From Terriglobia bacterium (GTDB lineage: Bacteria > Acidobacteriota > Terriglobia > Bryobacterales > Bryobacteraceae), in contig JAJPJN010000071.1 of assembly GCA_021324185.1 (NCBI GenBank), positions 1 to 47,616 on the forward strand: a DNA stretch of 47,616 nucleotides. The letters run 5' to 3'. A program made the position numbers and the translations under genes. The notes below the pieces were generated by a model. That model was given only the letters and a program-made list of their open reading frames with translations, did no database searches and had not been told where the DNA came from. Of the stretch, positions 1 through 47,616 are shown in pieces. How positions within the stretch are numbered: the first letter of the stretch is position 1; the number at the start of each line of letters is the position of its first letter.

Positions 1-748
1 AAAAATTCACGCCGATAATATCCACGTATTCGGGCTTGCCTCCCAGTTCGGGATTCATCCGGCCGGAGAGCATATCCCATGCTTGAAACTGCGCGGTGCG
101 ATAGGCTTCAGCCTCTACTTGGTCGCCCGGCACGTCGGGATTCGGAACGATGTGAATTACCGGCTCGGGTGAAATGAGGCGAACTGTAGGAAGTTCGTTC
201 AGCAAAACTTCACTGGCTGCAGCCGCTGCACGCACCAGGTTTCTTTTGATCTCGTGCGTCGTGGTCGTCTGATAGGGATTGATAACTGCAGCTTCACCGC
301 CCCCCCACGACAGAAACGAGATTTCGTTGACTGGGGCGATGCCGGTGCAACATTTGTAGCCGTGCTCCCGCAGAAATTTCGCAACCGCGTACGTGAAGCG
401 CCGGAACCTGCTCACGAAAGCTGGCGACAATACATCCACATCATCGGGCCAACCAAAGTGCAAAAGATCCAGCAATATCTCCGTATCGGTCTGCGCCGCC
501 GGGTCGAAAATCACTTTGAGTGATGAGAAATCAAAGCGGCCCGGAGCCGCCTCAATCAGGTGCCAGCGCGCAGCTGAACGCACGGTACGAATCCCAAACG
601 GCTGCAGCCGTTCAAAATCTTCCCGGGCAAATTGCTCGTGCTCTGTTGATTTCAGAAGGTCGAGGCGAATACCGTCGCGCCGTTTGTGCGTAGAGCATTC
701 AAATCCTGCTTGCAGAAAGGACTTGAATAGTAGCTGGGGCGTCGACAA
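1..748 (-). CDS. GH1-like glycosidase (3' end beyond window)
   Basis: An open minus-strand frame runs from a TTG at 748-746 off the left edge, giving about 249 residues. The TTG follows an AGAGGAA Shine-Dalgarno stretch, and an in-frame TAG lies just upstream, so few other starts are possible. The translation has the order of a GH1 TIM barrel. An early GIRTVRSAARWHLIE segment is followed by LLDLLHFGWPDDVD, which matches the GH1 region usually reading YHWDLP. FRRFTYAVAKFL leads into APVNEISF, at the place of the usual NEP acid/base motif. Proteins of this kind are annotated as beta-glucosidases, but NE is followed by I rather than P, so the true substrate is unknown. The nucleophile region is outside the window. 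No signal peptide is seen, so it is probably cytoplasmic. Confidence 0.6.
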   Translation of the reverse strand, partial: MSTPQLLFKSFLQAGFECSTHKRRDGIRLDLLKSTEHEQFAREDFERLQPFGIRTVRSAARWHLIEAAPGRFDFSSLKVIFDPAAQTDTEILLDLLHFGWPDDVDVLSPAFVSRFRRFTYAVAKFLREHGYKCCTGIAPVNEISFLSWGGGEAAVINPYQTTTTHEIKRNLVRAAAAASEVLLNELPTVRLISPEPVIHIVPNPDVPGDQVEAEAYRTAQFQAWDMLSGRMNPELGGKPEYVDIIGVNF

Positions 749-871
749 AATGTTCCTCTAGGAAAAAGCACAAAAATATCCCGTGGGAGGGACTGCTCTT
801 TGATCCCAAACGAATGGATCTTATTTAACGGAATTCGGTTACAAGTGCTAGTAATTCCGCTAGCGACAGCA

Positions 872-1939
872 TCACTCATTAAATGTGCGTGCCGCCTGTT
901 TGCCCAATGCAGTGAAGGCTTGAAAGGCGCTATTTGACTGCGGATTCAATTGCTTACCTGTTCCCTTTGAAGTAGGGCCTGCGGCGTCAGGCAGAATACG
1001 ACTTACAAAACCCATCAGCGTGCGAGTTGTATCAGGCATTAGTGTTTCGGCTCCAATCAACAACTTGGCGGGCAGCGAGATGGTGCAACTGTATTGCTTT
1101 CTTTCCAATGCGCTCAGAATTGCTTTTGCAGCAGAATCGGCAGCCACCGTCAGTCCCGGCATGTTTCCAAGCAGGCCAAACCAAGTGAACTCTTTTTTTG
1201 CCCGTCCTCCGAACTCGGCGTGAAGATAGGAGCCCGTCCTCATCAGGCCAGGCACGACGGTTAAAACGTGAATGCCACGGGATTTCACCTCTGCGGCAAG
1301 GCCGGATGAGAATCCAACGAAAGCAAACTTGGCGCAACTGTACGGCAGCAGGTGTGGAACGCTAACGCGGCCGCCTACGGATGTGATGTTTACGATGGCG
1401 CCGGAATGTCTTTCTGCCATATACGGGATTGCCGCCAGCGACAGGTTTACCGGAGCCCAGAACATCAGGTTCATCGCGTTCTCAAAATCGGCAAGAGTCA
1501 GGGCCTCGAGCGGCGCGACTTGGATCTCACCTGCATTGTTGACCAGGACGTCCAATCTGCCGAACTGCTGTATGATGCGCTCAATGAGGAACTTCGTCTC
1601 AGGTTGATGATTGATATCAGCCACAAGCGGAGTGGCCTCTATTCCTTTTTCGGCTAGAAGCCGGCAGGCTTGTTGCAGCTCTTCTTCGTCGCGGGCGCAT
1701 AGCGCCAACCGGCACCCCCGTGCGCCGAATTCGAACGCAAGCGCCAGCCCCAATCCGCGCGATCCACCGGTAATCAGGACGACCTGATTCTGCAAACCCG
1801 CCGCGTGCCGTGTTCTTTGCCGCTCCAGCTTTCGGGAGCTGAGCTTTCGAACCGCATATACGGCCGCCGCCGCGACTGCGATTTTTCCTACGGTGGAGAG
1901 TGACCGCGCGGATTGAGATCGAGCAACAGATTTGTCCAT
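872..1939 (-). CDS. SDR-family NAD(P)-dependent oxidoreductase with N-terminal membrane anchor
   Basis: A 355-residue classical short-chain dehydrogenase/reductase. The Rossmann motif TGGSRGLG is near residues 57-64, NNAG at 134-137, the catalytic Ser near 187 and YxxxK at Tyr200/Lys204. All catalytic elements are intact. A hydrophobic stretch at about residues 17-31, followed by a basic segment, suggests a single membrane anchor with the enzyme domain in the cytoplasm. About 80 C-terminal residues follow the core and resemble those of lipid- or sterol-acting SDRs, but the substrate cannot be read from sequence. It lies downstream of no other minus-strand gene here; the tRNA-Lys gene is divergent. 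Function as an oxidoreductase is secure, substrate unknown. Confidence 0.85.
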   Translation of the reverse strand: MDKSVARSQSARSLSTVGKIAVAAAAVYAVRKLSSRKLERQRTRHAAGLQNQVVLITGGSRGLGLALAFEFGARGCRLALCARDEEELQQACRLLAEKGIEATPLVADINHQPETKFLIERIIQQFGRLDVLVNNAGEIQVAPLEALTLADFENAMNLMFWAPVNLSLAAIPYMAERHSGAIVNITSVGGRVSVPHLLPYSCAKFAFVGFSSGLAAEVKSRGIHVLTVVPGLMRTGSYLHAEFGGRAKKEFTWFGLLGNMPGLTVAADSAAKAILSALERKQYSCTISLPAKLLIGAETLMPDTTRTLMGFVSRILPDAAGPTSKGTGKQLNPQSNSAFQAFTALGKQAARTFNE

Positions 1940-2028
1940 GACTGTCCTAAAAAACTGGATTCCTTCACTTGAGAAACGTTTCGCGACCCAGGAAAGTACG
2001 ATGCTATTCTGAAAACGCTACTCGTTTA

Positions 2029-2104
2029 GGGCCGGTAGCTCAGTTGGTAGAGCATCGCACTTTTAATGCGGTGGTCGCGGGTTCGAGTCCCGCCCGGCTC
2101 ACCA
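2029..2104 (+). tRNA. trnK: tRNA-Lys (anticodon TTT)
   Basis: A full 76-base cloverleaf with encoded CCA. The acceptor stem GGGCCGG pairs with CCGGCTC with one G-T wobble. The D arm is GCTC/GAGC, the anticodon stem TCGCA/TGCGG encloses loop CTTTTAA with anticodon TTT at 2062-2064, and the T arm is GCGGG-TTCGAGT-CCCGC. It reads AAA and AAG codons. No promoter is obvious in the gap from the divergent SDR gene, and there is no clear terminator before recO 84 bases downstream. Confidence 0.97.
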
Positions 2105-2188
2105 AACCGCGATTATCCGGCCTGTAGCCGCCATAAGATCGCAGGTAGAATCAAATCGCAACTCTGCTAACCTGAGAATTCCATCGGC

Positions 2189-2848
2189 ATGCCCGCTCGG
2201 GTGAGTGAAACGTATGTGCTGCGCACTTATCCGTTTCGAGAAGCAGATTTAATCGTCAGCTTTTTTACCCGCGATCAAGGCAAGTTGCGGGGCGTTGCTC
2301 ACAGAGCGAGAAAACCGAAGAGCAGTTTCGGCTCGGGCCTGGAGCGCCTGTCATTGATCAATCTGTCGTATTCGCAAAAGGAGACAAGAGAACTGGTCAA
2401 CCTCAACTCATGCGATCTGTTGCAATCGCAATTTGATCTGTTGAGTGATTTCGATGCCAGTGTTGCCCTGGACTACATCGCAGAGGTGAGCGAGCATCTT
2501 TTGCCGCCGCACGAACCCAACGAGCGGTTCTTCCGGCTGCTGGCCGCTGTGCTGGGTTACATGCACACACAGGCGCCGGGCGCGATCTGGACGGCAGTTA
2601 CTTACTTTTCACTCTGGGCGACACGTCTTTCGGGATTTTTGCCGGAACTGGCGACACATCCCGACCGGAGCTTATCGGAAGCATCCAGACAGCTCGCGGC
2701 GGTCATGCTGCGCATGCACATCGGCGAACTTCCCGGGCGCATTTGGAACAAAGACACTGCACTCGATTTACGACGCTTTCTGGTGCGGCAAATGGAAGAA
2801 CATGTGGAGCGCCGCTTTCACACGCCGCTTCTTTTGGAAGGGCTTTAG
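2189..2848 (+). CDS. recO: DNA repair protein RecO
   Basis: A 219-residue RecO. In the RecF pathway RecO binds single-strand DNA and SSB and, with RecR, loads RecA at gaps. The N-terminal OB-fold region is clear: SETYVLRTYPFREADLIVSFFTRDQGKLRGVAHRARK matches the family opening, and it is followed by a helical C-terminal part. It is shorter than many RecO proteins (about 240-260), and no Cys4 zinc finger is visible in the C-terminal half, which is true of some family members. The stop is 9 bases before glyQ, so repair and aminoacylation genes are probably co-transcribed. Confidence 0.92.
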   Translation: MPARVSETYVLRTYPFREADLIVSFFTRDQGKLRGVAHRARKPKSSFGSGLERLSLINLSYSQKETRELVNLNSCDLLQSQFDLLSDFDASVALDYIAEVSEHLLPPHEPNERFFRLLAAVLGYMHTQAPGAIWTAVTYFSLWATRLSGFLPELATHPDRSLSEASRQLAAVMLRMHIGELPGRIWNKDTALDLRRFLVRQMEEHVERRFHTPLLLEGL

Positions 2849-2857
2849 TCACCCAAT

Positions 2858-3751
2858 ATGGATTCTTTTCAAGACACCATTTTCAAGCTGAAACGCTACT
2901 GGGCTGATCGCGGCGTAGTGATTCAGGAGCCGTACGATCTCGAAGTTGGCGCTGGCACAATGGCGCCTGAGACTTTTCTGCGCGTTCTGGGTCCAAAGCC
3001 GTACAACGTTGCTTACGTGCAGCCGAGCCGCCGGCCGGCTGACGGGCGCTATGGTGAAAATCCCAACCGGCTGTATAAGCACCAGCAGTTGCAAGTGATT
3101 TTAAAACCGACTCCGGATGACGTGCTGGATCAGTACCTGATGAGTCTGGAAGCTATCGGCATTAATCTTCGCAAGCACGACATCAAGTTCGAAGAAGATA
3201 ACTGGGAGGCGCCGACCCTGGGCGCCTGGGGGATTGGATGGCAGGTGATGCTGGATGGGCTGGAAATTACACAGTTCACTTATTTCCAGCAGTGTGGCGG
3301 CATCGACCTCGACCTTGTCCCGGCTGAGATTACATATGGTCTGGAACGCATCGCCGCATTTCTACAGAACGTCGATAGCGTTTACGACATCGAGTGGGCG
3401 CCGGGAGTAAAGTATGCGGCCGTTCGCCTGGCAGATGAAGAGCAGTTTTCTGTTTACAACTTTGAGCTGGCCGATGTGGAGATGCTGTGGCGCGAATTCG
3501 AGTTGCATGAGCGTGAGTGCCAGAGGCTGATGGAGCTATTTCGCGCCACTAAGGACCGGGCGCGTTTTCCGGTACTGCCTGCCTACGATCAAGCACTCAA
3601 ATGTTCCAATTTATTTAATTTGCTGGATGCGCGCGGCGCGATCAGCGTAACGGAGCGAGCCGGTATTATCAACCGGGTTCGCAAGCTTGCGGTGGGCGTG
3701 GCGCAGGCGTGGATGGAACAACAATCGCCGGGTGACGAGGTAGCTGCCTGA
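2858..3751 (+). CDS. glyQ: Glycyl-tRNA synthetase alpha subunit
   Basis: A 297-residue alpha chain of the bacterial heterotetrameric GlyRS. It forms the class II catalytic core that activates glycine with ATP. The highly conserved opening [40 protein letters not shown] is present, with [27 protein letters not shown] (motif 2 region) and [10 protein letters not shown] (motif 3) further on. Length is typical. The stop TGA shares its last base with the glyS ATG, which favours coupled translation and equal amounts of the two subunits. Confidence 0.98.
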
Positions 3752-5739
3752 TGGCAGATTTTCTGCTTGAGATCGGGACGGAAGAGATTCCCGATTGGAT
3801 GATTTTGCCGGCTCTCGAGAACCTGCGCGCGAAATTTCAATTTGCATTCGGAGCGTTCGGCGGATCGGCCCTGGTGGTGGATGCGACGCCACGCCGTTTG
3901 GTCTTGCTCGCCAAAGATCTTGTGGAGCAAGCGCCCGATACACAAACCCTCGTTCAAGGTCCTTATCTATCAGCCGGACCAAAAGCCGCGGAGGGCTTTG
4001 CGCGAAAACAGGGCGTCACAGTGGCGCATCTAGCGAAAGCTTCCGATGCGAAGGGCGAGCGCTATGTCTTCCATCAACTTGTGAAAGGGCGGGCGCTGGC
4101 GGACGCGCTGAGTGACGGCTTGCCGGCGGTTATTTTGGGAATTCATTTTCCCAAATCGATGTACTGGACCGGCAAAGGTGGCCCGCGCTTCATCCGTCCG
4201 GTTCGCTGGATCGTAGCGGTTCTCGATGATCGTGTCATTCCGTTCGAAATTGCGGGAGTGAAGTCCGGCAATCTGGCGCGCGGGCACCGCATTCTGGGGT
4301 CGAAGGAGCCGCCGGACGTAACGGCTGCAAACTACTTTCAGGTATTGCAGCAGAATTACGTAATGGTTCGTGCGGATGAGCGCCAGACGCGCATCGAAAG
4401 CGGCCTCGGCGCAGACGTACAAAGAGATGACAACCTGCTACGCACGCTGGTCTATCTGACCGAATATCCTTCCACCATTCGGGGCAGATTTGACCCGCTG
4501 TATCTGGAGCTTCCGCAGGAAATTCTCTCCACCGTAATGCGCCACCATCAGCGCTATTTCTCAGTGCGCAAGCCGGATGGCTCGCTGGCTCCGGAATTTG
4601 TGGCGGTGACCAATACGGACGGAGACCCGGACGGCCTCATCTGCCGCGGCAATGAGCGCGTTCTGCGCGCCCGCTTCAACGATGCCCGATTTTTTTGGAC
4701 AGTCGATCAGCAAAAACCGCTTTCGGCGCGCGTGCCCGATCTGGCAAAGGTCACGTTTCAAGCGAAACTGGGAACGTACCGGGATAAGACCGAGCGCATT
4801 CGAAAATTGGCGGCGGCGCTCGCGCGGCAATTGGAGGCAGATGCGAGCGTAGTTGACCGGGCCGCCCTGCTATGTAAATGCGATCTCACCACGGACATGG
4901 TGAAAGAGTTCACCGAGTTGCAGGGCGTCGTCGGCGGGCTGTATGCGCACGTACAAGGCGAAGGCGAAGCGGTGGCAACGGCTATTTACGATCACTATCG
5001 TCCCGTAAATATGGAGGACGCAATTCCGCGAACGCTTGAAGGGCAAATCGTTTCGACTGCCGACAAGCTTGACACGCTGCGCGAATCATTTCGTATCGGC
5101 CTGATTCCGACAGGCACGAGGGATCCGTTTGCATTGCGCCGCGCCGCCCAGGGCGTCGTCAAAATTCTGTTTGAAGCGCGCCTGAATCTCGAACTCATGC
5201 CGTTAATCAGCGATGAGCCGGAGCTGGTTCCATTCATGCGCGAGCGCATCGAATTTTACTTACGCGACGTACTGGGTTTCTTCTACGATGAAGTGGCTGC
5301 CGTGATGGCGCCCCCGATGACGTCGCTCGCGGATTTGGCCGATCGTGCTGAAGCCATCCGCTATGTACGTCCGACGGAAGACTTCGAGCCGCTCGCAGCC
5401 AGCTTCAAACGTATCAAGAACATTCTGAAGCAGGCGGGGATTGAAAGGGCGCCCGCTCCGAACCCGGATCTCATCGCGGCCGGACCGGAAAACGCGCTAT
5501 ATGATGCCTGGCGCTGTGTCGGAGCGGAGACTCGCGAGAGCAAGTCGTATCGTGAAAAGCTTGCCTCTATTGCTTCCATTCGCCCGCAAGTAGATCTCTT
5601 CTTCGATAAAATTTTGGTGAACGATCCAAATCCTGCGATACGCGAGAACCGTCTGGCGCTGTTGTACAGCCTGCTCACGGAGTTCTCCACAATCGCCGAC
5701 TTTTCCGAAATCGTAACGAAAGGCTCAACACAAATTTAG
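3751..5739 (+). CDS. glyS: Glycyl-tRNA synthetase beta subunit
   Basis: A 662-residue beta chain that supplies tRNA recognition for the alpha2-beta2 enzyme. It opens with ADFLLEIGTEEIPDWMILPAL, the family signature. It contains an HD-like block around LLCKCDLTTDMVKEFTELQGVVGG and ends in a DALR-type helical anticodon-binding region. It is slightly shorter than the usual 680-700 residues, with no obvious break. The start overlaps the glyQ stop by one base. The stop is two bases before ppdK. Confidence 0.97.
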   Translation: MADFLLEIGTEEIPDWMILPALENLRAKFQFAFGAFGGSALVVDATPRRLVLLAKDLVEQAPDTQTLVQGPYLSAGPKAAEGFARKQGVTVAHLAKASDAKGERYVFHQLVKGRALADALSDGLPAVILGIHFPKSMYWTGKGGPRFIRPVRWIVAVLDDRVIPFEIAGVKSGNLARGHRILGSKEPPDVTAANYFQVLQQNYVMVRADERQTRIESGLGADVQRDDNLLRTLVYLTEYPSTIRGRFDPLYLELPQEILSTVMRHHQRYFSVRKPDGSLAPEFVAVTNTDGDPDGLICRGNERVLRARFNDARFFWTVDQQKPLSARVPDLAKVTFQAKLGTYRDKTERIRKLAAALARQLEADASVVDRAALLCKCDLTTDMVKEFTELQGVVGGLYAHVQGEGEAVATAIYDHYRPVNMEDAIPRTLEGQIVSTADKLDTLRESFRIGLIPTGTRDPFALRRAAQGVVKILFEARLNLELMPLISDEPELVPFMRERIEFYLRDVLGFFYDEVAAVMAPPMTSLADLADRAEAIRYVRPTEDFEPLAASFKRIKNILKQAGIERAPAPNPDLIAAGPENALYDAWRCVGAETRESKSYREKLASIASIRPQVDLFFDKILVNDPNPAIRENRLALLYSLLTEFSTIADFSEIVTKGSTQI

Positions 5740-5741
5740 AA

Positions 5742-8480
5742 ATGAAAAGATACGTTTACTCGTTTGGCGGGGGAACCGCGGACGGCGACGGCAAGATGCG
5801 CGACATTCTGGGAGGCAAAGGGGCCGGGCTCGCCGAAATGAGCAAGGCCGGCGTGCCGGTTCCGCCGGGATTCACCATTTCTACCGAGGTCTGCAACCTG
5901 TTTTTCGAGAACGATCACAAAGTGCCTAAACAGGTGGATGAAGAGATTCACCAGGCGCTCGATAAGCTCGAAAAGCAAATGGGTAAGAAGCTGGGCGACC
6001 CGAATGACCCGCTGCTGTTGAGCGTGCGTTCCGGCGCGAAGTTCTCCATGCCCGGGATGATGAATACCATTCTGAATCTCGGACTCAACGATGAAACCAC
6101 CGAAGGGCTGGCAAAGAAAACCGGCAACCCGCGTTTTGCGTATGACTGCTATCGCCGCTTTATTCAGATGTTCGGCGAAGTTGCGCTGCATATCGACATG
6201 GCAAAGTTCGACCATATCTTCGATACGCGCAAAGCGAAGGTGAAGGCGAAGCTGGATACCGATCTTACTGCCGAGGATCTGAAAGCGATTATCGCGGATT
6301 ACAAGAAGCTGGTGAAGAAAGAAACCGGGCGCGAATTTCCGCAGGATGCACATGAGCAGCTCATGCTCGCCCGCGATGCAGTCTTCAATTCCTGGAACAC
6401 GCCGAAGGCCATTTACTACCGCCGCATGGAAAAGATTCCGGATTCCATCGGCACAGCCGCCAATGTGCAGGCCATGGTGTTCGGCAATATGGGAAACCAC
6501 TCGGGCACCGGTGTGGGCTTTACGCGCAATCCGTCGACGGGCGAAAAAGTCTTCTATGGCGAGTTCCTCGTGAATGCGCAAGGCGAAGATGTTGTTGCCG
6601 GTATTCGCACGCCGCAGCCCATTGCCGAACTCGAGCAGGTGATGCCCGAAGCCTACGCGCAACTGCGCGACATCACTTCGAATCTGGAAAAGCATTATCG
6701 CGATGTGCAGGATTTCGAGTTCACCATCGAAGAAGGCAAGCTGTACATGCTGCAGACGCGCAACGGCAAACGGACCGGCCCGGCTGCTGTTCGCGTTGCG
6801 GTGGACATGGTGGAAGAAGGCTTGATTTCGAAAGAAGAAGCGGTTCAGCGCGTGGCGCCGAATCAGCTCGATCAACTCCTTCATCCGGTGCTCGATCCGG
6901 CCATGCGCAAAGGCTTACAGAAGATAGCGGCCGGCTTGCCCGCCTCGCCGGGCGCCGCTGTCGGACGCGCGGCGTTTTCTTCGGAAGATGCCGTCAGGCT
7001 TTCCACTGAAGGCCCGGTTATTTTGGTTCGCAAGGAAACCACGCCTGATGACATTCACGGCATGGATGTGTCGAAGGGGATTTTAACGGCGGTGGGCGGT
7101 TTGACTAGTCACGCGGCTGTTGTGGCGCGCGGCATGGGGCGGCCTTGCGTGGTGGGCGCTTCGTCGCTGGCTGTGGATGAAGCGAAAAAGCAGGCCACGA
7201 TTCTTTTCGAAGGACACAAAACTGTTTTGAAAGAAGGCGACTGGATTTCGCTCGACGGCACGCAGGGCGAAGTCTATCTCGGGCAATGCAAGACCAACGA
7301 GCCCGATCCGAAATCGCACTATTTCGCCACCTTCATGCAATGGGCAGACGAGTTCCGCGGCGATTTCGGCGTACGCGCGAATGCGGATATCCCACGCGAC
7401 GCCAAAGCGGCCCGGGTGTTCGGCGCCGAAGGCATTGGGCTATGCCGTACCGAGCACATGTTCTTTGCCGAAGATCGCATCCCGCACATGCAGGCCATGA
7501 TTCTTGCTCGTGACGAGAAGACGCGCAAGAACGCCCTCAAAAAGCTGCTTCCGATGCAGCGCAAAGATTTCGCCGGCTTGTTCGAAGCGATGGACGGGTT
7601 CCCAGTAGTAATTCGAACGCTTGATCCGCCGCTGCACGAATTTTTGCCGAAGCGGGAAAACGTCATGGTGGATCTCGCCAAGCTGCCTTATGCCAGCGCC
7701 AAAGAAAAGAAGGAAATGGCGCAGACCTATGGAGCCAGCGTTGGTGAATTAAAGAAGCATCTGCCGGAGCTGCTCAAGCGCGTGGAAGAGCTGCATGAGT
7801 TCAATCCGATGCTGGGCCATCGCGGCTGCCGGCTCGGCATCACGTATCCCGAAGTTACGGAAATGCAAGCCCGGGCCATCTTCGAAGCCGCCGTTCAGGT
7901 GGCGAAGAAGGGCAAGAAGGTGATTCCCGAGGTGATGATTCCGCTGGTTGGGAGCGTGAAGGAACTCGAGAATCAAAAGCAACTCGTGGTTCGCGTTGCT
8001 AATGAAGTGCTCGAAGACGCCGGGATGAAGGATCTGAAATACTACGTGGGCACCATGATCGAGATTCCCCGTGCTGCCATGACCGCAGACGAGATCGCCC
8101 GCGAAGCCGAATTCTTCAGCTTTGGAACGAACGATCTGACGCAGACCACGATGGGTTTGTCGCGCGACGACTACACGAAATTTTCCCGGCAGTACGAAGA
8201 TCTCAAAATCTTCAAAGCGGATCCGTTTGCCGTGCTCGATCAGGACGGTGTCGGGAAGGTGATTGAGATGGCGGTAAAGCTCGGCCGCAAAACTCGTCCG
8301 GATCTCGAGGTCGGCATCTGCGGCGAACATGGCGGGGAGCCGAGTTCCGTGGAATTCTGCTATCGCATAGGGATGAATTACGTTTCGTGCTCGCCGTATC
8401 GCGTGCCGATAGCGCGTCTGGCTGCGGCGCAGGCGGCGATTAGCGGCCATCGCAAAGCCGAAGCGCAGCGCACGGCGTGA
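5742..8480 (+). CDS. ppdK: Pyruvate, phosphate dikinase
   Basis: A 912-residue PPDK. It interconverts pyruvate, ATP and phosphate with phosphoenolpyruvate, AMP and pyrophosphate, linking glycolysis and gluconeogenesis in the cytoplasm. The N-terminal ATP-grasp domain begins with YSFGGGTADGDGKMRDILGGKGAGLAEM. The swivelling phosphohistidine domain has GGLTSHAAVVARG with the catalytic His at about 457, and the TIM-barrel PEP domain ends with GICGEHGG, catalytic Cys near 860. All three domains are intact. The start follows glyS after only two bases, without a strong ribosome site. A long antisense open frame lies under the first third and is a composition artefact. Confidence 0.98.
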   Translation: MKRYVYSFGGGTADGDGKMRDILGGKGAGLAEMSKAGVPVPPGFTISTEVCNLFFENDHKVPKQVDEEIHQALDKLEKQMGKKLGDPNDPLLLSVRSGAKFSMPGMMNTILNLGLNDETTEGLAKKTGNPRFAYDCYRRFIQMFGEVALHIDMAKFDHIFDTRKAKVKAKLDTDLTAEDLKAIIADYKKLVKKETGREFPQDAHEQLMLARDAVFNSWNTPKAIYYRRMEKIPDSIGTAANVQAMVFGNMGNHSGTGVGFTRNPSTGEKVFYGEFLVNAQGEDVVAGIRTPQPIAELEQVMPEAYAQLRDITSNLEKHYRDVQDFEFTIEEGKLYMLQTRNGKRTGPAAVRVAVDMVEEGLISKEEAVQRVAPNQLDQLLHPVLDPAMRKGLQKIAAGLPASPGAAVGRAAFSSEDAVRLSTEGPVILVRKETTPDDIHGMDVSKGILTAVGGLTSHAAVVARGMGRPCVVGASSLAVDEAKKQATILFEGHKTVLKEGDWISLDGTQGEVYLGQCKTNEPDPKSHYFATFMQWADEFRGDFGVRANADIPRDAKAARVFGAEGIGLCRTEHMFFAEDRIPHMQAMILARDEKTRKNALKKLLPMQRKDFAGLFEAMDGFPVVIRTLDPPLHEFLPKRENVMVDLAKLPYASAKEKKEMAQTYGASVGELKKHLPELLKRVEELHEFNPMLGHRGCRLGITYPEVTEMQARAIFEAAVQVAKKGKKVIPEVMIPLVGSVKELENQKQLVVRVANEVLEDAGMKDLKYYVGTMIEIPRAAMTADEIAREAEFFSFGTNDLTQTTMGLSRDDYTKFSRQYEDLKIFKADPFAVLDQDGVGKVIEMAVKLGRKTRPDLEVGICGEHGGEPSSVEFCYRIGMNYVSCSPYRVPIARLAAAQAAISGHRKAEAQRTA

Positions 8481-10048
8481 ACATTTCCGAAGTACGCGGC
8501 AAACGGTGGGACGCTGTCATCGTGGGCGCGGGCCACAACGGCCTGACTTGTGCCGCCTATCTGGCGCGTGCTGGGCAGCGTGTTCTCGTTCTCGAATCCC
8601 GCGCTCGCATTGGCGGCGCATGCACTATTGAAGAACCATGGCCGGGCGTTCGTATGTCGCCATGCGCCTACCTCTGCGGATTGCTGCATCCGCTCGTCAT
8701 TGAGGAACTGCAACTGCCGGCACGCGGCTTTTCCTGGTCGCCTGCAATAAATGGCCTGTTCGTTCCGTTCGAAGACGGCTCCAGCATTCAGCTTTACGAT
8801 GACGATGCGCTGTGCGAACAAGAGATTCGCAGATTTTCAGAGCGCGATGTTCCAGGCTGGCGTGCCATGAACGATGTCATCCGCCGCCTGCGCGACGCGA
8901 TTCGACCACCCGGCCCTCGCGATATGTGGATCGGCGAAGCGCCTACGCGCGAACAACTGGAAGAACGGATCGGCAACGATGAGGAAGCGCGCCACCTTCT
9001 GTTCGATTGGTCCATGGCCGAGTTTGCCGGGCGCTATCTCTCCGATGAGCGGCTGCAGATCGCGTACTTGGGCCAAGGCGTTATCGGGACAAATGCCAGC
9101 CCGTTTGATCCAGGCACTGCTTTCATTCACTTTCACCATTCGTGCGGCCGCATGGACGGATTGCCGGGATTGTGGGGCTACGTGAAGGGCGGTATGGGTA
9201 TGGTTTCGTTCCTGATTGCGGATGCAGCGCGGGAAGCGGGGGCTGTGATTGCGTCGGGAATGCCGGTGGGGCAGATCGTGCCGCGTGAAGGCGTTGTGCT
9301 CGAAGGTGGTGAAAAGATCGGCGCCCGCGTAGTCATTTCGAACGCTGATCCGAGGACCACGCTGAACCTGCTCGGCAGCGCGGCAGATCCTGCGTGGCGT
9401 CAAAAAGTGGAATCGATTCCGATCGAGGGCTGCACATTGAAGCTGAATGTATGGCTGCGCGAGCTGCCGAATTTTCGCGCGCGCCCCGGTATCCGGGAGC
9501 CGCATCACTTCGCCCAGATCAATACACCGCTGACGAAAGACGAGTGGAAGGCAGGCTATCACGCAGCTCGCTCCGGCCGCTTGCCGGACCGCCTCTGGAC
9601 GGAGCTTTATTTTCAAAGCGTGCACGACTCTTCCGTCGCTCCGCCGGGCACGCACACCATGTCGCTGTTTTCTCAATACGTGCCATATCAATTTGCCGGC
9701 GGAGAAAATTGGGATGATCGCCGCGAGGCTGCAAGAGAACTTGCGCTCAATTCACTCGCTCGCTTCTGCAGCAACATCCCAGATGCAGTCATTAACGCCG
9801 AAGCGCTCGGGCCGCCCGATATTGAAAACCATGTCGGCCTCACCGGGGGCCACATCTTTCAGGGCGAATGTCTGCCCGCGTATATGTGGAGCAATCGCCT
9901 GAGAGCGCGCACGCCCATGCCTGGCGTCTATCTTTGCGGCGCGTGTACGCACCCCGGCGGCAGCGTGATCGCCATAAATGGCCGCAACGCCGCTATGGCC
10001 GTGCTGGCGGATATGTTGGACGCCAACGCCGCTTCAGCCGCCGATTGA
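8477..10048 (+). CDS. FAD-dependent oxidoreductase, phytoene-desaturase/PYROXD2-like
   Basis: A 523-residue flavoprotein. The N-terminal dinucleotide-binding motif GAGHNGLTCAAYLARAG, followed by VLVLESRARIGGACTIEE, is the FAD site of the amine oxidase/phytoene desaturase superfamily. The C-terminal YLCGACTHPGGSVIAINGRNA is the matching FAD-closing motif. This layout fits the PYROXD2/CrtI-like group, whose bacterial members mostly have no known substrate. The GTG start lies in GTGA with the ppdK stop, implying translational coupling. No carotenoid genes are nearby. Its 3' end overlaps the convergent FixH-like gene by 56 bases. Confidence 0.85.
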   Translation: MNISEVRGKRWDAVIVGAGHNGLTCAAYLARAGQRVLVLESRARIGGACTIEEPWPGVRMSPCAYLCGLLHPLVIEELQLPARGFSWSPAINGLFVPFEDGSSIQLYDDDALCEQEIRRFSERDVPGWRAMNDVIRRLRDAIRPPGPRDMWIGEAPTREQLEERIGNDEEARHLLFDWSMAEFAGRYLSDERLQIAYLGQGVIGTNASPFDPGTAFIHFHHSCGRMDGLPGLWGYVKGGMGMVSFLIADAAREAGAVIASGMPVGQIVPREGVVLEGGEKIGARVVISNADPRTTLNLLGSAADPAWRQKVESIPIEGCTLKLNVWLRELPNFRARPGIREPHHFAQINTPLTKDEWKAGYHAARSGRLPDRLWTELYFQSVHDSSVAPPGTHTMSLFSQYVPYQFAGGENWDDRREAARELALNSLARFCSNIPDAVINAEALGPPDIENHVGLTGGHIFQGECLPAYMWSNRLRARTPMPGVYLCGACTHPGGSVIAINGRNAAMAVLADMLDANAASAAD

Positions 10049-10517
10049 TGATAAACAACACAATCGCAACCGGCACAAACACGATTAGGGGCCATTTTTC
10101 TTTCATGGGCGGCGCCGCAGGCCCGACCGCAAGCTGCGCCAAAACGGTGATGTGTGCATTTTGCGCATCGATATCGGTCGTGAACTTCCAATTTCCCTCA
10201 CTTGGAACCGTAATCGCAGCGCCATAAAGAAGTTTGTTCGTAGCCTTGGCGTGCGTGGCAGGCGCAACCACTTCTGTAATCCTGCCGCCCTCGTCTTTTT
10301 CGAACCGGAGCATCACGTGGGCGTCTGGAACATTGCTGTGGCCGGCCGCTTTCTGAACCATAACGCTCAGATTCGATTGCCCGACCGTCAGGGGCGCGTG
10401 ATCTGCGAACACTGTCACATCAAACGGATCTGCGCGCTGATGCAACAGTACGACGGATCCATCGCCGAATGCAGGCAATGCGAACAGTGCCGCAACAATG
10501 ACAGGCCAGAGTAGCAT
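9993..10517 (-). CDS. FixH/YtkA-like membrane-anchored periplasmic protein
   Basis: A 174-residue protein read from the ATG at 10517, which shares one base with the stop of the CtaG-ferredoxin gene. Longer upstream extension in frame would read through that gene and is rejected. It has a signal peptide (MLLWPVIVAALFALPAFG) and a beta-rich middle of about 110 residues with DPFDVTVFADHAPLTVGQSNLSVMVQ. A transmembrane helix near the C-terminus (WPLIVFVPVAIVLFII) and a basic tail follow. The beta domain resembles FixH/YtkA-type proteins linked to copper or oxidase assembly. The match is by pattern only and the name is tentative. Position after CtaG and the NosR-like ferredoxin supports a role in oxidase maturation. 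Confidence 0.6.
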   Translation of the reverse strand: MLLWPVIVAALFALPAFGDGSVVLLHQRADPFDVTVFADHAPLTVGQSNLSVMVQKAAGHSNVPDAHVMLRFEKDEGGRITEVVAPATHAKATNKLLYGAAITVPSEGNWKFTTDIDAQNAHITVLAQLAVGPAAPPMKEKWPLIVFVPVAIVLFIINRRLKRRWRPTYPPARP

Positions 10518-12565
10518 CACATCAGTCCCCGCATCTGCATCGGTTGAAACAAAATCCAAACTCCCGCAGCGTACAATCCACACGCAACCACCGCCGAGGG
10601 CAGCAGAGTGGTCCACTTCTGCGCGATTCGCCACGCGAGATACAACGTGAACAAAAGCCCGCATCCGAGTATCAGCAGTTGCACTGAAATCTGAGGCCCT
10701 GCAGCGTGGAACAGAAGATGAGCCAGCCACATGGCAGATCCGAGTGGCACGAGCGTAAACGCAAAGCGATGGGCCAGCTCACTGCTGCTCAAAACCCGCA
10801 ACGCGGTAAAGACCAGCAGCGGGAGCAATGCGGCGCCGGCCAGGATGAAAGCGGCCATCCTCCACAAGTTCCACATCATGATGGGATGGACCATGGCAGC
10901 GGCGTTGACAAATGCGCCGAATACGATGACGAGTGCCAGCACCGCCCAATCAGTCCGCTTCGACAGCCTTCCGATCGATGAGCGGTACGGATCCTTCAAA
11001 ATAGTCGCGGCGGGGATCACCGGAAACACTGCCACATTGCCAGTAGGACACGCCTTCACGCAATCGAGGCAGAAGGTGCAATCGAGATTGCCCTCTTTTT
11101 TCGGCTGAAACAGATACAACTCGCAGCCGCGTGCATGCTCGTTGCCGCGGATGCAATCGTAGCTCGCGCAGCTTTTGCAAACCCGGGGATTCCGCACGCG
11201 CACTTCGCGCGGCGAAAGCAGCGAAGTGATGAAATGAAACTGCCCGATAGGACAAACATATTTGCAGAAGCTCGCACCGCGAAAAACACCATCAACGATC
11301 AACGCCGCAATAAAGTATCCGGCGATAATCCACGCCGTCAGCCAGGGGCTGTTCCATAATGCGAACGCTTCGTAGAGCCATAAATACAGCACGAGGAGTG
11401 CCGCGGGCACCCATTTATTGCGGAGCGCAGCGGGCCAACGCAGCTTGGCGGGGAAAACTTTTCGGCCCAGATCGCGAACCAGCATGAACGGGCACGCCAT
11501 GCAAAACAGATTTCCGATAGTAAGCAGCGCCACAACAGACAAAAAGCGCCAATAGATCCAAGGCAGTACGCCAGCGAGATTCAAAGGGGCGATTTGCGTA
11601 CCGAAGAATCCGTCCGCCATCACGGCAACTGCCACACTCAGCATCAGGACCTGCGCGGGTCTGCGAAGGCGAGGCAGCCAGGCCGTTTTTGCTGGTGCAG
11701 GCACCACGGGCCGCAGCCGCACCCGCACCATCTTCTCGGCCGGTTTGCGCAGCTTCGGTCCGGCCAGCAGGCGCATGGCGAAGACGAATGCGGGAATCAA
11801 ATAGACCAGGGAGCCTGGTACCCACATAATCAGACCGGCGAGCGTCTGATCGTCTTGTGCGCTCATGCTGCTCGCGTGAAGGGCTTCATAACTCGGATAG
11901 AGCACGCGGCCGGAAAACACAAATGCAGCCGAAAGGCCTGTGTTTAGCAGATCCGCAGCCAGCAAATAAGGAATGACGGCCCATTCCGGCCAGAGCGATT
12001 TGGCAGGCATCGGGCGCACGACCGCCCACCAGAAGAAAATGCCGGTCCAGAAAAAGCTCGCATGCTGCAAACCGTGAACCCAGCTTGAGCGCAGCGCAGC
12101 TTCGTAGAACGGCGGCAGATGCCAGAAAATCGTGCTGAAGGCGAATAAAACGAAAGCTACCGGCGGCGCGATGAGAAAACGGAACAAGCGCCGAAGCGTA
12201 GGCCAGCTCAAAAACGGGCCCAGGCCTCCCCTGACAAAATGTTTCGGCAGACCTCGCAGCAAAGGAAGCGTGGGATGGCCCAGCAGCAGCAACGGCGGCA
12301 CCAGCATCATCAGCAGCAAGTGCTGCGCCATATGCGCTGCCAAAAAGAAGTGATCGAAGGCGTCCAGCGGAGATTCAGTTGCGATGAACAGCAGAAGGAG
12401 CCCGGAAAGAAACGCAGTGAGGCGCTCTCCATCGTGCTCACCGCGGACAATTTTCCGGCCGCGCAGCCAGCCACGTATGTACACGGCCGCTGCCGCCAGC
12501 AACAAGGCTAGCGAAAATGGGCGGATGTCCCAGGATGTGAGCGCTGCGGCCCCGAATGACTCCAC
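10517..12565 (-). CDS. CtaG (caa3 assembly) fused to NosR/NapH-type polyferredoxin membrane protein
   Basis: A 682-residue polytopic membrane protein with two parts. Residues 1 to about 290 match Caa3_CtaG proteins, which help assemble caa3 oxidase: many helices with HMAQHLLLMMLVPPLLLLG and FFWTGIFFWWAVVRPMP. From about 305 the protein becomes a NosR/NapH/CcoG-type domain. It has CMACPFMLVRDLGRK, CKYVCPIGQFHF, then CKSCASYDC and CTFCLDCVKACPTGN, enough cysteines for two [4Fe-4S] clusters, and then further helices. Start is a GTG at 12565; no clear ribosome site is seen. CtaG and such ferredoxin proteins are normally separate. The fusion suggests that electron transfer and copper or haem handling are joined during oxidase assembly. 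The function is inferred. Confidence 0.8.
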   Translation of the reverse strand: MESFGAAALTSWDIRPFSLALLLAAAAVYIRGWLRGRKIVRGEHDGERLTAFLSGLLLLFIATESPLDAFDHFFLAAHMAQHLLLMMLVPPLLLLGHPTLPLLRGLPKHFVRGGLGPFLSWPTLRRLFRFLIAPPVAFVLFAFSTIFWHLPPFYEAALRSSWVHGLQHASFFWTGIFFWWAVVRPMPAKSLWPEWAVIPYLLAADLLNTGLSAAFVFSGRVLYPSYEALHASSMSAQDDQTLAGLIMWVPGSLVYLIPAFVFAMRLLAGPKLRKPAEKMVRVRLRPVVPAPAKTAWLPRLRRPAQVLMLSVAVAVMADGFFGTQIAPLNLAGVLPWIYWRFLSVVALLTIGNLFCMACPFMLVRDLGRKVFPAKLRWPAALRNKWVPAALLVLYLWLYEAFALWNSPWLTAWIIAGYFIAALIVDGVFRGASFCKYVCPIGQFHFITSLLSPREVRVRNPRVCKSCASYDCIRGNEHARGCELYLFQPKKEGNLDCTFCLDCVKACPTGNVAVFPVIPAATILKDPYRSSIGRLSKRTDWAVLALVIVFGAFVNAAAMVHPIMMWNLWRMAAFILAGAALLPLLVFTALRVLSSSELAHRFAFTLVPLGSAMWLAHLLFHAAGPQISVQLLILGCGLLFTLYLAWRIAQKWTTLLPSAVVACGLYAAGVWILFQPMQMRGLM

Positions 12566-12726
12566 TGGTCTATTGCTTCAGTTTCACATTGATTCAACAC
12601 GAAGTAACTATGTATTAAATCCGGGCCGATCACATAAGCACTCAACCCAAATTTGCTGCCACTGTGGAGTGTTTATGATTTCAAACTATCCTTCCGAGTA
12701 GCGTCGCAAGTTCATCGATTACACGG

Positions 12727-14256
12727 TTACTCGTAGAAAATGGCCGGGGAAGTGCGTACTGGGGTGCCCGTTGCCGGCGGCATGACCACAGCCAAATCCC
12801 GCGGTAGTTTGTTTTCGCGCTTATCCGACGGCACCGCCGGCTTCTTGCTCTTCGGAGTAAGTGTCTGTAAGAATGACACCAATGCCTCCACTTCTGCGGG
12901 GCTCAGCTTTTCACCATATGCCGGCATGTTACCGCCGCCTTGGATCACCTGGCGGATCAATTCCGGTCTGGTCAATCGCGTCGCCACCGAATCCAAGGCC
13001 GGGCCGCGCTCACCGCCCAGCCCGCCAAGGGCGTGACAGTTGCGGCACTGTTTGTTCTGAAACACGATCGCGCCATGCAGCTCGAGCGGGGTTCTTCCCT
13101 TCAGAAACTGCGCCGGAATAGGATCACTGCTCCAGGCGTCCATCTTCGGCGACCACGGCGATGTTTCGCCCATATAAGCTAAAACGCCAACCACCAACAG
13201 AATCAGAACAACGGACAGTACCGCCACTGGTCTTCTGCGCGCGCTCTTTTCTCCGGTGCCGGAAATAAACGGCAGGACCAGCAGAAAAAGTATGATCAGC
13301 GTGGGCGCCGCAAACAGAACGATGACTTCCATCCAATCGGGCAGCAGAGCAAAAGCCGCGAAAATCGCAAGGAAATAAAAGTCGGGGCGCGGGTTTGTAT
13401 CGACCAAAGTCGGATTGGGAACCCCCACGGGCCCTTTGGGACCGAAGATCAACGCGCAGCCCAAAATTCCGATGATGACGAGGGCGGCAAAAATAAGGTC
13501 CTTACCGATTGCATGGGGCACAAAGGGTACACCTTCTTTGCGAAGGATGTCGGCGTACTCGGCATCGTAAGTGGATTTGTGCACGGGATGGCCGGGGCGC
13601 GGGTATTCATTAATGCCCTTGGTAAGCACCAGACGCAAATGCATGCTGACAATGGCAATAATCAGTCCAGGAATGATGAAGACGTGCAGCGTGAAAAACC
13701 GCGATAATGTTTCGCCGGCAATAATAGGCCCCGCCAGCAGAACATGCACAAGCTGCGCCCCGATCAGCGGCACGCGCCCGGTGATTTCGGCGCCAATAGT
13801 CAAACCCCAGTACGCGTCTTGATCGAAACGCATCACCTGCCCGGTAAACGCCATAGCCAGCGTGCACAGCAGCAGAAAAACACCGCTGATCCAGGTCAAC
13901 TCGCGCGGATATTTGTAAGCGCCGAACAGAAACACCTGAATCATGTGCGCTGTCATAATCGCCACCATGAAGTTCGATCCCCAATAATGAACGGCGCGGA
14001 GGTACCAGCCCCAGAACTGCGCGTGGTTCAGGTATTGCAAGCTCGTGAATGCTTCATTCGTAGAGGGGATATAAACAAACGCCAGACACGCGCCCGAAAT
14101 GATCTGAATAATGAAGCACAGCAGCGTGGCACTTCCGAATACGTAGAACCAACTGCCGGCGCTGGCAGGCACTTCATGTCCAGCCGTCGATGCATAGAGC
14201 GCGGTCAGGTGCAGCCTGTCATCCAGCCAAACCGCGCATTTTCGTAACCAGTTCAT
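12727..14256 (-). CDS. Cytochrome b of a bc-type complex fused to C-terminal cytochrome c
   Basis: A 509-residue protein from the ATG at 14256, chosen because it sits 14 bases after the Rieske stop and begins the family opening NWLRKCAVWLDDR. An in-frame start 60 bases upstream would overlap the Rieske gene. Haem b ligands are His90/His104 and His191/His206. The first pair is separated by 13 residues and the second by 14, the spacing of b6f/Gram-positive cytochromes rather than mitochondrial bc1. The Qo motif PEWY is replaced by PDFY at about 291-294. After eight or so helices the chain ends in a cytochrome c domain with CRNCH at 404-408. It oxidises quinol, probably menaquinol, and passes electrons on through the Rieske protein and its own haem c. 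Confidence 0.92.
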   Translation of the reverse strand: MNWLRKCAVWLDDRLHLTALYASTAGHEVPASAGSWFYVFGSATLLCFIIQIISGACLAFVYIPSTNEAFTSLQYLNHAQFWGWYLRAVHYWGSNFMVAIMTAHMIQVFLFGAYKYPRELTWISGVFLLLCTLAMAFTGQVMRFDQDAYWGLTIGAEITGRVPLIGAQLVHVLLAGPIIAGETLSRFFTLHVFIIPGLIIAIVSMHLRLVLTKGINEYPRPGHPVHKSTYDAEYADILRKEGVPFVPHAIGKDLIFAALVIIGILGCALIFGPKGPVGVPNPTLVDTNPRPDFYFLAIFAAFALLPDWMEVIVLFAAPTLIILFLLVLPFISGTGEKSARRRPVAVLSVVLILLVVGVLAYMGETSPWSPKMDAWSSDPIPAQFLKGRTPLELHGAIVFQNKQCRNCHALGGLGGERGPALDSVATRLTRPELIRQVIQGGGNMPAYGEKLSPAEVEALVSFLQTLTPKSKKPAVPSDKRENKLPRDLAVVMPPATGTPVRTSPAIFYE

Positions 14257-14270
14257 TTGGTCGATCTTCG

Positions 14271-14810
14271 CTATACGGGATTGGAGAGCGTCGGCATCTC
14301 GCCGCCTTTTACCCAAAGCTGGCCATTTTCCACTTTGTAGTCATACTGGAACAGCCCGCGCGGTGGTGGTCCGGCGGCGCGTGCGCCGTCTTCGTAATAG
14401 GCGCCGCCATGGCAAGGGCACAAAAACAGGCCGGATTCCGGGAACCAGCGCACCGGGCACCCAAGATGGGTGCAGTTGATCGCAAACACTTGAAATTGAT
14501 TTCCCTTCAGCCGCCGCACCCAGCACGGAATGTCGGCGGTCTGTCCGTCCCAGGGGCGTGTAAAAGGATTGCGATAACTGGCGATGCGCGTGGCGTTTTC
14601 GGGAAAGCCGTCGAGTGGCCCCAGCGATATCCAACTGCGCGGGTCCTTTCGTTCCACGAAGCTCGAAAAGACAAACCCGATCAGTGGAACTGCAAGCAAG
14701 AGGCCGGCGGCGACATTAAGAGCCACGCCCGCAGTAAATAGCCAATCGCGGCGCGATGGGTTCAGCGTTTTATCTTTCCCTTTGTCTTCTTCCCTGCCGC
14801 TTGCTGTCAT
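14271..14810 (-). CDS. Rieske [2Fe-2S] protein of the bc complex
   Basis: A 179-residue Rieske protein. The cluster ligands are in CTHLGCP (Cys113, His115) and CPCHGG (Cys131, His134), with the disulphide pair Cys118/Cys133 present. An N-terminal SRRDWLFTAG at about 19-28, followed by one hydrophobic helix, fits the twin-arginine signal anchor usual for Rieske proteins. It takes electrons from quinol at the Qo site of the cytochrome b encoded next. The start overlaps the upstream dihaem cytochrome stop in ATGA. Confidence 0.96.
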   Translation of the reverse strand: MTASGREEDKGKDKTLNPSRRDWLFTAGVALNVAAGLLLAVPLIGFVFSSFVERKDPRSWISLGPLDGFPENATRIASYRNPFTRPWDGQTADIPCWVRRLKGNQFQVFAINCTHLGCPVRWFPESGLFLCPCHGGAYYEDGARAAGPPPRGLFQYDYKVENGQLWVKGGEMPTLSNPV

Positions 14811-15628
14811 TTCACGCCTCGCTGGCTGCTGCCGCCCTTATTACCTTCGTTCTTTTGAAATCGCGGGCTCCCCGGACCGTTCCCGCTCCCTTCGTTGCCC
14901 TTGACCATGGGGTCCGATTGAGCGGCGCCGCTCGCGTTCACATTTGCGTTCTGCACGTTGGGAGTAACCGGCCTTTTCGATGCAAGAAATGCGACCAAGT
15001 CTGAGATGTCCTGATCCGTTAATGGATGGCCCGCGTTGAGCATTCGAAAGTCAGGCATTCCGAGATCGGGCCGCCCCTGGATGATTGCAGTTCTCAAGAG
15101 CTGATCGTCGACAAGCGTAAGAAATGCTGCGTCGGTTACCGGCCCGATAGCGGCTCCCTGGCCGTGGCAAGCAAAGCAATCTTTCACGAACAATTTCCTG
15201 CCGCGATCGGGATCGCCGGTTGCGCTCGCGTAATAGGAAGGGACCGGCGCTCCGTTGAAATTCACCGGCTTTGCCCAGTGGCTTTCGATCCCATCCACCA
15301 AGGCTGCAACCTGCTTGTCCGTGAGCGGCCCACCCTGGCTCAGCGCCCAGGCGGGCATGGCTGTTCCGGGGCGCCCGTTCGTAATCACTTTCTGCAGCTC
15401 CGCCTTCGGCACGATGGCGAGATAGAGCGGATCGTTCAACGGCCTGCCAGGTCCATTCTTACCGTCAGGCCCGTGGCATCCTTGACAGTTCTCTCTATAT
15501 AAAGTCCCGAAATCCATGATGTCGCGTCTGTTGACCTCTTGCTGCTTCGGCTTGCCGGGCGGTTCGCAACCGGTGGCGAGCAGGAGAATGCACGCACCGG
15601 CTATCAGCCCGCTGTGCCGGAGAATCAT
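14807..15628 (-). CDS. Dihaem c-type cytochrome lipoprotein
   Basis: A 273-residue protein with a lipoprotein signal peptide (LLLATGC, Cys21). Two cytochrome c domains follow, with CQGCH at 48-52 and CFACH at 151-155, each trailed by MPAW or MPDF and candidate Met ligands. The last 50 residues are a low-complexity tail rich in Asn, Gly and Ser. It is probably anchored on the periplasmic face and carries electrons from the bc complex to the oxidase. It is translationally coupled on both sides through ATGA overlaps. Confidence 0.92.
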   Translation of the reverse strand: MILRHSGLIAGACILLLATGCEPPGKPKQQEVNRRDIMDFGTLYRENCQGCHGPDGKNGPGRPLNDPLYLAIVPKAELQKVITNGRPGTAMPAWALSQGGPLTDKQVAALVDGIESHWAKPVNFNGAPVPSYYASATGDPDRGRKLFVKDCFACHGQGAAIGPVTDAAFLTLVDDQLLRTAIIQGRPDLGMPDFRMLNAGHPLTDQDISDLVAFLASKRPVTPNVQNANVNASGAAQSDPMVKGNEGSGNGPGSPRFQKNEGNKGGSSQRGVK

Positions 15629-16494
15629 CCGTGCTTTCCCTCATCTGGCTGATGCAGTCCCGGCGCCTCCACAAACGCGCGTTCCGCAAGGGTCCAGGTT
15701 TGCATGGTACGAATGCTGGTGCTCCTGGCAATGAAATAACCGCCGACCAGGCCGAACCCGAGTTGCGCCACGACGAACCAAGGCCAATTGATGCGCTCGT
15801 TCATCACGGGATTGATGACGCTTAGAGTTGTCGCCACTAAGCCGCTCCAGAAGAGCGGCATCAGGATGCCGGCCCAAAAGGGCGCGTACTTCGGAAACAT
15901 CGGCAGGATCACAGCATAGACGATACCCACCAAAATGGATATGATCCCGTGGCCGATGAGTGCCGCAAAAAACGGCAGCATCTGAAAGTGCCGTAACTGT
16001 TCGACCGTCTGATCGCCCATCCCCGGAATGACTACGCCGGCCAGCAAGTTAATGGGATACCAAATGCTGTGCTGCGCGACCAGCCCGTAGAGGCACGCGA
16101 TAGCAGCCATCGCTACGCCGCCGGCCAAGCCGCCCCATAATCCGGAAGAATATGGATGAATCCGTTCCGGGATGCGAACACGGTGGCCCGATTCACCGGC
16201 TCTCAACCTCACCACGGAGCGCTGTTCTACTTGAATGGGCGCCGGGCGCAGCTCAGGATCGATGGGCACCTCTTCGTGCTCTTCGATTGGAATCACATTG
16301 TGCCACCAACCCACGGCCGCGCGAAACGTGACGATCAGTCCCACCACGCCGACAGCCCAATGCGTCACTATCCCGGCAAGAAGCAGCGTGATGCCAAATG
16401 CGATCACAAGCGGCCAGAACGTCGGCCCAGGCAGTACGATAGCGGCTTCCTGACTCCTCTCGCCCGCCTCGCCGTGATGCTCTTCATGTGTCAT
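15625..16494 (-). CDS. Membrane protein with COX subunit IV-like N-terminus and long hydrophobic C-terminus
   Basis: A 289-residue protein in the oxidase operon. The first 85 or so residues look like a small prokaryotic subunit IV: two helices (FWPLVIAFGITLLLAGIVTHWAVGVVGLIVTF) followed by WWHNVIPIEEHEEVPI. The following 180 residues contain about five more helices, with SGLWGGLAGGVAMAAIACLYGL and a helix ending in NPVMNERINWPWFVVAQLGFG. I cannot assign that part to a family. Standard subunit IV proteins are about 100 residues, so this is an unusual extension. It may link oxidase and bc complex, but that is a guess from position. Confidence 0.65.
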   Translation of the reverse strand: MTHEEHHGEAGERSQEAAIVLPGPTFWPLVIAFGITLLLAGIVTHWAVGVVGLIVTFRAAVGWWHNVIPIEEHEEVPIDPELRPAPIQVEQRSVVRLRAGESGHRVRIPERIHPYSSGLWGGLAGGVAMAAIACLYGLVAQHSIWYPINLLAGVVIPGMGDQTVEQLRHFQMLPFFAALIGHGIISILVGIVYAVILPMFPKYAPFWAGILMPLFWSGLVATTLSVINPVMNERINWPWFVVAQLGFGLVGGYFIARSTSIRTMQTWTLAERAFVEAPGLHQPDEGKHG

Positions 16495-16506
16495 CGGCCT
16501 TGTTCC

Positions 16507-17121
16507 TCAGAAGACCTTCAGCGGCAGGATATACACTACCGTGAAAACAATTACCCACACCCAATCGAAGAAGTGCCAGTACCAGGAGAGAAACTTCACT
16601 CGACGTTCCTGTGTCTGAATGGGAAACCCGAATATCGTGGTTATAAATACGATCAGCAGGAATGTCATACCTACAACCACGTGACTCGCATGCAGCCCAA
16701 CGAGCGAATAGAAGGTCGTGCCGAATAAGTTAGTCGCAATCGTCAAATGATCTTCATAGATCAGCTTGTGCCACTCTGCCCCGGTCGCATACAGAAAGTA
16801 AAGTCCGAGGAGAATAGTGACGAGCCACCAGATCTTGAATTTGCCTAAATCGTTTCTCCTGAGTGCATGTTCGGCAAAAACAATGGTTCCGCTGCTGGAC
16901 AGAAGACAGACGGTGGCGATGATCGGCATCTCCAACACATCTTTCGGATACGGCCCTGTCAAGCTCTTGCCGATGTAAATGAGATCCGCTGCCACAAACA
17001 TAGTGAACAGCGCCGTTTCGGTGATGATCAGGAAAATAACGCCGATTGTCCCGCGATCCGGCAATTTCCACTCGCGCTCCATCTGAAGCGCATCGGCAGC
17101 GATGACGTTATCTTGTGCCAT
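16507..17121 (-). CDS. coxC: Cytochrome c oxidase subunit III
   Basis: A 204-residue haem-copper oxidase subunit III of the five-helix type. The end of the chain is diagnostic: LVGLHASHVVVGMTFLLIVF, then VKFLSWYWHFFDWVWVIVFTVVYILP. It stabilises subunit I and its proton uptake path in the inner membrane. It begins 6 bases after the subunit I stop, so it is clearly in the same operon. Confidence 0.95.
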   Translation of the reverse strand: MAQDNVIAADALQMEREWKLPDRGTIGVIFLIITETALFTMFVAADLIYIGKSLTGPYPKDVLEMPIIATVCLLSSSGTIVFAEHALRRNDLGKFKIWWLVTILLGLYFLYATGAEWHKLIYEDHLTIATNLFGTTFYSLVGLHASHVVVGMTFLLIVFITTIFGFPIQTQERRVKFLSWYWHFFDWVWVIVFTVVYILPLKVF

Positions 17122-17127
17122 TTCTGC

Positions 17128-18813
17128 TTATTCGTACTTCCAGTCGGGGTCCTGCGGATGCTTCAGATCCCACAGCGGCCGGCTGCTGCGGACAACGGGC
17201 AACTTTTCAAAGTTATATTCCGGCGGGGGCGAGGTGGTGGCCCATTCGAGCGTCCATGCATCCCAGGGGTCATCGCCCGCCGGTATTCCTCTCAGCGAGG
17301 ACCTAATAATATTCCAGACAAAGCACAGTATCCCTGCCGCTTGCGGAATAACTCCTAGCGAAGCAATCAGGTTTATTGCATCCCAGCCACGGCCCGGATA
17401 GTACGTGTAGATCCGGCGTGGCATTCCTAAAAACCCGGCAAAATGCAGCGTCAGGAACGTCATATTGAAACCGATGCAAAACAGCCAGAAGTGCCATTTG
17501 CCGAGTTTCTCGTCCAGCATTTTCCCGCTGACCTTAGGAAACCAATAATACATACCCGCGAATAACCCGAACACCAGGCCGCCGACTAGCGTAAAGTGAA
17601 AATGCGCCACCACAAAATACGAATCATGTAACTGCCAGTCGAATGGCGCGACAGCCAGCATGATTCCTGTGAGGCCTGCAACCAGGAATTGCAGTAAGAA
17701 GGCGATACAGAATAATAGCGGCGTTTGCATTCGCAACTTACCGCCGTACATGGTCGCGGTCCAGTTGAAGATCTTGATGCCGGTAGGTACGCCCACCAGC
17801 ATGCTCGATGCCGCAAAGAATGTGTTCGACCACGACGTCATCCCGATAGCAAACATGTGATGTGCCCACACTCCCAAGCTGATGAAGCCGATCGCCGTGA
17901 CCGCGCCGACCATCGCCGGCCTGCCGAACAATGGTTTCCGTGAGAAGACGGGAATGACCTCGGATAAAATCGCGAACGCGGGAAAGATCAGAATATAGAC
18001 TTCGGGGTGCCCGAAGATCCAAAACAGATGCTGCCACAGAACGGCAGACCCGCCGGCCTGCGTATCGAAAAAATTCGCGCCCAGATGCCTGTCCAGCTCC
18101 AGCATGATTTGCGCGGCGGAAAGCGGCGGCAGAGCGACAAGGACTAGCCAGGCGTCTATTAACATCACCCATACAAACATCGGCATCCGGCTGAGCGTCA
18201 TGCCCGGACAGCGCATGCAGAAGGTCGTAGCGATCACATTGAGGGCGGTCACAATGCTGCCAACCCCGGAAAGCAGAACGCCCAATGCCCAATAGTCGGT
18301 TGCAGCTCCGCGCGAAAAGGCTTTTTCCGTAAGCGGTGCATAGGCAAACCAACCCACGTCGGGCGCCGAGCCGTCCCCGGAAAGCCCGCCTCCTCCGATG
18401 TAACTGAAGTAAAGCAGACATCCGCCTAACAAAAAAATCCAAAAGCCAAACGCGTTCAGGCGTGGAAAGGCCATATCGCGCGTTCCGATCATGAGCGGAA
18501 TCAAGTAAACGGAGAAACCAGCCACCATCGGCATGCCGACCAAAAACACCATCGTGGTCCCGTGCATTGTGAACAGGCGGTTAAAAGTATCCGGCCCCAC
18601 CACATGATTCAGCGGAAAGGCCAGTTGCATGCGAATGACGGAAGCCATGATGCCGGCAATCACCAGGAAAACCAATGCCGAAACAACGTACATCAGCCCC
18701 AGACGCTTGTGGTCGACAGTGGCAACCCACTTGTAAAGCGACTCCGAAAACGAAAACTCAGGCGTGAGTGCTTCGGCTTTCGGGTGTTCGAGTGGATAAT
18801 CGATGCTCGCCAT
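17128..18813 (-). CDS. coxA: Cytochrome c oxidase subunit I (A1-type haem-copper oxidase)
   Basis: A 561-residue catalytic subunit that reduces oxygen and pumps protons. Visible ligands are His84 (low-spin haem, MHGTTM), the CuB set His269 in GHPEVY with Tyr273, His318/His319, and His404/His406 in AHFHFTLVGG. Glu271 of GHPEV places it in the A1 class. The D-channel Asp is at about 113 (RDMAFPRLN) and the K-channel Lys347 is in PTGIKIFNW. In the Asn stretch following the D-channel Asp, the family NN is NA here. It starts 5 bases after subunit II. Confidence 0.98.
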   Translation of the reverse strand: MASIDYPLEHPKAEALTPEFSFSESLYKWVATVDHKRLGLMYVVSALVFLVIAGIMASVIRMQLAFPLNHVVGPDTFNRLFTMHGTTMVFLVGMPMVAGFSVYLIPLMIGTRDMAFPRLNAFGFWIFLLGGCLLYFSYIGGGGLSGDGSAPDVGWFAYAPLTEKAFSRGAATDYWALGVLLSGVGSIVTALNVIATTFCMRCPGMTLSRMPMFVWVMLIDAWLVLVALPPLSAAQIMLELDRHLGANFFDTQAGGSAVLWQHLFWIFGHPEVYILIFPAFAILSEVIPVFSRKPLFGRPAMVGAVTAIGFISLGVWAHHMFAIGMTSWSNTFFAASSMLVGVPTGIKIFNWTATMYGGKLRMQTPLLFCIAFLLQFLVAGLTGIMLAVAPFDWQLHDSYFVVAHFHFTLVGGLVFGLFAGMYYWFPKVSGKMLDEKLGKWHFWLFCIGFNMTFLTLHFAGFLGMPRRIYTYYPGRGWDAINLIASLGVIPQAAGILCFVWNIIRSSLRGIPAGDDPWDAWTLEWATTSPPPEYNFEKLPVVRSSRPLWDLKHPQDPDWKYE

Positions 18814-18818
18814 CTTGG

Positions 18819-19826
18819 TTACTTCAATGACTGCAGATAAGATACAACCTGCTCGAGTTGCTGGTCATTCAATTTCATACTGGGCATGAGACATCCCGGC
18901 TTGGCCTTTTGCGGATCATCGACCCAGGCGCGTAGATTCTTGGTGTCGTTGACGAGTACGCCAGCGGCCAGAGTCCGTCGGCTCATCAGGTGCGTGAGAT
19001 CGGGACCGAACTTCCCCACCGAGGGCGTGCCCCGGATGTCGTGACAATTCACACATGCCAGAGAACCGAAAACATTCCTGGCGTCGCTCACTTGCGGATC
19101 ATTCTCAGCCGGCCTTTGCTGCTGTTCCGTCCATGTCTTGAAATTCTCCGGCGTGTCGGCGATCACGCGTAAAAGCATCTGCGCGTGCTGCGTACCGCAA
19201 TATTCGGCGCAGTTGCCCACATAAACGCCCGGCACTCGAGGGTCAATCCACGCGTAGTTCACGCGATTCGGAATCAGATCCGTCTTGCCCGCCAGTTCCG
19301 GTATCCAAAAACTGTGGATCACATCGACACTGGTCAGTTCCAAATAAGTGGCTCGCTGGCCATCTGGCGTCGCCGGAACGTGTATTTCGTTTGCCGTGAC
19401 AATTCCATAGTCCGGATACTGCACTTCCCACCACCATTGATGTCCGATCAGCCTCACCTTGAGAGCCTTTGGCGGTGGACTTGCATTTTCAACGCCCGCA
19501 ATCACACGGGCTGAAACGCCGATCAGAACGAAAACGATCAGTATGGGAATAATTGTCCAGGCCGCTTCAATCTGGTTGCTGCCATACACCTGAGGCGGCT
19601 CTTGCGCGCTGTCGTCACTTGGCCGCCGGCGAAAGCGCCACACTGTATACACGATCAGCCCGGCGACCACCACAAAAATGACCGCCGTGACGCCGATTGT
19701 GAAAAGCGCCGCTTCGCGCTCCGCATAGCCGGGCGTACCCATCGGCTTGAAGATGTCGGTAATGCGCCGCTCTGCGACACCCGGAACTTGTACTTGAAGA
19801 TACGCGTTCAGCGCGTGCGCGAACAA
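18819..19826 (-). CDS. coxB: Cytochrome c oxidase subunit II with fused cytochrome c (caa3 type)
   Basis: A 335-residue subunit. After two membrane helices (about 41-62 and 90-110) comes the cupredoxin domain with the CuA ligands His171, Cys206, Glu208, Cys210, His214 and Met217 in CAEYCGTQHAQM. A C-terminal cytochrome c domain with CVNCH at 258-262 marks a caa3 oxidase. The start chosen is a TTG at 19826-19824 preceded by a GAGGGGG ribosome site about 10 bases upstream; an ATG at residue 29 would be an alternative. It is the first gene of the minus-strand respiratory operon, divergent from the STAS gene. Confidence 0.93.
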   Translation of the reverse strand: MFAHALNAYLQVQVPGVAERRITDIFKPMGTPGYAEREAALFTIGVTAVIFVVVAGLIVYTVWRFRRRPSDDSAQEPPQVYGSNQIEAAWTIIPILIVFVLIGVSARVIAGVENASPPPKALKVRLIGHQWWWEVQYPDYGIVTANEIHVPATPDGQRATYLELTSVDVIHSFWIPELAGKTDLIPNRVNYAWIDPRVPGVYVGNCAEYCGTQHAQMLLRVIADTPENFKTWTEQQQRPAENDPQVSDARNVFGSLACVNCHDIRGTPSVGKFGPDLTHLMSRRTLAAGVLVNDTKNLRAWVDDPQKAKPGCLMPSMKLNDQQLEQVVSYLQSLK

Positions 19827-19925
19827 GTTCGTCTTACCCCCTCTCGACGCCGAAACAAATGAGGCAACTTTCCACTTTACGACGCAACTGCGGGCAACAC
19901 AGCAGCAATTTTACTGGCCCGCGGA

Positions 19926-19952
19926 TTGCAAGCTGCCCGCTGTGTTTAGATA
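19926..19952 (+). promoter_or_regulatory. Candidate promoter of the STAS gene
   Basis: TTGCAA (19926-19931) and TAGATA (19947-19952) with a short 15-base spacer. The -10 box ends six bases before the ATG and no ribosome site is present. Confidence 0.3.
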
Positions 19953-19958
19953 CCTATT

Positions 19959-20414
19959 ATGCCTTTAGCAGTCGAGCAGCGGGAGATTGAAAACATCGTC
20001 GTTCTCGATCTGGCGGGCCGCCTGGTGGCTGGTCCGGATGCTGCCGATATGCGTCGTGTTTTCGACCACCTGCAAGCGCAGGGCAGGAACAGAATTGTCC
20101 TGAACCTGAAACATGTTGAGTACATCGATAGCACCGGCCTGGGAACATTGGTGATCGGGCACTCGGCTGCAGCCGATTCAGGCGGCGCCATGAAGCTTCT
20201 GCATCTTTCCAAACGCAGCGCGCAGCTCCTGATATTGACGAAGCTATCGACCGTGTTTGAAATTTATGACGACGAGCAGTCGGCGATCAACAGCTTTTTC
20301 CCCGAGCGCGAGATCAAGCGCTTCGACATTCTCGAATTTGTGAAGAGCCACGAGGGACAGAAGCAAAAAATCGGTTCCGAGCCAGCCTCGGAGACAAAGC
20401 CAGGCGAGAGCTAG
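19959..20414 (+). CDS. STAS-domain protein (anti-sigma factor antagonist-like)
   Basis: A 151-residue protein. Residues 1-110 form a STAS fold with VEYIDSTGLGTLVIG, in which the Ser of DSTG is the usual phosphorylation site of SpoIIAA/RsbV proteins. A C-terminal extension of about 30 charged residues (KSHEGQKQKIGSEPASETK) follows. Such proteins bind anti-sigma kinases and release sigma factors in a partner-switching pathway. No anti-sigma kinase is encoded beside it. A TAGATA element ends 6 bases before the ATG and no ribosome site is seen, so the mRNA may be leaderless. Confidence 0.85.
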   Translation: MPLAVEQREIENIVVLDLAGRLVAGPDAADMRRVFDHLQAQGRNRIVLNLKHVEYIDSTGLGTLVIGHSAAADSGGAMKLLHLSKRSAQLLILTKLSTVFEIYDDEQSAINSFFPEREIKRFDILEFVKSHEGQKQKIGSEPASETKPGES

Positions 20415-20854
20415 CGAAACACAACCAGCGTCTACGGCAACCGAATTGCTCTAGAACTGGCATGATGACAGGCAGAGCAGAAGAGCTGATCGCAATTGAA
20501 CACGAAACGCCTCTCTGCCGCGACGAAGCGAACGATGCAGCCGAAATACCTTGCCACGTGTTATGCGGGCATGTCGGCTTTGCACCGGTAGAAGCAACAT
20601 CTTCCGCAGTGTCGCTTCGGCGGGATACTCGACCGCACGCACTTCAAGCACGCGCGCTGGAGCCGATCACTCGCTTCTTTTGGGAAAAACAAAACCTGCT
20701 CGGACCTCAGCAGCGGATGCTCCTACAAACTTTGTTCTGCACCGCCGCTGTTGCCTACTGTTATCTGTTTCGTTTTGCTACTGCCTGGCTTTGATTCGGC
20801 CGGAACGATCGCTGGGCGCTCGAAGCAGGAAGCGCCGCCTGGAAAGCCAGCGCC
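20415..20854. other. 440-base stretch without a convincing gene
   Basis: Open frames occur on both strands (for example 20462-20794 plus), but none has a ribosome site, a family motif or the codon pattern of the neighbours. An inverted repeat (GGCGCT and AGCGCC around 20817-20836) and a second imperfect hairpin directly after the stop of the minus-strand gene at 20855 could help end transcription, though no T-run follows. I recognise nothing else in it. Confidence 0.4.
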
Positions 20855-21487
20855 TCAGTGCAGATCAAGCGACATGTTCACGATTTCGAACTGAAAGCGC
20901 TCCGGCGGAAGGCTGGAGATCGGGCTGGGCGTCATGTCCTGCCAGGTGCGGAAAGCCGTGTGCGCGACGGAATTATTTAGATAAAACAGAAACTGGTCGG
21001 TACAGCAGCGAATCGGCGGCATCTGGCGGAATGCCAGCCGCAATCCCACGGCTTTTTCGAGTTCGACGCCTTCCGTCGGAACGGCCTTGTCCTCGAGCAG
21101 CGTAACGAAACTGCTGCGGCCCGCATGCGGCCAGATATCGCTCTTAAGCAAGTTGCGCAGCTCAACGCGCGTGCCAAACGTAATTTCGCACTGCCGTATC
21201 CATTCGATAACCGCGTCGCCCCAGTGCCAGTGGCTCAACAGCCCGAGATATTGATCGACCAGGTTCAACGCCAAATCCATTTTGCGCCGTTCAATCGACT
21301 CTTCGTCCACCAGCTTGTCGGCCGCAACGGGCGGGACCATGTCTTCCTGCTCGATGATTTCGCTTGCGATGCACATCATTTTGTCGAGCCGCTTTACCTC
21401 CGGAACGGTTTTCACCAGGAGCGGCGGGAGATCGTGCGTTCGCCCTCCCGGTACCTCAACAAACCTTCTATCGCCAATGATGTCCAT
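20855..21487 (-). CDS. Hypothetical protein, family not recognised
   Basis: A 210-residue protein with ATG at 21487 behind a GAGG ribosome site. No signal peptide or membrane helix is visible. The middle is acidic and helical (EIIEQEDMVPPVAADKLVDEESIERRKMD), followed by a Trp-rich segment SHWHWGDAVIEWIRQCEITFG. The C-terminal part looks beta-rich and ends in FQFEIVNMSLDLH. It is probably soluble and cytoplasmic. It stands alone between a gene-poor stretch and a 279-base gap. I do not recognise a family and give no function. Confidence 0.6.
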   Translation of the reverse strand: MDIIGDRRFVEVPGGRTHDLPPLLVKTVPEVKRLDKMMCIASEIIEQEDMVPPVAADKLVDEESIERRKMDLALNLVDQYLGLLSHWHWGDAVIEWIRQCEITFGTRVELRNLLKSDIWPHAGRSSFVTLLEDKAVPTEGVELEKAVGLRLAFRQMPPIRCCTDQFLFYLNNSVAHTAFRTWQDMTPSPISSLPPERFQFEIVNMSLDLH

Positions 21488-21766
21488 ACCAACCTCGGAT
21501 CCAGTCGTATCGATTGCTCTTCGACAACCCGGTCGAGTACCTCTAACCAGCCCGGCACTGCATTGCGCGATGGCTTGGCAAGGCCGCGCTATTGACTCTC
21601 AATTGTAAAGACGTTATTCGCTAACTTCAAGTTGCTCAAGCACGTCTTCTAGTACTAAGTACGAAATTCAGTGAAAATGTTTTAAATTATCTTCACCTTT
21701 TAGCAGCGGACCCATACAACTGCTAGCGGTCGCCTCAATGGCCCTCAAGTTATCCTGAAGACACAT

Positions 21767-23542
21767 ATGCAAGTGTTGGGCCGAATTGTGGCCCTGTCGT
21801 TCGTATCGGCAATATTTCCGGCTTTTGCAGCTACGCTGCCTGCCTGTTCCAACAATGCAAAAACATTCCTGCCTTGCGAGTTGACGTTCTCTTGGCAACC
21901 AGCCGAGCTTCCCCCGAACGCATCACCCTACAAGGACGAATTGTTGAACGTCGAGTTCCGTTCGCCCAATCATGTGACTTATCTCATGCATGCCTTCTGG
22001 CCCGGCGGGCAATCGCTCAAGGTGCGATTCAGCCCCACCGAAGCCGGCCAGTGGACCTACCGGATCACCAGCGCTCTGAAGCGATTCGATAATCAGGAGG
22101 CCACGTTCAACGTTTCAGATAGCGGCCTGCCGGGCTTTGTGGGGGTGGCGAACTTGCGCCACTGGTGGACAACAAACAAGCAGCCGCATCTTTGGCTTGC
22201 GGCCGCTGCGCCGCTATTGCAGTTGGATCAATCAGGCTTCGAGAACTGGCTCGATGCGCGCAAACACGACGGTTTCACGCACATCCGCGCGACACTCCTG
22301 ACGCTCGGCGCAAGCTCCAAACCACTCACCTCCGGCGCGCTGCCGGACATGGCCTATTTCGACGCGCTCGATGACCGCCTCCTGGCAGCCGATGTGCGCG
22401 GATTTGCCCTCGATCTGTTGCTTGCCGGCGATGGATTCATTCACTCCGGCGCATTCGGATCCTGGGAGCAACGCGATGCGCTCGTTCGTTATTTGGTGGC
22501 GCGCTACGGCGGTCTGAACGTCACATGGCAAGGCATCGAGCACTACGAGGACATTCCCGGCGGCCGCGCGCTCCTCAAAGATCTGAATGCGTCATTGCAG
22601 AAATACGACTCGTTCCGGCATCCGCGCTCCACCGACGCACGGACATCTTCATCGCCATTGGTTTCCGATGGCTGGATGAATTACATGATCGAGGCGGTAG
22701 AAAATCCGCAATTCGGCGCGGTCGAGCATCAGTTCACCGAGCAGCCGGAAATACATATCATCAACGCGACGGATCCGGAATCCTTCCGCCATCAGCTCTG
22801 GAGTAGTACTACAAACGGCGAGTACCCCAGCGTCTCCTATGAGTCACTACGAAACGAAGCCAATGTGCGTGCGGTGCAGACCTGGGTGAAAGTTGTGTCC
22901 GACACGCGACATTGGGAATTTGAACCCTACTTTGATGTCGATGGAGCACGCGCCGTCGGATTGGCGGAGATCGGCTACATCGCGTATGCCCAGAATCCAG
23001 GCATTGTGGAAATCAACTTCGACAGGCATAAGTACACGCCCATCTGGATCAATCCGGCAACCGGCGAAGAAATTGTTGAGAAGAACTGGCGCGGAGAGGT
23101 CTTCAGCCGGCCGACGCCGGACAACTCGCATGATTGGATCTTGGATATTGAGCGCGAAGGGCACAAAGAATCCATGCTGCGTTCCGTCCGCTTCGAATCC
23201 ATCGACCCGCCGGTGCAGGAAGTGGAGACCGACACGGCCAAGATTCCCTTTGATGTTGTGGAACCGGCCGGAGATCAAATCAACACGCAGCAGCCGGTTC
23301 CGTTCCGAATCAAACTCACGCGCTCCAATCGCGCCAGCCGCACCATGCAATACATTTGGTGGGGCGAAGTAGTCGCCAACGGCGCGGGCGCACGCCTGCT
23401 GGGAGTAGGGCCAAATGGCACTTTTGCGATTCCCGGCGATTTGATCAAAGAGCCCGGCCAGACGCTCAGTTTGCGTGTCCAGGCGATCAACGCGAACGGC
23501 AAAGCGTATGAGATCGATAAGGTGTATCAGCTCACCCCGTGA
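21767..23542 (+). CDS. Secreted DUF5060-domain glycoside-hydrolase-like protein
   Basis: A 591-residue exported protein. A signal peptide (to about residue 21, AFA) is followed by a beta domain with VEFRSPNHVTYLMHAFWPGGQSLKVRFSPTEAGQWTYRITSA, the DUF5060 pattern found at the start of DUF4038/apiosidase-type hydrolases. Next is a TIM-barrel-like region in which LWLAAAAPLLQ and DARKHDGFTHIRATLL resemble the DUF4038 start. A C-terminal beta region follows. I cannot confirm catalytic acids, so it may be a diverged or non-catalytic relative. Its stop overlaps the tsaB start in GTGA. Confidence 0.7.
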   Translation: MQVLGRIVALSFVSAIFPAFAATLPACSNNAKTFLPCELTFSWQPAELPPNASPYKDELLNVEFRSPNHVTYLMHAFWPGGQSLKVRFSPTEAGQWTYRITSALKRFDNQEATFNVSDSGLPGFVGVANLRHWWTTNKQPHLWLAAAAPLLQLDQSGFENWLDARKHDGFTHIRATLLTLGASSKPLTSGALPDMAYFDALDDRLLAADVRGFALDLLLAGDGFIHSGAFGSWEQRDALVRYLVARYGGLNVTWQGIEHYEDIPGGRALLKDLNASLQKYDSFRHPRSTDARTSSSPLVSDGWMNYMIEAVENPQFGAVEHQFTEQPEIHIINATDPESFRHQLWSSTTNGEYPSVSYESLRNEANVRAVQTWVKVVSDTRHWEFEPYFDVDGARAVGLAEIGYIAYAQNPGIVEINFDRHKYTPIWINPATGEEIVEKNWRGEVFSRPTPDNSHDWILDIEREGHKESMLRSVRFESIDPPVQEVETDTAKIPFDVVEPAGDQINTQQPVPFRIKLTRSNRASRTMQYIWWGEVVANGAGARLLGVGPNGTFAIPGDLIKEPGQTLSLRVQAINANGKAYEIDKVYQLTP

Positions 23543-24153
23543 CCATCCTTGCTCTCGATACGACTTCCCGGACAGGCGGCGTTGCGATTCGAAGCCATGG
23601 CAAAACAGTCGCTGCGATTTCACTCGAGGCTCCGGACGGCTTCGCGCATGTGCTTTTTCCCGCAATCGAACGAGCCTTAGGCGAAGCGCATTTGCGTTTG
23701 GAAGAGGTCGACTGCTTTGCGGCCGCGAGTGGCCCCGGATCATTCACGGGAGTGCGCGTCGGATTGTCGGCAGTGAAGGGACTGGCCGCGGCAACGGGAA
23801 AGCCGGCGGTGGCTGTTTCGAACCTGAAGGCCCTCGCAACATTCGGTGCCCGCGCATGGCGCGCCACTATTCTGGATGCACGCAGAAACCAAGCGTATGT
23901 AGCGGTTTACGATGCCGGTCTGAACGCCGTGGTTCCGGAATCTGTTGGGAACCTTTCGGAGTGGCTGCAGAGCCTGCCGGAAGGCGAATACGAGTTCATA
24001 GGGCTCGATCGTGGCGCGTTTCAACCGCCTCGCGATCTGGCCGCCGCCGTAGCCCAAGTGGCCGAAAATTCGGAGTGGAGCGACCCTGCGGTGCTCGATG
24101 CCAACTACGTGCGGCGATCGGATGCCGAGCTGTTCTGGAAAGAGGATCGCTAA
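23539..24153 (+). CDS. tsaB: tRNA threonylcarbamoyladenosine biosynthesis protein TsaB
   Basis: A 204-residue TsaB. With TsaD and TsaE it transfers the threonylcarbamoyl group to A37 of ANN-decoding tRNAs. The opening ILALDTTSRTGGVAI and the hallmark GPGSFTGVRVGLSAVKGLA are both clear. The ASKHA fold lacks the metal-binding histidines of TsaD, as expected. The GTG start lies in GTGA with the preceding stop. The 3' end overlaps the convergent protease gene by 4 bases. Confidence 0.95.
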   Translation: MTILALDTTSRTGGVAIRSHGKTVAAISLEAPDGFAHVLFPAIERALGEAHLRLEEVDCFAAASGPGSFTGVRVGLSAVKGLAAATGKPAVAVSNLKALATFGARAWRATILDARRNQAYVAVYDAGLNAVVPESVGNLSEWLQSLPEGEYEFIGLDRGAFQPPRDLAAAVAQVAENSEWSDPAVLDANYVRRSDAELFWKEDR

Positions 24154-25052
24154 TGCAGCAGGAAGAGCATTCTGGCTTTATTGAGCGCGAACCAGCTTAA
24201 GAAGCCGTTCCCGATGACCATCGCGATGAAATAGTAGCCGATTGCTTCGCGAGCTTGCGCCGGGAAGTCGCGCTTCCACAGGCGGTAGGCAACGCCGATC
24301 GCCACCAGAATAAACAGCATTTCCTTCAGCGTGAAAAACAGTACCACGCTCACCAGCAGCACGGCCCAGCGCGCCTGTGCTCCAAGCGCGGACATGGCCG
24401 GAGCGCCATCGAAAATAAATACCGGAATGAGATTCAACAGGTTGATCCAACCGGCAAAGTGCGCCAACGCCAGCCATACTCCCTGGCCCGTGGCCAGAAA
24501 AATGCCGTAAGAGATAAGCCCGGAAAGCAATCCGAACAGCGGGCCGGCAAGAGCGATCTGGGCGCGAACGGAGGGGTCGACGTTTGCGCCGCGCCATTTC
24601 ACAAAGGCGCCGAAGCCGGGGAGGAACATCGGTAATTCGGCGGCGAAGCCGAAGCGGCGGACAGCCAGATAATGCCCCATTTCGTGCAGCAGCACGGAAC
24701 CGGTCAGGCCAATGGCAAACCACCAACCAAACAGGCTCCAATAGACACCCACAAAGGCGAGTATGCTGATGAGGAACTTGCCCTTCGTGAGGATGATGGA
24801 GCCGTACTTCACGATGGCGGCCAGAACGACACCAATGGGCCCCAGACGCTTTTTCCAGTTGGTCTCCGGCTTGGGGGCTAGCTGGGCGTCGATGCTGGCG
24901 ATTTCGCGCTGAACGGCGGCGCGCTCGGGAGCGTCGGACGGAAGAAGGTTCGAAATCGCTATCCAGTGCTCGCGGGCGGCATGAAGTTGGCCGATGGCGC
25001 GCAATTGCCGGGCGCGGCTGGCGAGATCGTGGATTTCCTGGGTTACTGCCAA
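24150..25052 (-). CDS. Site-2-protease-family (M50) membrane metalloprotease
   Basis: A 300-residue protein. The first 70 residues form a soluble helical domain. Membrane helices carry the zinc motif HEMGH (His123-His127) and the second motif NLIPVFIFDGAPA, whose Asp is the third ligand. Length and layout match bacterial intramembrane M50 proteases that cut membrane-anchored regulators, though the natural substrate is unknown. It lies 14 bases behind the Met-sulfoxide reductase gene and is probably in the same transcript as that gene and the QueG fusion. Confidence 0.9.
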   Translation of the reverse strand: MAVTQEIHDLASRARQLRAIGQLHAAREHWIAISNLLPSDAPERAAVQREIASIDAQLAPKPETNWKKRLGPIGVVLAAIVKYGSIILTKGKFLISILAFVGVYWSLFGWWFAIGLTGSVLLHEMGHYLAVRRFGFAAELPMFLPGFGAFVKWRGANVDPSVRAQIALAGPLFGLLSGLISYGIFLATGQGVWLALAHFAGWINLLNLIPVFIFDGAPAMSALGAQARWAVLLVSVVLFFTLKEMLFILVAIGVAYRLWKRDFPAQAREAIGYYFIAMVIGNGFLSWFALNKARMLFLLH

Positions 25053-25066
25053 ACTCCAGTTTACGG

Positions 25067-25597
25067 TTAGCTATCGGCGGCGCCCTCGCTCAGGTCGGGC
25101 AGATCATTCGTAGTCTGCGAATGGAGGAAAACAGATATCACCGATTCGAGTCCCTCCTGATCCTCTTCATCAAAACGGTTCAGGCTGGGGCTGTCGATGT
25201 CGAGCACGCCAAGCACTCTCCCCCAGTTCAGCAGGGGAACAACGATTTCCGAACGCGAGGCGGTGTCGCAGGCGATATGGCCGGGAAAACGGTCGACGTC
25301 CGGAACGATCAGCGTTTTCTCCTGCTCGGCGGCAGTGCCACAAGCGCCTTTCCCGAGCGGGATGCGCACGCAGGCAGGCCGCCCTTGGAAGGGACCCAGG
25401 ACCAGTTCCTCGCCTTGGGCAATGTAAAATCCCACCCAGTTCACATCCGGCAAGGTATGAAACAGCAACGCGGCTGTATTTGCCGCATTAGCCACGAAAT
25501 TCGCCTCTTCGCCGATCAGCTCCTGTAGCTGCTCGCAAATCCTTTGATAAAAAGCGGTTTTCGGCTGGGCCGGCTCAACGCGCTCTAAAGTTTTCAT
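25067..25597 (-). CDS. msrC: Free methionine-(R)-sulfoxide reductase (GAF domain)
   Basis: A 176-residue single-GAF protein. It reduces free Met-R-sulfoxide in the cytoplasm with thioredoxin. The three family cysteines are Cys76 (PACVRI), Cys86 (GKGACGTAAE) and Cys110 (PGHIACD), with the spacing of the characterised Escherichia coli enzyme. SEIVVPL and the WVGFYI segment also match. The ATG overlaps the stop of the QueG fusion in ATGA, so the two are translated together. Confidence 0.94.
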   Translation of the reverse strand: MKTLERVEPAQPKTAFYQRICEQLQELIGEEANFVANAANTAALLFHTLPDVNWVGFYIAQGEELVLGPFQGRPACVRIPLGKGACGTAAEQEKTLIVPDVDRFPGHIACDTASRSEIVVPLLNWGRVLGVLDIDSPSLNRFDEEDQEGLESVISVFLHSQTTNDLPDLSEGAADS

Positions 25598-27726
25598 GCA
25601 TTTGCTCTCTTCCGTTTGTAAGGACTGGCTATGTAGCTCCTAGCTTCCAGCGCAGCGGCAGAATTCGGAGCCGCTTTCTCTGCTTCGCCATAGGCGTCCA
25701 CGGCCTCGCGGTGGTTACCTTTCAGGTCATAAACCTGCCCCAGCCTTAGCCACGTCATAACAGTGGTATTCAAATCAAGCTCATCGGCGGATTGCGTAAC
25801 TTGCTTTAGATCCCCCAGCGCGGCATCCAGATCGCCGTACCAAAACAGCAGGTTTCCCCTCAAATATTCGATCTTCCCCGGCGGCAAATCTTTATACCCC
25901 GTCGCGCCTTCATCCCTCCACCGCTGCACCTGCGCAAGAACCTTCAATGCCGCGCTCTTATCTCCCAGATCGCTGTACATCTGTACCATTTCGAATCGCA
26001 GCAGGTAATTGGCCGGAAAACGCTTGCACAGGTCTTCCAGTAAGCTAATGGCCTGTCTTGCCCGATGCTCCCGCCGGTAGATCGCGGCCAGCAACACTTC
26101 GGCATCGTATTTGTTCACGATGCCGTGACCGGCCACATCTTCAAGTTGCCGGATGCCGCCCTCTTTATCACCATGGAAACCGCCCAGAAAACCGAGCGCG
26201 CGCATGTAGAACGGAAGACTGCCCACCACATATTCATTCAGCCCAAGGATCAGCCGCGCATCCACGAAACACGGATCAATCTGCACGATCCGCTCATCGG
26301 CTTTCCGCGCGGCGGTCGCTTCGCGCAGCGCGGCGGTCCAGGCTTTCTCGACTAAGAACAGGTAGTTTGCTTCCAGGCCGTGCGCAACGCCGAGTGCGTA
26401 TAGCGCGCCTACATCTTTCGGGTCGTTTCGCAGCCGCTCCGTGCAGATTTTTTTGGCTTGCGTGATGGCCGCGGCAAAGCGCTGCTTGTCTTGCTCCGAA
26501 ATTTCCATTTTCGGGCGGCGCAGAAATGGATTCGTGCCGCTCACCAACTCGCTTTCGAGCGCGCCGTCCCGAAACATTTCGCGGTAGAGGATCGCCTGGG
26601 CAACGTGGTTGTATCCATCGGGCTCGTCCGGGTGCGCTTTGACCTGCTCTTCGAAAGAGTGCAGCGCCTCGTCGAACTGGTTGTTGTAGAAATAGACAAA
26701 CCCGGGGTTCTGAAGCGGATCTTGGGATCTAAAATCTGCCGCCTTGCCCAGCCCTGCCAGCAGGCACAAAACGCCCAGCAGTCCAAGCGAATTTCTTAAG
26801 GCATTCATGACATTACGACGGAAACCGGTGTACTTGGCTCGCTTTACGGGCGACCGGCGGAAGCGGCCGCCGAACCCCTCTTCGCCGAGGGTCGAAAGTT
26901 CTTCGAGACTCGGAGCAAACGCGCGCGGCTCAAAAACACCTTCATCAACTACAGGCGCCCGGCGATTCCAGGGGCACACATCCTGGCAGATGTCGCAGCC
27001 GAAGACATGGTTGCCCACGGGCGCTTCTAACTCCGGGGGAATCGACCCCCGCTTCTCGATGGTCAGGTATGAGATGCACGCGCGCGCGTCAATGTTCCAG
27101 CCACCCTCGGGCGCCGGGACAATGGCGGCAGTGGGACAGGCGTCAATGCAGCGGGTGCAAGTGCCGCAACGGTCGGGGGACGGCCGATCGGGCGCGAACG
27201 GAATGGAAAGCAGAAGCTCCCCAAGAAAGAACCACGAGCCTTGCCGCTCGTGAATCAGGCACGTGTTTTTGCCGATCCACCCCAGGCCGGCGGCGCCTGC
27301 ATAAGATCGCTCCAGTAAAGGCGCCGTATCAACGCAGATCTTCCACTCGAACGGTTGCTTGTGCACCTGCGCAATCTTGCTGACCAGCTTTTCTAATCCA
27401 TCGCGCAGCACGTCATGATAATCGTCACCCCACGCATAACGCGAAATCCAACCCCGGCCCGGCTCTTTGAATTGAGTGGAGTACGGGTAGGGCGTGTTAT
27501 AGAGCTTGCCCACACAAATGATGCTTTGTGCCGAATCCAACAAATTGCGGGGATCGTTACGCATATCGCCGCGCCTGTCGGTAAGGTATTGCATTTCGCC
27601 GGCCATACCGGCTGCGCGCCAGCTTTCAAAACGAGCGAAGTCGCCGAGCGGCAGAGCCGCGGCGATGCCGGCCAATTCGAAGCCGCATTCGCCGGCAAGT
27701 GCTTTCACCTGTTCGGCCGTAATCAC
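25594..27726 (-). CDS. queG: Epoxyqueuosine reductase QueG fused in frame to a TPR protein
   Basis: A 710-residue chain. Residues 1-305 are QueG, which converts epoxyqueuosine to queuosine in tRNA with cobalamin and two [4Fe-4S] clusters. Asp133 (CVDTAPLLER) and the cysteines 187, 190, 193, 197, 217, 244, 247 and 251 are all present. The QueG end (SPVKRAKYTGFRRNV) passes without a stop into MNALRNSLGLLGVLCLLAGLG (from residue 307), which looks like a signal peptide or membrane helix. About 380 residues of TPR-like helical repeats follow. QueG normally ends near 310-380 residues. The TPR part may be fused, or may also start separately at the ATG at 26808. No strong ribosome site precedes that ATG. 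Confidence 0.88.
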   Translation of the reverse strand: MITAEQVKALAGECGFELAGIAAALPLGDFARFESWRAAGMAGEMQYLTDRRGDMRNDPRNLLDSAQSIICVGKLYNTPYPYSTQFKEPGRGWISRYAWGDDYHDVLRDGLEKLVSKIAQVHKQPFEWKICVDTAPLLERSYAGAAGLGWIGKNTCLIHERQGSWFFLGELLLSIPFAPDRPSPDRCGTCTRCIDACPTAAIVPAPEGGWNIDARACISYLTIEKRGSIPPELEAPVGNHVFGCDICQDVCPWNRRAPVVDEGVFEPRAFAPSLEELSTLGEEGFGGRFRRSPVKRAKYTGFRRNVMNALRNSLGLLGVLCLLAGLGKAADFRSQDPLQNPGFVYFYNNQFDEALHSFEEQVKAHPDEPDGYNHVAQAILYREMFRDGALESELVSGTNPFLRRPKMEISEQDKQRFAAAITQAKKICTERLRNDPKDVGALYALGVAHGLEANYLFLVEKAWTAALREATAARKADERIVQIDPCFVDARLILGLNEYVVGSLPFYMRALGFLGGFHGDKEGGIRQLEDVAGHGIVNKYDAEVLLAAIYRREHRARQAISLLEDLCKRFPANYLLRFEMVQMYSDLGDKSAALKVLAQVQRWRDEGATGYKDLPPGKIEYLRGNLLFWYGDLDAALGDLKQVTQSADELDLNTTVMTWLRLGQVYDLKGNHREAVDAYGEAEKAAPNSAAALEARSYIASPYKRKRANA

Positions 27727-27764
27727 TGGGTTATTTTCCGCACAGAGCGGGAGCTAATCACCCG

Positions 27765-28562
27765 GTGCGCTCTAATTCTATTTTGACGGCTCCGCTACTC
27801 GATTTGCGCAACGTGTCAGTGCAGCGCGGCAATACGCTGGCGCTGAATTCTATAGACCTGAGGATTGAACAAGGCGAGCACCTCGCCATCCTCGGGCCGA
27901 ACGGCAGCGGCAAATCGACGTTGATCAAGCTAATCACGCGCGAATGCTATCCCGTAGCCGGTGCGAGTTCCAGCTTCCAGCTTTTCGGCCGTTCGCAATG
28001 GAATATCTTCGATTTGCGCTCGCATCTGGGGATTGTCAGTAACGATCTGATGGCGCGGTGCACGCGCGAGATTACCGGGTTAGAACTGGTGCTGTCCGGC
28101 TTTTTTGGATCCATCGGCATATGGCCGAATCATCGCGTCACGCCTGAAATGGAAATGGCCGCCCAGGCAGCCATGACCCGCCTGGAGGTTGCCCATCTCG
28201 CCGGCCGCTGGCTGGATGAACTCTCATCGGGCGAAGCGCGGCGGCTGCTGATTGCGCGGGCCCTGATTCACGCCCCTTCCACTCTGTTACTCGATGAGCC
28301 GGGCACGAGCCTCGATCTGGCCGCCCAACGGGAGCTTCGCGAGGCACTACGCGCCTTAGCCCAGAGCGGTTTGACATTGCTGCTCGTGACGCATCATCTC
28401 GAAGAGATCATTCCGGAGATTGAGCGAGTAGTGCTGCTCAAACAAGGCGCTGTTTTCGCCGACGGGCCAAAAACCGAAGTCTTGACTCCCCGCTCGCTTT
28501 CGGCGCTTTTCGGAGTTCCTCTGGAGGTTGCCTGCAGCGGCGGAATTTACCGCGCGTGGTAA
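27765..28562 (+). CDS. ABC-type ATPase without a partner permease
   Basis: A 265-residue nucleotide-binding subunit. Walker A GPNGSGKST is at about 44-52, the signature LSSGE at 153-157, Walker B LLLDEP at 174-179 and the switch His in VTHH near 215. It has the order of the YlmA/ModF-like single-domain ATPases. No permease or binding protein is nearby, so it may work with a distant permease or act off the membrane. The start is a GTG at 27765 with a distant GGGAG. It is divergent from the QueG fusion and convergent with the response regulator. Confidence 0.88.
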   Translation: MRSNSILTAPLLDLRNVSVQRGNTLALNSIDLRIEQGEHLAILGPNGSGKSTLIKLITRECYPVAGASSSFQLFGRSQWNIFDLRSHLGIVSNDLMARCTREITGLELVLSGFFGSIGIWPNHRVTPEMEMAAQAAMTRLEVAHLAGRWLDELSSGEARRLLIARALIHAPSTLLLDEPGTSLDLAAQRELREALRALAQSGLTLLLVTHHLEEIIPEIERVVLLKQGAVFADGPKTEVLTPRSLSALFGVPLEVACSGGIYRAW

Positions 28563-28582
28563 TGGCGACGGGGCCCGGCGGT

Positions 28583-29260
28583 CTACTCGCCCACGATCCC
28601 GTGCTCGATTGCGTAACGCGTCAGTTCCGCTGTGCTACGCAGCCCCAGCTCTTCCATAATGCCCGCCTTATGAAAATCGACCGTTTTCACGGAAACGTTC
28701 AGAATCCCGGCAATCTCTTTGTTGGATTTACCTTCAGCCAGGAGCTGCAGCACCTGGCGCTGCCGCGGCGTTAATTTTTGGCCGAACAACTCGCTTGGAT
28801 TCCTGGTGGGATCGTATAACGCATCCGGTATGCCCTTGCGCAAAACCGGGCTGACGTAATACCGGCCCGAAAGCACCTCGCGTAGCGCCGGCCCGACCTC
28901 ATTGACCGCCGCTTGCTTCAAAATGTAGCCCGAAGCTCCAAACCGCAGCGCCGTCTGCACATATTCACGATCGGCTTTCTGCGTGATGAACAGAATTTTG
29001 ATACGCGGCTCCCGATTCTTGATCTGCCGCGCTGCTTCCATTCCATTGAGAACGGGCATGGAAACGTCGAGCAGCACTGCATCCGGTTTGAGCAGCTCCG
29101 CTTCAGTGATCAGATCGCGGCCGTTGGTGGCCGTCGCGATTACATCGAAATCCTTTTCGAGCAAGCCTTTGAGGCCTTCGAGAATTAGGCCATGGTCGTC
29201 GGCCAGTATGATCTTAGGCCTGCCTGCGAGACTCCTCACCGGCGTGGGAGCGGTACTCAT
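28583..29260 (-). CDS. NarL/FixJ-type response regulator
   Basis: A 225-residue two-domain regulator from the ATG at 29260, which has a strong GGGGGA ribosome site. A longer in-frame version would run into the upstream gene. The receiver domain has the acidic pair at 21-22, the phospho-acceptor Asp65 (LLDVSMPVLNG) and Lys115. The LuxR-type helix-turn-helix is in LTPRQRQVLQLLAEGKSNKEIAGILNVSVKTVDFHK near 160-200. The start is one base after the stop of the AI-2E-family permease, so they form an operon. No sensor kinase is present in the window. Confidence 0.95.
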   Translation of the reverse strand: MSTAPTPVRSLAGRPKIILADDHGLILEGLKGLLEKDFDVIATATNGRDLITEAELLKPDAVLLDVSMPVLNGMEAARQIKNREPRIKILFITQKADREYVQTALRFGASGYILKQAAVNEVGPALREVLSGRYYVSPVLRKGIPDALYDPTRNPSELFGQKLTPRQRQVLQLLAEGKSNKEIAGILNVSVKTVDFHKAGIMEELGLRSTAELTRYAIEHGIVGE

Positions 29261-29261
29261 G

Positions 29262-30425
29262 TTAATCCCCCAGTAACTTCGCGTAGGGTTCCAGGGATTC
29301 AATGTTATCGCAAACTGCCTTGACTGCGGCAGTGATCGGGACGGCAAGCAACAGGCCGATGCCGCCCCATACTACGCCCCAAAACATCAGGGCAATGGTG
29401 ACAATCAGCGGGTTCAAACGCACGCGGCGCCCGATAATCTTGGCATACAGGAAGTTCATCGCGATTAGATGGAACGCTGCTGTCACCGCGGCAATACCGA
29501 GAATCACCTGCAGCCGGTTCGGAATAGCAATCGCCGCAAGCAGAGGAGGCGCGATCGAGAGCGGCAGGCCCACATAAGGCACCAGACTGAAAAATGCGCT
29601 GAGCGGCCCGACCAGCGGCCAGTACGGCACTCCCAACAGAAAAAACGCGACAGCGCTGATGCTGCTCAGAAACACCCAAAGAAGGAAGTTTCCCAGCACG
29701 TAAGCGCGCGTGGACTCTCCGATACCAGCCCAGGTGCGGCGCACTTGGTAACGCTCTTCCCCATGAAAAAGCTGCAGCACGCTTCTGTTGAGATGGTCGC
29801 GCCAGCTCAGCATGAAATACACCAGAAACGGGACAAACGATGCCATCACCAGGACGTGGAAATAACCGGAGACGTAGTTGTAGATGGCGCTGATGGCTGG
29901 CGTCGGATCTTTATGGATGCGTACTTCCTGAATGGGCGGCGGCGCGTTGGAGGTAGCGGGATTTGCCGCTGCGCCCCGCCGCCGTTTTTTGCTCGTATCC
30001 TGCGTTCTTTGTCCCTGCTGCGTTTGCTGCCGGAAACTCTGCGGGACCAGCAAGTCAATACCGCGCTGCTCAAATTGATCGATACGCTCGTTGGCCTTTG
30101 CCCAAAGCTCGCTGACGCGCGAAGTATAACTTGGGAGATCTTCAGAGAATGTTGAGAACTGTGACCATAACATCGCGCCCAACAAATACAGCCCTACCAG
30201 CGCAATCCCCAACACGATGGCGGTCGCGGCCGGGCGCGGGATGCGCAGCTTCATCACCAGAAGCACCGCAGGATCCAGAATGAAGGCGAATACGGCCGAA
30301 ACGATCAGCGTTACAAAAAAGTCACGACCATAGTAGAGCAACGCGACCAAGGCAGCCAATGCGATCAGCGATGCCGCGACGGGAACTGTCCGATGCGTTG
30401 GCTGCGGGGGACTGAATAGTGCCAA
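29262..30425 (-). CDS. AI-2E-family transporter (PerM-like permease)
   Basis: A 387-residue membrane protein of the AI-2E/PerM family. Helix pairs open the chain (LIALAALVALLYYGRDFFVTLIVSAVFAFILDP). A long periplasm- or cytoplasm-facing loop follows, then the conserved C-terminal helices with GPLSAFFSLVPYVGLPLSIAPPLLAAI and MFWGVVWGGIGLLLAVPITAAVK. The loop contains an unusual Lys/Arg-rich, then Ala/Pro-rich insert at about residues 145-170. Family members export varied solutes, and AI-2 itself cannot be assumed. The start is a TTG at 30425 without a well-placed ribosome site, divergent from ruvX. Confidence 0.88.
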   Translation of the reverse strand: MALFSPPQPTHRTVPVAASLIALAALVALLYYGRDFFVTLIVSAVFAFILDPAVLLVMKLRIPRPAATAIVLGIALVGLYLLGAMLWSQFSTFSEDLPSYTSRVSELWAKANERIDQFEQRGIDLLVPQSFRQQTQQGQRTQDTSKKRRRGAAANPATSNAPPPIQEVRIHKDPTPAISAIYNYVSGYFHVLVMASFVPFLVYFMLSWRDHLNRSVLQLFHGEERYQVRRTWAGIGESTRAYVLGNFLLWVFLSSISAVAFFLLGVPYWPLVGPLSAFFSLVPYVGLPLSIAPPLLAAIAIPNRLQVILGIAAVTAAFHLIAMNFLYAKIIGRRVRLNPLIVTIALMFWGVVWGGIGLLLAVPITAAVKAVCDNIESLEPYAKLLGD

Positions 30426-30483
30426 TGCGGGAGTGCGGCCTCAGTATCTGTACGATATCACGAAATTCGCCACTACCGATGCT

Positions 30484-30489
30484 TATAAT
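30484..30489 (+). promoter_or_regulatory. -10 box of ruvX
   Basis: A perfect TATAAT five bases before the TTG start of ruvX. No -35 box of quality is seen at the expected distance. The RNA would begin at or next to the start codon. Confidence 0.5.
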
Positions 30490-30494
30490 CCAAG

Positions 30495-30953
30495 TTGACG
30501 CCACGGCAAAAAGGAAGAGTTCTCGCCCTGGATGTGGGGCGAAAGCGGATCGGATTGGCCGTGAGCGATGAGCTGGGGATCACGGCCCAGGGGCTCGAGA
30601 CATTCAGGCGAACGCGGATTCGCGAGGACATCGCGGCCTTGAAGGAAATCGCGCAAACCTGGGACGCGCGCCTGCTGCTGATCGGCCGCCCCTTGCACAT
30701 GAGCGGCGCCGAAAGCCTCCAGAGCGAATACACCCGAGCGTTTGCCGAACGCTTACAGGAACAGCTCGCCCTGCCGGTCGTGTGGTGGGATGAACGGCTC
30801 ACCTCGGCTGAGGCAGAGCGCGTCCTGCGCGAAGGTGGCGCGTCACTGGGCGCAAAGAAAAGATCAGTCGACCGGCTCGCGGCCGTGCTGCTGCTCGAAA
30901 GTTACCTGGAAAGCCAGCGCCTGGCCGCGGCGCGCGAGGGCGAACTTGGCTAA
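30495..30953 (+). CDS. ruvX: Putative pre-16S rRNA nuclease / Holliday junction resolvase-like RuvX
   Basis: A 152-residue YqgF-family protein with an RNase H-like fold. The opening RVLALDVGRKRIGLAVSDELG carries the first Asp, WWDERLTSAEAE the Glu, and SVDRLAAVLLLESYL the last Asp. It has a proposed role in 16S rRNA 5' processing. The start is a TTG at 30495, the only start codon in frame before the conserved block. A perfect TATAAT ends 5 bases upstream and no ribosome site precedes the TTG, so a leaderless mRNA is possible. It overlaps mltG by 8 bases. Confidence 0.9.
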   Translation: MTPRQKGRVLALDVGRKRIGLAVSDELGITAQGLETFRRTRIREDIAALKEIAQTWDARLLLIGRPLHMSGAESLQSEYTRAFAERLQEQLALPVVWWDERLTSAEAERVLREGGASLGAKKRSVDRLAAVLLLESYLESQRLAAAREGELG

Positions 30954-31971
30954 ACACCGCACCCCGCTGCAGCGTTTCTTGATGTTTGCCGCGGCGCTCG
31001 CGATCGTCGCCCTCATCGCGGTGGCATTTTTCGCGGGCTACTGGTATTTCGGTCCTTATCGTGGCTTCGGAACGGAGACATTCGTCGAAATCGAGCACGG
31101 AATGTCTTCGCGCCAGATTGCAAGCGCCCTCGAGCGCCACGGTGTCGTGCGCTCGCGCTGGGCATTCCTGTTTCTTCGCATGCTAAATTCGCGCGCGCCA
31201 CTGCAGGCAGGCGAGTACCGCTTTGGCTCCGCGCAAACCCCCTGGCAAGTCTTCCAAGAGATCCGCAAAGGCGAAATTTTCTACGAAGAGCTGACAATTC
31301 CGGAAGGCAGCAACATTTTCGATATAGCGTCAATCCTCGAGCAGGGCGATACCGTAAAATCCGCCGATTTTCTCAAAGCAGCCGCCGACCCCTCATTGAT
31401 TCGAGAACTCGACCCGCTGGCGCCGAATCTGGAGGGCTACCTGTTTCCTTCCACATATCGCGTCACGCATCACACCACCGCACAGCAACTCTGCCAGGCG
31501 ATGGTGAGCGAGTTTCGCAAACAATGGCAGGCGCTGGGCGGCGAAGCTCATAAATCGGATATTCACCGCATCGTGATTGTTGCATCACTAGTCGAAAAGG
31601 AGACTGCGATTCCGCAGGAGCGTCCTTTGGTCGCCGCGGTTTTCTATAACCGGCTCTCGGCCAACATGCCGCTGCAGTGCGATCCCACAACCGTCTATGC
31701 AGCGCTGCTCGAAAATCACTATCGCGGCGCCATTTACAAATCGGATCTGGCCAGCACGAATCCCTACAACACATACACACATGCCGGACTCCCGCCTGGG
31801 CCCATCGCCAACCCGGGCCTCTCCTCATTGAAGGCCGCGCTTCAGCCGGCAAATGTCAGTTACTTGTATTTCGTCGCCAAGCCGGACGGCTCCGGCGCGC
31901 ACCAGTTCTCAACCACGATCGAAGAACACGAGAAAGCCGTCATGGAATACAGGAAAGGCGAGCGGCACTAA
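30946..31971 (+). CDS. mltG: Endolytic transglycosylase MltG
   Basis: A 341-residue protein that cuts glycan strands in the periplasm during peptidoglycan growth. An N-terminal membrane helix (MFAAALAIVALIAVAFFAGYWYF), a LysM-like domain and the YceG catalytic domain are visible. The catalytic Glu is at about 217 in ASLVEKETAIPQE. The start is a TTG at 30946 with GAGGG five bases upstream, inside the end of ruvX. A longer open frame further upstream is only the shifted reading of ruvX. The stop overlaps the convergent methyltransferase by 3 bases. Confidence 0.93.
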   Translation: MAKHRTPLQRFLMFAAALAIVALIAVAFFAGYWYFGPYRGFGTETFVEIEHGMSSRQIASALERHGVVRSRWAFLFLRMLNSRAPLQAGEYRFGSAQTPWQVFQEIRKGEIFYEELTIPEGSNIFDIASILEQGDTVKSADFLKAAADPSLIRELDPLAPNLEGYLFPSTYRVTHHTTAQQLCQAMVSEFRKQWQALGGEAHKSDIHRIVIVASLVEKETAIPQERPLVAAVFYNRLSANMPLQCDPTTVYAALLENHYRGAIYKSDLASTNPYNTYTHAGLPPGPIANPGLSSLKAALQPANVSYLYFVAKPDGSGAHQFSTTIEEHEKAVMEYRKGERH

Positions 31972-32606
31972 ACCTTAAACGCGATCAGCGATTTTGGCAG
32001 GCCCAAAAACCGTTCGCGCCCTATCTGCGCCGACGGAAAGAGCGCCTGCAGTTCTTTCGCATCCAACAGCCGGAGTTCGTGCAGGAAATGTTTTAAATAA
32101 TCGCGCCGTATGTCTTGCGTGTGCGGAACCAGCATCTCCCAGCCGGTAAAGCGCGTCACAATGGCGCGCTGCCACTTCGGCGGCAGGTAATGGACAAACG
32201 GCAACATCACGTGCATTTCGAAGGGAAAGCGCCGGTCCGGAGTTTGCACCCAATACCTCTTACCGACCCGTGCTATCTCAGAGGCAAATTGCTGCTGATC
32301 TGAAAACGTGCCGACATGCTCGATGGTGGAGTTGCTGAAGACGATATCGAACGCGTTATCTTCGAACGGCAGCATCCGGCCATCTCCCGCAACCAGCGCG
32401 GCGCCTCTCTGATTTCTGTCGACGGCCGGTAGCAAATTGAGGAACGTCAACTTGGGACGGACTTTTGCAAATTGCCAGATCAATTCAGAGCCGCCTACAT
32501 CCAGCACCGTGGTTCGCGCGGTAATGGCGAATGTGCGCTCAAACCGCGCCATCCGCGCTGAACGGAAGTGACGGAACAGTTTTTGCAGGCTGGCGGATTG
32601 TGTCAC
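31968..32606 (-). CDS. Class I SAM-dependent methyltransferase-like protein
   Basis: A 212-residue protein from a GTG at 32606, 10 bases after the kinase stop. An ATG at residue 19 is an alternative start. The SAM-binding motif I is the slightly unusual TTVLDVGGSELIW, followed by AGDGRMLPFEDNAFDIVFSNSTIEHVGTF, the methyltransferase type 11 pattern. The second half contains RYWVQTPDRRFPFEMHVMLPFVHYLP and a C-terminal end LGLPKSLIAFKV. Substrate unknown. It is the last gene of the sigma factor-kinase group. Confidence 0.8.
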   Translation of the reverse strand: MTQSASLQKLFRHFRSARMARFERTFAITARTTVLDVGGSELIWQFAKVRPKLTFLNLLPAVDRNQRGAALVAGDGRMLPFEDNAFDIVFSNSTIEHVGTFSDQQQFASEIARVGKRYWVQTPDRRFPFEMHVMLPFVHYLPPKWQRAIVTRFTGWEMLVPHTQDIRRDYLKHFLHELRLLDAKELQALFPSAQIGRERFLGLPKSLIAFKV

Positions 32607-32616
32607 GAGCGCGAAG

Positions 32617-35157
32617 TTATATCTTCGCGTGCTCAGAGGATTCGCGAATGCGCTCCGGCAATTTAGCCAGTTTGTCGCGGTCACTCGGGTCGTAAATAGC
32701 CCCTGACGGAACCTGATCCAGAAGCGCCTGGGATTGCGTAAAAGCAACCAGCGCAGCCTGCCAATCCTGCTTGTCGTTACGCTGCTCGGAGGCCCGTTTG
32801 CAAAGCACTTCTCCCAATTCGTAATAGTCGAGCGAAGCGTTGACAGTCTCGTCGAGATTGCGCGGGTCGCGCTGGTGCAGCGCGCGCCCGGTCGCGGCCG
32901 CTTCCTGCAGGAATGGAATCGCCTCGGGAATGTTTCCCGCCTGGAATTTTGCCATACCGGCAATTCGGAGCGCAGATTCAAGCTCCGAGCGGGCATGAAA
33001 ATCGTTGGGATCTTCTTCCGCAACCTGGCGGCGCAGTTGGATGGCGCGCGCCAGCGCCGCATCCGCATCGTGATTTTGCTGCACTGCGTGCAGACACCAG
33101 CCGAGTTCCACAAGATCGAAAGACAGATCCATCCGTGCGGTGGGATTCTGCGGCTCCTGCCGCACGCGCTGCTCATCCAACGCGACCGCTTTGCGGTCGT
33201 ATTCTAGCGAGCGCTGGTAATCTCCCAAAGAGTAGTACACGCTGGCGATGTGCTTTTCCGCCAGTCCCACGTTGCGGTCATCTTCCGCAGAGTTCCGGTC
33301 CTGCGCCGCAAGGCGCTGGTAATCGGTCAAAGCCTGCTGCCACAGCGGAAGAGCATCGCTGTACTTCGCCTCATCTGTTTTCGCGAGGGCCAGATAGAAG
33401 TGCGCAAGAGCGAGATCTTTCAATCTGTCCGGTCCCGTATCGGAGCGGGCTACGTCTTCAAACAGCGCCACCGATTCCCGCCGCAATTCCTCTCCGCTGC
33501 CGTGCCCGGTGCGCGGCGCAAGTGAGGCGATGTCGGCATCCACCCTGGCCAGAAACAGCTCCACTTGCCTGTTTTCCGGCCGGCGCTGCCGCAGCCCGAC
33601 TAACAACTGCCGCGCTTTCGTGTAGCTGGCATAAGCGCCGGCTTCGTCGCCTACATTTGATTGCTGTAGATCGCCCTGCGCGGCCGCAATCTTCATGTAT
33701 GCCTGCGCCAACTCAAAGGTCAGTCCGGCATCTTTGTTGTGGCTGGCCGAAAGTCCGTTCAGATACTGCAGCCCGCGCGAGATCAGAAGCTCCCGGGCAT
33801 GACTGGAGCCGGGCAGATCCAGAATCGCGTCATCCAGCTCGAAAACGACTGAATGCGCAAGCTGCCGTAACTGCTGGAAACGCATCTCCGCCTGGCTTTT
33901 TTCCCGCCAGATCACCATTCCCGAGACAGCAATCGCCGCCAGCGCGAACATCGCCACCATTACCGCCCAGCGGTTGCGCTTGCAGAATTTTCCAAAGCGG
34001 TAAACAAAGGTATCCGGGGCCGCTTGCACCGGGAACCCATCGAGGAAAGCCTCGATGTCCCGGCAAAGCGCGTCTACGGTCGCGTAGCGGCGCTCCGGCT
34101 CCTTGCGCAGCGCCATCATCACGATGTTTTCAAGATCCGGGGGAATGTCGCGATTATGGCGCCGCAGCGGGATAGGGCTCTCTTCGAGGAAAGCGCGCAT
34201 GGCGGCTGCCGAATTTTGCCGCCCGCCGTATGGATAGTGGCCGCTCAGAAATTCGTACAGCAAAACACCCAGCGAGTACACGTCGGTGGCAACGGTCAGG
34301 GTTTCCCCCCGGATCTGCTCTGGGCTCGCATACGTGGGGGTGAACGGCATGCGCGTGGTGGCTTCCGTCTGAAGACTGCCGCCGGCAAGAATGCGCGCTA
34401 CGCCGAAATCGAGCAGCTTCGGGGTTCCATCCTGCGTCACCAGCACGTTTTTCGGCTTCAGGTCACCATGGATGATCAGATTGCGGTGCGCATAGCTCAC
34501 CGCCGAACAGATGCAAAGAAACAGGCGAAGCTTTTCGCGCAAACTGAGCTGATGCCGCTGGCGGTAGCGGTCCAGCGGCTCGCCATCGACGAACTCCATG
34601 GCGTAGTAGGCCAGACCGGTGTCGGTCGTCCCGCCATCCAGAAGGCGGGCGATGTTGGGATGATCCAGACGCGCGAGGATTTGCCGCTCCCGCCAAAACA
34701 GCCGCGCGAACTTCCCGCCACGCCGCGCCGGGCTCTTGATCAGCTTCAGAGCCACCACTCGCTCATATTCACCGTCGTCGCGCTTGGCCAGACACACAAT
34801 GCCCATGCCGCCCCGACCGATCTCGCGTTCAATGCGATATGGCCCGATATGCGATGGCAGCGTTTGGGGAACTGTGTCTTCGCTTAATACCTCTTCCAGA
34901 CTTTCATCCCCGAGCAGATTCTCCGCCTGATCCGTGTACGTGAGATACTCGCTCACTTCTTCGAGCAGGCTGGAATCCCCCGCGCAAAGCTGCTCGACTA
35001 CTTCGCGGCGCCGGTCGACTGGCGTTTCGAGCGCTTGGTCCAGAATTTGCTTGACCTGCTGCCACCGCGCCGCATCCGATCGCTTGCGCGGCGGTTCCTC
35101 CGGACGCGCCCCCGCGCCGCCAACGCGAACTAAATAGGGAGTTCTCTCGTTGATCAC
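32617..35157 (-). CDS. Ser/Thr protein kinase with transmembrane helix and TPR-like repeats
   Basis: An 846-residue kinase from the GTG at 35157, which overlaps the sigma factor stop in GTGA; an in-frame ATG 42 bases upstream is less likely. A leading helical segment is followed by a Hanks-type domain with GRGGMG at about 114-119, Lys138, HGDLKPKN at 230-237 and DFG at 250-252. The catalytic loop has HGD in place of HRD, so it lacks the usual activation-loop Arg. One helix (about 397-417) and over 400 residues of TPR-like repeats complete the protein. The kinase part is cytoplasmic and the repeats are probably periplasmic. This sigma-kinase pairing is common in Acidobacteriota. Confidence 0.93.
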   Translation of the reverse strand: MINERTPYLVRVGGAGARPEEPPRKRSDAARWQQVKQILDQALETPVDRRREVVEQLCAGDSSLLEEVSEYLTYTDQAENLLGDESLEEVLSEDTVPQTLPSHIGPYRIEREIGRGGMGIVCLAKRDDGEYERVVALKLIKSPARRGGKFARLFWRERQILARLDHPNIARLLDGGTTDTGLAYYAMEFVDGEPLDRYRQRHQLSLREKLRLFLCICSAVSYAHRNLIIHGDLKPKNVLVTQDGTPKLLDFGVARILAGGSLQTEATTRMPFTPTYASPEQIRGETLTVATDVYSLGVLLYEFLSGHYPYGGRQNSAAAMRAFLEESPIPLRRHNRDIPPDLENIVMMALRKEPERRYATVDALCRDIEAFLDGFPVQAAPDTFVYRFGKFCKRNRWAVMVAMFALAAIAVSGMVIWREKSQAEMRFQQLRQLAHSVVFELDDAILDLPGSSHARELLISRGLQYLNGLSASHNKDAGLTFELAQAYMKIAAAQGDLQQSNVGDEAGAYASYTKARQLLVGLRQRRPENRQVELFLARVDADIASLAPRTGHGSGEELRRESVALFEDVARSDTGPDRLKDLALAHFYLALAKTDEAKYSDALPLWQQALTDYQRLAAQDRNSAEDDRNVGLAEKHIASVYYSLGDYQRSLEYDRKAVALDEQRVRQEPQNPTARMDLSFDLVELGWCLHAVQQNHDADAALARAIQLRRQVAEEDPNDFHARSELESALRIAGMAKFQAGNIPEAIPFLQEAAATGRALHQRDPRNLDETVNASLDYYELGEVLCKRASEQRNDKQDWQAALVAFTQSQALLDQVPSGAIYDPSDRDKLAKLPERIRESSEHAKI

Positions 35158-35828
35158 GGCGCCAACTCCCGGGCGAGCCACAGGCGCGCCGTTCGCCATT
35201 CGCGCTTCACAGTATCCGGCGAGATTTCGAGAATCTTCGCCGTTTCTTCCACGGTGAGGCCGCTGAAGAAACGCAACTCGACAATCTGCGCCTGCCTGGG
35301 ATCGATTTCCTCCAGCCGGTTAAGCGCATTATCCAGATCCTGCATCTCTAGCGCGCGGGCATCCGCGAAATCCGGCATGGTCGTGGTGACCAGCAACGCC
35401 GCTCCCCGCTTCTGGGCTTTTCGCGCGACCGCGTAATTCACCAGAATGCGCCGCATCATGCGCGCCGCGATGCCCAGCACCTGTTCACGCGAAGTCCAGT
35501 CAATTTTCTGCTGCTCGATCAAGCGCAGATAGGCTTCGTGCACCAACGCTGTGGGCTGCAGGGTGTGATCGGGGCGCTCAGCCGAGAGATAATCCCGAGC
35601 CAGCTTGCGCAACTCCTGGTAGAGAGCGGGGACCGCGGCATCCACCGCCGCCTTGCCGCCACCACCCCCGCGCAAAACGGGCCCGCCGTCCGGGGTGCCC
35701 GCGCTTCCCCTCTTCTTGCGCAGCTCGAAGGCGGCAGCGTCCTCCACGCTCTTATGGACCCCGATACCGCGGAAACTGTGACCAAACACCCGTTGCGGTA
35801 CCAGCTTTAGTAGTTTTACCTGCCCCAC
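35154..35828 (-). CDS. ECF-type sigma factor
   Basis: A 224-residue sigma-70 protein of the TIGR02999 group. Region 2 is in VPALYQELRKLARDYLSAERPDHTLQPTALVHEAYLRLIEQ and REQVLGIAARMMRRILVNYARARKA-like sequence. Region 4 is in LDNALNRLEEIDPRQAQIVELRFFSGLTVEETAKILEISPDTVKREW. It directs RNA polymerase to its own promoter set. The N-terminal 50 residues lie outside the family core, so the true start may be a GTG downstream of the GTG at 35828 given here. It is coupled to the kinase gene, which may control its activity. Confidence 0.88.
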   Translation of the reverse strand: MGQVKLLKLVPQRVFGHSFRGIGVHKSVEDAAAFELRKKRGSAGTPDGGPVLRGGGGGKAAVDAAVPALYQELRKLARDYLSAERPDHTLQPTALVHEAYLRLIEQQKIDWTSREQVLGIAARMMRRILVNYAVARKAQKRGAALLVTTTMPDFADARALEMQDLDNALNRLEEIDPRQAQIVELRFFSGLTVEETAKILEISPDTVKREWRTARLWLARELAP

Positions 35829-35861
35829 TTTGCCGCTAATTCTTGCGTTACAAAATAGAGG

Positions 35862-35962
35862 CGATCGTAGGGCCGGAGTTCCCGCTTACGTTTGTTCGTG
35901 GAGCCGGCCCTTTCGGTGATGTTGACGACCGGTGGCACTCGGAGGCCGCCGGTCCCTTTTTT
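35862..35962 (+). ncRNA. Candidate small RNA ending in an intrinsic terminator
   Basis: This gap lies between two minus-strand genes but holds structure on the plus strand. AGGGCCGG (35869-35876) pairs with CCGGCCCT (35904-35911), and a strong terminator hairpin follows at 35927-35954 with six Ts. No plus-strand gene lies upstream within 3.8 kb. The 5' end is a guess from a weak TACAAAAT element at 35849-35856. Transcription is not shown; confidence reflects structure only. Confidence 0.4.
35927..35962 (+). terminator. Intrinsic terminator, plus strand
   Basis: GACCGGTGGC (35927-35936) pairs with GCCGCCGGTC (35945-35954) over 10 base pairs including one wobble, around an 8-base loop. CC and TTTTTT (35957-35962) follow. 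On the minus strand no T-run follows the hairpin, so the signal points in the plus direction although both flanking genes are minus. Confidence 0.75.
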
Positions 35963-35971
35963 GAGTCCCGC

Positions 35972-37726
35972 CTACCTGCTCACCGCGGATTCCGGCTGCA
36001 CATTCGAAATGCTCACAATTCCCGCTGCAGGTGCCTGCGGTTTGGTTATCGATTCCACGGCATCATCCGGCACGGGAGTGAGCGCCTCGTCCATATAGTG
36101 GCGTGCATTCGGGTCTCTCTTGAGACGGGCCCGAAGCAGCGCGTATTTCACAATCAGCCGCGCCAGCGTGAAGTGTTTGGAAAGCAGGTTGCCAAGATAG
36201 CGCGGATAAAACACCAGCGGGTTCTCTACCGGCAATCCCGGCCGCCGGTCTTTGCGATACTTGCGCCGCAAATAACCGCCCTGCAGCGGGTCCACATTCT
36301 CCAGCCGGATGCAGGTGTAGAACCAAAGCAACAGAAATAACATGTTCGCCGGATTGCTGCCCGTCGCGTGCGCCCGGCGCATCACCGTTTCCATGTGTTC
36401 GAGCGAGTAATACGAACTCCAGGCATCCTTGTAAAGCTTTTCCCATTCCGCTATCGACATGCTGCTGTGAGTTGTCGTAACGTGCTCGAGATCGTACTTG
36501 TTGAGATCGGGATCAAGAAACGCCCCGGCTTTGTATAGCTTTAAATGATCTTCCGAGCCGGGCAGCGGGGTCAGGCAATGCGGCTCCAAAAAGTCGATTG
36601 GCAGCTCGCGCTGGATGGTCTGGATGTCACGCAGAACCGAATCCCGTGTATCGCCCGGAAACCCGACGATATAGCCCGCAAAAACGGTTGCGCCGGCGCG
36701 TTTCCATTCAAGCAGCATCTTACGGTACTCGGCCACCTTGTTTTGCTTTTTGCGCGCTCCCAGCAGGCTGTCGGGATGGATGCTTTCGAGCCCGATAAAG
36801 ACACGCGCGACCCCGGCCCGCCCTGCCTTTTCAATAAATCGGGGCAGGCGGTGGCACATAGTGTCTACCTGAATCACAAATTTGATGTTCAGCTTTTCCT
36901 GCTCCCGCATCATGATCAGGCGGTCGAAAATGCTCTCCCAATCGCGGTTGCGGGCAAAATTGTCATCCGTGATAAAGAAGCGGTTAATTCCCTGCTTGAG
37001 ATTTTCACGAACAATCTGCTCCACATCGTCGGCCGACCGGCGCCGCGACTTACGGCCCTGCACGTTGATGATCGTGCAAAAGGAGCACTGAAAGGGGCAG
37101 CCGCGTCCGGCATCGAAGCTGGTGAGTTTCCCCGCCGTTCGTTTAACTCGCGTTGAAGGCAGAATCGGCAGCGGAACACCGCTCAGCGAGGGCAGATCCG
37201 CCATGTAGTTATAAAGCGGCTTCAAGGTGCCGCGCCAGGCATCTTGCAGCACTTCCTCAAAGCGCCCCTCGGCCTCACCGGCAAATAAGGAGATGCCCAG
37301 ATCCATGGCCTCCCGGAGTTCTGGCGTGATATCCGGCAGCATGGCGAGCACGCCCGAGACATGAAAGCCGCCGATGCACACCGGAATACCGGCGGCACGG
37401 AATGGCCGGGCAATATCCATCGCCCGCGGGAATTGATTCGATTGCACCCCCACCATCGCAATCAAGGCACGGTTGCCCTTAAGTTGGCGTATGAGCCGGT
37501 CGACGTGAACCCGCGTGTTCGTCTCATCGATGGCCGAGATGACGATGTCGACGTCCGATCCTAAAATGCGCCGGGCCTGGCAATCGAGCGCCAGGCCGTT
37601 CAGAACCGCCAGCGTATTCGAAGGAATCGCGGACCGGAACCACTGAATGACATAGCCGTCGTCATCGTAATGGGACGGTTTGATGAGGACCAGATGGAAT
37701 TGCTTGGGCGCTGCGGAAGCGGCCAT
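35972..37726 (-). CDS. B12-binding-domain radical SAM protein
   Basis: A 584-residue protein. Residues 1-170 resemble a cobalamin-binding Rossmann domain (DVDIVISAIDETN, IALVGVQSNQFPRAMDIARPFRAAGIPVCIGGFH-like sequence). The radical SAM cluster motif is Cys210-x3-Cys214-x2-Cys217 in GRGCPFQCSFC. The C-terminal 250 residues include FLEPHCLTPLPGSEDH and a helical end. Such proteins methylate or rearrange lipids, peptides or small molecules at unreactive carbons, and the substrate here is unknown. The ATG at 37726 follows TAGGAG four bases upstream. It stands alone, upstream of the candidate small RNA. Confidence 0.9.
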   Translation of the reverse strand: MAASAAPKQFHLVLIKPSHYDDDGYVIQWFRSAIPSNTLAVLNGLALDCQARRILGSDVDIVISAIDETNTRVHVDRLIRQLKGNRALIAMVGVQSNQFPRAMDIARPFRAAGIPVCIGGFHVSGVLAMLPDITPELREAMDLGISLFAGEAEGRFEEVLQDAWRGTLKPLYNYMADLPSLSGVPLPILPSTRVKRTAGKLTSFDAGRGCPFQCSFCTIINVQGRKSRRRSADDVEQIVRENLKQGINRFFITDDNFARNRDWESIFDRLIMMREQEKLNIKFVIQVDTMCHRLPRFIEKAGRAGVARVFIGLESIHPDSLLGARKKQNKVAEYRKMLLEWKRAGATVFAGYIVGFPGDTRDSVLRDIQTIQRELPIDFLEPHCLTPLPGSEDHLKLYKAGAFLDPDLNKYDLEHVTTTHSSMSIAEWEKLYKDAWSSYYSLEHMETVMRRAHATGSNPANMLFLLLWFYTCIRLENVDPLQGGYLRRKYRKDRRPGLPVENPLVFYPRYLGNLLSKHFTLARLIVKYALLRARLKRDPNARHYMDEALTPVPDDAVESITKPQAPAAGIVSISNVQPESAVSR

Positions 37727-37769
37727 CTCACTCCTAGCGGAGACAGGTTAAAGGTTCAGAATATCATTG

Positions 37770-37812
37770 TTAGCCATCAGCAGCCAGCGCTAAGCTGACG
37801 GCTGACAGCTAA
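37770..37812. repeat. Imperfect palindromic element
   Basis: A 43-base stretch in which TTAGCCATCAGC at the left pairs, with a few mismatches, with GCTGACAGCTAA at the right. The middle repeats the word GCTGACGGCTGAC. It lies upstream of the greA promoter. It has the look of a small dispersed palindromic repeat, but only one copy is seen in this window. Confidence 0.4.
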
Positions 37813-37828
37813 TCGCTCTCTTTATAAT
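37802..37828 (+). promoter_or_regulatory. Promoter of greA
   Basis: A perfect TATAAT at 37823-37828 with CTGACA at 37802-37807 as a -35 box (spacer 15 bases, short). The predicted RNA start near 37835 leaves a leader of only about 8 bases before the greA ATG. Confidence 0.5.
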
Positions 37829-37842
37829 GAAATGAGTTATCC

Positions 37843-38313
37843 ATGGAGGATCTAAAGAAGAAACTGCAGGAGGAGATCACGGCGCTCGAATACGAGCTTC
37901 GCAATGAGCTTCCGAAAGAGATCCTGAAGGCCCGCGCGCATGGCGATCTCAGTGAAAACGCCGAATATCACGCGGCTAAAGAGCGGCAGGCCTGGGTGAA
38001 TGCGCGCCTGGGTCAACTGCAGGCCCGTTTGCGGGAAGTCAGTATGGTGGACATGTCCCGCATCCCACGCGACCGCGTCGGCCTGGGATCGCACGTGGTG
38101 GTGCTCGACCTTACTAAAGACGAGCAATACACGTACAATCTCGTCACCAGCGAGGAAGCCGACGTAGCCAGCGGGAAGATATCCACCAGCTCGCCGATCG
38201 GACGCGGCCTGCTAGGCAAAAAAGTCGGCGATACTGTGAAAATACAGATTCCCGACGGCACGCGCGAAATGGAAATATTAAGTCTGACGACGATTCACGA
38301 CGCGGCATCGTAA
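37843..38313 (+). CDS. greA: Transcription elongation factor GreA
   Basis: A 156-residue GreA. It rescues backtracked RNA polymerase by stimulating transcript cleavage. The N-terminal coiled coil (LKKKLQEEITALEYELRNELPKEILKARAHGDLSENAEYHAAKERQ) carries the Asp-Glu tip (DLSENAEY). The C-terminal domain ends with SSPIGRGLLGKKVGDTVKIQIPDG. Length is typical. No ribosome site precedes the ATG. It is followed after 11 bases by the phosphatidyltransferase gene. Confidence 0.97.
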   Translation: MEDLKKKLQEEITALEYELRNELPKEILKARAHGDLSENAEYHAAKERQAWVNARLGQLQARLREVSMVDMSRIPRDRVGLGSHVVVLDLTKDEQYTYNLVTSEEADVASGKISTSSPIGRGLLGKKVGDTVKIQIPDGTREMEILSLTTIHDAAS

Positions 38314-38324
38314 AGGAAGTACGG

Positions 38325-38957
38325 ATGACTTACACGCGCGCAATCGGCTTAGGCGCCAATAAGATTATCAGGTTGATTGTGCGCGCGCTGGCGCTCTCCC
38401 GTATCAACCCCAACGTATTGACTTTCCTGGGGTTGGTCATCAACATGGTGGCAGCCACATTCCTGGCTTTCGGCCATTTCCGCACGGCCGGATTCGTGAT
38501 CATTTTTGCCGGCGTGTTTGACATGGTAGACGGGCGCGTGGCGCGCGCGACGAACCAGGTCACGCGTTTCGGCGGGTTCTTTGATTCCGTGCTGGACCGC
38601 TACTCGGATATCGCGCTTCTGGTCGGTCTGCTCGTTTACTACGGCACGATCAACCGCCCGTCCTATGTGGTCCTGACCGCCATCGTGATGGCGGCCTCTG
38701 TGATGATCAGCTACACGCGCTCGAGGGCCGAAAACATTATCCCCACCTGTAAGGTCGGTTTTCTCGAGCGGCCGGAGCGAGTCGTTCTATTCATCATCGG
38801 GGCGCTCTTCGACCGCATGGCGCCCGTCCTGTGGGTCATCGCCGTGCTTGGCAACGTGACCGTGATTCACCGGATGATCTTTACCTATCGCGAAACCAAG
38901 CAGCTTGAAGAAGCGCAGTTGCGCCCGCGTTCCGTAGCAGCGGCATCGAAGCCGTAG
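38325..38957 (+). CDS. CDP-alcohol phosphatidyltransferase family protein
   Basis: A 210-residue integral membrane enzyme that moves a phosphatidyl group from a CDP-lipid to an alcohol. The metal-binding motif is complete: Asp66 and Asp69-Gly70-x2-Ala73-Arg74, then Gly83, Asp87 and Asp91 in FGGFFDSVLDRYSD. About five or six helices follow. It could make phosphatidylglycerol phosphate, phosphatidylinositol phosphate or a similar lipid; the alcohol cannot be read from sequence. It is probably transcribed with greA. Confidence 0.9.
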   Translation: MTYTRAIGLGANKIIRLIVRALALSRINPNVLTFLGLVINMVAATFLAFGHFRTAGFVIIFAGVFDMVDGRVARATNQVTRFGGFFDSVLDRYSDIALLVGLLVYYGTINRPSYVVLTAIVMAASVMISYTRSRAENIIPTCKVGFLERPERVVLFIIGALFDRMAPVLWVIAVLGNVTVIHRMIFTYRETKQLEEAQLRPRSVAAASKP

Positions 38958-38973
38958 TCGGCGCCCAGGCGGC

Positions 38974-39330
38974 TCACGCCACCGAACGTTTGCGGCCCGC
39001 GTGCTTGCCAACCGGCGGGTCCTCCGTGAGCCCGGAGAGCACAACTGGCGCACGGTCGGGAAATTCCGCCACCAGTGACAGATTCCCGCCCATCGCCTGC
39101 ACGGTCTTCTGCAGTGTGGAGAGCAGCAAATCGCTGCGCTTTTCGAGGCGGGAAACACCGTCCTGTGTGATCCCGAGTTTCCGGGCCATGCGCACCTGCG
39201 TCAGCTTGCGTGCTTTGCGGAGTTCGCGCAGGGTCATCTCTTCCGCGATCAGCTCTTTCGCCCGAGCTTCGATCTTCCGGCGCCGGCCTGCACTCAGCCT
39301 TCTGATCTTGTCATTCACATTCACGGACAT
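38974..39330 (-). CDS. XRE-type antitoxin / HTH regulator of a toxin-antitoxin pair
   Basis: A 118-residue DNA-binding protein. The helix-turn-helix is in LRELRKARKLTQVRMARKLGITQDGVSRLEKRSDLLLSTLQKTVQAMGG at about residues 34-82, of the HigA/XRE type, and a short tail follows. It starts two bases after the stop of the toxin gene. As in HigBA-like systems it should neutralise the toxin and repress the shared promoter. Confidence 0.85.
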   Translation of the reverse strand: MSVNVNDKIRRLSAGRRRKIEARAKELIAEEMTLRELRKARKLTQVRMARKLGITQDGVSRLEKRSDLLLSTLQKTVQAMGGNLSLVAEFPDRAPVVLSGLTEDPPVGKHAGRKRSVA

Positions 39331-39332
39331 GG

Positions 39333-39695
39333 CTATTTCTTTACCTTCTTGACCCGGGCGAGATGCGCGTCGAACCGGTCATCGGCCTTGCGGATAAGTT
39401 CCCGGTAGAAACGCTTTTCACTTCCACCGGATTTGTCGCCGGCCACCAGCAGCATCGCCCTCCGCCGCGTATCGAAAGCGAAAGCCAGCCGCCATTCCCC
39501 GCCGGCTGCGCTGAACCGCAGCTCCTTCATGTTGGCGTGGCGCGATCCCTTCAAGGTATCGACACGCGGCCGGCCCAAGTGCGGCCCGAACCGCTGAAGC
39601 AATCGCGACAAAGCCAGGATCTCCGACTGGACCTCCTCCTGAAAAGCATCGAACTCGATCTCGAACTCATCGCCGACCTCGACCGGCCAACTCAC
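39333..39695 (-). CDS. RelE/HigB-like toxin (Gp49 type)
   Basis: A 120-residue protein of the phage Gp49-like/HigB family. The pattern is EILALSRLLQRFGPHLGRPRVDTLKGSRHANMKELRF, then WRLAFAFDTRRRAMLLVAGDKSGGSEKRFYRELI. Such toxins cleave mRNA, often on the ribosome. The toxin gene comes first, ahead of the antitoxin. The GTG at 39695 is the first base of a likely leaderless message: the -10 box ends 6 bases upstream, and the AAGAGG just ahead is too close to act as a normal ribosome site. Confidence 0.85.
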   Translation of the reverse strand: MSWPVEVGDEFEIEFDAFQEEVQSEILALSRLLQRFGPHLGRPRVDTLKGSRHANMKELRFSAAGGEWRLAFAFDTRRRAMLLVAGDKSGGSEKRFYRELIRKADDRFDAHLARVKKVKK

Positions 39696-39700
39696 CTCTT

Positions 39701-39740
39701 CATTATGTACTCTGGCTCATATGCTTTCAAGCACATAATG
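39701..39740. promoter_or_regulatory. Inverted repeat flanking the toxin promoter (candidate operator)
   Basis: CATTATGT (39701-39708) and ACATAATG (39733-39740) are perfect inverted 8-base repeats 24 bases apart. They overlap the -10 box and the region just upstream of the -35 box, as expected for sites where the antitoxin or its complex could bind. Confidence 0.55.
39702..39730 (-). promoter_or_regulatory. Promoter of the toxin-antitoxin pair
   Basis: On the minus strand TTGAAA (39730-39725) and CATAAT (39707-39702) are 17 bases apart, close to the sigma-70 consensus. The predicted RNA start falls at the toxin GTG. Confidence 0.65.
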
Positions 39741-39815
39741 CGGCGCCCTCGCTCGACTCTCAACCCTCCAGTGCTCGCCCCGCGGCGCCTCCGCCGCACC
39801 CCAGCCCGAATCTCC

Positions 39816-42800
39816 TCAGAAGAAAATCCGTATCCCGAACTGCAGGTACCGCTGCTGATTTAGCTGCACATTCGGAGTGCAACCCCAACCGCACGTCAAC
39901 TGGCCGCCGACGTTGATATTCTGCCGGATTTCGTAGTACTTGAACCCGTTGCCGGTGCTATCGAGAATGTTGAACGCATTCGCCTGCGTAGAGGCGAAGT
40001 GCGCTGGCAGAGGCGTGGTGTAGAAATTCGCAGGCAATGTGCCGCGCGCGTTCTGCTGGCTCAGAATCATATTCTGGAAGGCCGTCAGTTGAGCCAGACC
40101 CGCGGGGGTGCTCGATGGAGCCGCCAGCGTCGGGTTCGCCGCTTGCCAGGAGTCATAGGCGCTCTTCAGCGTTGCAGCCGTCCAGGACAGGCTTGGATAA
40201 GTCTGGAAAATGTCAGTTCCTCCCCCAACGTTTGGCGGGTTGCGGAACACCGGGTGGTTCAGCACGTTCAAAGCATCCACACGAAGCTGAATGCGCCGTT
40301 TTTCACCGATATTCCAGTTTTTCTGAACCGACAAGTCCAGCGTCTGAATCATAGGACCCGTTGCCATCGAGAGCGTGCGCGGAGCATTGCCTAGCTGGCC
40401 GGCCGGCGGCAGCTCAAACGCCGAGTAATTAATGTAAGGCGGGCAATTGTTCCCAATGGGACAGCTCCTTGTCCAGTCGGGGTTAACAACCGGGACGCCG
40501 GGAACGATGTCCGGCCGGATCTCATGAGTATGCGTCGCATCGATGAATGGATCCGTTGCAATCGTTGGAGTAAAGGGATATCCGGAGTAGAACCGTTCCA
40601 CGCCCGAAACGTTCCAGTTGCCGAACAACAATCGCAGAGGCAGCCAGGCATGCTCTCCCCACGGCTGCCCTTTCCCATAAGGAAGATCGTAAACCGCCAC
40701 TAAGTTCCAGTCGTATGGAATGTTGTAAGTGGATACCGCTTTGTCTCCCGCCGCCGTTCCACCAAAGCTGTATTGGCCGCCTCCCACGCTGCCGGTCGAG
40801 AGCGCAAATTTATCCGGGCTCGCATCTGACGCGTCGTCTAGCGACTTCGACCAGCGGAAATTTGTGAACATCGTCAGGTGCCCGGCCTGATGGCGATAAC
40901 TTACAATTCCGGCATTAAACGTGCTATTGCCGGAAGCATCGTAATAAGTGGTCACGCTGCCATAACCCATATACGGCGAAGCCAGGCTGTATTCCACTAA
41001 GCTCAGGGTCGCGCCCGTTGGACTCTTACGGCCCAAAGGATCGGTGACGCTGCTGGTCGCCTTGATGTTTAAATTCACCAGTGCTGCCAGATAGGCGCGC
41101 GATGGATCGTTCGTTACTACGGCTGGCATAAACAGGTGCGTACCCTTGGCGCCAGCATACGCAAATTCCAGCAGGCCGTGCGCGCCGATCTGCCGCTCAA
41201 TAGACAGCGTCCAGTTCTGCACATATGGAACCGCCGTCTCCCCCGTCTCTACAAAGCCGGGAATGTTAATCGCGTTCGTATAGATAACGCCGCTTGGGTT
41301 ATTCGTGAGCCCCAGAACGTTGTCAAGTGGCGCAAACGGATTGGCGGGGGGATTCTCGCCCAGCCGCATAACATACGCCGTGTTCTGCTGGCCCGCATTT
41401 TCTCCAATGTTGTAAGTACCGCCGAGATTCGGTACCGGATTGCGATTCTGCCCACTTAGCGGAGCATGCGAGATGCCGTAGCCGCCGCGAAGCACCCAGC
41501 TATGCAGCCCGGGCAAACTCGGCGTGTAAGCAAACCCGAAGCGTGGCTCGAAATCGAGCCAGTGAATCGGCGTGATATAGCGTGACCGCCCGCCATATCC
41601 CGAATAGGCAAACGGCAGAATGGTCGCCTGCGTAATCGTCCCAAGACCCAGCGCCGCAGAACTGGCCGCGCAATCCGGCAGCGGGCAAGGAGTAGGTAAA
41701 TTCACCGTTTGGGCCAGCGAGGGATCAAAGAAACCCTGCAGATTGTGCAATTCCGTGCGCGGCAACTGCAAGGAATAGCGCAGGCCCAGATTCAAAGTCA
41801 GATTCGGCTTCACTTTCCAATCGTTCTGAACATAGAAACCGCCCGCCGCCCACCGGTAGTAATAAGGAATCAGCGTCGTCGCAAATGTGACTTGCTGGGG
41901 TACGCCAAGCAGAAAACTGGCTATCGCGTTTCCGCCCAGCGACGCCTGCCCCGACGTAGCGCCGTTTGAATCGGTTTGAATATAGCGGAATTGATAGTTA
42001 CCTCCCGCAGCACCATACAGAGATTCCGTATTTAGGAGCAAACGGCTTAAGTCAACGCCGAACTTCCACGTCATCGCGCCGCGCGTTATGTACACGTTAT
42101 CCGCGATTTCGTACTGCTGCTCCAGGTTATAGCCGAGCGTTGAAATCTGCGATCCGATATTCGCCACGCTGGCAGCGTTGTCATAAACGTTGATGAGCGG
42201 CAGACCACCATGCGTCGCCGAAGGAAGCCCCAACTGCGTGCTCAAATTTTGTCCGGAAGTCACGTCGTATTGCGGGCTCAGTTGCCCGCTGAATGTAGCG
42301 CGCGTATACGCAAGACGCAACTCGTTCACTACCGTTGGCGAGATGATCTGGGTATCGCTCAGCATGTATTGCGCGGACTTGCTATAAGTACCGGTGTTGC
42401 CGTTCGTGGGATAGTTCGGATCATTCGCGCTAGTACCCACTTCCGGCACAGTGGTCCAACGGAAAGTCAGGTGATTCCGGTCCCCGAAATTCTGGTCTAC
42501 GCGCAGGTTATAGCGCGTAGAGTCGTCCTTTATGTACTGGTAAGTAACATAATTTTCCAGAATGCCGTTGCTGTCCAGAAAGTAAGGCGTATTCGCTTTC
42601 GGTAGATATTGCAGCAGTTTCAGACTCACAGAATCCATCATGCTTGCGGGAATCACATCGCCCGGAAATGGTGGATAGGTGGAACCCGAGGGCGGCGCAG
42701 AATTCAAAACGAATTGATTGCCCACTTGAGTGTAGTGATCGTAAATGGTCGTGTTCGTGCTGGGCAAGAATGCCGACGCCGGAAACTGTCCCGACGTGTA

Positions 42801-43886
42801 AAGACTCCTGGGTACCCACATGTTCTGCCCGTTTAAGGCGATAAGATTGCTGAAATCGCCGTTCCGCATGGCATCCGTCGGCACCGCTGCCAGTTGCTGT
42901 TGTTTGTTGCTTTGAAAACGCGGCTCGCCTGAAAAGAAGAAAAAGGTTTTGTTCCGGCCGTTGTAGATTTTCGGAATGATAACCGGCCCGCCCAACTGCC
43001 CATCGAATTGGTTCCAGCGTAGATTGTTCACCGGCCGGTTTACGGTCGCCAGCGTGAACGGGGCAGCGTTGGTCGCCGGATTGCGTAAATACCAAAGCAG
43101 CATGCCGTGATAATCGTTGCTGCCTGACTTAGTCGTCACGCTAATGACGCCGCCTCCGGTTTTGCCGTATTCTGCGTCAAACGCGTTGGTTTGTACCGTG
43201 ATCTCCTGCACGCTCTCAGGCGAGAACGCAACCGACTCGCGCGCCAACCCCACTCCCGTGTTGTTAATGCCATCGGCCAGCATCACCGTGCTGCCGGACC
43301 GTCCACCGTTCGCGTTGAGGTTGTAGCCCGGCAAAGGAGGCGCGCTGCTGCCCAATTGCGGGTCCTCCGTCCCGACATCGCCTGTCACATTCGGAACCGT
43401 GACGGCAAGGTCCAGAACGCTGCGGTTCGGCAGCGGCGTATCCGTCAGCATGCGCTGTGAAATCGTCTGCCCGAGCGCGCCCGACTCCGTATTGACCAGC
43501 GGGGGCGCGGCACTGACCGTTACTTCCGTACTCACGTTCCCGGGCTCCAGAACCACGTTGGCCGTCGTCACCGAAGACGTGTCCACTTTCACGTTGGAAA
43601 CGACGGCTTTCTTAAATCCAGGCGCTTCCACCTCCACCTTGTACGTCACCGGCTCCAGATTTTCCTGCAGGAACGAGCCTCTGTCATTCGTCGTCAGCTT
43701 GCGCGTTTCATTTGTGCCCAGATTCGTAATCGTCACCGACGCATTCGGAACCACGGCCCCGCTCGTATCCGTAACGTTGCCCGTAATTCCGCCCCGGTTC
43801 GTCTGCGCAAACACCCCGCAAACGGCCACAGCTATGAAAATACCGATTGTGCACGCCCGGCGCACGAAATCATTGCAGGAAGACAT
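39816..43886 (-). CDS. Oar-like TonB-dependent receptor with carboxypeptidase-regulatory-like domain
   Basis: A 1356-residue outer membrane protein. A signal peptide (to about residue 28, VFAQ) is followed by a carboxypeptidase-regulatory-like beta domain at about 33-115 (GGITGNVTDTSGAVVPNASVTITNLGTNETR). Next come a plug domain (GQTISQRMLTDTPLPNRSVLDLAV; NGGRSGSTVMLADGINN) and a large beta-barrel ending in LQFGIRIFF with C-terminal Phe. It imports large substrates, such as oligosaccharides, with energy from TonB. Acidobacteriota carry many such proteins. Neighbouring pectin enzymes suggest a plant cell-wall sugar as cargo. The ligand is inferred. Confidence 0.93.
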   Translation of the reverse strand: MSSCNDFVRRACTIGIFIAVAVCGVFAQTNRGGITGNVTDTSGAVVPNASVTITNLGTNETRKLTTNDRGSFLQENLEPVTYKVEVEAPGFKKAVVSNVKVDTSSVTTANVVLEPGNVSTEVTVSAAPPLVNTESGALGQTISQRMLTDTPLPNRSVLDLAVTVPNVTGDVGTEDPQLGSSAPPLPGYNLNANGGRSGSTVMLADGINNTGVGLARESVAFSPESVQEITVQTNAFDAEYGKTGGGVISVTTKSGSNDYHGMLLWYLRNPATNAAPFTLATVNRPVNNLRWNQFDGQLGGPVIIPKIYNGRNKTFFFFSGEPRFQSNKQQQLAAVPTDAMRNGDFSNLIALNGQNMWVPRSLYTSGQFPASAFLPSTNTTIYDHYTQVGNQFVLNSAPPSGSTYPPFPGDVIPASMMDSVSLKLLQYLPKANTPYFLDSNGILENYVTYQYIKDDSTRYNLRVDQNFGDRNHLTFRWTTVPEVGTSANDPNYPTNGNTGTYSKSAQYMLSDTQIISPTVVNELRLAYTRATFSGQLSPQYDVTSGQNLSTQLGLPSATHGGLPLINVYDNAASVANIGSQISTLGYNLEQQYEIADNVYITRGAMTWKFGVDLSRLLLNTESLYGAAGGNYQFRYIQTDSNGATSGQASLGGNAIASFLLGVPQQVTFATTLIPYYYRWAAGGFYVQNDWKVKPNLTLNLGLRYSLQLPRTELHNLQGFFDPSLAQTVNLPTPCPLPDCAASSAALGLGTITQATILPFAYSGYGGRSRYITPIHWLDFEPRFGFAYTPSLPGLHSWVLRGGYGISHAPLSGQNRNPVPNLGGTYNIGENAGQQNTAYVMRLGENPPANPFAPLDNVLGLTNNPSGVIYTNAINIPGFVETGETAVPYVQNWTLSIERQIGAHGLLEFAYAGAKGTHLFMPAVVTNDPSRAYLAALVNLNIKATSSVTDPLGRKSPTGATLSLVEYSLASPYMGYGSVTTYYDASGNSTFNAGIVSYRHQAGHLTMFTNFRWSKSLDDASDASPDKFALSTGSVGGGQYSFGGTAAGDKAVSTYNIPYDWNLVAVYDLPYGKGQPWGEHAWLPLRLLFGNWNVSGVERFYSGYPFTPTIATDPFIDATHTHEIRPDIVPGVPVVNPDWTRSCPIGNNCPPYINYSAFELPPAGQLGNAPRTLSMATGPMIQTLDLSVQKNWNIGEKRRIQLRVDALNVLNHPVFRNPPNVGGGTDIFQTYPSLSWTAATLKSAYDSWQAANPTLAAPSSTPAGLAQLTAFQNMILSQQNARGTLPANFYTTPLPAHFASTQANAFNILDSTGNGFKYYEIRQNINVGGQLTCGWGCTPNVQLNQQRYLQFGIRIFF

Positions 43887-43929
43887 GGCTACTCGGCCCC
43901 CTTATGCGATTCCTAACGACTTGTAAAAC

Positions 43930-43958
43930 AGACTATTGCAAAGTGAGCGCCGTGACAA
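43930..43958 (-). promoter_or_regulatory. Candidate promoter of the TonB-dependent receptor gene
   Basis: TTGTCA (43958-43953) and TAGTCT (43935-43930) on the minus strand are 17 bases apart. The -35 box matches well and the -10 box poorly. The RNA would start about 37 bases before the ATG. Confidence 0.35.
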
Positions 43959-44142
43959 AAGAAAAGCTAAACAGCCCGGCCGTTTTGCAATGCAGAATCC
44001 GCGCGAACATTTGAATTCTTCAAAAACGGCTGATCAGCGCATTTTCCCATCGGCTGATGCGGATTGCACGTTGCGCATTGAAAAACAAACCGTCTGCCGG
44101 ACAGCCTCCCGTGCCCTGGTGGCCGCCCTTCGCGCGATGCAA

Positions 44143-45432
44143 TTAGCGTTCTCGCGAAGTACGATCCGCAGTCTCCGGCGTTTTCGCCACTTCCACCGCA
44201 AAAACGTAGCTCGGCCCAAACATATTTGAGCGGAAAATAACCCACTTCTGATCCGGCGTGAAGCTCACGTTAGGTTCCAGATGGTAGTGATGTTTGGACA
44301 TGTTGACTAGCTTTTCCGCATGAAATACACCCGGCCGGATGAAACTCGGATCTTCTATGCCCGTGTTCTTGATCAGTTGCGGATGAAACAGGTAGATCCA
44401 CTCGCCGTCCGGCGCGTGCGCCACCTGCCCCGGATCGCCGCCATCTCCGCAAAACAGCGTGCCGTCCCGCGTCACATTGAAGTGAATGGACCACTCGTTG
44501 CGCTGCATGTGATAAGCCGTCCGCTCGTGGTTATCGACTCCGTAGCCTGCCAGCCAAAAATCCTCGCCCTTGGGCGTCTGCCAGTCGTACCAAATCGTCT
44601 TGCCATTGGGACTCCAGAATTCATGGCCCGCGATTTCCATTTCCATGCTGCGCTTATGAATCAGCGTGTTTTGGGTGCCGTCCGTCCGGATCGTCCAAAT
44701 GCGATCTACCTTCTGCCATGGGCCTTCGTGACAATACATCAGCAGCGTCGGATCTGTCGGCGAAAAGAGTAGATGATTCAACCAATCCGTGCTGTGCAGA
44801 ATAATCTTCTGTTCGCCGGTTTCGAGATTCATGATGTAGAGCACGCGCGGCAGGTGCGCCGCGAGCGTTCGCTCCATCATTTCGCCCTTATTCGCCGGCT
44901 GATCGAGCGGATGCATCTGCGGCCCTGTCGTGTTGCCGTAATCGAGGCCTTGCCCAACCACATACGCGCCCGCGCCTAAAGTTTCGTCGGCGTTAATCGT
45001 GTCGATGCCCGCGCGCGGGGGAAGAGCGCCGATCTTGCGCGTTGCCCCGCTATCCACATTCGTCACGTATAGCGAATGATCCTCGTTCTTGATGTAATAA
45101 ACGGTCTGATTCTTGCGGCCCGCCTGAACAATGCGGACGCGCCCCGTCACTACCGAACGAGTCTTAAAGTTCGAAAGATCCACAACCGAGATGCCATCCG
45201 GCGTGCTGTACACCATCTCCCGCCCGTCCGGCGTATAAGCATTTACATTGAAATAGAGACTCGCGCTGTTGGGCTCTTCGCTGATGCGAATCACACGGTG
45301 GCCGGTATCCGCATCAATCCATGTTTTGGGAGGCTGCTGGGTTTTGGCAGGCTGCTGGGTGTTGGGAGGCTGCTGGCCGGCAGCAATACTTGCAATAAGA
45401 AAACTTGCCGCCGCAAACAAAATCGGGCGCAT
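44143..45432 (-). CDS. Oligogalacturonate lyase family protein (PL22)
   Basis: A 429-residue exported protein from the ATG at 45432, with AGGAGG ten bases upstream. A TTG nearer the ribosome site would add three residues and is less likely. A signal peptide (LFAAASFLIASIAAGQQ) precedes a seven-bladed beta-propeller of the PL22 type. Family segments include WLNHLLFSPTDPTLLMYCHEGPWQKVDRIW and AGHEFWSPNGKTIWYDWQ. PL22 enzymes split unsaturated galacturonate units from pectin fragments. Most known members are cytoplasmic, so export to the periplasm is notable. The sequence after the signal peptide carries a Gln-Gln-Pro repeat. Confidence 0.9.
   Translation of the reverse strand: MRPILFAAASFLIASIAAGQQPPNTQQPAKTQQPPKTWIDADTGHRVIRISEEPNSASLYFNVNAYTPDGREMVYSTPDGISVVDLSNFKTRSVVTGRVRIVQAGRKNQTVYYIKNEDHSLYVTNVDSGATRKIGALPPRAGIDTINADETLGAGAYVVGQGLDYGNTTGPQMHPLDQPANKGEMMERTLAAHLPRVLYIMNLETGEQKIILHSTDWLNHLLFSPTDPTLLMYCHEGPWQKVDRIWTIRTDGTQNTLIHKRSMEMEIAGHEFWSPNGKTIWYDWQTPKGEDFWLAGYGVDNHERTAYHMQRNEWSIHFNVTRDGTLFCGDGGDPGQVAHAPDGEWIYLFHPQLIKNTGIEDPSFIRPGVFHAEKLVNMSKHHYHLEPNVSFTPDQKWVIFRSNMFGPSYVFAVEVAKTPETADRTSRER
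45324..45377. repeat. Three tandem 18-base units in the lyase gene
   Basis: Three near-identical 18-base units (core GGCTGCTGG) encode a six-residue repeat of the form QQPxxT directly behind the signal peptide. Units run 45324-45341, 45342-45359 and 45360-45377 with one to three differences. Confidence 0.85.
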
Positions 45433-45452
45433 CGCTTTCAACCCTCCTAACC

Positions 45453-45462
45453 TCTATATAAT
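45453..45462. promoter_or_regulatory. Shared AT-rich -10 region of the divergent lyase and rhamnosidase genes
   Basis: TCTATATAAT contains TATAAT on the plus strand (45457-45462) and TATATA/TTATAT on the minus strand. Only 40 bases separate the two chosen starts. Neither direction has a good -35 box, so an activator may be needed. Confidence 0.5.
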
Positions 45463-45472
45463 GCTCTACGCA

Positions 45473-47616
45473 GTGAAGACTCGTTTTTTCTCCGCCTTTA
45501 TCGGCTGCCTGCTGCTTGTCCTTTTCGCGAACTCGCAAAGCCGGAATGCGCTCGAGGATGTGTACCACGGTTTCGTCAATCCCCCCGATAACACCCGCAT
45601 CATGATGCGCTGGTGGTGGTTCGGCCCTGCTGTCGAAAAGCCGGAACTCGAACGCGAGTTGCGCGTCATGAAAGATGCAGATATCGGCGGGGTGGAGATT
45701 CAGCCGGTGTATCCGCTGGAGCTGAATGATCCGCAAACCGGATTTCACAACACGCCATATCTTTCTAACGAGTTTCTCGACGATATCCGCTTCGCCTCCT
45801 CGACTGCGAAATCCCTGGGTCTGCGCGTCGACATCACGCTCGGAAGCGGCTGGCCCTATGGCGGCCCACATACGCCCGTAACTCAGGCTGCCGGAATGCT
45901 TCGCATCGTCGGAGCCGCCGTCGCGAGCGGCGAACACTCCTTAGCCATTCCCGCCATGGAAAATGGCGAGCGGTTGATTGCGGCCTTTCTGGCGCCCCGT
46001 GAAGGCCTGCAGTTCACCGAGGGCGACATCCAACGCGTGACCGATTTTAAAAACGGCCGCGCCGTCCTTTCTGAATCAATAAACGCGCCGCGAAGCGTCT
46101 TGTTCTTCATCGCGAGCCGTACCGGACAGCAGGTGAAGCGGCCGGCCGTAGGCGCTGAAGGCTTCGTCCTTGATCATTTCGACCGTTCCGCCATCGAACA
46201 TCATTTGCAACTTGTCGGCGACCGTTTAATGCAGGGATTCGGAGACAATCCTCCCTATGCCGTCTTCAGCGACAGTCTGGAAGTGTTCGGGTCCGATTGG
46301 ACCGGCGATTTTCTATCCGAATTTCAGAAGCGCCGCGGCTATGACTTGATCCTTTATTTGCCCGCCCTGATCGCAGATATGGGGCCAAAAACCGCAGCCA
46401 TTCGCCACGACTGGGGTAAAACCCTGACCGAACTGGTGGATGAGCGATATCTCCTTCCTATCCGTCAATGGGCCCATGCGCACCACACTCTCTTTCGTTC
46501 GCAAACCTACGGCGAGCCGCCGGTTGAAATGTCGGCAAATAATCTGGTAGACCTTCCCGAAGGCGAGCATGGACCCGAATGGCGCGGCTTCAGTGCCGCC
46601 CGCTGGGCATCGTCGGCATGTCATTTATATAGCCGTCCCGTTACTTCCACCGAGACCTGGACTTGGTTACATGCGCCTTCCTTTCGCGCAACGCCGCTTG
46701 ACATGAAGGCCGAAGCCGACCTGCACTTCATCGAAGGCATCAATCAACTAATCGGACATGGATGGCCCTATTCTCCGCCTTCTGCCGGAGAGCCCGGCTG
46801 GCGCTTCTATGCTTCCGCCGCATTCAACGACCACAATCCCTGGTTCCAGGTAATGCCCGATATCGCCCGCTACTTACAACGCATAAGTTATTTAATGCGC
46901 CAAGGCCGGTCCGCCAATGATATCGCCATTTACTTGCCAACCGATGATGCCTGGGCGCAATTTACCGCCGCCCGGGTCGATAATCGCGGCAATTACCGGC
47001 CCACCGAAGTTTCGATCGACCGGAGCATGGACCGGCTATTAGGTCCGGCACTCATTCCGCAGATACTCGATGCCGGGTTTAACTTTGACTTCATCGATGA
47101 TGGCGCCATTGCAAAAGTGGGCATTCCATACAAAATACTCATCGTTCCGGGCGCTGAGCGCATGCCACTAACTACGTTAGAGCGTATCCAGCAGTATGCG
47201 CGGCAGGGCGGCATCGTCGTCGCAACCCGGCGCTTGCCGTCGCTCGCCCCTGGTTTGGAGGAACAAGCGGAAAGCGCGCGTGTTCAGCAGATGGCCCAGG
47301 CCGTATTTACACACTTTGTTCGCGATGAGCAGACGCTCGGCGCCACCTTGACCCAGCTACTAACTCCCGATTTCGCCGTACAAAGCCAGAACGCCGCAGT
47401 AGGATTCATCCACCGCAAGCTGAATGACGGAGACATCTACTTCATCGTGAACACATCGAATCAGCCGGTGAATACGCAGGCAGCGATTCGCGTGTCCGGA
47501 ATGGCCGGCCAATGGTGGGATCCGTTTACCGGAGAAGCTAAGCCGGTACGCGGCTCAACCGGCGCGAACTGCACTAAGGTATTTCTAAATCTGGTTCCCT
47601 ATGAATCGGAGATTAT
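45473..47616 (+). CDS. GH106-like alpha-L-rhamnosidase (3' end beyond window)
   Basis: An open frame continuing past the right edge, 714 residues visible. The start chosen is GTG at 45473, which gives a clean signal peptide (KTRFFSAFIGCLLLVLFANS). An ATG 12 bases upstream would overlap the TATAAT box. The mature start RIMMRWWWFGPAVEKPELERELRVMKDADIGGVEIQPVYPL and LGLRVDITLGSGWPYGGP are typical of GH106. Further on are TSTETWTWLHAPSFRATPLDMKAEADLHFIEGINQLIGHGWPYSPP and AIYLPTDDAWAQF. GH106 enzymes remove terminal L-rhamnose, for example from rhamnogalacturonan. It acts in the periplasm or outside, beside the PL22 lyase. Confidence 0.9.
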   Translation, partial: MKTRFFSAFIGCLLLVLFANSQSRNALEDVYHGFVNPPDNTRIMMRWWWFGPAVEKPELERELRVMKDADIGGVEIQPVYPLELNDPQTGFHNTPYLSNEFLDDIRFASSTAKSLGLRVDITLGSGWPYGGPHTPVTQAAGMLRIVGAAVASGEHSLAIPAMENGERLIAAFLAPREGLQFTEGDIQRVTDFKNGRAVLSESINAPRSVLFFIASRTGQQVKRPAVGAEGFVLDHFDRSAIEHHLQLVGDRLMQGFGDNPPYAVFSDSLEVFGSDWTGDFLSEFQKRRGYDLILYLPALIADMGPKTAAIRHDWGKTLTELVDERYLLPIRQWAHAHHTLFRSQTYGEPPVEMSANNLVDLPEGEHGPEWRGFSAARWASSACHLYSRPVTSTETWTWLHAPSFRATPLDMKAEADLHFIEGINQLIGHGWPYSPPSAGEPGWRFYASAAFNDHNPWFQVMPDIARYLQRISYLMRQGRSANDIAIYLPTDDAWAQFTAARVDNRGNYRPTEVSIDRSMDRLLGPALIPQILDAGFNFDFIDDGAIAKVGIPYKILIVPGAERMPLTTLERIQQYARQGGIVVATRRLPSLAPGLEEQAESARVQQMAQAVFTHFVRDEQTLGATLTQLLTPDFAVQSQNAAVGFIHRKLNDGDIYFIVNTSNQPVNTQAAIRVSGMAGQWWDPFTGEAKPVRGSTGANCTKVFLNLVPYESEI

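Follow-up and report, generated by a model that had tools for sequence, protein, structure and literature searches.

A CtaG-polyferredoxin fusion protein encoded beside a caa3 oxidase suggests copper reduction and delivery by one machine

The window, that is, the whole 47,616-nucleotide stretch analysed here (contig JAJPJN010000071.1, from a Terriglobia bacterium), carries a gene for a CtaG-polyferredoxin fusion protein, a small gene that overlaps its 3′ end, and genes for cytochrome bc and caa3 oxidase components upstream. The features, all on the reverse (-) strand, are as follows.

9993..10517 (-), YtkA/CtaK-like protein, 174 aa; a hydrophobic anchor at the C-terminus was assigned by eye
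10515..10519 (-), TGATG, stop/start overlap with one base common to both genes
10517..12565 (-), CtaG-polyferredoxin fusion protein, 682 aa, GTG start
10520..11680 (-), PolyFd membrane module, residues 296-682
10529..10546 (-), QPMQMR, residues 674-679, at the predicted periplasmic C-terminus; possible copper-binding methionines
10706..10720 (-), H616xxxH620, at a predicted outer helix end; possible copper (or haem) ligands
11048..11179 (-), eight cysteines, C463-C506, in a predicted cytoplasmic loop; two [4Fe-4S] clusters presumed from the pattern
11252..11266 (-), CxxxCP cysteines C434 and C438, predicted to face the cytoplasm
11492..11503 (-), CxxCP cysteines C355 and C358, at a helix end predicted to face the cytoplasm
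11681..11764 (-), basic linker, predicted cytoplasmic, residues 268-295
11765..12487 (-), Caa3_CtaG domain, residues 27-267, Pfam E 2.4e-57
12727..14316 (-), cytochrome b carrying a fused c-type haem domain (profile search)
14271..14810 (-), Rieske protein (profile search)
14807..15628 (-), cytochrome c with two haem-binding stretches (profile search)
15625..16494 (-), 289-aa membrane protein with a weak COX4-like N-terminus (sub-threshold match)
16507..17121 (-), caa3 oxidase subunit III (profile search)
17128..18813 (-), caa3 oxidase subunit I (profile search)
18819..19826 (-), caa3 oxidase subunit II with periplasmic (CuA-type) and cytochrome c domains (profile search)

The fusion gene is a single open frame of 682 codons, as an earlier note on this DNA had described, and encodes a Caa3_CtaG domain followed by a membrane polyferredoxin module, here called PolyFd. 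The GTG start is consistent with the relatives, the start residue falling in the same column in 8 of 17 other fusions in alignment A1 (it holds 18 fused proteins; from the set of 21, L014, L015 and L022 were excluded as cut by contig ends). Pfam Caa3_CtaG (PF09678) passed its cut-off over residues 27-267 with 194.5 bits against 27.7, and the caa3_CtaG equivalog cut-off (TIGR02737) was missed (83.8 against 279.35 bits). The CtaG half contains no cysteine. Residues 277-286 of the linker had a pLDDT below 50 in the AlphaFold2 model. Both halves named in the earlier note are present; of the Cys-Pro motifs, the first reads CxxCP and only the second has the CxxxCP form given there. The domain search proposed in that note, run against Pfam and NCBIfam, returned no single family spanning both halves.

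All Fer4 models were below cut-off in the window protein, and the ferredoxin-like nature of PolyFd is taken from its cysteine pattern and from a profile match to NapH. The NapH/MauN model TIGR02163 gave 21.2 bits, below its cut-off of 213.05, and matched 64 of the 66 rows of alignment A2 (64 of 81 PolyFd proteins and two CtaG neighbours without PolyFd) at E <= 0.01. An hhalign comparison of PolyFd with NapH gave a probability of 96 over 169 columns that take in the two Cys-Pro motifs as well as the region of the clusters. By these comparisons NapH is the nearest named family. The E. coli NapH sequence stops at the point at which the last membrane module of PolyFd, the C-terminal one, starts. 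The earlier note had called the module NosR/NapH-type; NapH is indeed nearest, below its cut-off, whereas NosR (NF046105) was not among the matches of the window protein at E <= 1 and matched 20 of 66 A2 rows at E <= 0.01. Identity with CcoG was rejected, as the CcoG model TIGR02745 gave 15.3 bits against a cut-off of 316.7 (7 of 66 A2 rows at E <= 0.01) and only 37 columns were aligned in a profile comparison. The C-terminal Ig-like domain of CcoG was also absent, the model being helical to near the C-terminus and Pfam giving no match to a domain of that kind. No structure in the PDB was matched by Foldseek at E <= 0.001 with either the fusion model or a PolyFd-only model; PDB sequence searches gave best E values of 0.29 for the window protein and 0.14 for its partner, and a search with the PolyFd profile gave no match at E 0.1.

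The same fusion was found in at least 20 further contigs among the best 80 of 86 relatives, including isolates and a complete chromosome, and three more genomes also carry it, making 23 other sequences. Carriers include strain KBS 96, Edaphobacter modestus DSM 18101 and the complete Pan216 chromosome. As the search patterns were derived from the window protein, the set of relatives is biased towards close ones. The source genome is in 184 contigs, and the earlier note had raised the case of an error in sequencing or assembly joining two separate genes; the 23 other sequences, the Pan216 chromosome among them, exclude this, and we give it almost no credence. In a tree from which 33 of 94 rows had been dropped as far, truncated or near-duplicate, the fused PolyFd rows formed one branch of 22 rows with support of 100/99; another tree excluded L022. 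PolyFd is sparse, being found in 15 of 396 Acidobacteriota genomes and in 26 of 399 genomes of the class (four candidates scored per genome). Open frames of 686-845 aa with E <1e-100, taken as fused-length, were present in 14 of these 26; the CtaG domain was checked in such frames with phmmer for L096, L098 and L100, and with Pfam for L096 only. The source genome has two further, unfused copies of CtaG. These copies, together with the sparsity of PolyFd, indicate that PolyFd is not needed for caa3 oxidase in general.

Twelve cysteines mark the PolyFd half: C355xxC358P, C434xxxC438P and C463, C466, C471, C481, C496, C499, C502 and C506. Eleven of them are kept in 18/18 aligned fusions, and C502 in 17/18 (A1). 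The conserved residues of the CtaG half (H78-M79-x-Q81-H82, W148-H149, H164/H168 and D239-Q240) are all predicted to lie on the periplasmic side. Its candidate metal ligands are H78, H82, H149, H164 and H168, present in 18/18 fusions, with D239 in 17/18 and D205 in 16/18. From our own assignment on the AlphaFold2 model, the protein is predicted to have 16 crossing helices, seven of them in the CtaG part, with both ends outside. In this topology the density of lysine and arginine is 0.150 inside against 0.052 outside, all cysteines lie inside, and the CtaG ligands and the C-terminal His and Met residues lie outside; the models were of single chains, without inter-domain error maps. Many conserved residues also lie within the membrane part (A1).

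The 174-aa partner starts within the fusion stop codon: the TGA occupies 10519-10517 and the ATG 10517-10515, so that one base is shared, as the earlier note had observed. The gene directly 3′ of the fusion was YtkA-like in 20/20 loci with enough downstream sequence, its nearest possible start lying -4 to +35 bases from the PolyFd stop. Since the start closest to that stop was chosen, individual gap values are uncertain. L007 lay outside this count, with 223 bases downstream only, in which a partial YtkA-like frame is visible. The earlier note had called the small protein FixH-like, an identity which did not hold. At E <= 0.1 YtkA (PF13115) matched 9 of 18 partner-family members (best 2e-7) and FixH (PF05751) 4 of 18, weakly (best 0.0039); the window copy gave 18.9 bits with YtkA (cut-off 25.9) and no match to FixH at E <= 1. 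On sequence grounds the partner is probably closer to YtkA/CtaK than to FixH. The available excerpts on B. subtilis CtaK/YtkA describe a small anchored extracytoplasmic protein in caa3 assembly, linked with Sco to CuA assembly (PMC13344008). CtaK is a lipoprotein; the window copy instead has a C-terminal hydrophobic stretch and, having no cysteine, no lipobox.

We surveyed the occurrence of the fusion against caa3 genes, as the earlier note had recommended. In all 12 fused loci having about 8 kb of upstream sequence, caa3 genes were present upstream on the same strand. Genes for bc components were absent from the roughly 18 kb examined in three of these (L010, L012 and L020), which ties the fusion to the oxidase. 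Neither the window protein nor the source genome gave a match to Cox11 (CtaG_Cox11, PF04442), and the source genome gave none to CcoG.

Unfused PolyFd genes keep company with copper genes of their own. Among the best 80 of 86 relatives, a YtkA-like gene lay within 1.5 kb in 49 of 59 unfused loci and SCO1 in 18 of 59; the nearest YtkA-like or SCO1 gene lay at 1.5-8 kb in none of the 59. Cox1 was within 4 kb in 5 of 59. These counts omit two of 81 loci (L017 and L046, where an overlapping frame was chosen), and a few of the loci have limited sequence on one flank; the neighbour families were built from the same loci, so recurrence is observed and names come from Pfam. PolyFd was also found between YtkA-like genes, with SCO1, PCuAC or caa3 genes adjoining in places (PCuAC is next after PolyFd in L077), and ZnuABC-like transporter genes occur near several Gemmatimonadota PolyFd genes. 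A separate CtaG gene adjoins PolyFd in two of the 59 loci, L035 and L042 (Gemmatimonadota), as split neighbours in the reversed order PolyFd-CtaG-YtkA. A His-rich membrane protein beside many unfused PolyFd genes, family c8, was considered as a distant CtaG, an identity that gained no support (hhalign probability 2.5). By reading, gene cluster c21 apparently consists of antisense frames of c8 genes.

PolyFd is joined to other domains as well: to CuA-like cupredoxin domains in L106, L107, L109 and L110 (below cut-off in L106 and L107), and to a heavy-metal-binding domain in L105. The N-terminal parts of L101-L104 were judged YtkA-like by eye; Pfam gave no YtkA match for L101, L102 or L104, HMMER gave none for L101-L104, and hhalign of L102-L104 gave a probability of 89.5 to the upstream YtkA profile and 10 to the partner family. 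HxxxH and QPMxMR were both present by pattern in 72 of 81 PolyFd frames. Six of the other nine are cut by contig ends, the HxxxH of L019 was missed by the pattern because of a cysteine inside it, and QPMxMR reads RPMAMR in L035 and LPMEMR in L027. Both motifs are lacking in the cupredoxin-type proteins L106-L110, and in the sequences compared from the named families, a single NapH and three CcoG.

The earlier note had taken CtaG to assemble CuB, which conflates two unrelated proteins that share the name. For CtaG of the Cox11 type, a role as CuB factor is established (PMC6696091, available excerpts). For Caa3_CtaG the excerpts are divided: it is required for caa3 activity, with CuA, CuB or both left open (PMC13344008); a CuB role is suggested, with confirmation needed (PMC9145763); or CuB is stated outright (PMC8239418). 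The window protein shares with B. subtilis CtaG the full-length domain, the His/Met/Asp residues and the company of caa3 genes; here, however, the domain makes up the N-terminal half of a longer protein of 682 residues. As excerpted, CtiP of Corynebacterium glutamicum is another large CtaG fusion, of CopD and CtaG, serving an aa3 oxidase (PMC13344008, PMC9145763). Both proteins have 16 predicted helices, and the other module of CtiP is likewise thought to handle copper supply, but CtaG is C-terminal to CopD there and N-terminal to an iron-sulfur polyferredoxin here. CcoG (RdxA/FixG), described in the excerpts as a cupric reductase with [4Fe-4S] clusters that serves cbb3 assembly (PMC7558416), resembles PolyFd as a membrane protein in which Cys-Pro motifs go together with iron-sulfur clusters, presumed ones in PolyFd, and in its link to oxidase copper supply, a putative one for PolyFd. 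CxxxCP stands in the three CcoG proteins checked as it does in PolyFd, whose other motif is CxxCP; the PolyFd fusion adds helices with HxxxH and QPMxMR, and its company is caa3 and not cbb3 genes. No description of a CtaG-polyferredoxin fusion was found in the open-licence literature.

The fusion suggests that copper reduction and delivery are carried out by one machine. Our preferred reading, which we think slightly better than an even bet, makes the protein an assembly factor dedicated to the neighbouring caa3 oxidase, combining copper handover with Cu(II) reduction and working with the YtkA-like partner. The CtaG half would hold copper at its periplasmic-side His/Met/Asp site and hand it to the oxidase, at CuB or CuA. 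The PolyFd half would take electrons on the cytoplasmic side through two putative [4Fe-4S] clusters and the CxxCP/CxxxCP cysteines, and the electrons would cross the membrane to reach a His/Met site on the periplasmic side (H616, H620, M558, M676 and M678), where copper would be reduced from Cu(II) to Cu(I) or maintained as Cu(I). Periplasmic copper, or apo-subunit II, may be delivered or retained by the partner. The sequences themselves show the fusion, its single branch, the caa3 tie, the conserved residues and the repeated company of PolyFd with copper genes; the helices and their orientation are predicted, and the clusters, the binding of copper, its reduction, the direction of electron flow and the receiving site are inferred. 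The earlier note had proposed a reduction-and-metallation machine of this kind; the conserved fusion, the caa3 tie and the company of copper factors speak for it, while its CuB, FixH and NosR points needed the corrections given above. Also in its favour we count the predicted topology, the split PolyFd-CtaG-YtkA neighbours, the lack of CcoG and Cox11 matches in the source genome, and the precedents of CcoG and CtiP. Against the preferred reading we count the rejection of CcoG identity, the modest SCO1 and Cox1 company of unfused PolyFd, the cupredoxin-type proteins lacking both motifs, the unfused CtaG copies and the sparsity of PolyFd, the lack of a PDB match for either model, and the fact that no cofactor bridging the inside cysteines and the outside His/Met site was identified.

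PolyFd might instead be a NapH-like transmembrane electron carrier whose target, in place of copper, is periplasmic thiols (disulfides in Sco or in apo-subunit II) or the haem of cytochrome c, the copper-factor company then reflecting the need for reduced CuA cysteines. NapH as nearest family and SCO1 beside nearly a third of unfused PolyFd genes agree with this, as does the need for thiol reduction in CuA assembly stated in the excerpts of PMC9145763. However, the fused CtaG half has no cysteine, the next gene is YtkA-like at every locus that could be scored, and it is His and Met, rather than Cys, that are conserved on the periplasmic side; we hold this carrier role to be unlikely, though the strongest of the alternatives. 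A copper importer or channel, along the lines suggested for proteins of the CopD type, seems less probable still; copper would go through CtaG and then be reduced and carried to the cytosol by the extra helices at the C-terminal end of PolyFd. An importer draws on the joining of CopD to CtaG in excerpted accounts of CtiP, on the ZnuABC-like genes and on the many conserved membrane residues, but no CopC or CopD match was obtained among the window genes scanned, and in the topology model the conserved His and Met residues lie at one membrane side and not along a path.

The operon is shared with bc and caa3 genes, and NapH relatives act in quinol oxidation, so that PolyFd could be considered a respiratory electron feed to the bc or caa3 complex, through a quinol- or NAD(P)H-linked branch, with no part in assembly. 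The three fused loci without bc genes argue against this, as does the partner CtaG, known as an assembly factor in the excerpts cited, and unfused PolyFd has Cox1 nearby far less often than a YtkA-like gene; we consider an electron feed improbable, more so than an importer. A broader proposal concerns PolyFd itself, which may be a separate, as yet unnamed, transmembrane copper-site reductase family, the A-family oxidase counterpart of CcoG, joined to CtaG, cupredoxins, heavy-metal-binding and perhaps YtkA-like domains and occurring also in a SCO1/YtkA/PolyFd/YtkA-like set. We regard this as quite possible, at a little under an even chance.

How Caa3_CtaG acts and whether a dedicated Cu(II) reductase is needed are live questions in the available excerpts of recent B. 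subtilis work, which discuss a membrane cupric reductase for oxidase loading and note that Firmicutes have no CcoG homologue (PMC13344008). The two activities appear to be joined here in one polypeptide, in cultured bacteria among others, which makes both questions testable. With PolyFd fused to further copper domains as well, membrane copper reductases beyond CcoG would seem to form a wider family.

A pattern scan of 9900-20100, covering the fusion, bc and caa3 genes, gave 6 promoter-like patterns (5.0 expected) and 23 terminator-like patterns (12.0 expected, sd 3.4).

The CtaG–polyferredoxin fusion is genuine and conserved. In the window it is encoded by a single uninterrupted frame, as the earlier note had proposed. 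PolyFd denotes here the membrane polyferredoxin module, fused or unfused.

10517–12565, minus strand: CtaG–PolyFd fusion, uninterrupted frame of 682 residues
Residues 268–295 of the fusion: basic linker between the CtaG and PolyFd halves

Residues 27–267 match Pfam Caa3_CtaG far above the cut-off, and the PolyFd half contains CxxCP, CxxxCP and eight further cysteines, bearing out the earlier division into a CtaG-type first part and a polyferredoxin membrane remainder. The stop of the fusion does share a base with the start of the next gene, encoding a YtkA-like protein of 174 residues. The PolyFd half scored over the cut-off of no Pfam or NCBIfam family; the nearest named family was NapH (TIGR02163), at 21.2 bits against a cut-off of 213.05. 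When compared with a profile of 31 PolyFd sequences, E. coli NapH aligned over 169 columns (probability 96), and three CcoG proteins over only 37. The second half of the fusion does not belong to the CcoG family.

AlphaFold2 gave a mean pLDDT of 88.6 and pTM of 0.70 for the fusion, and 86.4 and 0.86 for PolyFd alone. By our helix assignment the modelled protein would cross the membrane 16 times, with both ends outside. Lysine plus arginine density in this topology is 0.150 in inside loops and 0.052 outside. The CtaG ligands, H616, H620, M558, M676 and M678 are predicted to lie outside, and all cysteines inside. A pattern search found both HxxxH and QPMxMR in 72 of 81 PolyFd frames; of the nine exceptions, six are truncated at contig ends and three are variants. 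Both motifs are present at the related loci L096–L098, L100 and L101–L105, and neither was found by this search in L106–L110, E. coli NapH or the three CcoG proteins.

Relatives were the best 80 of 86 loci from one scan of genome contigs. Both halves lie in one frame at 20 of these 80 as well as in the window, and three further fusions came from Acidobacteriota genomes. Carriers include Acidobacteriaceae KBS 96, Edaphobacter modestus DSM 18101, the complete chromosome of Planctomycetes bacterium Pan216, a Myxococcales, a Deltaproteobacterium and a Verrucomicrobiota; several are MAGs. Fused rows formed one branch in both PolyFd trees (23 rows, SH-aLRT 99; 22 rows, bootstrap/SH-aLRT 100/99, recovered in 100% of 200 bootstrap trees). 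The closest neighbours of this branch in the first tree were two Gemmatimonadota rows (support 85), in which PolyFd and CtaG are separate adjoining genes in reverse order. The simplest account of these trees would be one joining event followed by descent, probably with transfer between phyla afterwards. PolyFd was found in 15 of 396 Acidobacteriota genomes and 26 of 399 genomes of the window's class (E ≤ 1e-40; four first-look candidates scored per genome), and is therefore sporadic. No description of the fusion was found in the open-licence literature searched, and it is apparently undescribed until now.

Upstream of the fusion in the window, on the same strand, are genes for caa3 oxidase subunits II, I and III, subunit II including a cytochrome c domain. 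The same stretch encodes a weakly COX4-like protein, a cytochrome c containing two haem stretches, a Rieske protein, and a cytochrome b with a fused haem c domain; 161 bases separate the cytochrome b gene from the fusion. The COX4-like protein (15625–16494, 289 aa) has a weak COX4-like N terminus and an unassigned remainder. Oxidase genes were counted at those 12 fused contig loci, from a total of 20, whose sequence reaches about 8 kb upstream: all 12 have Cox2, Cox1, Cox3 and COX4-like genes upstream on the same strand, and a relative of the 289-aa protein. The bc genes lie between oxidase genes and fusion at eight of the 12 and after the fusion at L011; none were seen at L010, L012 and L020 within the roughly 18 kb examined. 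A YtkA-like gene follows the fusion at all 20 loci where the sequence extends far enough (the three Acidobacteriota genomes and 17 of the contig loci), its nearest possible start lying −4 to +35 bases from the fusion.

The window's own genome has two additional CtaG genes, both unfused (Pfam), and five SCO1-family matches. It gave no match to Cox11 or CcoG, absences that are not certain because its completeness is estimated at 96.85%. CcoG did not exceed the cut-off in any of five fusion genomes examined (this one and G001–G004), and did so in three of eight others. The window's genome also contains another oxidase operon (L003, G000:C67), in which a short unfused CtaG separates Cox3 from a COX4-like gene and Rieske and cytochrome b come next.

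PolyFd has a YtkA-like gene within 1.5 kb at 49 of the 59 unfused loci. Relatives of the window's small protein, in three families found downstream, occur at 29, 12 and 7 loci; profile comparison matched the first two to the family of the small protein (probabilities 98.4 and 99.7), and phmmer with the window's own protein linked the third. SCO1 lies within 1.5 kb in 18, Cox1 within 4 kb in five, and PCuAC is downstream at L077. A His-rich membrane protein occurs within 1.5 kb in 19 loci, a set disjoint from the SCO1 set. It is an unassigned membrane-type protein about 200 aa long, with HWGEH and HHIEH (for example L045 6785–7399 and L033 6701–7357, plus 17 further loci); a distant relationship to CtaG was not supported by hhalign. 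At several Planctomycetota and Acidobacteriota loci, L064 (9406–16284) and others like it, unfused PolyFd and its partner precede two FG-GAP/ASPIC-type proteins and an RnfD-like membrane protein.

PolyFd is also joined to other copper domains, with an N-terminal CuA-like cupredoxin in four more distant proteins.

L106 853–2805: cupredoxin–PolyFd
L107 1489–3432: cupredoxin–PolyFd
L109 961–2814: cupredoxin–PolyFd
L110 1201–3159: cupredoxin–PolyFd
L105 1498–3372: N-terminal heavy-metal-binding domain (HMBD, PF19335) on PolyFd

COX2 or Cupredoxin_1 exceeded the cut-off in L109 and L110 and fell below it in L106 and L107; the Cys/His motif of all four was recognised by eye. A cupredoxin- or COX2-like gene adjoins PolyFd at L106 and L108. 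The N-terminal region of L101–L104 may be YtkA-like, though this is suggestive only. Mainly because of these repeated joinings, we read PolyFd as a copper-site module.

Judged by how it is conserved, how it is predicted to lie in the membrane and which genes accompany it, the fusion is best read as a factor that reduces and inserts copper for the caa3 oxidase. Of the reduction-and-metallation machine proposed earlier, the link to caa3 genes stands (12 of the 12 fused loci with about 8 kb upstream); the function itself we infer. Electrons would pass from putative [4Fe-4S] clusters inside to copper outside, the direction being part of the proposal; no cofactor was seen that explains the route across the membrane. 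The fusion would work like CtaG plus CcoG, which PMC7558416 describes as a cupric reductase carrying two tetranuclear clusters. PMC13344008 raises the possible need for a dedicated cupric reductase and notes that Firmicutes lack a CcoG homologue. It distinguishes Caa3_CtaG from Cox11-type CtaG, and PMC9145763 agrees. The earlier assertion that CtaG assembles CuB is stated in PMC8239418 but only suggested according to PMC9145763, and PMC13344008 leaves the target as CuA, CuB or both. PMC13344008 and PMC9145763 describe C. glutamicum CtiP as a CopD–CtaG fusion, and the former links CtaK to CuA assembly.

Elsewhere in the window, the YtkA-like gene overlaps an opposite-strand FAD-dependent oxidoreductase gene (8477–10048) tail to tail by 56 bases (9993–10048). 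A 710-aa protein (25594–27726) carries TPR repeats after its QueG-type epoxyqueuosine reductase domains, and its gene overlaps a GAF-domain gene (25067–25597) by four bases.
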